From a virus: a DNA stretch of 34,646 nt. Positions 1 through 34,646 of this stretch are shown here, piece after piece. Location of the stretch: positions 1 through 34,646 of the IMG/VR virus record IMGVR_UViG_3300036979_000071, one strand, 5' to 3'. Numbering within the stretch: position 1 is the stretch's first letter; each line of letters begins with the position of its first letter. The position numbers were made by a program, and so were the translations under genes. A model generated the notes under the pieces. The model was given only the letters and a program-made list of their open reading frames with translations. It was not told the DNA's origin and did no database searches.

Positions 1-7
1 GTGTGTC

Positions 8-31
8 AAAAAAAGTGCCAATCTTTGTCAC
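8..31 (-). terminator. Rho-independent terminator ending the leftward unit
   Basis: Read on the minus strand, a short hairpin (arms GTGACAA and TTGGCAC around loop AGA, one A-G mismatch) is followed directly by seven T. It begins 17 nt after the stop of the glycosyltransferase gene, where a leftward unit would be expected to end. The stem sequence resembles the inner hairpin at 9962-9978. Confidence 0.7.
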
Positions 32-48
32 CCCTATCCCGCCAAAAA

Positions 49-861
49 TTAAAATCGCGCGGGAGATGAACACACTTCAGAAGGTCTGATGCGAGGATTC
101 ATACGAACATCAACGCCTCCGAATGACTTCTTACGCACAGTAGAGCAGAGTCCTGACCATTGCTCAGCGAGTGCGTTCGCGTCCGCGATGTGTAGCGCAG
201 TACGCTGCTCATGACCATCACCTGCTGTGCCTCCTCCTCCATCCTTGAAGTAGTTGGTCTTCGGCACTACGCGCTCGTCACGCAATACTGCGCCATACTT
301 CACGAAGTACCGGATGCTTGCTTCCACATCGTCCTTGTAGTTGACTGTGGGCAGGAGGAACTCATCGCGTCCGCCGTCTGATATGAACCCATGAAAGCAG
401 CCGGAGCAGAACCGCAGTCCTGCCATCACGGCGTTCTGCATGAAGAAGGCGTTCGCTACTGCGTACACGCTCCACAGGGCGCATCTGTTCGCTTCTGTGA
501 GATCGAACATCGTGTCACAGTACTCCTCTAAGCCTTGCAATGGGCGCAGGGTCTTGGCATCTACCGCTACGAGGAGGTCGATCAGGTCATCATCGCAATG
601 CAGTACACGCGTCCCTGATGGGTAGTGCCGTCTGTAGGTGCGTACAACTCCTCTGATGCCGGGCTCTTGCTGAACAACGATGTCACCTCTGAAGCTTCTG
701 AGTGAAGCCGCGTAATCAGCGCGCTCCTGCTCGTTAGCCACGAACAGAGTCACACGCTCAGTGCTGATGTCGTGCCTGTGCAGCAGGGCAAGCGTCTTGC
801 TCTCAAGCGTTGACGCGCGCTGATAGGTCTTGATGGCAATGCTGAACGGCTGTGTAGTCAT
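49..861 (-). CDS. TET/JBP-associated glycosyltransferase-like protein (TAGT type)
   Basis: The 270-aa product looks like a GT-A type glycosyltransferase: an N-terminal beta-strand and Rossmann-like start, then HCDDDL at residues 89-94, a DxD-type motif that would bind metal and nucleotide sugar. Its start codon overlaps the stop of the TET/JBP dioxygenase gene (ATGA at 858-861), so the two are translationally coupled. TAGT enzymes described next to phage TET/JBP genes (Iyer and Aravind) are thought to add a sugar to hydroxymethylated bases in DNA. The link here rests on the acidic motif and the coupling. Sugar donor and acceptor base cannot be read from sequence. It is the last gene before a terminator. 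Confidence 0.72.
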   Translation of the reverse strand: MTTQPFSIAIKTYQRASTLESKTLALLHRHDISTERVTLFVANEQERADYAASLRSFRGDIVVQQEPGIRGVVRTYRRHYPSGTRVLHCDDDLIDLLVAVDAKTLRPLQGLEEYCDTMFDLTEANRCALWSVYAVANAFFMQNAVMAGLRFCSGCFHGFISDGGRDEFLLPTVNYKDDVEASIRYFVKYGAVLRDERVVPKTNYFKDGGGGTAGDGHEQRTALHIADANALAEQWSGLCSTVRKKSFGGVDVRMNPRIRPSEVCSSPARF

Positions 862-1733
862 GGTTGCTTCTTCTTGCGCGCAAGGGTCTTGAGCATTGCA
901 GCGCGGCTTGATTCAGACACGGGCTTATTGTTTCGTGCGTTTAACTCTGCTACTGAACGCTTGGATCGCGCCCGTTCCAACTCATCATTGATGTATTCGC
1001 AGTTCCACATCTGCTGAAGCGAGTAGTACACAACGGTAAACCGCATGGCAGACGGTGAACGCTTCACGATAGGTGTCACGCCGTGCAGCAATCCCTGACC
1101 ATCGAACAGCAGCAATGATCGATCGCCTATTTCAAACTTCACATTCAGTTCAGGCACACACAGCATTCCTCCTTCAACATCAGACTTGAAGCCGAGCATT
1201 GCACTACAGCAGTTGCCGAAGTTGCCTGAATCGAAGTGATACTGCAATGGATTGTTGCGGTTGATGATGCCACTAGTGAACATCGATTCGCCCAACATGT
1301 ATTCAGGCTTCACCTTCTCTGATGTCACCTGCCTGTGATGCGCTGCCACTTCAGGCATCGAATCAAGGTAATACTGTGCCACTACTTCAGCACCACTAGC
1401 AACGACTGAATGCTCAGTTGGCTGATCTGAAGCCATGATTGTCGCTCTGCATGGGTGCTTCCTCAGTTCATTGCGTGGAGCGAACCCGAAGATGCGGCTG
1501 TTCGTGACAAGCCCACTCGTACGAATGTCCTTGATCGTTTGCACATTCGGCAAGACAGCCTTGATTGCATCAACAACAGGATGCCTGATGTTTGCGATGT
1601 ACACAGCAACCGTCTGACCATCACACATCACAGTCGTGCTGTCTGTGATCAGCGTTTCGCAGTCTGATTCAACTGCGCCCCGTCTGTAACTGTCGCGGTC
1701 GAGTTCACGCTTGCTTGCTTGTAGATATTGCAT
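858..1733 (-). CDS. TET/JBP-family 2-oxoglutarate/Fe(II) dioxygenase
   Basis: The 291-aa product carries the complete signature of the TET/JBP group of double-stranded beta-helix dioxygenases: YHFDSGNF with Fe ligands H166 and D168, a conserved GG..CVPE strand after it, LLLFDGQGLLHGVTP with the distal Fe ligand H217, and RFTVVYYS with R231, the expected 2-oxoglutarate-binding arginine. The family oxidises the methyl group of 5-methylcytosine or thymine in DNA. The first 28 nt overlap the end of the upstream ParB-like gene, and the stop overlaps the glycosyltransferase start, giving a ParB-like/TET/glycosyltransferase operon. Family assignment is firm; which base is oxidised is not known. Confidence 0.88.
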   Translation of the reverse strand: MQYLQASKRELDRDSYRRGAVESDCETLITDSTTVMCDGQTVAVYIANIRHPVVDAIKAVLPNVQTIKDIRTSGLVTNSRIFGFAPRNELRKHPCRATIMASDQPTEHSVVASGAEVVAQYYLDSMPEVAAHHRQVTSEKVKPEYMLGESMFTSGIINRNNPLQYHFDSGNFGNCCSAMLGFKSDVEGGMLCVPELNVKFEIGDRSLLLFDGQGLLHGVTPIVKRSPSAMRFTVVYYSLQQMWNCEYINDELERARSKRSVAELNARNNKPVSESSRAAMLKTLARKKKQP

Positions 1734-2325
1734 GACCGTTCTTCTCTAGTAGGTGAATGATCACTTCCGAATTGTTTGACAGCCCGTGCTTCTCAGCATA
1801 CGCAGCAAGCCCGTCAAAGACCTGTTCGTACTCCTGAAGCCCGAAGATCAATACGATCTGCTTCAGCACCCGTGCTTCATACTTGTCGGGATCGAAGCGT
1901 GGCTTATCGTCTTCAGAATCAACCGTAGACACGAATTGCAAGGAAGCGATCTCGTCCTCTGTGAAACCTGCAAAGCGATGCAGGTCGCCACCGATCTCTT
2001 CAAGACTTGCAAGCAATGCCTCATCATCCCATTCAGCGAACTCTGCTGTTCTGTTGTCTGCGATAGCGAATGCGCGGCACTCTTCAGCGGTCAGGTTGGT
2101 GTAGGTCACAGCAATCTCTGTCCATCCGAGTTCAGCAGCAGCAGTCATCGTGCCGTTTCCTGCGATTACGATGTTGCCATCAGCAACGATGATCGGCTTC
2201 TGCTGACCGAAGCGTGTGAGGCTGTCCTTGATAGCCTCGATGTTCCGCTTGCCGTGCTTGCGCGCGTTCAGCGGGTCGTGTTGTAGGTCAGCGATAGCGA
2301 CAATAGCGGATTTGAGTTTGCTCAT
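1705..2325 (-). CDS. ParB-like nuclease-domain protein of the base-modification cassette
   Basis: The 206-aa product (start chosen at MSKLKSAIVA; an ATG 21 nt upstream is also open) has an N-terminal ParB/Srx-type domain: DPLNARKH near residues 17-24, a Q-K-P-I-I-V strand, IAGNGTMTAA at 54-63 (the usual GxGR is GNGT) and the IADNRT motif typical of phage ParB proteins tied to DNA methylases. The C-terminal half has no domain I recognise. In phages such proteins lie beside or are fused to DNA methyltransferases, and here the gene overlaps the TET/JBP gene. A role in selecting or preparing DNA for modification is inference. Confidence 0.82.
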   Translation of the reverse strand: MSKLKSAIVAIADLQHDPLNARKHGKRNIEAIKDSLTRFGQQKPIIVADGNIVIAGNGTMTAAAELGWTEIAVTYTNLTAEECRAFAIADNRTAEFAEWDDEALLASLEEIGGDLHRFAGFTEDEIASLQFVSTVDSEDDKPRFDPDKYEARVLKQIVLIFGLQEYEQVFDGLAAYAEKHGLSNNSEVIIHLLEKNGHAISTSKQA

Positions 2326-2355
2326 GCTCTCATCGTACATCTGCATCTGCTGATT

Positions 2356-3021
2356 TCAACTGACGGTGGTGGCTGACTGATTGCCAACTGACGGCGGCAA
2401 TCGCTTGTCACGTTCGCTGCCGTAGCGTTCACGCAGCCATGCAATCTCTTTCTCATCAGTCAGCCAATGACTGTACAGGTCATTCAGCGGCTGCACTACC
2501 AATTCAGCCTTCAGCAATGCGGCTGCGAACCGCGCCCAAGCCACATCATCAGTGACTATCAGCCCGTTCATCTTCGGCAGTTCGCCACGCTGTGCCGCTG
2601 TAACGATGCCCGTCATTGCGGCAAGTGACAGCGTATGCGCCATGGGAAACGCGCAGCCTGATGCGAACATCTTCCGCAATGAACGCTGATCAATCACACC
2701 TGCGCCACCGATAGACGCACCGAATGCAGCAGCGATGACCTTCAGGGTGATTTCGTTTGCTCTGCCCCGTGCAGCCACATCTGATGGCGTCTTGATTGCA
2801 TCATGGCATCGCTTGCATAACGGCTGCAGATTGGATTCCTCATGGGTGCCGCCGTCTTCAATGGGTGTGATGTGGTCAACAACGGTTGCCGGAACCGTCA
2901 TGCCTGATGACAAGCACATTCTGCACAGCGGTTCTGATTGCAGTTTGCTCAGTCTGATGCGCCGCCATCGTTCGTTGTACGGCGACTTCTTATCGTTGAC
3001 ACTCGGTGGCTTCCACGGCAT
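2356..3021 (-). CDS. HNH endonuclease with C-terminal extension
   Basis: The 221-aa product starts with an HNH nuclease domain of about 80 residues: a C-x2-C knuckle (LCRMC, about residues 32-36), VVDHITPIEDGG with the HNH histidine, N-L-Q-P-L-C, then KRCH completing the zinc site. The remaining ~130 residues match no family I know and may bind DNA. Phage HNH proteins can help terminase cleave at packaging sites or act as stand-alone homing nucleases. In this map it lies among replication and modification genes rather than beside TerS. Its start overlaps the RusA stop by one base. Confidence 0.85.
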   Translation of the reverse strand: MPWKPPSVNDKKSPYNERWRRIRLSKLQSEPLCRMCLSSGMTVPATVVDHITPIEDGGTHEESNLQPLCKRCHDAIKTPSDVAARGRANEITLKVIAAAFGASIGGAGVIDQRSLRKMFASGCAFPMAHTLSLAAMTGIVTAAQRGELPKMNGLIVTDDVAWARFAAALLKAELVVQPLNDLYSHWLTDEKEIAWLRERYGSERDKRLPPSVGNQSATTVS

Positions 3022-3461
3022 TACTGCTTCAGCCGCTCCTCAATCGAGAACTCAAGCGGCGTGACGAAGATGCTCGTTGCATCGATCTTGCCGTAGATCT
3101 TCGTGCTGTGCTTCTCGACCACCTGCGCGTCATCGCACCATACACCTGCTGTGGTCAATGCATCCATGACTGCCTTCTCCAAGTTGTCGAGGTCAGGCTT
3201 GCTGATCTTGAATTGACCTACGCGACCCTTCTTCTGCGCGAAGGCGAACATCAAGTCCAACCGAACGCAGCCTTCGATCTTCACAGGATTCTGCTTGATG
3301 GCTTCGGCAATGATCCGCTCCTTGAATCCATGCACCGGATGCTCACGCGGAATGTACATCTTCGCGAAGCCGCCGCGGAATGAAGCGCGATGCCGTGGCT
3401 GCGCTACGGGCTTGCCCAATACAACGAAAGTCTGTGTCATTTCATGTTGTGTCTTAGCCAT
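3021..3461 (-). CDS. rusA: RusA-like Holliday junction resolvase
   Basis: The 146-aa protein has the RusA signature: KPDLDNLEKAVMDALT (D90, D92) followed by GVWCDDAQV (D110, D111), the acidic residues that bind catalytic Mg2+. The N-terminal GKPVAQPRHR is typical of the family. RusA dimers resolve Holliday junctions and other branched DNA made during replication and recombination, or before packaging. The ATG at 3461 is preceded by a strong AGGAGG five bases upstream, which settles the start; a later ATG at 3440 would form an ATGA overlap with the upstream gene but lacks such a site. Confidence 0.92.
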   Translation of the reverse strand: MAKTQHEMTQTFVVLGKPVAQPRHRASFRGGFAKMYIPREHPVHGFKERIIAEAIKQNPVKIEGCVRLDLMFAFAQKKGRVGQFKISKPDLDNLEKAVMDALTTAGVWCDDAQVVEKHSTKIYGKIDATSIFVTPLEFSIEERLKQ

Positions 3462-3649
3462 ACCAACCTCCTGCGAAGTGCTTCGATGTATTCACGCTTC
3501 TCGCTGCGGCTGCGATGGTAGTCCAAGAAATTGATTGTCATACCGATCTCCTCATCAACCCATGCAAGCGTGTCAATCCAACGATGCGATCTCTGCTCAC
3601 ACGCCAAGCGTTTCGCTTCGCAAGATTTGCATGAATCAGAGTCTGCCAT
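3437..3649 (-). CDS. Small Cys-containing hypothetical protein
   Basis: This 70-aa product is not recognised. It has an N-terminal CKSC pair and a further cysteine near residue 17, then a charged, helix-prone C-terminal half rich in Arg and Glu. Too few ligands are visible to claim a zinc finger. It lies between the primase terminator and RusA, overlapping the RusA start by 25 nt, which supports it as a real co-translated gene. It is the first gene after the terminator at 3674-3711. Confidence 0.6.
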   Translation of the reverse strand: MADSDSCKSCEAKRLACEQRSHRWIDTLAWVDEEIGMTINFLDYHRSRSEKREYIEALRRRLVWLRHNMK

Positions 3650-3673
3650 TGCTCAGAGAATAGCAATAGATAC

Positions 3674-3711
3674 AAAAAAAGGAACCGAACGGGGCATCCG
3701 TTCGATTCCTT
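3674..3711 (-). terminator. Strong Rho-independent terminator after the primase gene
   Basis: On the minus strand AAGGAA, a mismatch, and CGAACGG pair with CCGTTCG and TTCCTT around a five-base loop, giving about 13 pairs, followed by seven T (3680-3674). It starts four bases after the primase stop codon. It separates the primase unit from the RusA/HNH/TET unit, so the latter needs readthrough, antitermination or its own promoter in the remaining ~24 bases. Confidence 0.85.
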
Positions 3712-3714
3712 GGT

Positions 3715-4548
3715 TCACCATCCGCGCCGTGACTTGAGCCGCCATCTGACATCAGCAGCCTTCGCGCCGCGCTTCACCCATTCACGCACATCCTTTGAAG
3801 GCGGAGCAAGCACCGTGATTGAACGGGCTTGCTTGCAAGCATCAACCAATCGTGCGGCACCTTCCTTGCCGGGCTTGTCGTTGTCACACAGAATGACTAG
3901 ATGCTTTCGCTTGGACAAGTCTGCAATCTCCTTCGTGCAGGAAGTGCAGCCCGGTCGGGCAACTGCGTTGATGTTCCACGCACCTATCGCAGCCATCAAG
4001 TCGCTCTCGCCTTCAGTCAGCCACAATTCATCAGCATGAGGATCGAACATCACGGGGATGATCAATCCGAGTTTGCTGCCCTTCACACACAACTTGGCTC
4101 CGTCTTGATGACGCAGTTTCAAGCCGACCACCTTGCCGTTGATCATCATCGGGAATGCCCATGCGCTGCCGTACATCCCGCATGGCACAGATCGAACATA
4201 CTGCTCCGGCAACGACAGTCGCTCTGCGAGTGCGGTGATGTCGTAGTCTGTGATCCTGTCACGGGCTTGCGCCCATTGCTTGCCGAAGTCAATGCTTGCT
4301 GCCGCCGCCTTGATAGGCATCAGATGCGGCACCTTCGCTTCATAGCCATCCATTCTGTGGAACCATCCTGCGTCACCACACTTCCTTTCTGAAGCTACAC
4401 GTGGACAGATGACTATGCCACGGGCTTGGTCAATCAGGCACCATGACGGCTTCGTGTGCATATGCGCGCAGATCGGGCATGGCATACCTGATCGAACGCG
4501 CACTCCATCGAATGTGATCTCGCCCGTTCGCTTATCAACGAGTTTCAT
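3715..4548 (-). CDS. DNA primase, zinc-binding plus TOPRIM domains
   Basis: The 277-aa product joins an N-terminal zinc-binding region (CPIC at 24-27, then C37, C48, C57 and nearby His) to a TOPRIM catalytic fold: TEGESD at 178-183 supplies the glutamate and VILCDNDKPG at 218-227 the DxD motif. The family synthesises RNA primers on single-stranded template. It is shorter than host DnaG and has no helicase domain; the only helicase seen is the separate SF2 protein at 5299-6987. A strong GGGAGG lies before the start, which also forms ATGA with the preceding small gene. The gene is followed by a terminator. Confidence 0.88.
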   Translation of the reverse strand: MKLVDKRTGEITFDGVRVRSGMPCPICAHMHTKPSWCLIDQARGIVICPRVASERKCGDAGWFHRMDGYEAKVPHLMPIKAAAASIDFGKQWAQARDRITDYDITALAERLSLPEQYVRSVPCGMYGSAWAFPMMINGKVVGLKLRHQDGAKLCVKGSKLGLIIPVMFDPHADELWLTEGESDLMAAIGAWNINAVARPGCTSCTKEIADLSKRKHLVILCDNDKPGKEGAARLVDACKQARSITVLAPPSKDVREWVKRGAKAADVRWRLKSRRGW

Positions 4549-4754
4549 TTCTTGCCTCCCTTCACTGCTGCTCTTGCCTCGTCAGCAGTCACGATGCAAT
4601 CGATGGGCAACCACACACAGCCACCGACATCATCACCGCTCTTAGTTGATGGCATCGCTATCCACTCCCTGCCTTCAAGCACCTTCGTCATCAGTCGCAC
4701 ACGGGCGTACACCCACATATTGCTTTCGAGTTCAGTCTTCCTCTCTGTACTCAT
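4545..4754 (-). CDS. Small hypothetical protein
   Basis: The 69-aa product is unrecognised, with mixed beta and alpha character, no membrane segment and a basic C-terminus (KGGKK). The stop overlaps the primase start as ATGA, so it is probably co-translated with primase. The close packing of genes here supports it as real. Confidence 0.6.
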   Translation of the reverse strand: MSTERKTELESNMWVYARVRLMTKVLEGREWIAMPSTKSGDDVGGCVWLPIDCIVTADEARAAVKGGKK

Positions 4755-4755
4755 T

Positions 4756-5001
4756 TCAGCCTTCTCCCTTGTAGAGTTCTGTTGCCATGGCGTTGATACG
4801 CTTCAGTTGGCTCGGCGTGAACTGCCGACCTCTGTCGCTCAACTCATTAACCAACATCGTGTTCCGCTGCGCGAGGCGTGTGCATTCAGCATCAAGCCTC
4901 TGAATCTCATCTGCTGCTTCAAGGAATGCACTCGCGGGCATGAACGCACCGCCACTCGCTCTTGCATAGGCTCGTAGCCTCGTTATCAATTCGCTGCTCA
5001 T
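4756..5001 (-). CDS. Small helical, probably coiled-coil protein
   Basis: The 81-aa product is unrecognised. Residues ~27-55 alternate charged and aliphatic positions (AADEIQRLDAECTRLAQRN) in heptad style, suggesting a short coiled coil and oligomerisation. It overlaps the upstream gene by four bases and ends one base before the next small gene. It belongs to the cluster of small genes between helicase and primase. Confidence 0.6.
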   Translation of the reverse strand: MSSELITRLRAYARASGGAFMPASAFLEAADEIQRLDAECTRLAQRNTMLVNELSDRGRQFTPSQLKRINAMATELYKGEG

Positions 5002-5297
5002 AGTTTGCCTTTCTTGTAGGCTGCGTTGTTTGCGTTCGCTTCATGCGTTGTCGATTCAATGTCACGCTCTGCTTCAGATACTGCAACCTTCATCCACAGC
5101 AAGGTTGCCTCTCTGCACCTGAGTTCGCTGACATCCGATCCAAGCGACCACTCAACCTTCACGCGGCTGATGCTCGTTGTGATCACGATGCCATTCCTGC
5201 TGACAGCAGTCCATCCCGTATGGGTGCTGCCGATGTAGTAGTTCTTGACCTTCAGCCACTTCTTGATATCAATCCAATGCTTAGTTCTGTTCGTCAT
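4998..5297 (-). CDS. Small hypothetical protein following the helicase
   Basis: The 99-aa product (start MTNRTKHW) is unrecognised. It has a Trp-rich N-terminal part (HWIDIKKWLKVKN) and a C-terminal helix. The start at 5297 lies one base beyond the helicase stop and has AGGAAA just upstream, which favours it over an upstream ATG inside the helicase gene. It overlaps the next gene by four bases (ATGA). Confidence 0.6.
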   Translation of the reverse strand: MTNRTKHWIDIKKWLKVKNYYIGSTHTGWTAVSRNGIVITTSISRVKVEWSLGSDVSELRCREATLLWMKVAVSEAERDIESTTHEANANNAAYKKGKL

Positions 5298-5298
5298 G

Positions 5299-6987
5299 TC
5301 ATTTCCTGTTGATGATGGCATCAATGATTCGTGATGCACTCTTGCGGTCATAGTCAGATGGGTCGAATCCTGAACGAATGAGCATCGCTTGCTGCTTAGG
5401 TGTTGGCGTTGCGATTGCTGCGTCTATCAATCTCCTTGCTTCATTTCTTGTAAGTAACTCAGGAACTGCCACGCGCAGTTTCCTGATGAGTGCGAGTTGC
5501 GATTCTGTTGCCGGATATCCCTTCGCCCATGCAGACTGACGGTCAGCCGCAAGTTGGCACAGGCTGAACGGGTCAATCTCCTGCGTTGTATATCCCGCCT
5601 TCACTACCAAGCCACGGCGCAATGCTCTGTCTGCCTCCTGACGTGCAAGCAACTCCTCTTCAGTCAGCACAGCCATCACATCAACTTCGTTGCCGTCTGC
5701 CTCCTGCATTACACGGGCTTCAGCGCGTTCGCGTATTGCATCAGCGTCCTTACCTGCAAGTGCATCAACGCAATGCACCAACTTGTGACGCCCGGCATTG
5801 CCACAGTAATCAAGGATCATCACCGATGGCTTCGCGCTCCGAGCGATGCGCTGCTTGCGATGATCCGCATCGAAGCAGTCATCAACAGTACCGGGCAACG
5901 GGCGCGTACCGCGACCAACCATCTGGCAGTACAACGAGCGTGACTTGGTTGGTCGCATCATGGCAATGATCTGAACGCCTCTTCGGTCTATTGCAGCATC
6001 GTCCCATCCTTCAGTAGCCACGCCTACGTTGACTAGAAACTGATATACGCCTTCGCTGAACCCTGCAAACATTGCACGGCGTTCATCGCGTGGCGTGTTG
6101 GCATCTACTGCTACAGCGCACCCGGCACGATGACGATTGAGAATCTCACAGATGCGATGTGCATGAGCAACGCTTGCCGCGAAGATCAGGCACCTACGGT
6201 CACCTGCGATTTCAATCGTTGGGTAGATCATGCCATGCAGCGTTGACTCGTACTCAAGCACGGCGTTCAAGTCTGCGCCATTCAAGTCCCCTGCTGTTGT
6301 GCGGCATGAACTGAAGTCCAAGCCCTCAACATGAACCACTCGTTGCTTGATGGGTGCAAGCCATCCATCGTCAATGCCATTGCGAATGCCGTACTCGTAG
6401 GCAACAGATTCAAACACCTGTCCAAGTGCAGCCTCATCTGTGCGGTCAGGCGTAGCAGTCACGCCAAGCAACCGCGCAGCCGGATTGCTCATGTAGTAAT
6501 CGATCACCGCCTTGTACGAATTGCTGATGGCGTGATGCGCCTCATCAACGATGATCAGCCCGAACTCATTCGGATCGAAGCGATTCATACGCTTGTTGTC
6601 TCCGCGCCCGGCAACCTGTGTCTGAATGGTTGAGACAATCACAGGAGCCTTGCGTAAGAAGTCTTGGTTGGCGCGCTGATCGCCCATCTCTATGTCAACG
6701 CCACATCCCGCCACACGATGAATGATGGTTGCAGCCTGTGTAATCAACTCCTCACGATGTGCGAGGACAAGCGTTCGCCATCCGCGCCCCGTTGCCTGTG
6801 CGCGCCGAATGATGTCGGCGAATACAACAGTCTTGCCAAGACCGGTAGCCATCACAATGAGTGTGCTGCGGTTGTCCTTCAACTGCGCGAAGGTTCCTTT
6901 GATCGCGTCCTGTTGGTAATTCCTCAATGACAGGGAGGCTCCCGTAGGAGCCTCCCGTGATTCTGCTGCTGTTCTCTCTGTTGTCAT
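5299..6987 (-). CDS. SF2 DNA helicase/translocase (DEAH-type)
   Basis: The 562-aa product has the full superfamily 2 motif set: LRNYQQDA (Q-like motif, 21-28), Walker A ATGLGKT (47-53), LVLAHREEL (Ia), DEAHH (148-152), VTATPDR (176-182), VATEGWDD (323-330) and QMVGRGTR (355-362). It is closest in type to RAD25/UvsW-like and type III restriction-like helicases common in phages. The ~200-residue C-terminal part has no known domain. Probable role: unwinding or remodelling branched DNA in replication and recombination. A perfect 10-bp inverted repeat lies within its first 20 codons. Confidence 0.93.
   Translation of the reverse strand: MTTERTAAESREAPTGASLSLRNYQQDAIKGTFAQLKDNRSTLIVMATGLGKTVVFADIIRRAQATGRGWRTLVLAHREELITQAATIIHRVAGCGVDIEMGDQRANQDFLRKAPVIVSTIQTQVAGRGDNKRMNRFDPNEFGLIIVDEAHHAISNSYKAVIDYYMSNPAARLLGVTATPDRTDEAALGQVFESVAYEYGIRNGIDDGWLAPIKQRVVHVEGLDFSSCRTTAGDLNGADLNAVLEYESTLHGMIYPTIEIAGDRRCLIFAASVAHAHRICEILNRHRAGCAVAVDANTPRDERRAMFAGFSEGVYQFLVNVGVATEGWDDAAIDRRGVQIIAMMRPTKSRSLYCQMVGRGTRPLPGTVDDCFDADHRKQRIARSAKPSVMILDYCGNAGRHKLVHCVDALAGKDADAIRERAEARVMQEADGNEVDVMAVLTEEELLARQEADRALRRGLVVKAGYTTQEIDPFSLCQLAADRQSAWAKGYPATESQLALIRKLRVAVPELLTRNEARRLIDAAIATPTPKQQAMLIRSGFDPSDYDRKSASRIIDAIINRK
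6933..6956 (-). promoter_or_regulatory. Perfect hairpin in the first codons of the helicase gene
   Basis: GGGAGGCTCC and GGAGCCTCCC form a perfect 10-bp stem with a four-base loop, about 30 nt after the helicase start codon. Each arm contains GGGAGG, a Shine-Dalgarno-like string, on the mRNA. It could slow translation or end some transcripts. There is no T run after it. Confidence 0.45.
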
Positions 6988-6990
6988 GTG

Positions 6991-7812
6991 TCATCCCTTC
7001 TGTTCTGCGGGAATCAAATCCCACTGCTGTTTAGTAACCCATCCTGTCATACGGCAAGTCTCGCAGCCCTCGCCGATGCACAGCGGACACGCTTCATGCG
7101 GCAGCGATTGCTTCAATGCAGTCTTGGCATTCTTCAAGTCTGTTGCCACGCGCTGCTTCGGAATGAATGCGCCATGCTCTGTCTGCACTACAACATTCAC
7201 AGCCGCAATCGCATCATCAACAGATGACATAGCAGACTTGATTGCTGACTCAGCCGCCATCATTCGCATGGTCAACGCATCGCCTTCATCAACTGCACCG
7301 TCAGCAACTGCTTCTGAAACTGTTGCAGATGCCTCTGCCTCAAGTTCATCAACAGCATCAGCCTGTTGACGGCACAGGCGCACCATCTCACCGCTGACAG
7401 CGCAATGCTTCCCGATGTCGCGGTTGCTTGCTTCTGTGTTGCAAGCCAATGCCATCAGTACTGCCCTGCGCTTGTCGTTGTTGGAACGGCGCACACCGTG
7501 CTTCAAGTTGGCTGCGGCTGCAAGCCACATCGCATCTTCCCTGCTGCCTTCAATCACTTCACACTTGATTGACTTCCACTTCAGTGACTGTGCTGCTGTC
7601 ACGCGGTGGAAGCCATCGCATAGCCAATACGCCTTCGTATCCCATACAACGATGCACGGCGGCATCTCTGCGCCGTCTTGCATTGCTTCGGCGTATTCAG
7701 CCACCGCATCAGCGGTCATTGCTGCGCGTGGCTGCAACGCCTTGTCCATCTTGATCTTTGCAATCGGCACTTCCTTGATCCGTTGCATTTCTGTATCTGC
7801 CTTCTTCGCCAT
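6991..7812 (-). CDS. Second ParB-like protein with HTH and C-terminal Cys motif
   Basis: The 273-aa product (start MAKKADTE chosen; GGAG precedes it at good spacing) has an N-terminal ParB-type domain: ALQPRAAM, CIVVWDTKAYWLCDGFHRVTAA with the G-x-HR motif, then an alpha-helical HTH-like stretch (NRDIGKHCAVSGEMVRLCRQQ begins near residue 125). An Ala-rich helical region follows. The C-terminus carries CPLC and CETC pairs separated by six residues, probably binding zinc. It resembles ParB-fold DNA-binding proteins of phages. With no ParA partner seen, replication or gene control is more likely than plasmid partition. Confidence 0.82.
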   Translation of the reverse strand: MAKKADTEMQRIKEVPIAKIKMDKALQPRAAMTADAVAEYAEAMQDGAEMPPCIVVWDTKAYWLCDGFHRVTAAQSLKWKSIKCEVIEGSREDAMWLAAAANLKHGVRRSNNDKRRAVLMALACNTEASNRDIGKHCAVSGEMVRLCRQQADAVDELEAEASATVSEAVADGAVDEGDALTMRMMAAESAIKSAMSSVDDAIAAVNVVVQTEHGAFIPKQRVATDLKNAKTALKQSLPHEACPLCIGEGCETCRMTGWVTKQQWDLIPAEQKG

Positions 7813-7831
7813 GCTGACTCCATTCATCCTG

Positions 7832-8017
7832 CTACTGAGAGAGAGAGCAACACCCAAGAGCAGGTCTTGAGTGTTGCCAACGAGTGTGCTTCTTCGGTCG
7901 GTCGCTCCGCATCATTATCCATTCTGCTGCAGACAGGCAGTCAACTACGGATGCGTTCGAGTTCGTGCAGATGCACGGGATGAAGTAGGTGTTCATGATC
8001 TTCATCTCTGATGTCAT
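7832..8017 (-). CDS. Possible small hypothetical protein
   Basis: A 61-aa reading frame (MTSEMKIMNTYF...) fills part of the gap between the structured region at 8047-8158 and the ParB-like gene. No domain is recognised; it has a few Cys and a basic C-terminal half. Other starts at 8005 and 7996 are open, and none has a clear ribosome site. Its 3' end runs through the hairpin at 7847-7877. It may not be a gene. Confidence 0.3.
   Translation of the reverse strand: MTSEMKIMNTYFIPCICTNSNASVVDCLSAAEWIMMRSDRPKKHTRWQHSRPALGCCSLSQ
7847..7877 (-). terminator. Hairpin with CU tract ahead of the ParB-like gene
   Basis: On the minus strand GCAACAC and CAAGA pair with TCTTG and GTGTTGC, joined by a T-G wobble: 13 pairs around loop CCTGC. 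It is followed by CTCTCTCTCTC rather than a T run. It lies 34 nt upstream of the ParB-like start. It may be a weak terminator or attenuator, or may shape the leader of that gene. Confidence 0.5.
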
Positions 8018-8046
8018 TGACCCGAACGAGGCGTGGTCATCACGCT

Positions 8047-8158
8047 GACTACCCTCCGCAGAGGTCACGCCTTGTAGTCATAGGCGATAGGTTGAAAGGC
8101 TACGCGATGGTTCCCCACCGCGCAGCCGTGTCATTCGCGTCCGTCGTGGGCGCGAATG
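8047..8158 (-). ncRNA. Structured intergenic region, possible divergent leader element
   Basis: This stretch follows the ERF gene and holds consecutive hairpins on the minus strand. The first has arms CATTCGCG/CGCGAATG. The second has arms GCTGCGCG/CGCGTAGC continuing into GUGG-GGAA-CCAU, a GNRA-type tetraloop. Then CTTTCA is followed by a weak CGCC/GGCG pair, and finally CCTC-TGCG-GAGG inside GACTAC/GTAGTC. The order hairpin, hairpin, TTTCA, hairpin resembles the five-copy element at 12025-14491. Its function is unknown. Confidence 0.5.
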
Positions 8159-8167
8159 GAGGAGGGC

Positions 8168-8809
8168 TTATGCAACAACTTCAACTTCCATTTCCTTCTT
8201 TCGCTTCGCAATCCAAGCATTGATGCGAGGCATCAAGTCCTTGCTCCATGCTGCTGTGTCAACAGTCGAAACTTCAATGCCCTTGCTACGCATGACATCA
8301 ATCAACTCAGACAGATCAAGGCAAGCATCCTTCAGACGCTTGCGGAGATCGACTGCGCCTTTCACGCCAAGCACACCTGCGATGTGCTTCGTATCATCCC
8401 TCTGATCGACCTCCTCACCGTCTAGTTTCGGTATGAGCAGCAGGTCGCGCAGGAAGTAACTCATCGATGTAGTCAAAGCTCCTGCGAGAGCCTTGTCTAT
8501 TGGTCGACCATTCTGCTCAATCACATACCATGGCAGCGATTCAAACTTCATGATCTCGCCTGATGTGTGCATCAGCACATAGTCGCACAGCACAAGCGAT
8601 GGACGCTGATCGTTGCCGTCAACCACCTGCCAACCTGTTCGCATCAAGACAAGCCCTGCACGGTGCAAGGCTGCGCGCGCTGCGCCAATCATTGCTTCCG
8701 CGCTGACATACGCGTACTTGTGATGTGCGTTCGTGGCATCCTTCGCCACGCTACGCAGATCATTCTGTGCCATCAGCATTGCTGCTGCCATCTTTGCGCC
8801 TTCACTCAT
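8168..8809 (-). CDS. erf: ERF-family single-strand annealing protein
   Basis: The 213-aa product matches the ERF superfamily: a helical start, HHKYAYVSAEAM, a Gly-containing core (RAGLVLMRTGWQ), strands around LVLCDYVLMHTSGE, then an A-G-ALTTSMSYFLRDLLLIP segment typical of ERF recombinases. Such proteins anneal complementary single strands, usually with a partner exonuclease, which is encoded just upstream with an ATGA overlap (8806-8809). Together they form a Red-like recombination system that could also circularise or concatenate phage DNA. Confidence 0.88.
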   Translation of the reverse strand: MSEGAKMAAAMLMAQNDLRSVAKDATNAHHKYAYVSAEAMIGAARAALHRAGLVLMRTGWQVVDGNDQRPSLVLCDYVLMHTSGEIMKFESLPWYVIEQNGRPIDKALAGALTTSMSYFLRDLLLIPKLDGEEVDQRDDTKHIAGVLGVKGAVDLRKRLKDACLDLSELIDVMRSKGIEVSTVDTAAWSKDLMPRINAWIAKRKKEMEVEVVA

Positions 8810-9714
8810 TGCTTGTCTCCTTTATTGCTGACCGTCACTCTTGGGTAGCCCGACTGAATGGTGTACTTCGCGGCAGTCTCGGGATTCTCCGCTGCGAATG
8901 TCTTGGAATCGAACCGTGATACTTCCACCTGCGACACACGAATGCTGAAGCCATCGCAATGCCCTGCGCGCGAACGCCCAAGAGCAGTCAGTAACGCAGA
9001 GCGCGTTCTGTCAGCGAATTCAGTTGCAGACTTCAGCACCGCATGGGCATCAACATCAGCCTGAAACAACTCGCGCGCTATGGCAACGCTTGGCGCGTCA
9101 TCATTGCGGCGAATCTGCTTCAGCACATCAAGCGATGCCACACAATCAGGCGGCGTGTTGCCCTGCACCAACCGCCAGAAGTGGCACACGCGCTCATGAA
9201 TGTATGAGCCGTACTCGCTGCAGAACGGCACCCGATACATCTTCAGGCGCAGCCCACGATCTCCTTGAAGGCAAGCGATGTGGGTGACATCGCTGCTGCT
9301 GCACATCATTTGGAACATGACCTGCGCCTTCACGGCTTCAGGCACTTCATCCGTGTGCTCGTCACCCCATCCTTCCGTCCTGCCCGTTGTCTTCGCCTCA
9401 ACAATCGGCGAACCTCGCTTGGCAATACCAATCATGCCATCGACATTCGCGCGCATGAATGGCGCGCTGCCAACGAATGTGCTTGTTGGCTTGACGATCT
9501 TGACTCCGAGCCTCCCTGCTGCTAATTGCAACACGCCTTCTTCAAGGACTGTGCCAATCCGCATGGCTTCGTTCTCTTGCACTCCCGGCACCTGCCCCGT
9601 CTTGAACAGCCACAGATCGTGTGCTGTTGACCATGTGTTCAAACCAAGAATGGTTGGGACATCAGACGATCCGATGCCCTTCGTTCTATCAACCTGCTGC
9701 TTCTCTGTAATCAT
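8806..9714 (-). CDS. YqaJ/lambda-Exo-type recombination exonuclease
   Basis: The 302-aa product has the YqaJ family pattern: GIGSSDVPTILG at 13-24, MRIGTVLEE with E58, D92 in ANVDGMIG, and E106/K108 in IVEAKTT. These are the expected PD-(D/E)xK metal and catalytic residues. The enzyme would resect double-stranded DNA 5' to 3', leaving single strands for the ERF protein encoded directly downstream. The C-terminal ~120 residues are helical, without known motifs. AAGGAA lies upstream of the start, at a rather long spacing. Confidence 0.9.
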   Translation of the reverse strand: MITEKQQVDRTKGIGSSDVPTILGLNTWSTAHDLWLFKTGQVPGVQENEAMRIGTVLEEGVLQLAAGRLGVKIVKPTSTFVGSAPFMRANVDGMIGIAKRGSPIVEAKTTGRTEGWGDEHTDEVPEAVKAQVMFQMMCSSSDVTHIACLQGDRGLRLKMYRVPFCSEYGSYIHERVCHFWRLVQGNTPPDCVASLDVLKQIRRNDDAPSVAIARELFQADVDAHAVLKSATEFADRTRSALLTALGRSRAGHCDGFSIRVSQVEVSRFDSKTFAAENPETAAKYTIQSGYPRVTVSNKGDKQ

Positions 9715-9720
9715 GTGAAC

Positions 9721-9903
9721 TCATTTCCTTGTACGCGGTCTTCCGGTCTCTCTACGCTTGAATTGCTTGAGCGAATCCTTGCGCCACAGAAGCAAGCCTC
9801 CTGCGCGTATCGGTTCGATCTTGCGATGTGTTGCTAATTGGCGTACACGGCACAGCGATACGCCAATAGTTTCTGCGATCTGCTTCGTTGTTAAGTAGTA
9901 CAT
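9721..9903 (-). CDS. Small helix-turn-helix DNA-binding protein (excisionase/MerR-like)
   Basis: The 60-aa product (start MYYLTTKQIAE) is a compact winged-helix/HTH-17 type domain: TTKQIAETIGVSLCRVRQLA forms the two helices, GGLLLWRKDSLKQF the wing, and the tail is basic (RRETGRPRTRK). Such proteins act as excisionases, terminase accessory factors or small regulators. No integrase is visible, so regulator is the best guess. No ribosome site precedes the ATG, and a predicted promoter would start transcription at about the A of the ATG, so the mRNA may be leaderless. A 19-bp inverted repeat lies immediately upstream. Confidence 0.8.
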   Translation of the reverse strand: MYYLTTKQIAETIGVSLCRVRQLATHRKIEPIRAGGLLLWRKDSLKQFKRRETGRPRTRK

Positions 9904-9910
9904 CGTGTGA

Positions 9911-9939
9911 AGGATATTTCGTGAACTACCAATCAGCAA
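9911..9939 (-). promoter_or_regulatory. Candidate sigma70-like promoter for the HTH/recombination operon
   Basis: On the minus strand TTGCTG (9939-9934), 17 bases of spacer, then TATCCT (9916-9911). Each box matches four of six consensus bases. The -35 box overlaps one arm of the inverted repeat at 9936-10003, so a protein bound there could repress it. Confidence 0.35.
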
Positions 9940-10003
9940 CTGACAACGGTTGGCAGCACGGGTGACAAAGATTGTCACTCAGCCGCCAACCGTTGTCAGT
10001 TGC
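9936..10003. repeat. 19-bp perfect inverted repeat with inner hairpin (operator or origin candidate)
   Basis: GCAACTGACAACGGTTGGC at 9936-9954 is the exact reverse complement of 9985-10003. Inside lies a second perfect palindrome, GTGACAA (9962-9968), AGA, TTGTCAC (9972-9978). It lies in the gap before the HTH gene and downstream of DUF932, with no T run on either side, so it is unlikely to be a simple terminator. An operator, replication origin or recombination site are all possible. Confidence 0.8.
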
Positions 10004-10053
10004 ATTAATGCGATTGATGCTTATGATGCCATCGCTGACTCCTCTCTGTAGCA

Positions 10054-10089
10054 CCGCTGCCTCCGGCATTAAGACACCGGAGGCAGCGG
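10054..10089 (-). terminator. GC-rich 13-bp hairpin after the DUF932 gene
   Basis: CCGCTGCCTCCGG and CCGGAGGCAGCGG form a perfect 13-bp stem around a ten-base loop, starting four bases after the DUF932 stop. There is no T tract on the minus strand, so full Rho-independent termination is uncertain; protection of the mRNA 3' end or Rho-assisted termination would also fit. Confidence 0.55.
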
Positions 10090-10093
10090 CATT

Positions 10094-10939
10094 TCATGAA
10101 CGACTGAACGCAACCGCATCAAGCACACCCGTCAAGCGATTGTGTCGCTTGCTGATGTTGAGCAAGCCCGGTCGGGTCTTCTCAACTTCAGTGATGGCTT
10201 GCTGAAGCCGCCACACAGTTGGCTTCTGCCATGCGTCTCCGGCGCAGAAGTGTCCACCCGGCGCATCGCGGCGTTCAAACTCGTGAATGATGTGCGGCAA
10301 CGCTTGCACATTGAAAGCCCTAGCACGAAGGCAGCGCATCAGCGTGTCATTCAGAATGGTTCCGGGCTTCACCTTCGCATTCTCATCAGCCTTGTCAAAG
10401 TTGAAGCCATCGTAAGCGTCTTCACGCTCTGCCACCTGCCGCATAGTGACACGCAGCCCACCGAGGTTGGTAGCAATCAATCCCGGCAGATCGCGCAGAG
10501 CCCAACGAGTGTGCTTCCGCGCGAACTTGAACTGCTCTTGATCCGAGTGAAGCATCAGGTTGTCGCACACGAACACTCGCGTACCGAGTGCGCCACCTGC
10601 AACGATAGAACGATCGTTGCTGTTGCGAATGCCGAACACGAACTGTCTGCCCTGACTGACTTCATTGCGATACCCGATGTCACCGCCTGTGTTCTCCTTC
10701 AGTGCAATCAAACCGAAGTACCGCAGCCCGTCACCCCACATGGCGTGAACCTCTTCTGTCAGGCAGAATCCCATGTTCGTCAAGCCATCGCGCACTTCCT
10801 GAACGAGGTACGCATGGGGAATCGGGCAATGCGATTCGGTTGCTTCAGGCATCTTCACCGCCTTGACCTCATCCCACGTAACGACATTCGCTCCACAATG
10901 AAGCACCATCCGACTGTCTCCGACTGTAGTAGTACTCAT
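10094..10939 (-). CDS. DUF932 (YfjQ-like) phage protein
   Basis: The 281-aa product (start MSTTTVGDSR, preceded by AGAGGA at good spacing) matches the DUF932 family found in phages and plasmids: a beta-rich middle with FVFGIRNSNDRSIVAGGALGTR, then VFVCDNLM and RKHT. The biochemical role of the family is unknown; members often lie near recombination or replication genes, as here. It is the last gene before the control-like region 9904-10093. Confidence 0.82.
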   Translation of the reverse strand: MSTTTVGDSRMVLHCGANVVTWDEVKAVKMPEATESHCPIPHAYLVQEVRDGLTNMGFCLTEEVHAMWGDGLRYFGLIALKENTGGDIGYRNEVSQGRQFVFGIRNSNDRSIVAGGALGTRVFVCDNLMLHSDQEQFKFARKHTRWALRDLPGLIATNLGGLRVTMRQVAEREDAYDGFNFDKADENAKVKPGTILNDTLMRCLRARAFNVQALPHIIHEFERRDAPGGHFCAGDAWQKPTVWRLQQAITEVEKTRPGLLNISKRHNRLTGVLDAVAFSRS

Positions 10940-10978
10940 GCTGAATCCTCTGCTGCACTTGGCAGCGTTTCGTGTAAC

Positions 10979-11037
10979 CATTCGTGCGGCAACGCGCCGA
11001 CCGAATGAAACAGCGGCGAAGCGTTTCCGCTGCGCCG
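10979..11037 (-). promoter_or_regulatory. Two adjacent hairpins in the DUF932 leader
   Basis: On the minus strand CAGCGG/CCGCTG (11032-11011, extendable by CGGCG/CGCCG) is followed three bases later by CATTCGGTCGGC/GCCGCACGAATG (11007-10979), paired except for a 2x2 internal loop. They lie 40 to 100 nt upstream of the DUF932 start, so they fall in its mRNA leader. TTTCATT joins and enters the second stem, a weak echo of the conserved TTTCATTTC in the five-copy element. Confidence 0.45.
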
Positions 11038-11043
11038 CCGTGA

Positions 11044-11367
11044 TCAAACTTCTTGCAGCAGATCGGCTGCGCCATTCACCCATACATCCTCATGCAGACA
11101 CTGCTCGTCTGCTGTGACAGTGAACACGCTCCTCAGCGACTGATACTCGGCAGTCATGCTGATGCAGGACGAATCCCAATTCGCTTCCCACATTGTTTGC
11201 AGCGTGAGGCAAACAACTTGCAGCGCGTCATCCTGCTGATGCAGCGGTACTGAAGCTTCTTTGCCGATGCCGACCAGGTCGGCTTCAGCAAACAGGGTCT
11301 CATCTTCTTTGCCGTCATGGTGAATGATGAACTTGGCTTCGATGTGGATCACGATGAACTCAATCAT
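11044..11367 (-). CDS. Hypothetical protein
   Basis: The 107-aa product is unrecognised: an N-terminal beta-hairpin-like stretch (MIEFIVIHIEAKFIIHHDGK), acidic middle, soluble. GGAG with six-base spacing precedes the ATG. It overlaps the upstream gene by eight bases. It is unlike its neighbours to the right in not being preceded by a copy of the three-hairpin element. Confidence 0.6.
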   Translation of the reverse strand: MIEFIVIHIEAKFIIHHDGKEDETLFAEADLVGIGKEASVPLHQQDDALQVVCLTLQTMWEANWDSSCISMTAEYQSLRSVFTVTADEQCLHEDVWVNGAADLLQEV

Positions 11368-11572
11368 TGCTGTCTCCTTTCAATAGTTTGGCAAACTTGC
11401 CACGGTCGATGGTCACGCATTCAAGCATCGCTAGTGCTTGCGTTGCGAGTGTAATCCTGCGGCGAACTGAATCACGCACTTCAGGTGATTGATGTGAAGC
11501 ACCCGTTCTTGATGAACGGCGAATCATTGTTTCCAATGTTCGCCGTATGAATTGGATATGGACATCACTCAT
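11360..11572 (-). CDS. Small basic hypothetical protein
   Basis: The 70-aa product (start MSDVHIQFIRRTLE, with AGGG seven bases upstream; MAM six bases earlier is an alternative) is basic and helical, with Arg clusters (IRRTLETMIRRSSR, RDSVRRRIT). It could bind nucleic acid, but no family is recognised. Its start overlaps the end of the preceding gene, so it is coupled to it rather than having its own leader element. Confidence 0.6.
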   Translation of the reverse strand: MSDVHIQFIRRTLETMIRRSSRTGASHQSPEVRDSVRRRITLATQALAMLECVTIDRGKFAKLLKGDSND

Positions 11573-12020
11573 CGCCATGCCCTTCAATCTGCACATCAGC
11601 CATCTCATAGGCTGATTGCTCAATTCCCCACCACACAACCTGTGCGAGTAGGTAGTCATCATTAGTGATGTCATCAACAGGGCTAACCAACATCATCGCA
11701 GCAAGGCGTTCGGTTTCAAACTTGCTGTGATGCTTGCAACGCACGATGTTGTATGCCAATGTGAACATCGAGTCGCCGAACCCTTCAGCGCGATCCTCAA
11801 CCATGTCACGGATAGTGGCTAGAACACCATCCTGCTTGATGAAGTCAATCAGGTCGCGGGTGTATATGAACCCGGGAACGCCACCTTTCGCGCCGTGATT
11901 TGACAGGTCATCAACCTGCTTCATCACATCCTCAACGCCATGCTTCAGTAGCCACGCCTTCAGCGTAATAGCCAAACGAATGTTCGTGATCAGGTGGTCT
12001 GGTAGTCCATGCGATTCCAT
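11565..12020 (-). CDS. Hypothetical protein of the leader-element array (gene 5)
   Basis: The 151-aa product (start MESHGLPDH) is unrecognised, mostly helical and acidic, with a hydrophobic segment (YLLAQVVWWGIEQ) too interrupted for a membrane helix. The start is fixed by comparison: in this array the ATG follows GGATACTG-x-T directly after the third hairpin. The frame is open further upstream, but that would translate the conserved element. Confidence 0.65.
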   Translation of the reverse strand: MESHGLPDHLITNIRLAITLKAWLLKHGVEDVMKQVDDLSNHGAKGGVPGFIYTRDLIDFIKQDGVLATIRDMVEDRAEGFGDSMFTLAYNIVRCKHHSKFETERLAAMMLVSPVDDITNDDYLLAQVVWWGIEQSAYEMADVQIEGHGDE

Positions 12021-12024
12021 ATCA

Positions 12025-12121
12025 GTATCCAATCTGCCGCAGCGCGGCGTAGTGAAATGAAAGCAGCGCGCAAACGATGCGCGCTGCGAATGCTGCCCGG
12101 CACCTTTCGGTGACGGACAGC
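12025..12121 (-). ncRNA. Three-hairpin leader element, copy 1
   Basis: Minus-strand order: hairpin H1 at 12121-12092 (GCTGTCCG/CGGGCAGC with inner CACC-GAAA-GGTG), H2 at 12087-12063 (GCAGCGCGC/GCGCGCTGC), then TTTCATTTCACTAC and H3 at 12048-12036 (GCCGC/GCGGC), then AGATTGGATACTGATATG, where ATG starts gene 5. H2 differs completely in sequence from other copies but pairs perfectly. Confidence 0.85.
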
Positions 12122-12138
12122 CATGGGTGTAACTGATA

Positions 12139-12954
12139 TCAGGCTTCTGCGCCACAGGTGGTGCAGCGCATATCTGCATTCAGCGAATCGTGACCACAGG
12201 CAAGAGCCACAGTTGGCATCGTCTCAAGCGAACGAGCAGCAGGTGCCGGAATGAATGTGTCGCGCTGACCGTGCGGCACTTCATCTACTTGCTCAGCCTT
12301 GATGTGCGGAGCAACGAGCCCTGCCAACACCTTAGCAGCGATTGCAGCGATGAAGGCTTCGTTCTTCATCAGCACTTCTGCAACACCGTCAATGAAACGA
12401 TCCTGAGTTGACAACTCAACTGCGATGTCATCGCAGTCGATTTCAGCGGCGATGTCTGCCATGTGCAACTCCTGTGCGATGGCACGGGTGCCAACAGCAG
12501 CAGCAAGCGTGTCGTAGTCGAACTCAACATGACCTGCAAGATTGCTCATGCTGATGCAATCAGCAAGTTCGTGTAGGTCTACATGCTGTGCAACCTCTGA
12601 AGCCTCCACCTCAACATACTCAGCGAGGCTGCTGAGATCGATCTCTGAGGCGATATCAGAGTCACTCAGGTGTGAAGCTACATCACTCGCATCAACTTCA
12701 ATGTGCTCCGCGATATCCCGTGCTTCGATTTCAATGTGTCCTGCAACTTCAGACGCATCGATCTCCTCTGCAAGTTTGCGGTAGTTGATTTCATCACGCA
12801 GCAATCGGTAGTCAATCTCCTGTGCCACAGGCAGCACCGATGGCGATGCATCATCAGCAATCGGCGTAGCCTCCAAGTTCATCATCGTCTTGATGGCGAT
12901 GAATGAGGTTTCGATGGCGGACAGTTCAGCGATAAGGTTCTTCATAGCGGACAT
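12139..12954 (-). CDS. Acidic tandem-repeat protein with C-terminal zinc-like motif (array gene 4)
   Basis: The 271-aa product (start MSAMKN, six bases before a second ATG) has a helical N-terminus, then from about residue 46 to 180 a run of degenerate 9- or 11-residue repeats of the form (E/D)-I/V-D-x-x-D/E-I/V/L-A-x-x-I/V. Examples are IEIEARDIAEH and VEVEASEVAQH. It ends with CGHDSLN and CTTCG, a probable small zinc ribbon. Similar acidic repeats occur in unassigned phage proteins; the function is not known. An extended or solenoid-like scaffold is a guess from the regular spacing of hydrophobic residues. Confidence 0.75.
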   Translation of the reverse strand: MSAMKNLIAELSAIETSFIAIKTMMNLEATPIADDASPSVLPVAQEIDYRLLRDEINYRKLAEEIDASEVAGHIEIEARDIAEHIEVDASDVASHLSDSDIASEIDLSSLAEYVEVEASEVAQHVDLHELADCISMSNLAGHVEFDYDTLAAAVGTRAIAQELHMADIAAEIDCDDIAVELSTQDRFIDGVAEVLMKNEAFIAAIAAKVLAGLVAPHIKAEQVDEVPHGQRDTFIPAPAARSLETMPTVALACGHDSLNADMRCTTCGAEA

Positions 12955-12958
12955 AGCA

Positions 12959-13055
12959 GTATCCATTCTGCCGCAGCGCGGCGTAGTGAAATGAAAGCCA
13001 CGCATCAACGCGATGCGTGGCGAATGCTGCCCGGCACCTTTCGGTGACGGACAGC
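12959..13055 (-). ncRNA. Three-hairpin leader element, copy 2
   Basis: H1 at 13055-13026 is identical in stem to copy 1; H2 at 13021-12997 is GCCACGCATC/GATGCGTGGC; the TTTCATTTCACTAC linker and H3 at 12982-12970 (GCCGC/GCGGC) follow. GGATACTGCTATG leads into gene 4. Confidence 0.87.
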
Positions 13056-13071
13056 GATGCGATCATGGTGA

Positions 13072-13521
13072 TCACTTATTGCAAGCGAGTGAATCGATGA
13101 ACTGCTGCTCAGTCATCTCTTCAACCTTGACTTCCTTCATCATTGCATTGTGAAGCCGAGCCTGTTCATTCACAATGCACTTCATCACATTGCTGACATA
13201 CTTCGCCCGTGACATCGGTGAAGCATTAGTTGATAGACCGATGTACGGGCGCAGGTCGTTCGGTGTGAACATCGTGTCCTTCGTCTGCCACATTGCAGAT
13301 GAACGCTTCATGTAAGCCTTCTCGCCGTGGATGCGCTGCTCAAAGTTGAGCCTGAAGCACCACTCGCCCAAGTTCTTCTCAGTGATCTCGTTGAATCCGA
13401 GGATCATCGTTGACCATATCAGGCAATGCGGAATCGGCATGATGGAGTAGTTGCCATCAGCATCCTTCGGGCTGAACTTGAGGTCTGAAGCGATTGCGGT
13501 CATGTCGAATGAGAGAGCCAT
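13072..13521 (-). CDS. Hypothetical protein of the leader-element array (gene 3)
   Basis: The 149-aa product (start MALSFDMTAI) is a soluble mixed alpha/beta protein without a recognised domain. It contains WCFRLNFEQRIHG and PNDLRPYIGLSTNASPMSR, a pattern of well-spaced aromatics suggesting a folded enzyme-like or binding domain. The ATG follows the element after GGTTTCACC. An upstream-extended frame would translate the leader and is rejected. Confidence 0.65.
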   Translation of the reverse strand: MALSFDMTAIASDLKFSPKDADGNYSIMPIPHCLIWSTMILGFNEITEKNLGEWCFRLNFEQRIHGEKAYMKRSSAMWQTKDTMFTPNDLRPYIGLSTNASPMSRAKYVSNVMKCIVNEQARLHNAMMKEVKVEEMTEQQFIDSLACNK

Positions 13522-13527
13522 GGTGAA

Positions 13528-13621
13528 ACCAATCTGCCGCATTGCGGCGTAGTGAAATGAAAGCCACACATCAACGCGATGCGTGGCGAATGCTGCACGG
13601 CACCTTCCGGTGACGAGCAGC
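13528..13621 (-). ncRNA. Three-hairpin leader element, copy 3
   Basis: H1 at 13621-13592 (GCTGCTCG/CGTGCAGC with CACC-GGAA-GGTG), H2 at 13587-13563 (GCCACGCATC/GATGTGTGGC, one C-A to T-G style change kept as wobble), TTTCATTTCACTAC and H3 at 13548-13536 (GCCGC/GCGGC). It begins seven bases after the stop of gene 2. Confidence 0.87.
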
Positions 13622-13627
13622 GATGGG

Positions 13628-14002
13628 TTACTTCTTGACTTTGACTGTGAGTGTCTTGCCTGTCCAAACGCAAACATGAAGAGCGTGTTTGAATATTGAT
13701 TCTGCATACGAAAGGCTCTTGCAGATATCGTTCTCTGTAATCACGCCATCTGCGATGTCGATTCGTAAATTCAATAGTTGGTTAGCCAACTCGTTGAGGC
13801 GGCTGACTGCGGTCGGAGTTGTCATGTGATCTTTAGATTTGATCATGTCAGAGACAAGAGAGTTGGTCATCGTCTCAATCTTCTGAACATAGTTGTAGAG
13901 TTCTCGACCTGTGATGTTCTGTTCAGTGACCCGAAAGCGAACGACCTCAAGAGCATCTGAAACGAGTGCAAACTTGCGGCTGTAGTTCTTGTTCATAGCC
14001 AT
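13628..14002 (-). CDS. Hypothetical helical protein of the leader-element array (gene 2)
   Basis: The 124-aa product (start MAMNKNYSRK; the second ATG at 13996 is an alternative) is strongly helical, without recognised motifs, and basic at the end (TLTVKVKK). The middle (NYVQKIETMTNSLVSDMIKS) suggests a helical bundle or coiled coil. The stop is followed by TAACCCATCGCTGC, the same junction as at gene 1, so the element begins at a fixed distance from the stop. Confidence 0.62.
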   Translation of the reverse strand: MAMNKNYSRKFALVSDALEVVRFRVTEQNITGRELYNYVQKIETMTNSLVSDMIKSKDHMTTPTAVSRLNELANQLLNLRIDIADGVITENDICKSLSYAESIFKHALHVCVWTGKTLTVKVKK

Positions 14003-14009
14003 GACGTGA

Positions 14010-14106
14010 ATCCAATCTGCCGATCTTGTCGGCGTTGTGAAATGAAAGCCACACATCAACGCGATGTGTGGTGAATGCTGCCTGACACCTTTCAGTGACA
14101 GGCAGC
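14010..14106 (-). ncRNA. Three-hairpin leader element, copy 4
   Basis: H1 at 14106-14077 (GCTGCCTG/CAGGCAGC with CACT-GAAA-GGTG), H2 at 14072-14048 (CCACACATC/GATGTGTGG), TTTCATTTCACAAC and H3 at 14033-14019 (GCCGA/TCGGC with a five-base loop). H1 and H3 both show paired changes relative to copies 1-3. Confidence 0.87.
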
Positions 14107-14112
14107 GATGGG

Positions 14113-14391
14113 TTACATCTGCGAATCGCGGATCACGCCTTGGATGTACTCCATAAGTTCCACGAGTTCCTTCATCTTCATGTCGTTGAGTTCAACGGTG
14201 ACTTGATGGTCGAGCATTTCGCTGCCATTGAACAGGCTCTTGTGGTCGCTGTATGCATTCTCGATGTCACCTGTGATCTCGCATCGCTTGCACAGGCGCA
14301 GGTCACCTTCACCACTCGTATCCCGTGTCCGCTTGCCACAGCAGCAGCACGTGTAGCAACCACTACCAACCTTGAATGTATTCCTCTTCAT
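14113..14391 (-). CDS. Small zinc-ribbon-like protein of the leader-element array (gene 1)
   Basis: The 92-aa product (start MKRNTFKVG) has CYTCCCCG at 12-19 and CKRC at 34-37, a C-x2-C...C-x2-C arrangement that would bind zinc, followed by an acidic helical tail (MKMKELVELMEYI). It could contact DNA, RNA or protein. It is the first gene after the 0.6-kb non-coding gap and thus the first of the five-gene array. The ATG follows GGATACTGCT, as in copies 1 and 2. Confidence 0.7.
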   Translation of the reverse strand: MKRNTFKVGSGCYTCCCCGKRTRDTSGEGDLRLCKRCEITGDIENAYSDHKSLFNGSEMLDHQVTVELNDMKMKELVELMEYIQGVIRDSQM

Positions 14392-14395
14392 AGCA

Positions 14396-14491
14396 GTATC
14401 CAATCTGCCGCATATGCGGCGTAGTGAAATGAAAGCTACACATCACGCGATGTGTAACGAATACCGTTCGGCACCTTTCGGTGACGAACGG
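14396..14491 (-). ncRNA. Three-hairpin leader element, copy 5
   Basis: H1 at 14491-14464 (CCGTTCG/CGAACGG with CACC-GAAA-GGTG), H2 at 14456-14437 (TACACATC/GATGTGTA), TTTCATTTCACTAC and H3 at 14420-14407 (GCCGCATATGCGGC). The H1 and H2 stems differ from other copies on both sides of the helix yet remain paired. It precedes gene 1 and closes the non-coding gap. Confidence 0.87.
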
Positions 14492-15013
14492 TTGTGTCAT
14501 GTTCGTTGACTCCTGCTCCCGGTAAGCAGTCGTAGTATGTTCGCGTTAGGCTGATGCTGTGTGGTGTTCCTGAATACGCCAAGGATTGTGGGGCGCATGG
14601 TTACAGAGAGATCGCATTCTCTCGTATTCAGTCTGTCACACGGTCTTCACCGCGCTGCTTGTACTTGGCTCATGAACCCTTCGGGTGGTTCACTTCGGCT
14701 CTGCTGCTGATCGTATGTGTTGTATTCGGCGGTTGGTTGCGATTCACATCGAAACCATTCCGAGTCCCGTTCGATCTTGAGTCAGATTGCAGGTCTTAGT
14801 GGATGCCACTCGCTGCTTGATCTGATCCCTGTGTCCGAGTTCATTGCTCAGTCCACATTCTGTTGCATGGTTGCGCGTTACCGTAGTCGCCGCGCTTCCA
14901 CTTGCTTCTTTGCCGTGCCAAGTTGTCAAAGATTCCGACCTGTGAATGATACTTCGGGGGATAGTGTTTATGCAACGCTAAACCGCATGGATTTCCCGCC
15001 CATGTTTCCCGCC
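14492..15013. other. Non-coding gap between late and early modules
   Basis: No reading frame here looks like a real gene on either strand. It holds an interrupted inverted repeat (14570-14631) and a TTGACA-like box on the minus strand near 14932-14927, without a convincing -10 partner. A TGTCAAAGATT string at 14924-14934 resembles sites at 20-30 and 9963-9973. It is a reasonable place for an early promoter or an origin, but neither can be shown. Confidence 0.5.
14570..14631. repeat. Nested inverted repeat in the non-coding gap
   Basis: CTGAATACG (14570-14578) pairs with CGTATTCAG (14623-14631); within it GAGAGA (14606-14611) pairs with TCTCTC (14618-14623). The two stems share one base, so they compete or form a bent structure. 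No tRNA T-arm or anticodon arm is present. Confidence 0.6.
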
Positions 15014-15025
15014 TTATTTGGAGCC

Positions 15026-15112
15026 CTGCCTGTGCGCCCTGTGCGTCTGCCTGTGCGCCCTGTGCGCCCTGTGTGTCTGCCTGTGTGTCGCCCTGTGTGT
15101 CGCCCTGTGAGA
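15026..15112. repeat. Tandem 9/12-bp repeat, in frame after an amber stop
   Basis: Units beginning CTGTG (CTGTGCGCC, CTGTGTGTCGCC and variants) are repeated about eight times on the plus strand, each 9 or 12 bp long. On the minus strand, after the TAG of the zinc-ribbon gene, the same frame stays open to TAA at 15014-15016 and reads S-HRAT-HRAT-HRQT-HRA-HRA-HRQT-HRA-HRQ-GSK. It may be a readthrough tail or simply a repeat. Confidence 0.75.
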
Positions 15113-15544
15113 CTACCAGTGGAATAATGGGCAGGTGGCTGCGGGCATACGACCCTTCACAGTCAACTCAGCGCGCGCGTTCTGTCCGCATCCGCAGCGA
15201 GTGCAGAATCCAATCTGCGGTGATGGGCGCGCATCAAGATGAGGACATGACTTGCAATGATTCATACGCGCATTGAACGCGTCATCATCAAGTGCGCCGT
15301 GAATGATCTGACTTGCTTCTGCTGCCAACCATTGTTTCGCTTTCGCAATCATTGATGGCTGCTCAGGAGCTTCTTCCTTCGGGTCACTTGCTGCAACCAT
15401 GGCATCGAACTCCGATGCAGGAATGTCAATGCGTGTTCCTCGCGTTGCGCGATAGTCTTGCACAATCAACTCGCCGCCGCGCTTGACGAGCAGCGTCCAC
15501 ACGCCGAGTTCAGTAGTGAGCACTACGACCTTCTCAGTATCCAT
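15113..15544 (-). CDS. Zinc-ribbon hypothetical protein
   Basis: The 143-aa product has a beta-rich N-terminal half, an acidic/proline linker (DPKEEAPEQP) and a C-terminal Cys-rich domain: C97 and C100 (CKSC), C114, C117, C119 (CTRCGC) and C138 near the end in PAATCPL. This pattern is a recurrent small zinc-binding tail in phage and environmental bacterial proteins, function unknown. It overlaps the preceding gene by 22 nt and closes the late region. It ends in TAG, followed by an in-frame His/Arg repeat. Confidence 0.7.
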   Translation of the reverse strand: MDTEKVVVLTTELGVWTLLVKRGGELIVQDYRATRGTRIDIPASEFDAMVAASDPKEEAPEQPSMIAKAKQWLAAEASQIIHGALDDDAFNARMNHCKSCPHLDARPSPQIGFCTRCGCGQNARAELTVKGRMPAATCPLFHW

Positions 15545-17097
15545 CTGTATCTATATCCTTTGCCTTGACCTGTTGCTGTTTCAAAGCATCCGTACTTCGG
15601 CTTATCCGGAAAGAAGCAGTTCAAGAAACCGCAAGCAGCGAATCCGTTTCTGATTCCGTAAACGCAATCAGTACCCGGGAAGTGCGTAGCGCAAACCTGT
15701 GCTGCTGATGTTGGAGATTGCTTGCATGACCAATATGAGTATTGAGTTGTATTGCCTGTGTACGCCTGTGTATATCCATTGTGAGGAACATCCCACGCGT
15801 GAACATTGATGATGTAATCGAATGTGCATCCTGCACAAGTGCAGTTCGCATCAGCCAAGACAGGAGGAACGCTGCAATCATTCAGAACAGGTGTCGTTGT
15901 TCCAATCGTTGCTTTCGCGTTCGGCATGAACGCGTCGAATGCACCGCTGAATGGTTGTATGAATGACTCTTCTAGACCTTCAGGTATATACGCTTCGAAG
16001 CCTTGAGTGAACGCGAGATAGTCGCCGTTCCAGTTGTCGTCCATCGAACCGGTTTGCCATGCTGCTGCTCCTCCGAATGTGTACGAAGGTCGTTGTGCGA
16101 CTTGCCATAGTTCCCATGGATCGCCGGGCTTGCGTACAAAGACATTCACTCCTGCCGTTGTCAACGGTGTCTCACTCATTGATTGCACCTGCGATGCAGA
16201 AGACAGACCGATCACTCCACCTGCTGCTCCGAGTCCACCCATACCTGCATTCGCATACGCAAGCGCGTTGATAGCGGTGACTAATCCACCGAGCGTGTAC
16301 GAAGACAAGCCGTATGAGATGATCGTTGTTCCATTCTGTTTGATGATTAGCGAACCACCCGAAACGGCAATCGTCCATGCGCCTGTCTGCCCTGCTGCAA
16401 GTAGTACGGTGAATGCCATGCCATTCAGATAGGTTGCTTGTTGATTGAAGACAACACTCAGACCCGTCTTCGCAGCGTTGCTGCCTGTCGCTGTTTGGCA
16501 ATTCCTACAACGATGTCCGGCAGGAGTGCTCAACACATATTGCTTGTAAATGAATCCTCCGGCAGGTAGTGCATATGTTTCGCGATTCCATCTTATGGAT
16601 GTTGATACGCCGCTGTTTACATACGCTGTGCCGTTCCACCAAAAGACTCCAGCAGTTACGGTCTGCTGAGTAGTTGTTGACTTCGTGAATGTGATTGTCT
16701 CATTGAGGCGAACGAAACCTTCTGCATCGCTCAAGCCTGTGCGCCTGTTCATGTCAAACGCGTAACCGAATGCACCGTTCGCTCCATTGCAACTGCCTTG
16801 CAACAGAGGTCCGTTAGTTTCTGAGTATGAGCAACTCCATTGCAGATCACTCGCGAGCGGATATGTTCCTCCGGGTACAAGCCAACTGTATGTATCAGGC
16901 GATCCCGGTATGCACTCAACTTCTGCTTGTCCGGCTGTATCAGGTCTTGGCGGGCATTCCGAATCTAGAAATGCGTTTCCAACGTATGTCTGTGCGAAAC
17001 CATCGCGCTTCGCTCCTTGAAAGAACACACCGATGGTGATCGTTGTCGGTGTAGGCGGTACTACGTTGCAGCAACACTTAGCGAACTGCGTATACAT
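15523..17097 (-). CDS. Cys-rich virion or tail-associated protein, unassigned
   Basis: The 524-aa product (start MYTQFAKCCCN, preceded by AAGG with six-base spacing; a longer frame would overlap the 39-aa gene) has no recognised domain. It is rich in Gly, Thr, Asn and aromatic residues like beta-structured fibre proteins. Many Cys occur in pairs or clusters (CCCN; CRNC; CTCAGC; CGFLNC), and two segments of similar style, each near a TQxYxGN string, suggest an internal duplication. No signal peptide, lysozyme or peptidase motif is seen. A host-binding or decoration role is possible from its position after the fibre and membrane proteins. Confidence 0.6.
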   Translation of the reverse strand: MYTQFAKCCCNVVPPTPTTITIGVFFQGAKRDGFAQTYVGNAFLDSECPPRPDTAGQAEVECIPGSPDTYSWLVPGGTYPLASDLQWSCSYSETNGPLLQGSCNGANGAFGYAFDMNRRTGLSDAEGFVRLNETITFTKSTTTQQTVTAGVFWWNGTAYVNSGVSTSIRWNRETYALPAGGFIYKQYVLSTPAGHRCRNCQTATGSNAAKTGLSVVFNQQATYLNGMAFTVLLAAGQTGAWTIAVSGGSLIIKQNGTTIISYGLSSYTLGGLVTAINALAYANAGMGGLGAAGGVIGLSSASQVQSMSETPLTTAGVNVFVRKPGDPWELWQVAQRPSYTFGGAAAWQTGSMDDNWNGDYLAFTQGFEAYIPEGLEESFIQPFSGAFDAFMPNAKATIGTTTPVLNDCSVPPVLADANCTCAGCTFDYIINVHAWDVPHNGYTQAYTGNTTQYSYWSCKQSPTSAAQVCATHFPGTDCVYGIRNGFAACGFLNCFFPDKPKYGCFETATGQGKGYRYRWILRRS

Positions 17098-17105
17098 GGC
17101 AAGCC

Positions 17106-17225
17106 TTAAATCTTGCCGCCTCGCTTCGCACACAGCGCCCATCCGCCACCGAAGCCGATTGCGAATGCAAGAGCTGCGAACCAAACCGAACCAAGGAACG
17201 AACTGAAATCAGCGATGAGTGTCAT
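17106..17225 (-). CDS. 39-aa single-span membrane protein (lysis cluster)
   Basis: This short frame starts at ATG 17225-17223, overlapping the previous stop as ATGA, and ends at TAA 17108-17106. The product has a polar start, one hydrophobic segment from about residue 11 to 31 (VWFAALAFAIGFGGG), and a positively charged end (CAKRGGKI), so an N-out/C-in or pinholin-like topology is possible. The overlap, and the good ribosome site for the next gene just past its stop, support it as real. Confidence 0.65.
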   Translation of the reverse strand: MTLIADFSSFLGSVWFAALAFAIGFGGGWALCAKRGGKI

Positions 17226-17719
17226 GGCTTCGCCTTCCGTTGTTTGCTGACACGGCGGAATGCCGCATCAAGTAATGGGTCACTCGCTCTCGCAGCCGCT
17301 ACGAACTCGCGTTCGGATTCCGGTCGCGCAGGGTCAAGCATATCCGCTGCCATCTCTGCTGCTGCTGTCTTCCGCCGTGGAATCCACCCGATGGCAATCC
17401 TGATCATGGTGCCGAGTCCGGTCTGCCACAGAATGACCATCACAGCCACTACGACTGCCGCTACGGCGATCCAAGTCACCATGCCGAGCCAAGCCGGGGT
17501 GCGATCCTCAACGCCGCTCAGGTCAACTGCGATGCCTCCGGCAAGCAGATCGATCCGATTGGCGCGGGTGACTACTTCTTGGTTGCCAATCTTTGTTCCG
17601 TAATCAGACAGCGCAGCAGCCTCAAGCCTGATGGCATTCGTTGATTCAGCGATCCGTTGTGCCGGACTACAGCCCGGAGCGATCAGGATTGATGCGAACA
17701 AGACAAGCAGGTAGATCAT
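17222..17719 (-). CDS. Lipoprotein-like membrane protein, possible spanin or holin partner
   Basis: The 165-aa product begins with a hydrophobic signal ending in IAPGC, a near-canonical lipobox (cleavage before C17), followed by a helical soluble region. There is then a membrane helix at about 79-99 (WIAVAAVVVAVMVIL) and a basic C-terminal part (IPRRKTAAAE, QRKAKP). Phage spanins combine such features, but having both a lipobox and an inner-membrane helix is unusual. It is coupled by ATGA to the neighbours on both sides. Confidence 0.55.
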   Translation of the reverse strand: MIYLLVLFASILIAPGCSPAQRIAESTNAIRLEAAALSDYGTKIGNQEVVTRANRIDLLAGGIAVDLSGVEDRTPAWLGMVTWIAVAAVVVAVMVILWQTGLGTMIRIAIGWIPRRKTAAAEMAADMLDPARPESEREFVAAARASDPLLDAAFRRVSKQRKAKP

Positions 17720-18015
17720 CGCTGCGATTCGATGCGCCCGAGCCGCTCTTCGACAAGCCGAACGCGCTCCGCAATGACCTTGATGCTTGCACTCGCGTCC
17801 GCATTCCTGTCCCGCATCACCGCAATATCGGTGGCAATAGTAGTCAGAAGGCGTGATTGGTTGTCATCCGATTCCGACCGCCGACCGACATAGACGAGCG
17901 CGCCGCAAATCATGCCGATAGTCAATAGCAACTGCGACTTCTCAAGGAGAAGCCGCGTGTGCTTGCTGTTGATACTAATGGCAACGCCTTCGCTGTTCTT
18001 GTCTTCGGTGGTCAT
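17716..18015 (-). CDS. Small membrane-anchored coiled-coil protein (lysis cluster)
   Basis: The 99-aa product has a polar N-terminus, one membrane segment at about 28-45 (QLLLTIGMICGALVYVG) and a helical, heptad-like C-terminal half (IKVIAERVRLVEERLGRI). Hemolysin-XhlA-like and holin-associated phage proteins share this layout. The stop forms ATGA with the lipoprotein-like gene. Confidence 0.6.
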   Translation of the reverse strand: MTTEDKNSEGVAISINSKHTRLLLEKSQLLLTIGMICGALVYVGRRSESDDNQSRLLTTIATDIAVMRDRNADASASIKVIAERVRLVEERLGRIESQR

Positions 18016-18042
18016 GTGTGAAGTGTATTGAAGTGCGCCGGA

Positions 18043-18240
18043 TTACTCCGGAGGAATATCAGCAGGAGGAATGAATCTTGGAGTTGCACCCGCTTCGTAT
18101 GTCCATCCGCCGCCGCATCGTTCACCGTCTGCTAGTTGCAGCAGTTCAGTTCCTTCAGGTGGCTCCCACGGCGCAACGCCATCCCACACAACGACACTCC
18201 AAACGATGTTCGATTGAATGATTGCGTATCTATAAATCAT
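18043..18240 (-). CDS. Small hypothetical protein after the fibre gene
   Basis: The 65-aa product (MIYRYAIIQ) starts at the ATGA overlapping the fibre stop; an ATG nine bases upstream is the alternative. It is compact and Trp/Pro-rich: WDGVAPWEPPEG, LLQLADGERCGGGWTYE, then a Pro-rich end. Similar short proteins follow tail-fibre genes in many phages and may assist or cap fibres, but no role is established. Confidence 0.65.
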   Translation of the reverse strand: MIYRYAIIQSNIVWSVVVWDGVAPWEPPEGTELLQLADGERCGGGWTYEAGATPRFIPPADIPPE

Positions 18241-19538
18241 GTGTAGCAAACCGTAGTGATGATTGCGAATCCGTTTCCACCGTTTCCACCGTTTGCGCCG
18301 AGCGCAAGTGATCCTGATCGTCCCGCTCCACCACCGCCGGAGCCACGAATACCCAATCCACCTACGCCACCTACTTGACTAGCAGCATTCGTTCCACCAC
18401 CACCACCCGCGCCGGAGCCAAAGCCATACGCACTTATTGTTCCGGTTCCACCCGCGCCTTGTGGTGTTGCTCCTCCTGCTGCTCCACCTGCTGCACCCGG
18501 AATACCACCCGCAGCACCAAAATTTAAGTAAGTCCAAGTATTTGCCAATCCACCCTGTGCGCCATTATTTGATCCTGTTGAACCACCCGCGCCACCACCC
18601 GCGCCTAAGCCACCAACTTTACCGCCCACTCCGACCGTTCCACCTGCGCCCCAAAGGTTAGTACTTGATCCTGCCGAGAATTGACTATTTCTATATAGAC
18701 ACCCGGTGGAAGGAATAGTTCCTATCCCACCACCCAATGCGATGAACCTATCAAACGTAGTAGCCGCTCCATATGTTGGTGCTGTAGCCGTAGAACCAAT
18801 ACCACCATTTCCACCTGCGCCAATAGTTACGGATTCGGTCGCACTCAATGTGCTTGCATCTACAGATATCACAAACGGTTCACCCGCTGCTCCGCCAATT
18901 CCTCCGGCAGCAGTAGTTGAATACATACCTCCTGACCCGCCACCTGACATCACGATAGTTGTAGTCACGGCTCCCGCAGGTTTCGTCCATGTGCCGCTAC
19001 TGTCGAAGGTTTGCACATCCACAGTCTGAGTAAATCGCGCAGCAGGAACCCAACCGATAGCACTCCACGCAATACATTGACCTACAGCCGCGCTCTGTTG
19101 CGATAGATTGGACGGCGCAACTTGCAGAGGGAAATACGATTCGCCATCGAAGCCTATGAATTGACCGACCGATGCAAACTGAACGTCTAGTTCCCAAGGC
19201 GCGACCACGTTATATGCGGGAACCCACATTCCTTCCGATGAATCCCACTTGATGTACATATTGTCGAAAGCACCCGACTGTTCAAGCGATTCAAGGGGCA
19301 GCGTTTGAAATGCCGCAGCCCATGCAGTTCCATTCCATTGCAGCACTTGTCCGGTAGACGCGCCGCCTTGCAGAATGCGTGATGGAAGCGGCGTAGTGAG
19401 ATTGAATACTGATCCATCCTGCAATCGCGTGAACGCGTTGCCGTCTGCCGTGTTCACAGCGATTTCGCCGAACTGAAGTTCACCCGCTGTAGGTGCTGCT
19501 GTTGGCGTTGCGCTGCGCTTATGTTGATACACCGACAT
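18237..19538 (-). CDS. Glycine-rich tail fibre protein
   Basis: The 433-aa product starts with a phage-fibre adaptor pattern (GELQFGEIAVNTADG, residues ~19-33), then LQWNGTAW repeats, then FDSSGTWTKPAG at about 180. A long Gly/Ala/Ser-rich C-terminal half follows (GGIGG, GAGGGGG, GGNGGNG), ending in GFAIITTVCYT. This layout belongs to fibres whose polyglycine domains present variable loops to the host receptor. It is the most probable receptor-binding component. Confidence 0.85.
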   Translation of the reverse strand: MSVYQHKRSATPTAAPTAGELQFGEIAVNTADGNAFTRLQDGSVFNLTTPLPSRILQGGASTGQVLQWNGTAWAAAFQTLPLESLEQSGAFDNMYIKWDSSEGMWVPAYNVVAPWELDVQFASVGQFIGFDGESYFPLQVAPSNLSQQSAAVGQCIAWSAIGWVPAARFTQTVDVQTFDSSGTWTKPAGAVTTTIVMSGGGSGGMYSTTAAGGIGGAAGEPFVISVDASTLSATESVTIGAGGNGGIGSTATAPTYGAATTFDRFIALGGGIGTIPSTGCLYRNSQFSAGSSTNLWGAGGTVGVGGKVGGLGAGGGAGGSTGSNNGAQGGLANTWTYLNFGAAGGIPGAAGGAAGGATPQGAGGTGTISAYGFGSGAGGGGGTNAASQVGGVGGLGIRGSGGGGAGRSGSLALGANGGNGGNGFAIITTVCYT

Positions 19539-20071
19539 CAGTACGATCCTCCATCGATTGTTTGCGGCGGTTCATTAGCAGGGCAAGCACCCGTGATCGG
19601 ATTCGGTGCGCTGAATTGAAACGATGACACACCTGCGCTGTCACGAACGATTGACATTTCAACTACCGCGCCGTTTGGCACGGCAACGAAACTGAATCCG
19701 GCAATCGGTAACGCTCCCGCGCTATCAACGGTAAATCCGTATGCGAGTGCAGATGTGTTCCCTGCTTCAAGCGTATTGATTGCAGCCTTGCCGCCGTTCG
19801 TTGCACTTGTCAATCCGCTTGCGACCGCTGCGAAGTTAAGCGTGCCTGTCGTGCGTCTAACTTGCGTCCATGCGTATGTCCATCGCACATTGCTGCCATC
19901 CTTCGTTGATGCTGTGATGACGGCATTGAAAGTCTTGCGACTGCCGCCGTCAGCAGCCTTGTTGACTTGTGCTTCAAATCCTCCGGTTGGATCAGCAACG
20001 GCAACGATGTCTGCCCATGCTGATGGAGTGAGTGCGCCAAGACCTTTCGAGATTGTTTGCTTGATCGTCAT
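19538..20071 (-). CDS. Unassigned tail protein
   Basis: The 177-aa product has no recognised domain. It is beta-rich, with Thr, Ser and Ala dominating and few charged residues, like tail decoration or baseplate domains. Two one- to four-base overlaps with its neighbours place it firmly between the 262-aa protein and the fibre, where distal tail components are expected. Confidence 0.65.
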   Translation of the reverse strand: MTIKQTISKGLGALTPSAWADIVAVADPTGGFEAQVNKAADGGSRKTFNAVITASTKDGSNVRWTYAWTQVRRTTGTLNFAAVASGLTSATNGGKAAINTLEAGNTSALAYGFTVDSAGALPIAGFSFVAVPNGAVVEMSIVRDSAGVSSFQFSAPNPITGACPANEPPQTIDGGSY

Positions 20072-20856
20072 GCGACTGACAATCCTAGATCACTGAGAAG
20101 ATTGGTGGTAGTAGGAAACGGCTGACGCGCGTACACAGTCTTGGCTGTTGCGTTTCCGTTGCCGTCCGGAGCATTCAACATCGGCTGACCATCGACATCA
20201 CGGACGCACACTTGTCGCAGATGCTTCGCTCCGTCATACAAGAACCGATATTGAATCTCGTACTGATTGACGCCTGTTCGCCGCGATGATGCGCCAACGA
20301 ACAGCACATAGTCAATCCCTGCGCCGAGGAATGTAGCGTTGTTGCGCTTGCCGATGGCACCAAGGATCGCGGTTGCGTTGTTGGTTGTGGATACATTCGT
20401 GACCGTCATCTCTTGCTGATTGAGCAGAGTGCTGACAGGTTCACCACAACAATCAACAGAAACTCCTCCGATGTCCTGATTCGGTGGATTGCCGATAGGC
20501 GTTGGGAATGTCGCTCCCGTGCGCCACACATCAACGAACTGCGTTGATGTTGTCAGATCAATCGAAACGAATGCAGTCGCAGCATTGTCGCCATCGGTTG
20601 CACTCCATTCCCAGTTCACGGTGCCGCGCCACCACTTCTGCAGTCCTTCAGGCTCACGCTCAAGCGATCGACTCTTCACCTTCAGAGTTTTGCCATTGAC
20701 CGTTTCGGTGTTTCCGAGTGCAACCATCGCAGTCAATGCTTGCGCGTAGGTCACAGCAACATTCGTGTCATCGTTGATGAGGTAGTTGCGATTGATTGAA
20801 GATGACTCAAGACCATCGTTCACGCTCTCGGATGTTAGAACTGCTTGTACCGCCAT
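20068..20856 (-). CDS. Unassigned distal-tail protein
   Basis: The 262-aa product starts at the base where the tape measure stop ends. It looks like a beta-sandwich, with VNWEWSATDGDN, YEIQYRFLYDGAKHLRQ and a Cys pair (VDCCGE). In siphoviruses this position usually holds the distal tail protein or minor tail protein M/L, but no family match can be stated. It is coupled to the 177-aa gene by ATGA. Confidence 0.65.
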   Translation of the reverse strand: MAVQAVLTSESVNDGLESSSINRNYLINDDTNVAVTYAQALTAMVALGNTETVNGKTLKVKSRSLEREPEGLQKWWRGTVNWEWSATDGDNAATAFVSIDLTTSTQFVDVWRTGATFPTPIGNPPNQDIGGVSVDCCGEPVSTLLNQQEMTVTNVSTTNNATAILGAIGKRNNATFLGAGIDYVLFVGASSRRTGVNQYEIQYRFLYDGAKHLRQVCVRDVDGQPMLNAPDGNGNATAKTVYARQPFPTTTNLLSDLGLSVA

Positions 20857-23800
20857 TAGGTAAGTACTCCTGCGAACGCAGCCGTGTTGGATGCGATCGC
20901 CTTCAGGTATGTATTCGATTCTTTCAGCAGCACAGTTGTCTCGTCAGTCTGCCGCGCCATGCCCGTTGACACAGGCAGCGTTGAAGTAGTCGCTCCTGCT
21001 GCCATCAATCCGGTACCGCCTGTCGGGCTGATTGCTGCTGTGTTGTTTGCAATGGATGCCAAGAGCGTTGTCTGCTTGTCGCCCTGCGCCACCAACTGCT
21101 TGTCAATGCTGTCTGCACCCATGGAGCCTTGAGTCTTGAATGAACCGAGAGCAGTATCAATGGAGTCAACGAATCCCTGTGCTTGCTGTTCGCTCTTCGC
21201 TGCTGCTTCACCCGCTGCGCCTGACCCTGCTTGGATCTCTGCGAACATCGCGAGTGCTTCAGCGACCTGCGTTGTGTCTGCTCCTGCTGCTTCTAACTTC
21301 TTCTGCAGCATTCCTGATTCGCCGAGCTTCATCGCTTCCAACTGATCAGCCAAGTCCTGCATCGTGTCCTTGACCGTCATCGCATTGTCGGTCTTCTTCT
21401 TCTCAGCATCGATCTTGTCTTCGATGGCAATCGTGTCATTGACCGCCTTCTCAAGAGCGTCACCCGCAAGACCGATGTTCGCCAACTGATTCTTCAGCAA
21501 CTCGCGTTCATTGCCTTGCGCCTCAAGCAACCGATCATTCAGGTTCTTGAAATGGCTTTCCATCGATGCATCGATGTTTGCCGTCTGCATTGTTTGCAGC
21601 AGCGCCATCGCTTGCTTTATTTCCTCGTCACCCGCGTGGAGTTTCTTCATCTTGATCTGAAGCAGTTCCGCCTCTGACTTGCCCATTTCCTCGTTCTTTG
21701 AAAGCAGATCATCCATGACTCCCTTGATAGCAGTCTGATCGGCATCCTTCGCCCGTGCGCGCGCGAGTTCTTCCTGCTTCGCAACCAACTTCGTGGCACT
21801 CTCAACCGATGCGCCCGATGCGACAAGACCCGCAACCACTTCAGCAGTTGTCTGCCCCGTGATATCGAGGATCTGCTTGTCGATCTCAGCGATGTCCTTC
21901 ATGATGCCATGCTCTGCTTCCAATGCTTTCAGTTTCGCTTGCAATGTTTCGACATCCTTGACCTTCGTTGGATCAATCCCCTTCATCTGATTGATCTGCA
22001 TCTGATCCTCGCCGATGGAAAGCGAATCAATCTTGGCTTGCAGCCCACTCAGAATAGAGTTGGCTTCCTTGAGTGACTTCTCGCTCAACTTGGCTTCGAT
22101 GCTGATTGGATTGCCTTCCATCTCGCGCTTCGTTGATTCCATGCCCTTCGTCAGCGATGCCATCATTGCCATTGCTGCATCAGGCTTCACAGCATCAACG
22201 CTTCGCTGTAGTGCTTCGCCAACGTCATCACCTGCGTCTGATGCTGATTGCTTCATGCCTTCAAATGCAAGAGCAGCGGCTTCAGCCATATGACTTCCCA
22301 ACTCTGATGTCGTTCCGGTGAGGAAGTCGAATGCTTTGACAAGCCATTCAGCAATCTTCAATATGCCGTAGCACGCTGCCATCACTCCTGTATTGAGAAC
22401 TTCTGCGAGTGCTTGAACGACATTCCACAACGCCATGAAAGCGTTGACTACGAATGCGATGAGGTCATACACAACAGCAAGCACAACCGAAACCGATTGG
22501 AACGCGCTGACGAAGCCCGAAGTATCCACCGTGAACATAGTGAAGATGCTGTCTGCGAGCGATTCAAGTACAGGCGCGAATGAATGTGCAAGCATCGTCA
22601 TCATGTTGCTGAACGAAGCACCCGCTGCGTCAACCTTGTCATTGACTGCGGCGAGATCTTGAACGACATTACTTGGGATGACGAGTTTGGCTGCGCGATC
22701 AGATGCCTCTTTGAATGATTCAGCAGTTGCATTGACGGCAGCAGCAAGACCGAGTCCGCCCTTGCCGAACATATCGCGCAGCGCAGCCATGCGCTCTCTG
22801 TGGCTTCCGAGTTCGCGGATCTTGCCGATGGTTGCTTGCAATGCCTCATCAGGAGACTTGTTTGCCAACTGCTCGTATGTGATTCCAAGGCGAGAGATCT
22901 TGTCTCGCGCTTCTTCGCTGCCTTGCGCTGCTTGATCCAATGTAATGCCGAGTCGCTGCGATGCCATCACTGCTGCGCCCGATGACGCGCCGAGATCCTT
23001 GTATGTGTGTTCAAGTTTCTGATACGCCTCGACACTCATTCCGGCTGATGTTGCTGTCTCGCTCAACGCATCCATCGCGGCTGCTTGGCTGCGTGTCAAT
23101 GCAAGCAGACCAACGACAGCACCAACAGCGGCAACACCAACTCCGGTCAGCAGCCCGGCAGCAGTACCGAGAGGCATACCGAAGATCTTGAACGCCTTCG
23201 CTGATTCACTGATGGCACCTGTTATGTCTGTGACCTTTGACTTCGCTGCTGCTGCTGCAGATTGAAATCCACTGAGGCTCGGCAACTTCAATGCGCCTTG
23301 ACCCTTGCTCAGATCAATGCCCATCTTGCCCAACTTGCCGCGAGTTGCTTCCTTGTCGCGGTTCGATTTCTGCACCGCTGCTAATGCTGCGTGTGCTTTC
23401 GTAGTTGTCTGAACCGCCGCCGTGACGTTCTCTTGAGCCTTCGTCAGTTCCTTGGTTGCGAGTTCAGCGACCTTGATCTTGTTTGCAGCAGACAAGATCT
23501 GACCCGTATACGGATCACGACCCTTCGCAGCCTTCGCAGCAAACAACTGCGCTCCTGCCAACTTCTTCTCTGCATCCGTTTGCTTGATGATCGCTTCGCC
23601 GATCTTCTTGCGAAGTGCTGAAGTGTCTTCGATCTTTAGCGCGGCGACTGCCTTGTTCGGGTCAATGCCCTGACTCGCAAGCATCGAACGCGCCATACCA
23701 ATGTTCTTGCGCGCGCCCTTCGCGCTTGCAAGTGCTTGGTCTGCTGCCTTGCTTGCTGTGATGGCTTCCGCCAACTTCTTGGTCTGCTCTGCTGCCGCCT

Positions 23801-24035
23801 TCGCGCCTGATCCGATCGACAAGAACCCTTTGCGAAGTGCTTCTGCCTTGTCAATAATCTTCCCCATGTCAATCGAAACGCCATTCAGTCCGGGAATGCT
23901 GATTTCCATTCCTTGCAATGATGACTTCGCCTTATTGGCGAATGCGTTGACATCAGTCTGCGCTTTCTTGAGCCCTGTCTCAAGACCGCGCGTTGACGCG
24001 CCGACATTCACGAAGAGGTTGCCGACAGTTGCCAT
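20856..24035 (-). CDS. Tail tape measure protein
   Basis: The 1059-aa product is the longest gene and has the expected layout: a helical Ala/Lys-rich N-terminal half, a hydrophobic segment at ~290-313, and a QLEHTYKDLGAS-like tape-measure region (MSVEAYQKLEHTYKDLG, about residues 333-350). A wide hydrophobic block lies at ~510-575, then long coiled coil, with a Gly/Thr C-terminus. It sets tail length and later passes through to the host membrane. By the usual 0.15 nm per residue this would give a tail near 160 nm, an estimate only. It follows the chaperone genes, as in lambda. Confidence 0.93.
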   Translation of the reverse strand: MATVGNLFVNVGASTRGLETGLKKAQTDVNAFANKAKSSLQGMEISIPGLNGVSIDMGKIIDKAEALRKGFLSIGSGAKAAAEQTKKLAEAITASKAADQALASAKGARKNIGMARSMLASQGIDPNKAVAALKIEDTSALRKKIGEAIIKQTDAEKKLAGAQLFAAKAAKGRDPYTGQILSAANKIKVAELATKELTKAQENVTAAVQTTTKAHAALAAVQKSNRDKEATRGKLGKMGIDLSKGQGALKLPSLSGFQSAAAAAKSKVTDITGAISESAKAFKIFGMPLGTAAGLLTGVGVAAVGAVVGLLALTRSQAAAMDALSETATSAGMSVEAYQKLEHTYKDLGASSGAAVMASQRLGITLDQAAQGSEEARDKISRLGITYEQLANKSPDEALQATIGKIRELGSHRERMAALRDMFGKGGLGLAAAVNATAESFKEASDRAAKLVIPSNVVQDLAAVNDKVDAAGASFSNMMTMLAHSFAPVLESLADSIFTMFTVDTSGFVSAFQSVSVVLAVVYDLIAFVVNAFMALWNVVQALAEVLNTGVMAACYGILKIAEWLVKAFDFLTGTTSELGSHMAEAAALAFEGMKQSASDAGDDVGEALQRSVDAVKPDAAMAMMASLTKGMESTKREMEGNPISIEAKLSEKSLKEANSILSGLQAKIDSLSIGEDQMQINQMKGIDPTKVKDVETLQAKLKALEAEHGIMKDIAEIDKQILDITGQTTAEVVAGLVASGASVESATKLVAKQEELARARAKDADQTAIKGVMDDLLSKNEEMGKSEAELLQIKMKKLHAGDEEIKQAMALLQTMQTANIDASMESHFKNLNDRLLEAQGNERELLKNQLANIGLAGDALEKAVNDTIAIEDKIDAEKKKTDNAMTVKDTMQDLADQLEAMKLGESGMLQKKLEAAGADTTQVAEALAMFAEIQAGSGAAGEAAAKSEQQAQGFVDSIDTALGSFKTQGSMGADSIDKQLVAQGDKQTTLLASIANNTAAISPTGGTGLMAAGATTSTLPVSTGMARQTDETTVLLKESNTYLKAIASNTAAFAGVLT

Positions 24036-24037
24036 GA

Positions 24038-24361
24038 TTAAGGAGCCTTTGCGCTTGCTGCTGCTAGTGCTTGGAACTTTGCCAACACACTTTCAATATC
24101 GTCTTCCTTATTCTCCGGCATGAAAGGCATGAAGTCTAGTGGCTTGAACGCTTGCGACCCTTTCTTTCTGTTCGCGTTCGCGTACATAGCGCACAGCATC
24201 GCCGTGTTGTAATCGCTGCGCCAATACCCAATCGGCTCGACTGCATCGAATGCGATCCACGCTTGCATCTCCTTCGAAGAGACACGGTCTAGTAGTTCAT
24301 CAACTGTGCAAGACAGGGCGAGAGCCAAACGGTGATAGAACCGCTGTCTCCCGCCCTTCTT
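24038..24361 (-). CDS. Tail assembly chaperone, frameshift (gpT-like) part
   Basis: This open frame has no good start of its own; TTG at 24328 is a weak possibility. It continues in the -1 frame from the end of the gpG-like gene and reads KKGGRQRFYHRLALALSCTVDELLDRVSS...W, the pattern of the T part of lambda gpGT (DUF4035 type). A -1 shift within 24361-24388 would fuse it to the gpG-like protein. No X-XXY-YYZ slippery site is present there, so the mechanism is unclear. Confidence 0.65.
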   Translation of the reverse strand, partial: KKGGRQRFYHRLALALSCTVDELLDRVSSKEMQAWIAFDAVEPIGYWRSDYNTAMLCAMYANANRKKGSQAFKPLDFMPFMPENKEDDIESVLAKFQALAAASAKAP

Positions 24362-24720
24362 CAGTCCTCTTGAAGTTCCTCGACATCAGTTGCACCAAGA
24401 CCGGACAACTTCTGCGCGATGGTGAACAGAATGTCGAGCGTCTGTGCGGGCAGACCGCCGAGTTCTGCTTCATCGCTGTCTTGGAACAGCCGCACTCCCT
24501 TGTCATCGCAGATCGATCTGACAAGGAGCTTCGCGCGGATGTTCTCAGTTGAGAGAACGCGCTGTTTCCCACGCTGTTGGAAGCAAGCGTTCTCGAAAGA
24601 ATCGCGTTCGCGTCCTGTCAAGCCTCTCACATGGACGGGAAGTTCTAATCCCGCAACCGTGACAGGCTCGATGTTGACCGTTGAACGCAGACTGAGGATG
24701 GCAAGTTTGTCGCTGTGCAT
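24361..24720 (-). CDS. Tail assembly chaperone (gpG-like)
   Basis: The 119-aa product has the size and place of lambda gpG: between tail tube and tape measure genes. It is acidic and helical, with LPVHVRGLTGRERDSFE, NIRAKLLVRSICDDKG and an acidic end (VEELQED), like the TAC family. It binds and protects the tape measure protein during tail assembly. Confidence 0.78.
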   Translation of the reverse strand: MHSDKLAILSLRSTVNIEPVTVAGLELPVHVRGLTGRERDSFENACFQQRGKQRVLSTENIRAKLLVRSICDDKGVRLFQDSDEAELGGLPAQTLDILFTIAQKLSGLGATDVEELQED

Positions 24721-24751
24721 AGTGGCAGGGTAACAATGATTGGCAGATCAA

Positions 24752-25189
24752 TCAAGTAGCAGAGTAAACGAGACTTCCGGTCTTGAGATCGCCGGTGATC
24801 TGAAGCGTGTAGGTTGCTTTCACCACATCGTCTGTGGCAATATCGAAAGTAGTGTTCTGCAAGAACGCATCGAAGACGAACTTGATTCCGCTCGTTGCTG
24901 CCGGACTAGCAACAGAACCAAGGTACATGGTGTATTCGTAGATCGGTTCAGCGGTTCCGGGAACACGTGGCTTCGCTGCTGTTGCGGGATCGACATTAGT
25001 CACGATGGTGCAGGTTCCGCAGTCCTTGCGACCCATCGCGTACTTCTTGCCTGTGCTTGTGAGTTGCGTGACATCGATTTCAGACGCGCTGAAACCTGAG
25101 AAGGATATAGAAACGATGTCGCCGGGAATGAATCCGTTAGTTGGAGTGACTGGAGCGGTGATTCGACTGTTGAACGAGGTAAGTGGCAT
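24752..25189 (-). CDS. Tail tube protein paralogue C
   Basis: The 145-aa product is beta-rich and related to the two tail-tube proteins upstream: GDIVSISFSGFSASEIDVTQLTS corresponds to GEISSISxGGVSxTAIDVSxLxS in those. The C-terminal FDAFLQNTTFDIATDDVVKATYTLQI matches their A-F-IQG-TFEA-QPDGVLM-TLTLRI. It is diverged in the middle (Cys pair around GRKDCGTCT). One of the three presumably forms the main tube; the others may cap or decorate it. Confidence 0.78.
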   Translation of the reverse strand: MPLTSFNSRITAPVTPTNGFIPGDIVSISFSGFSASEIDVTQLTSTGKKYAMGRKDCGTCTIVTNVDPATAAKPRVPGTAEPIYEYTMYLGSVASPAATSGIKFVFDAFLQNTTFDIATDDVVKATYTLQITGDLKTGSLVYSAT

Positions 25190-25201
25190 ATGGTTCCTTG
25201 A

Positions 25202-25600
25202 TTATGTTAATTGAGTAGTGATAGTGACTACGCCGTCAATGCGAAGAGTGAGTGTTGCCATGAGTACGCCGTCCGGCTGTGCTTCAAATGTCAGTCCTTG
25301 AATGTATGCGCTGAAAGCGATTGAAGGCTTGCCAACGACAGCACCACCGAGTTTGATTGCATATGCGTTAGCCCCGACTGTGTCGTTTGCTTGAATCTGC
25401 TGTTGCGTTGCCGGGAAAACCATCATCGTGATGGTTACAGTTCCGCCGTCAGCGTATCCGGCTGCATACTGTGACGCTGTACTGCTGAGAATGCTGACAT
25501 CAATCGCCGTGGCTGAAACACCGCCGAAACTGATACTGCTGATTTCTCCAACGATAGTTCCGTTGCTAAAGAACGTTCCATATGTTGACATACTCGCCAT
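25202..25600 (-). CDS. Tail tube protein paralogue B
   Basis: The 132-aa product is closely similar over its whole length to paralogue A, sharing IVGEISSIS, AIDVS, SQYAAGY, DGGTVT and PDGVLM. This is the compact beta-sandwich of major tail proteins, without an Ig-like extension. Separated from A by 33 nt and from C by 12 nt. Confidence 0.8.
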   Translation of the reverse strand: MASMSTYGTFFSNGTIVGEISSISFGGVSATAIDVSILSSTASQYAAGYADGGTVTITMMVFPATQQQIQANDTVGANAYAIKLGGAVVGKPSIAFSAYIQGLTFEAQPDGVLMATLTLRIDGVVTITTQLT

Positions 25601-25633
25601 GGTGTCAGTTCCTTATGTGTATTTCAATCGCTC

Positions 25634-26023
25634 TTACTGAGTAGCGATAGAGACTGCACCATCAATACGAAGCGTAAGTGTTGACATCAGAACGCCGTCA
25701 GGCTGTGCTTCAAATGTCTGTCCTTGAATGAATGCGTTGAAACCGATTGAAGGCTTGCCAACGACAGCACCACCGAGTTTGATCAGATACGCGACAGATG
25801 TAGAAGTGTTTGCTTGAACTGCCGATTGAGTCTGAGCAGCAACCATCATCGTGACGGTTACAGTTCCGCCGTCAACATATCCGGCTGCGTACTGTGATGC
25901 TGCGCTTGTGAGAACGCTGACATCAATAGCCGTAACCGAAACACCGCCGAGACTGATACTGCTGATTTCTCCAACGAGGGTTCCCGTGGCAAACAGGGTT
26001 CCGTAGGTTGACATATTGCCCAT
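25634..26023 (-). CDS. Tail tube protein paralogue A
   Basis: The 129-aa product is the first of three tandem tail-tube homologues. It shares GEISSISLGGVS, YAAGYVDGGTVTVTMM, GGAVVGKPSI and FEAQPDGVLM with paralogue B. Gene order (head-tail completion, tube, chaperone, tape measure) supports the call. Which copy is the main tube subunit cannot be told. Confidence 0.82.
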   Translation of the reverse strand: MGNMSTYGTLFATGTLVGEISSISLGGVSVTAIDVSVLTSAASQYAAGYVDGGTVTVTMMVAAQTQSAVQANTSTSVAYLIKLGGAVVGKPSIGFNAFIQGQTFEAQPDGVLMSTLTLRIDGAVSIATQ

Positions 26024-26035
26024 AGTGAGAGTTCC

Positions 26036-26446
26036 TTATGTGTACAGGACTGAGAAGACTGTGGTCTGCAAGAATGCTCCGGTGGTTTCGCCGCCTTGAG
26101 GAGCGTCATATGCGGATACTGATCGCAAGTGTAACGAGTGCATGATGGTTGTTGAATCGCCACTACCAACGTAGCCATTAATTGCTGTGATGACGGCGTT
26201 CGCAATGGCGATGGCAGATGCCTTTGTAGTGGCTATCGCTACTACTTCAAGTTCAGCCTTCCGTGCTACCGTGCTTCCGAGAGCCATCATCGCTTCTTCG
26301 TTGTTGGTGCTGAACACGATTGACGGCAAGGCAGATCCCTGCGCCCGTGTTTCCGGGAAGATGCGTGGCGCGGCTTGACCGCCTACCAAGCCATACACTC
26401 CGGCGTTACCTGCCATCGCTAAACGCATCGCGCCTTCCATACTCAT
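26036..26446 (-). CDS. DUF3168-like tail completion protein
   Basis: The 136-aa product resembles the lambda gpU/HK97 gp10-neighbour DUF3168 family: an N-terminal MEGAMRLAMAGNAGVYGLVG with the invariant R-I-F-P region (RIFPETRAQGSALPSIVF), a central strand, and a helical ASAIANAVITAING. It would end the tail tube and join it to the head. Coupled to the upstream gene by ATGA. Confidence 0.75.
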   Translation of the reverse strand: MSMEGAMRLAMAGNAGVYGLVGGQAAPRIFPETRAQGSALPSIVFSTNNEEAMMALGSTVARKAELEVVAIATTKASAIAIANAVITAINGYVGSGDSTTIMHSLHLRSVSAYDAPQGGETTGAFLQTTVFSVLYT

Positions 26447-26982
26447 GGCTGCACCTTGTCCATTTCGCTGCGTACTACGCGCAGAAATAGCGACTCTGCC
26501 TTCGACTTGTTGCGTTCAAACGCAGGGCGCATGAATGGTCGCTCAGGAATTCGCTTCGTCCGCACTTTGCGCCCGAAGAAGTGCGTGAGTTTGTAACCGT
26601 ACTCAATCAGATGAGCGAGTGAAGCTCTGACCCACAGCGGCTGACTCTCGCCTACCTTCTGCTTGGGTGCGTTGCCGCGTGGCTTGCCATAGAACACGGC
26701 GAGTCTGCCCTTGGAGTAGTAGCGTGATCCCTTGGCTCGTTGCAGTTTGATGCTGACCCTGCTTGCGATTGCTTGCCGTGTCCGCGTGGTGCCGCCGCTC
26801 CGGCTCGGAACGCCCATCACATTCGCCTTCGCAGACTTCATCATGTCAGCGAGTGCAGGTTTAATGGCGCGAACAAAGATTGCCTCCTGCATTGACTTGC
26901 GAAGCGTATTCATATTCGCGACAGTCCTCGCACCGCCTGTGACGGAGATACTGAGTGCAGGAGTTTGAATCTTCTTGCTCAA
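26443..26982 (-). CDS. HK97 gp10-like tail completion protein
   Basis: The 179-aa product is basic and matches the gp10/minor tail Z type: ALADMMKSAKANVMG, RSGGTTRTRQA, HLIEYGYKLTHFFG and IPERPFMRPAFERNK near the end. These proteins cap the head-proximal end of the tail. The ATGA start overlap links it to head closure. Confidence 0.85.
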   Translation of the reverse strand: MSKKIQTPALSISVTGGARTVANMNTLRKSMQEAIFVRAIKPALADMMKSAKANVMGVPSRSGGTTRTRQAIASRVSIKLQRAKGSRYYSKGRLAVFYGKPRGNAPKQKVGESQPLWVRASLAHLIEYGYKLTHFFGRKVRTKRIPERPFMRPAFERNKSKAESLFLRVVRSEMDKVQP

Positions 26983-27302
26983 ATCAGCAGTTCCGCTTTC
27001 AGTTCAATGAATCGCTTGTCGTGTATCTGCCGTGCAGACTTGACCTGCCACACATATCCGCTGTAGGTCACTCTCATGCGTTCGTAGTCTGTCTTGTCTG
27101 AAGAGCCGCGAATGGTAATCAGAATCGCTCGCTTGGCTTCTGTGCCATCGTAGATGTCTGATTCTCCGGCTTCTAGTTCTTTCACATTGCACCATCGCGT
27201 CATGCCGAGCGACCAACTTTCAATCTGCTGCCCAACTGCATCCGTAGCAACAGTTGGAAGATCGAACAGCAATCGCTCTTTGAGTTGCCCGATTTGAATC
27301 AT
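26979..27302 (-). CDS. Head-tail adaptor / head closure protein
   Basis: The 107-aa product (start MIQIGQLKERL at the ATGA overlap with the connector stop) has the SPP1 gp16/HK97 gp7 type sequence: GQLKERLLFDLPTVATDAVGQQIESW, then RWCNVKELEAGE and a C-terminal IELKAELL strand. It would close the portal channel after packaging and present the tail-binding face. Confidence 0.8.
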   Translation of the reverse strand: MIQIGQLKERLLFDLPTVATDAVGQQIESWSLGMTRWCNVKELEAGESDIYDGTEAKRAILITIRGSSDKTDYERMRVTYSGYVWQVKSARQIHDKRFIELKAELLI

Positions 27303-27895
27303 GTGATTTCCGCCAACCAAAGATTACGGAGCAATGCTTCAACAGTCATCTTCACATCGCTGCTGATTGTGCCGTTGACAACTGCTTCGCGGTTCTCATA
27401 CCAATGACCAACGAGCAAGAGAATGGCTTGCTTCGCTTGCGATGGCACCGCAGCAGCGTTCGCGTATCCAACCGTGGCGGTGATGCGGACTGCATCGGTT
27501 GCGTATCCGGTCTGCACCCATACGCTTTCTGTCAAGGCTGTCCGCAGTCTTGACGGAATGATGTTCGATTGCAGACGATAGGTAGCGGCAAGCGTTTGAA
27601 CCGTCTGCGCTGTATCGACATACACGACTGATGCAACTGCGGTCACAGGCGCGAGCGGAAATACAATCTCGTTGCCTTCAGATGGAAACGCATTCGCTTC
27701 GAAGTAGAACGTGCGACCACACAGAATGTGATTCGTCCGCGTTTCAACATAAGTTCGGGCTGCAACGCCAAGCGATGTGATCAGCGCATCGTCTGCGTCT
27801 ACATCACATCGCAAGTGCAACTTCAGTTCAGCAAGCGTGAGCGGTTCAAATGCTGCTGCTGCTGTCTGTGCATACCTTAGGGTTGGTCGTCCCAT
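27299..27895 (-). CDS. Head-tail connector (HK97 gp6-like/phiE125 gp8 family)
   Basis: The 198-aa product matches the family: LTLAELKLHLRCDVDADDALITSLGVAARTYVE at 18-50, the hallmark helical start, then FPLAPVTAVASVVY strands, and KQAILLLVGHWYENREA near residue 155-172. It forms a ring under the portal. The start overlaps the end of the previous small gene by 19 nt. Confidence 0.88.
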   Translation of the reverse strand: MGRPTLRYAQTAAAAFEPLTLAELKLHLRCDVDADDALITSLGVAARTYVETRTNHILCGRTFYFEANAFPSEGNEIVFPLAPVTAVASVVYVDTAQTVQTLAATYRLQSNIIPSRLRTALTESVWVQTGYATDAVRITATVGYANAAAVPSQAKQAILLLVGHWYENREAVVNGTISSDVKMTVEALLRNLWLAEIT

Positions 27896-28077
27896 TTCGC
27901 AGCCCTCTTCTTGATTGGAGCAGCGTCTGCAGTTTGCATCTCATCAGCAGTCTCTTCAGCCAATTCCATGGCGATGAACTGTGCAGCGGTTTCATCATCA
28001 ACCAGAATGATGTCACCGACTTTGCAGTTGCCGACCGTTGAGTTGAACTCGCGTAGTACCTTGATTCGCTGTGACAT
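27877..28077 (-). CDS. Small acidic head-associated protein
   Basis: The 66-aa product (MSQRIKVLREF) is not assigned. It has a short beta start including KVGDIILVDDETAAQFI, typical of small proteins encoded after major capsid genes, then an acidic helix and KKRAAK tail. A role in head decoration or completion is guessed only from position. Confidence 0.6.
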   Translation of the reverse strand: MSQRIKVLREFNSTVGNCKVGDIILVDDETAAQFIAMELAEETADEMQTADAAPIKKRAAKWDDQP

Positions 28078-28092
28078 GGTGGCTCCTTATCA

Positions 28093-28124
28093 ATGGGGCG
28101 CGGCACCGAAGTACCGCGCCCCAT
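28093..28124 (-). terminator. Very stable C(UUCG)G hairpin after the capsid gene
   Basis: ATGGGGCGCGGTAC pairs with GTGCCGCGCCCCAT around UUCG: 14 pairs with one wobble. It starts 18 nt after the second capsid protein stop. There is no T run, so partial termination or 3' mRNA protection of the highly expressed capsid message is likely. Confidence 0.65.
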
Positions 28125-28142
28125 CGTTGAGAGGATCAGAAG

Positions 28143-29399
28143 TTAGACAGTAGCCAAGTGAACCTGAGCAGCAGTCAGAGTCATCTTGCCATCGTTACGA
28201 GCGAAACCGAAGTATCCGGTCTGATTGTTGGCGAGGAACGCTTCACGCGCAACCTTGATGCTGATGCTGCTGCGTTCGCCGATCATGTAGTACGAGTAAT
28301 CGCCGAATCCTGCAACGATAGAGGCGGCTGCAAATCCGTTTGAATCAGCAGTACAGACAACAGGGAATCCAAGCAGACGATCAGGCTCACCGCCTTCAAT
28401 GCGCCCGTCACCCATTGACCACGCTTGCGGAGCGAATCCTGCGGCGGTGGATTCTTGCTTCAGAGCGCGAATCTTCGCGAACACAGCATCACCCATGACC
28501 CACTTCGCGTTCGACCGATACTGGCGCGGCAGAGCGTAGACCACATCGAGCAACTTCTGAATGGTCAACGCATTGCCTGATGCAAGCGAAACGGTTGTCG
28601 CTGCCTGAGACGCAGTCAATACTCCGAGTGGCTTGTTGGTGCCGTCACCCAAGACGAATGCACTCTCTTCAGCGAGTCCGAACGCGCGACCCATCTGATC
28701 TGCAAGGATGGATTCAATGCTGAAGCCCTGACCACGGCTCGGCGCATCTTCAATCAGTTCATTGCTGACCTTCGTGAAGAACGACAGAGTCGAAGGTTGC
28801 AGAGTGATGTTGGAGAAGGTCGGATTGGTTTCGGAAATGGCGGTTGCTTCTCCGCCCTTGTAACTCGCTACGCCAACAGCGTTCTCAATCGTGATCTGAG
28901 TCTTGAAGGTGCCAAGCGGCATGACAGTAGCGACCTGACGCATCGCGTTTGCCATGAAACGCTTCTTGATCAACTGCGCGTAGAAGTCCTGCGATGGCAA
29001 GAAGCCACCTGCTGAATCAGTACCTTCAGACATGGCGCGCATCTCTTGCCCGTTCAAACCATTCTGACCGACACACAGATAGCGAAGGAACGCATTGCGA
29101 TACTCTTCGCTGTTGAGCGTGGTTTCAAGTTGCGTAGTGCGATGCGTAGACAGTTGACGCGCTTCAGCAATCTCACCGATTGCGCTGCGATGATTGGAAA
29201 CTGCCTTGGACTGCACATCGAGCATGGCGTAGTGCTGATCGCGCAACTTGATGAGGTCAGTCAGGCGCGCGTTCTTCTTCTCGTACTCAACTTCAAGTTC
29301 AGGGTTCATCGGCGTACCGCTATCGGTTGCGCCCGTAACCATTGACTTCATCTTCTCGTAGAGTGCGCCGATTTCGTCCGTGATTTCTTTGATATTCAT
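28143..29399 (-). CDS. HK97-fold major capsid protein, with N-terminal delta domain
   Basis: The 418-aa product has a ~105-residue helical N-terminal region (IKEITDEIGALYEKMKSM, KKNARLTDLIKLRDQH) resembling the scaffolding delta domain cut off by the prohead protease. The HK97-fold capsid domain follows: SAGGFLPSQ, ISETNPTFSNI, KVSNELIEDAP, FVLGDGTNKPLGVL and GDYSYYMIGERSSISI. AAAGGAAA precedes the start. It follows a second capsid homologue that lacks the delta domain. Confidence 0.92.
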   Translation of the reverse strand: MNIKEITDEIGALYEKMKSMVTGATDSGTPMNPELEVEYEKKNARLTDLIKLRDQHYAMLDVQSKAVSNHRSAIGEIAEARQLSTHRTTQLETTLNSEEYRNAFLRYLCVGQNGLNGQEMRAMSEGTDSAGGFLPSQDFYAQLIKKRFMANAMRQVATVMPLGTFKTQITIENAVGVASYKGGEATAISETNPTFSNITLQPSTLSFFTKVSNELIEDAPSRGQGFSIESILADQMGRAFGLAEESAFVLGDGTNKPLGVLTASQAATTVSLASGNALTIQKLLDVVYALPRQYRSNAKWVMGDAVFAKIRALKQESTAAGFAPQAWSMGDGRIEGGEPDRLLGFPVVCTADSNGFAAASIVAGFGDYSYYMIGERSSISIKVAREAFLANNQTGYFGFARNDGKMTLTAAQVHLATV

Positions 29400-29411
29400 T
29401 CTGTGTTTCCT

Positions 29412-30578
29412 TTATGAGTTCGCAACGAGGGTCTTGAGTGAGTAAGCCGCTACCGACTTCGGATTCAGCATCGACCCGGCAGCGCGGAAGGTCGCATGGA
29501 CTGTTGTTTGATTAGATGCCATTAGTGATTCTGTGTCAAGCGTCACTCGCACAGGAGATTTAATTGCGAGCAACACTTGCATCGGGTTGAAGATCAGAAT
29601 GTGTGGCAGCGAAGTAGGCAGAGCACCTGCTACCGATGGCTTCGGCAGCGATTCATCGGTGTACCACGGAATGCCAAGAATAGTTTCAACAACTCCCGGC
29701 TCCCTGTTGATCGCCGAGACGATTGAATGACTTGTGGATGTCACGCCGCTAGTAGTTCCACCCGTCAAGAAACTTGTCACAGCGGCGGGATTCGAAACAA
29801 TCATCAACTTCGAACGCTCGGTCTGTTTGAACAATGCCGTTTCAGCAGCGATGCCGCCGTTGGTTCCCGCACCCCATGTAGCCACTACTGGACAAGCGGA
29901 CACCATCGCTTGCAAGACATCAAGACGCGGAATGCCATCGGTCGTTCCTACAGTCGCGCCGTTGTTGTTCCGATGATGCCGAGCGGTTCCTGCGACTGCT
30001 GCACCGATTTGAGTTAGCACATATGCCTGAAGTGATTCGGCGATGTTCTCGGCAAACTGATATGCGAGTATCTCTCGGATCTTCGCGTCTTCAAGCAGTT
30101 CGTTGGATACAACTTGCTTCGTTCGGAACGTCACGAAGGACGGCGCGTACTGACCGAAGGTAGCGGTGGTTTCGGCAAGCGAAGCATCTTCAGCAACGGT
30201 TCGCGCCACATCTTCGTTGATGCCATACGGCACCTTCAACTTCATCGGTGTCGTTGTCTTTAGGAAGGTCTCAGGACTTCCGCCTTGCGAAACTTGCTTC
30301 GTATCAATCATCCGCATGGAAGACGATGCGTCAACGCGGTGAATGTTTCGCAGCAACCATGTTTCGTAAAGGCGACTGCCAATGATTTCCTGAATGCCTT
30401 GAGCAATCAGATATCCACCTGAACCCATGCCGCCGGAAATCATTCCGAGCGGTGGTTCAAAGCCGATGACATTGCCTCCTCCTGCTTGCTGTCCTTGCGG
30501 TGCAGCAGCAGGAGATCCACCGCCCTTGCCGTCAAGCACCAATGAAACTTCTTCTTCTTCTCGATATTCGGTTCTCAT
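29412..30578 (-). CDS. Second HK97-fold capsid protein, lacking the delta domain
   Basis: The 388-aa product (start MRTEYREEEE at the ATGA overlap with the protease stop) has only ~45 N-terminal residues, Gly/Ala/Gln-rich, before the capsid core. Core motifs are SGGYLIAQGIQEIIGS, ETTATFGQYAPSFVTF, KQVVSNELLEDAKI, ETILGIPWYTDES and ILIFNPMQVLLAIKSPVRV. It could be a minor capsid or pentamer protein, or one of two capsid types. Confidence 0.88.
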   Translation of the reverse strand: MRTEYREEEEVSLVLDGKGGGSPAAAPQGQQAGGGNVIGFEPPLGMISGGMGSGGYLIAQGIQEIIGSRLYETWLLRNIHRVDASSSMRMIDTKQVSQGGSPETFLKTTTPMKLKVPYGINEDVARTVAEDASLAETTATFGQYAPSFVTFRTKQVVSNELLEDAKIREILAYQFAENIAESLQAYVLTQIGAAVAGTARHHRNNNGATVGTTDGIPRLDVLQAMVSACPVVATWGAGTNGGIAAETALFKQTERSKLMIVSNPAAVTSFLTGGTTSGVTSTSHSIVSAINREPGVVETILGIPWYTDESLPKPSVAGALPTSLPHILIFNPMQVLLAIKSPVRVTLDTESLMASNQTTVHATFRAAGSMLNPKSVAAYSLKTLVANS

Positions 30579-31162
30579 TTCATTCCTTTGTAGATTGGTG
30601 CGACCGGAAGCCGAATGGCGCGGCGATTCAACACAACGCATTCAGCGAGGTCACGGGCGCGCTTGCTCAGGGTAGCAGATGGATTGGCAGGAAATGCAAC
30701 GAGTGACACTTCGTACAGATCAAGATCCATGATCTTGCGATGCACTACGCCATCGCGATTCTCAAACTTCTGCTGAACAACGCTGAAGCCGAACGACATG
30801 GCATCGATGGTGCCGCTGTCAACGAGCGTAAATGCGTCACGGCTTTCGGTGGTATCAATCGGATGGATTTCCACGCGCAAGCCAACTTCATCAGGGCGCA
30901 GCAACAGGGTGCCGTTCTTTGTACGCGCAATGATTCGCGACTGATCGTGACCCATGAACGCGAATACATTCGGCTGCTCAACAAGCGTTCGATCAAACGC
31001 GCGGCGGTCAATGGTTTCTTGCACTCGCTCGACTGAGTACGGCTGATCGAATGTGGATGCGTATCCAACGAGCACAGGTGGCGCATCATCGCGCTTCTCA
31101 AGTTTCATCTCAACTGTTCGTGTTTCAATTTCCATGTAAGGCAATGTATTCTGTTTCATCAT
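30575..31162 (-). CDS. Prohead (HK97-type) protease
   Basis: The 195-aa product has the U35 herpesvirus-protease fold motifs: LVGYASTFDQPY near 31, FAFMGHD with H72, GTIDAMSFGF with S123, and LDLYEVSLVAFPANP at 147-160. His, Ser and an acidic residue form the expected catalytic set. It would cut the delta domain from the capsid protein. Start and stop each form ATGA overlaps. Confidence 0.92.
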   Translation of the reverse strand: MMKQNTLPYMEIETRTVEMKLEKRDDAPPVLVGYASTFDQPYSVERVQETIDRRAFDRTLVEQPNVFAFMGHDQSRIIARTKNGTLLLRPDEVGLRVEIHPIDTTESRDAFTLVDSGTIDAMSFGFSVVQQKFENRDGVVHRKIMDLDLYEVSLVAFPANPSATLSKRARDLAECVVLNRRAIRLPVAPIYKGMK

Positions 31163-32457
31163 TCATTGCTACTGGCTTCATCAACCGGAACATCAGGTTT
31201 CACTTCGTCACTTGCCGTCAGGTCGCTGAAGTTGTCGCCGCCGTATGGGGTGCTTGCCGGAACCATGTTTACGGGCTGCAAGAACTGATCGCCCTGCTCA
31301 CCGATTGAGTCGCGACCCATTTCGGCGCGGATTTCGTTGACTGACATGAATCCAAACTGCCGGGCGATGCTGTACGAACGGTAGCGGGTCATCAGATCAG
31401 CGCGAAGCATGGCATCGAAACTGATTTCTGAATCAACCAATTCATCTGCTCGGAACAACTTGCGCCGGGCTTCAGCCTCCAACCGTGCAGCCCAAGACGA
31501 AAGGCAGTTGGTTACCCATTCACGGTTCGCCTGTTCTGCACTCGCGTAGGACTGCTTGTTGCCAACACCAATGACAGACGGCGGCACACGGAACATGGAA
31601 CAGATTTCCTCGCGCTGATACGCACGACCTTCAAGCCATTGCGAGTCTTGCGGTGACAGACTGATCTGCTGATACTTCAAGCCACCTTCAAGCACGGCGA
31701 TGGCACCTGCGCTATGAACGCCGCGCATACGGCTCTCCCATGATTCGCGCATTCGCATGACTGCTTCACTTGACAGATCTTTCTCGCTCGTCAATACACC
31801 GGATGGGCGCGAAGCATTGCGCCAATAGGACGCACCGAACGATTCAGCAGCCAACGAAAGACCGATGGCTTGTCGTGCGAATGAAATCGGGGAATAGCCA
31901 AGCAGCCCATCCGGCGACATCCACATCAGGTGGAAGATTTCTTGAGACGAGAAGACTGTGCGACCATCATCGCCAACACCACCACCGTAGAAGTACGCGA
32001 TTGAACCATCACCGATGCGCGTGACTTCCATCAGGTCGGGGCGCAAGAAGTGCAGCGCAATCGGTCTGCCGTCAGCACCGCGTTCAATCAATGAGTATCC
32101 GTTGCCTGTGAGACACGCGCTCGTCAGCATCAACTCGCGCCAAGTCAACGCGGTCATCGTGCCGCATGGTTCTACATTCAGCAAGCGATAGACCGGATGA
32201 TCGCGCATCACGCTGCGCCCGTTCGGCGTGTTTGCCATGACTGACCACGGCAACTTGGCTAGTTCAGTTGCGATGGCTTGCACACAGGCGTTGACGGTGC
32301 TGCACGAAAGCGCGGCAGTCGGCGTGATGTACTGCCCGGTATCTGAAACCGTTCCGGTGTACACCTGCATACCACCGGATGGCGGCTGACCAACAGATGT
32401 AGTCGATTGAAACTTGCGAAACTCAATCGAACCTATGAACGGGATATTCAGAGCCAT
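31159..32457 (-). CDS. Portal protein (HK97 family)
   Basis: The 432-aa product has the family pattern: SCSTVNACVQAIATELAKLPW near 50-70, LTGNGYSLIERGADG, YSPISFARQAIGLSLAAESFGASYWRN, QEIFHLMW and EICSMFRVPPSVIGVG, then a Trp-rich SSWAARLEAEARRKL. It forms the twelve-subunit ring for DNA entry and tail attachment. AGAGGA precedes the ATG, and it overlaps the TerL stop by ten bases. Confidence 0.93.
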   Translation of the reverse strand: MALNIPFIGSIEFRKFQSTTSVGQPPSGGMQVYTGTVSDTGQYITPTAALSCSTVNACVQAIATELAKLPWSVMANTPNGRSVMRDHPVYRLLNVEPCGTMTALTWRELMLTSACLTGNGYSLIERGADGRPIALHFLRPDLMEVTRIGDGSIAYFYGGGVGDDGRTVFSSQEIFHLMWMSPDGLLGYSPISFARQAIGLSLAAESFGASYWRNASRPSGVLTSEKDLSSEAVMRMRESWESRMRGVHSAGAIAVLEGGLKYQQISLSPQDSQWLEGRAYQREEICSMFRVPPSVIGVGNKQSYASAEQANREWVTNCLSSWAARLEAEARRKLFRADELVDSEISFDAMLRADLMTRYRSYSIARQFGFMSVNEIRAEMGRDSIGEQGDQFLQPVNMVPASTPYGGDNFSDLTASDEVKPDVPVDEASSNE

Positions 32458-34103
32458 ATCAATCCTCTTTCTTCGTAGACGCTCTTCGTCTGCTGATCAT
32501 CATGAAGGCTTGCAGCTACTGCGATGATTGCAGCAACTACCGGATCGATGCGTTCAACGCTTCGCTTCTTGCTTGGTCGTGGGTTGCCGTTTGCATCTTT
32601 GTCAACTACGCAGTTAGACATCGCCCATCCGAGAACAGGATTGCCGTCATGCGACAACTTGCGCGACATCACAGCGCGCTCCCACATCTGAGTAGGCGTT
32701 GACAGGTTGAGGAATGATTGCGGCACACGCACGACATTGAGTCCCTTGCCTTCAAGTTCGTTGGCAAGGTTCTGAGCGTTGTACGGGTCATACGCAATGA
32801 GTTTGACATTATGCTGCTTGGCAAGTACTTCAATCTGCTTGACGATGTAGGCGTAGTCGGTGGTATCGCCTTGAGTGAGTGTCAGCCAACCGCGCCTTGA
32901 CCATTCTAGATAGGGAACGCCGTCACGCCTAGTTCTGTTAGCAGCACCAACTTCAGGAGCGAAGTTCCATGAGCGACAGATGATGCGATCACCATCAATC
33001 CAAACTGCGCCGATGCTGCTCAGATCGGTTGTTTGAGCAAGATCCACGCCCAAGTAGCAAGGCAAGCCACGCAGCGAAGCGATGTCGATCTCCTGCTTGC
33101 ATTCATCCCAATCAGACATACGCAGCCAACGATCAGACGATGTGATGTGTTGGCACAGGTAGTAGGTTCGGAACGGCGATTCATACGAAGGCTGATCGTG
33201 CGCGCGTTTGGCTTCTTCTTTGTACCAACCGAGTTTCGTTGTGTGACCAAGCGATGGGTTCGCCTTCTTCCATGTGGCTTCTAGTTTCCAATCATCGTCC
33301 TGCTCTGCGTAGTGAAGGCAAGGCAGGAATGAAGGATTGTCAATCGTGCCTTCGCAGATGCGTTGCGCGTACTGAAACAAGTCGTGCTCAAGTGATTCGC
33401 GCAGAACACCTGCTGTGGTGATGCTGACCATCAATGGCTGACGCCGTGCGCCCATTGATGTCATCACGGCTTCCCACAGGTCGCGCCTGTTCTCCATCGC
33501 ATGGATCTCATCTGCGATACACGCGCTGACATTCAATCCGTGCGCTGACGGCGCATCTGCTGATAGCACCTTGTATGCGCCGTACGAAGAAGGCACAGTC
33601 AGACGATGTTGGAATGCCTGTGTGCGCTGACTGAGCAGCGGTTCGCTTTCAGCCATGCGACAGGCGCGACCGAGACAGAGTTTGGCTTGCTTGCGATCAC
33701 GCGCAATGCCAACGACTTCAGGTGTTGATTCATCGTCTGCAAGCAGGTGGTACAGCGCGAGTGCAGCAGCCAACTCGGTCTTACCTGCTTTACGCGGAAT
33801 CAGAATGTGTGCTTGCCGATATCGGCGTGTGCCATCGGGGCGAATCCATCCGTACAGGTTGCCTACGAGTGCTCGTTGCCATGGCAGCAGTTTGAATGGC
33901 TGTCCTGCCCATTCGCCTTCGGTGTACTTGCAGAGGCTCTCAATGAATGTGATGGCGTGTTTAGCGCAGTCAGCATTCCATACCGCAGTACCGCGCGTCT
34001 TGATCGCGTCATAGCGCGGCAGGTTGTTGAACGCTTCAGCAGACCACTTATTTGATGACCGAGGCTTTGCGGCTGAAGATGGCTTCGACTTGCTTGGTTT
34101 CAT
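32448..34103 (-). CDS. terL: Terminase large subunit
   Basis: The 551-aa protein joins an ATPase and a nuclease domain. LIPRKAGKTE (101-110) is the Walker A-like motif, CIADEIHAM (195-203) the Walker B with catalytic glutamate, SITTAG (227-232) coupling motif III. Nuclease residues include D354 in LGVDLAQTTD, D439 in IAYDPYNAQN and a C-terminal Asp near RIDPVV. It drives packaging and cuts the concatemer. The start overlaps TerS by 56 nt. Confidence 0.95.
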   Translation of the reverse strand: MKPSKSKPSSAAKPRSSNKWSAEAFNNLPRYDAIKTRGTAVWNADCAKHAITFIESLCKYTEGEWAGQPFKLLPWQRALVGNLYGWIRPDGTRRYRQAHILIPRKAGKTELAAALALYHLLADDESTPEVVGIARDRKQAKLCLGRACRMAESEPLLSQRTQAFQHRLTVPSSYGAYKVLSADAPSAHGLNVSACIADEIHAMENRRDLWEAVMTSMGARRQPLMVSITTAGVLRESLEHDLFQYAQRICEGTIDNPSFLPCLHYAEQDDDWKLEATWKKANPSLGHTTKLGWYKEEAKRAHDQPSYESPFRTYYLCQHITSSDRWLRMSDWDECKQEIDIASLRGLPCYLGVDLAQTTDLSSIGAVWIDGDRIICRSWNFAPEVGAANRTRRDGVPYLEWSRRGWLTLTQGDTTDYAYIVKQIEVLAKQHNVKLIAYDPYNAQNLANELEGKGLNVVRVPQSFLNLSTPTQMWERAVMSRKLSHDGNPVLGWAMSNCVVDKDANGNPRPSKKRSVERIDPVVAAIIAVAASLHDDQQTKSVYEERGLIWL

Positions 34104-34527
34104 TGGTTGCTGTCAATCGCGCCCTTGCGCTTGGGGTCAATCCAAACTCCTGCATCATGCGCCTGATCATCAGTCCGTACTCTAATTGCATGGCAACATA
34201 CGGCGAACGCTTCAGTCCAATCATCTTGCCATCATCGTCCTTGATGGCAATGACATCGCCGTACTTGCTGATCTGCGCCGTGGCTTGCTTCCATCGGGAA
34301 AGGTACTCAGCCAACTGACCAAGAGCAATGGAGTCTGCCTCAGTCAAGACCCGCATGGGCGCAATCGCTTGAGCGAGTTCGTGCCACGACTCAGTAGCAG
34401 CAGCGTTCACCCACTCCGGCGCATCCGGCACCTTCAGGGCGAGGGTCGGTTCGTTCTTGCGAGTAGACGCGCGCCACGATCCTGAGAGGCGCATCGCCGC
34501 AGTTGGCTTGAGAGGAGGTCCGGGCAT
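34048..34527 (-). CDS. terS: Terminase small subunit (P27 family)
   Basis: The 159-aa product has the P27 pattern: a Pro-rich N-terminus (MPGPPLKPTAA), MRVLTEADSIALGQLAEYLSRWKQA at 58-82, and EFGLTPSARARL at 126-137. It recognises the packaging site and stimulates TerL. The start has no clear ribosome site; ATG at residue 12 is an alternative. It lies next to the right edge, and the packaging site may be in 34528-34646. Confidence 0.88.
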   Translation of the reverse strand: MPGPPLKPTAAMRLSGSWRASTRKNEPTLALKVPDAPEWVNAAATESWHELAQAIAPMRVLTEADSIALGQLAEYLSRWKQATAQISKYGDVIAIKDDDGKMIGLKRSPYVAMQLEYGLMIRRMMQEFGLTPSARARLTATNETKQVEAIFSRKASVIK

Positions 34528-34646
34528 TGGATGGGTGCTTGGCAGGGTCAGTCAACAGGGCGCAGCAGGTGCCTTCCTAGTGGCTTGGGTGCCATCGTAG
34601 CGACTGTGGGCGTGTTTGGGCTAACTTGGGGGCGTGCGCGCAAGCC
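34528..34646. other. Non-coding right edge upstream of TerS
   Basis: No gene is visible. The plus strand is G-rich, with several TTGGG-like strings (GCTTGGCAG, GCTTGGGTG, GTTTGGGC, CTTGGGGG). On the minus strand TTGACT lies near 34545 without a good -10 box. It may include a packaging site or late promoter; neither can be proven. Confidence 0.35.

Follow-up and report, generated by a model that had tools for sequence, protein, structure and literature searches.

The minus strand of the 34,646-base virus record G000, analyzed here over its whole length and called the window, carries the same structured segment in front of one gene after another, and the question raised by this locus is what such a repeated element does and whether it acts as DNA, in transcription, or in translation. 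An earlier note, made from the letters alone, had described five minus-strand copies placed before genes; we could recover all five (c1 to c5), with boundaries agreeing within a few nucleotides, but a sixth and diverged copy (c6) had been overlooked. Each of c1 to c5 is about 98 nt long and presents, in this order, a first hairpin (H1), a second hairpin (H2), a 14-nt single strand, a third hairpin (H3), and then the start codon, the boundaries being set from the base before CAT to GATTGG. The copies, with the parts of c2 and c6, map as follows.

14400 to 14497, minus strand: c5, three-hairpin leader, preceding the gene at 14113 to 14391
14012 to 14111, minus strand: c4, three-hairpin leader, preceding the gene at 13628 to 14002
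13529 to 13626, minus strand: c3, three-hairpin leader with a GGAA tetraloop, preceding the gene at 13072 to 13521
12963 to 13060, minus strand: c2, three-hairpin leader with the highest score among the copies, preceding the gene at 12139 to 12954
12029 to 12126, minus strand: c1, three-hairpin leader, preceding the gene at 11565 to 12020
10945 to 11046, minus strand: c6, diverged leader, preceding the DUF932-like gene at 10094 to 10939
13026 to 13055, minus strand: H1 of c2 (8 bp, a 1x1 U.C mismatch, and 4 bp, with a GAAA tetraloop)
12997 to 13021, minus strand: H2 of c2 (10 bp, loop GCGUU)
12983 to 12996, minus strand: unpaired strand of c2, UUUCAUUUCACUAC
12970 to 12982, minus strand: H3 of c2, GCCGC-GCU-GCGGC
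12963 to 12969, minus strand: AGAAUGG of c2, at the Shine-Dalgarno position and adjoining H3
11010 to 11041, minus strand: H1 of c6 (9 bp, a 1x1 C.U mismatch, and 4 bp, with a GAAA tetraloop)
10952 to 10966, minus strand: H3 of c6, GCUGC-CAAGU-GCAGC, followed by AGAGGA

The three-hairpin fold of c1 to c5 has minimum free energy (MFE) z-scores of -4.7 to -5.5, and none of 200 dinucleotide shuffles was equally good. Compensatory changes occur among these copies at 12 of the 27 pairs, with 98.5% of the cells paired; no shuffle out of 500 attained such figures, and sliding of the pairing partners abolishes the covariation signal. A covariance model built from c1 to c5 (R1), a search that the earlier note had proposed, supported the covariation and recovered homologues in related IMG/VR phages as well as c6, which was found in an unfiltered run with 35 bits (E value, 4.8e-8). 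In c6, the H2 loop GCGUU is followed by an 11-nt unpaired strand, H3, AGAGGA, and the ATG at 10939, and the mismatch below the H1 cap is of the same 1x1 pyrimidine type as in the other copies. The covariation and the coupling to gene starts thus bear out the claim of a real structured RNA element, while some details of the first description needed correction. In particular, the H1 cap CACC-GAAA-GGTG occurs in c1, c2, and c5, and c3 has CACC-GGAA-GGTG, as described, but c4 has CACT-GAAA-GGTG; the GATTGG given for every copy after H3 is GAATGG in c2; and the placement between a stop and the next start does not hold for c5, which has no close upstream stop and ends a 721-nt noncoding stretch (14392 to 15112).

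All the genes called in the window lie on the minus strand. A terminase-to-tail block, including the terminase large subunit, occupies 15113 to 34527; after the 721-nt stretch, which has no called gene, come small genes and a replication/recombination block (RecE-like exonuclease, ERF, helicase, RusA, and toprim), and the leader copies stand at the head of this second part of the genome. Judging from the block layout, the leader-bearing small genes are probably early genes. They are the following.

14113 to 14391, minus strand: Cys-rich gene of 92 amino acids behind c5, with a weak match to phrog_3633, of unknown function
13628 to 14002, minus strand: gene of 124 amino acids behind c4, without a family match
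13072 to 13521, minus strand: MSLNWN-family gene of 149 amino acids behind c3, whose relatives carry the leader before it too
12139 to 12954, minus strand: repeat protein of 271 amino acids behind c2, with DIAxxID-like repeats
11565 to 12020, minus strand: DUF7222 gene of 151 amino acids behind c1
10094 to 10939, minus strand: DUF932-like gene behind c6, probably starting at the internal ATG at 10939

For the last of these genes, the listed open reading frame (10094 to 11083) spans the c6 element. The ATG at 10939 is likely the real start, since it agrees with the start positions of the orthologues; DUF932 itself was detected in the orthologue of a relative and not in the window protein. Other features of the same genome are recorded here in their own right. 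Short imperfect tandem repeats resembling CAGGGCGCACAGGCAGACGCA lie at 15020 to 15110, on the border of the two gene blocks, and a gene for a TET/JBP-type oxygenase (PF12851; 858 to 1733, minus strand) raises the possibility that the phage DNA contains modified bases. In the 310-nt gap before a ParB-like gene, two stable hairpins followed by TTTCAACC (8072 to 8167, minus strand) resemble H1 and H2 of the leader but have no clear H3 and start codon, and at 9979 to 10093 (minus strand) one tall hairpin of about 17 bp precedes AGAGAGGAG and a very short reading frame.

The comparison was extended to 37 related viral loci obtained via TerL and to further loci obtained via the neighboring MSLNWN-family gene; for the latter, the window protein encoded behind c3 found no relatives as a single query, and a protein alignment used as the query succeeded. 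In these loci, R1 gave 45 matches corresponding to 36 distinct rows, over which 24 of the 27 pairs are compensated, 97.7% of the cells are paired, and 227 cells are doubly changed, none of 500 shuffles being as high, although the rows are related and not independent, so that shuffle counts are not to be read as probabilities. Also in this set, the signal collapses with slid partners. Many of the relatives are contig fragments, and the copy numbers per phage are therefore minimums. An additional 37 loci, mostly retrieved with a DNA pattern, gave matches with E values of up to 0.05 in L138, L145, L092, and L094, and the more distant phages L095 and L106 share the layout, the H3 of L106 (GCCCC-ACA-GGGGC) preceding AGAAATTGGAGA. 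Three hits were set aside as chance or probable chance matches: one in L153 (E value, 0.029); one at L081:5131, where H3 does not align and no start codon follows closely; and an exact match to the pattern TTTCATTTCACWACGCCG in the AT-rich 150-kb contig L006, where matching hairpins were not seen around the site. A BLAST search of one copy against cultured phages gave no match, and a genome scan with TerL yielded one short contig of a Rhodobacteraceae metagenome-assembled genome, too weak a basis for naming a host. Repeated leaders of other kinds were also noticed. In L092, which has one window-like copy at 1441 to 1540, a different repeated family at 1506 to 3037 consists of a large hairpin with CGTCACTGGACG and CGGAGACC before the start, and in L091 (4256 to 7577) repeated small hairpins, TCTAGACTCTAGA, stand shortly before AAAGGA and start codons.

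The wobble pairs of the core stems, read on the gene strand, comprise 30 G.U against 10 A.C, an excess that rests on related copies and a structure-fitted alignment and that moderately favors RNA of the gene strand; comparison of the MFE of the gene strand with that of its complement did not separate the strands. This pattern bears on the hypothesis that the hairpins act as DNA, either as recombination repeats by which a gene is swapped together with its leader or as a DNA-binding site. The gene order is in fact variable, the repeat-protein gene lying before the MSLNWN gene in one relative (G002) and after it in another (G003), and the leader preceding each of these genes in either phage. However, the single orientation relative to the gene, the fixed distance from the start codon, and the attached Shine-Dalgarno sequence argue, together with the wobble pattern, against a DNA-level role, which we hold to be highly improbable.

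The position of the element is strictly defined. All 34 complete rows, a set without a match truncated at the end of its contig and another that is probably false, end 4 to 10 nt ahead of a start codon (ATG in 33 rows and GTG in 1), as does c6, and in 29 of the 34 the preceding stop codon lies between 5 nt inside the element and 12 nt before it. H3 was found in 35 of 35 copies, and most relatives have a purine-rich Shine-Dalgarno sequence (AGGAG, AAGGAG, AGAAGGA, AGCAAGGAG, or similar) adjoining it. The pattern is weak in the window phage because the Shine-Dalgarno sequences of c1 to c5 are poor (AGATTGG or AGAATGG, with a best match of 3 to 4 nt). As regards an RNA thermometer or another leader that would sequester the Shine-Dalgarno sequence in a hairpin, H3 stops directly before that sequence and excludes it, and the 9 nt behind H3 are unpaired with a mean probability of only 0.62. 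The strand between H2 and H3, of 8 to 16 nt, varies in sequence between phages and contains 7.3% G, whereas G makes up 31.5% of the sense strand of these loci.

The earlier note had offered three roles, namely, setting the expression of each gene, protein binding, and a processed small RNA. Since every complete copy lies 4 to 10 nt before a start codon and the Shine-Dalgarno sequence directly follows H3 in most relatives, the first is favored. We infer that the element acts as RNA, is used by the ribosome, and has its main effect on translation initiation. More specifically, we see about an even chance that it is a cis-acting structured mRNA leader governing translation initiation at each early gene. 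It is possible to hypothesize that, among the small and probably early genes that form a block in a group of uncultured tailed phages, each would have one leader filling the stop-to-start gap within a polycistronic message; that the rigid hairpins H1 and H2 would isolate the gene from upstream translation; that the G-poor, A/C/U-rich strand of 8 to 16 nt between H2 and H3 would serve as a single-stranded standby (landing) site for the 30S subunit; and that, with the short H3 abutting the Shine-Dalgarno sequence, the ribosome would bind de novo at each gene.

Could the hairpins act in transcription instead? H2 with TTTCATTTCA might stop or pause transcription as an attenuator or terminator, perhaps in combination with antitermination, and the region from 10900 to 15150 does contain 12 terminator-like sites, the H2 of c1 to c5 included, compared with 3.1 in shuffles. 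However, the T-rich tail is not conserved, H2 being followed in relatives by ACTCACTACATCAAC, TTTACCAAGAC, or TGTTCCTTGAAT, and sigma-70-like promoter matches in the region show no excess (3 versus 3.5 expected), and such a function appears very unlikely. The same promoter count led us to reject a promoter at each copy, as did the GATACT found before the start in c1, c2, and c5, which is not kept in c3, c4, and most relatives.

Known RNA families offered no identity for the element. With Rfam 15, a comparison that the earlier note had suggested, no match reached the gathering threshold in the window or, for the element, in seven related loci; the best subthreshold overlap with a copy was Pseudomon-groES (18.8 bits versus a gathering threshold of 50; E value, 2.4). 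Neither a known Rfam family nor a lack of covariation, either of which the earlier note would have taken as refuting its claim, was thus observed. No riboswitch-type long invariant core occurs across the phages, and a self-cleaving ribozyme was rejected, no long conserved core being visible. The sole Rfam matches in the related loci were tRNAs and type II hammerheads (RF02276), of which L104 has three above threshold (7209 to 7271, 7547 to 7609, and 7998 to 8060) and L099 has one (3459 to 3519); both phages also bear repeated hairpin leaders before genes. The occurrence of these ribozymes near repeated leaders of a distantly related phage suggests RNA cleavage between genes in such phages. It is consistent with the element being a processing or stability signal, with cleavage by nucleases in or close to the hairpins giving each gene a protected 5' end of its own, and so are the tall hairpins that occupy intercistronic gaps within a co-oriented gene run. 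Processing, however, would not need the strict coupling of H3 to the Shine-Dalgarno sequence and the start codon, and we regard this explanation as unlikely.

The leaders precede the same gene families (MSLNWN, repeat protein, DUF7222, and DUF932-like) across phages. Copies resemble each other by phage more than by gene: the mean identity is 79% within a phage, 65% when leaders of the same gene are compared between lineages, and 64% when the genes differ. In the tree, c1 to c5 of the window cluster (90/99), the copies of G013 form one group (98/96) and those of G029 another (100/100), and c6 falls with all the G013 copies and with the leaders of the DUF932-like genes in G002 and G003 (97/96); overall, grouping by phage requires 11 label changes versus 19.1 after shuffling, none of 200 shuffles being as low. 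Because of this grouping and these identities, most window copies look homogenized within the phage, and the DUF932-like leader looks as if it retained an older identity. The source of homogenization can be a shared partner or recombination.

A shared partner would fit an RNA operator, i.e., a site in each copy bound by a phage or host protein or by a small RNA that represses or activates the leader-bearing genes jointly. RNA operators that cover initiation regions are known in phages, T4 gp43 being an example (PMC3014915); in c1 to c5 the unpaired strand and the loops are nearly invariant while the stems change by compensation; and clustering by phage would be expected if each set tracked its own partner. 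On the other hand, recombination or recent duplication would equally explain the similarity within a phage, the unpaired strand is not constant across phages, and no candidate for the binding protein was identified, so that we consider an operator possible but rather doubtful, although it and the processing or stability signal are the chief alternatives to a translational leader. Returning to the leader acting in translation, a bolder version, to which we give little credence, is that it constitutes a self-contained and transplantable ribosome-recruiting module, with a phage-encoded partner coordinating the translation of the early regulon and a coevolved version in each lineage.

Structured leaders in bacteria and phages are mostly known one gene at a time, while here a single covariation-backed fold recurs ahead of several genes in each genome (six in the window) and in several phage lineages. 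Should the leader adjust translation or mRNA stability separately for each gene, it would represent a compact regulatory part showing how small phages tune expression within one transcript, and its natural variants are numerous enough for the design of direct reporter tests. A description of the element was not found in our literature search, which covered part of the literature, with few of the subscription journals. The statement that no phage leader with this layout had been described needs qualification in view of the Start-Associated Sequences and Extended SAS (SAS/ESAS) of Cluster K mycobacteriophages, repeats that hold the same position (PMC3203893) and are the closest known system. The SAS is a 13-bp sequence and the ESAS a 17-bp inverted-repeat pair, for which the authors saw little support for RNA pairing and favored DNA-protein binding (PMC3203893). 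Like the leader, they are multicopy, found in the nonstructural half, mostly in one orientation, and located in larger intergenic gaps a few nucleotides before start codons, with a Shine-Dalgarno-like core and lineage-specific versions. The leader differs in its three covarying hairpins (24 of 27 pairs), and the 13-bp SAS, GGGATAGGAGCCC, had no match in the window with up to 2 mismatches.

As for possible mechanisms, modeling of standby sites has shown that the accessible surface of a hairpin with single strands on both sides sets the initiation rate (PMC3936740). Judged from sequence alone, the leader resembles such a module in lying at the start codon, in having a Shine-Dalgarno sequence behind H3, and in the G-poor strand that precedes H3. 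It shows the layout of a single strand, a hairpin, and a single strand before the Shine-Dalgarno sequence, even if the downstream strand, between H3 and the Shine-Dalgarno sequence, is very short; standby modules, however, were defined on designed and single-gene leaders and not on a repeated conserved family (PMC3936740). Finally, the T4 gene 43 operator likewise places a hairpin upstream of the initiation region, where it is recognized in the mRNA, but it serves one gene autoregulated by its own product (PMC3014915), whereas the leader described here precedes six genes of different families.
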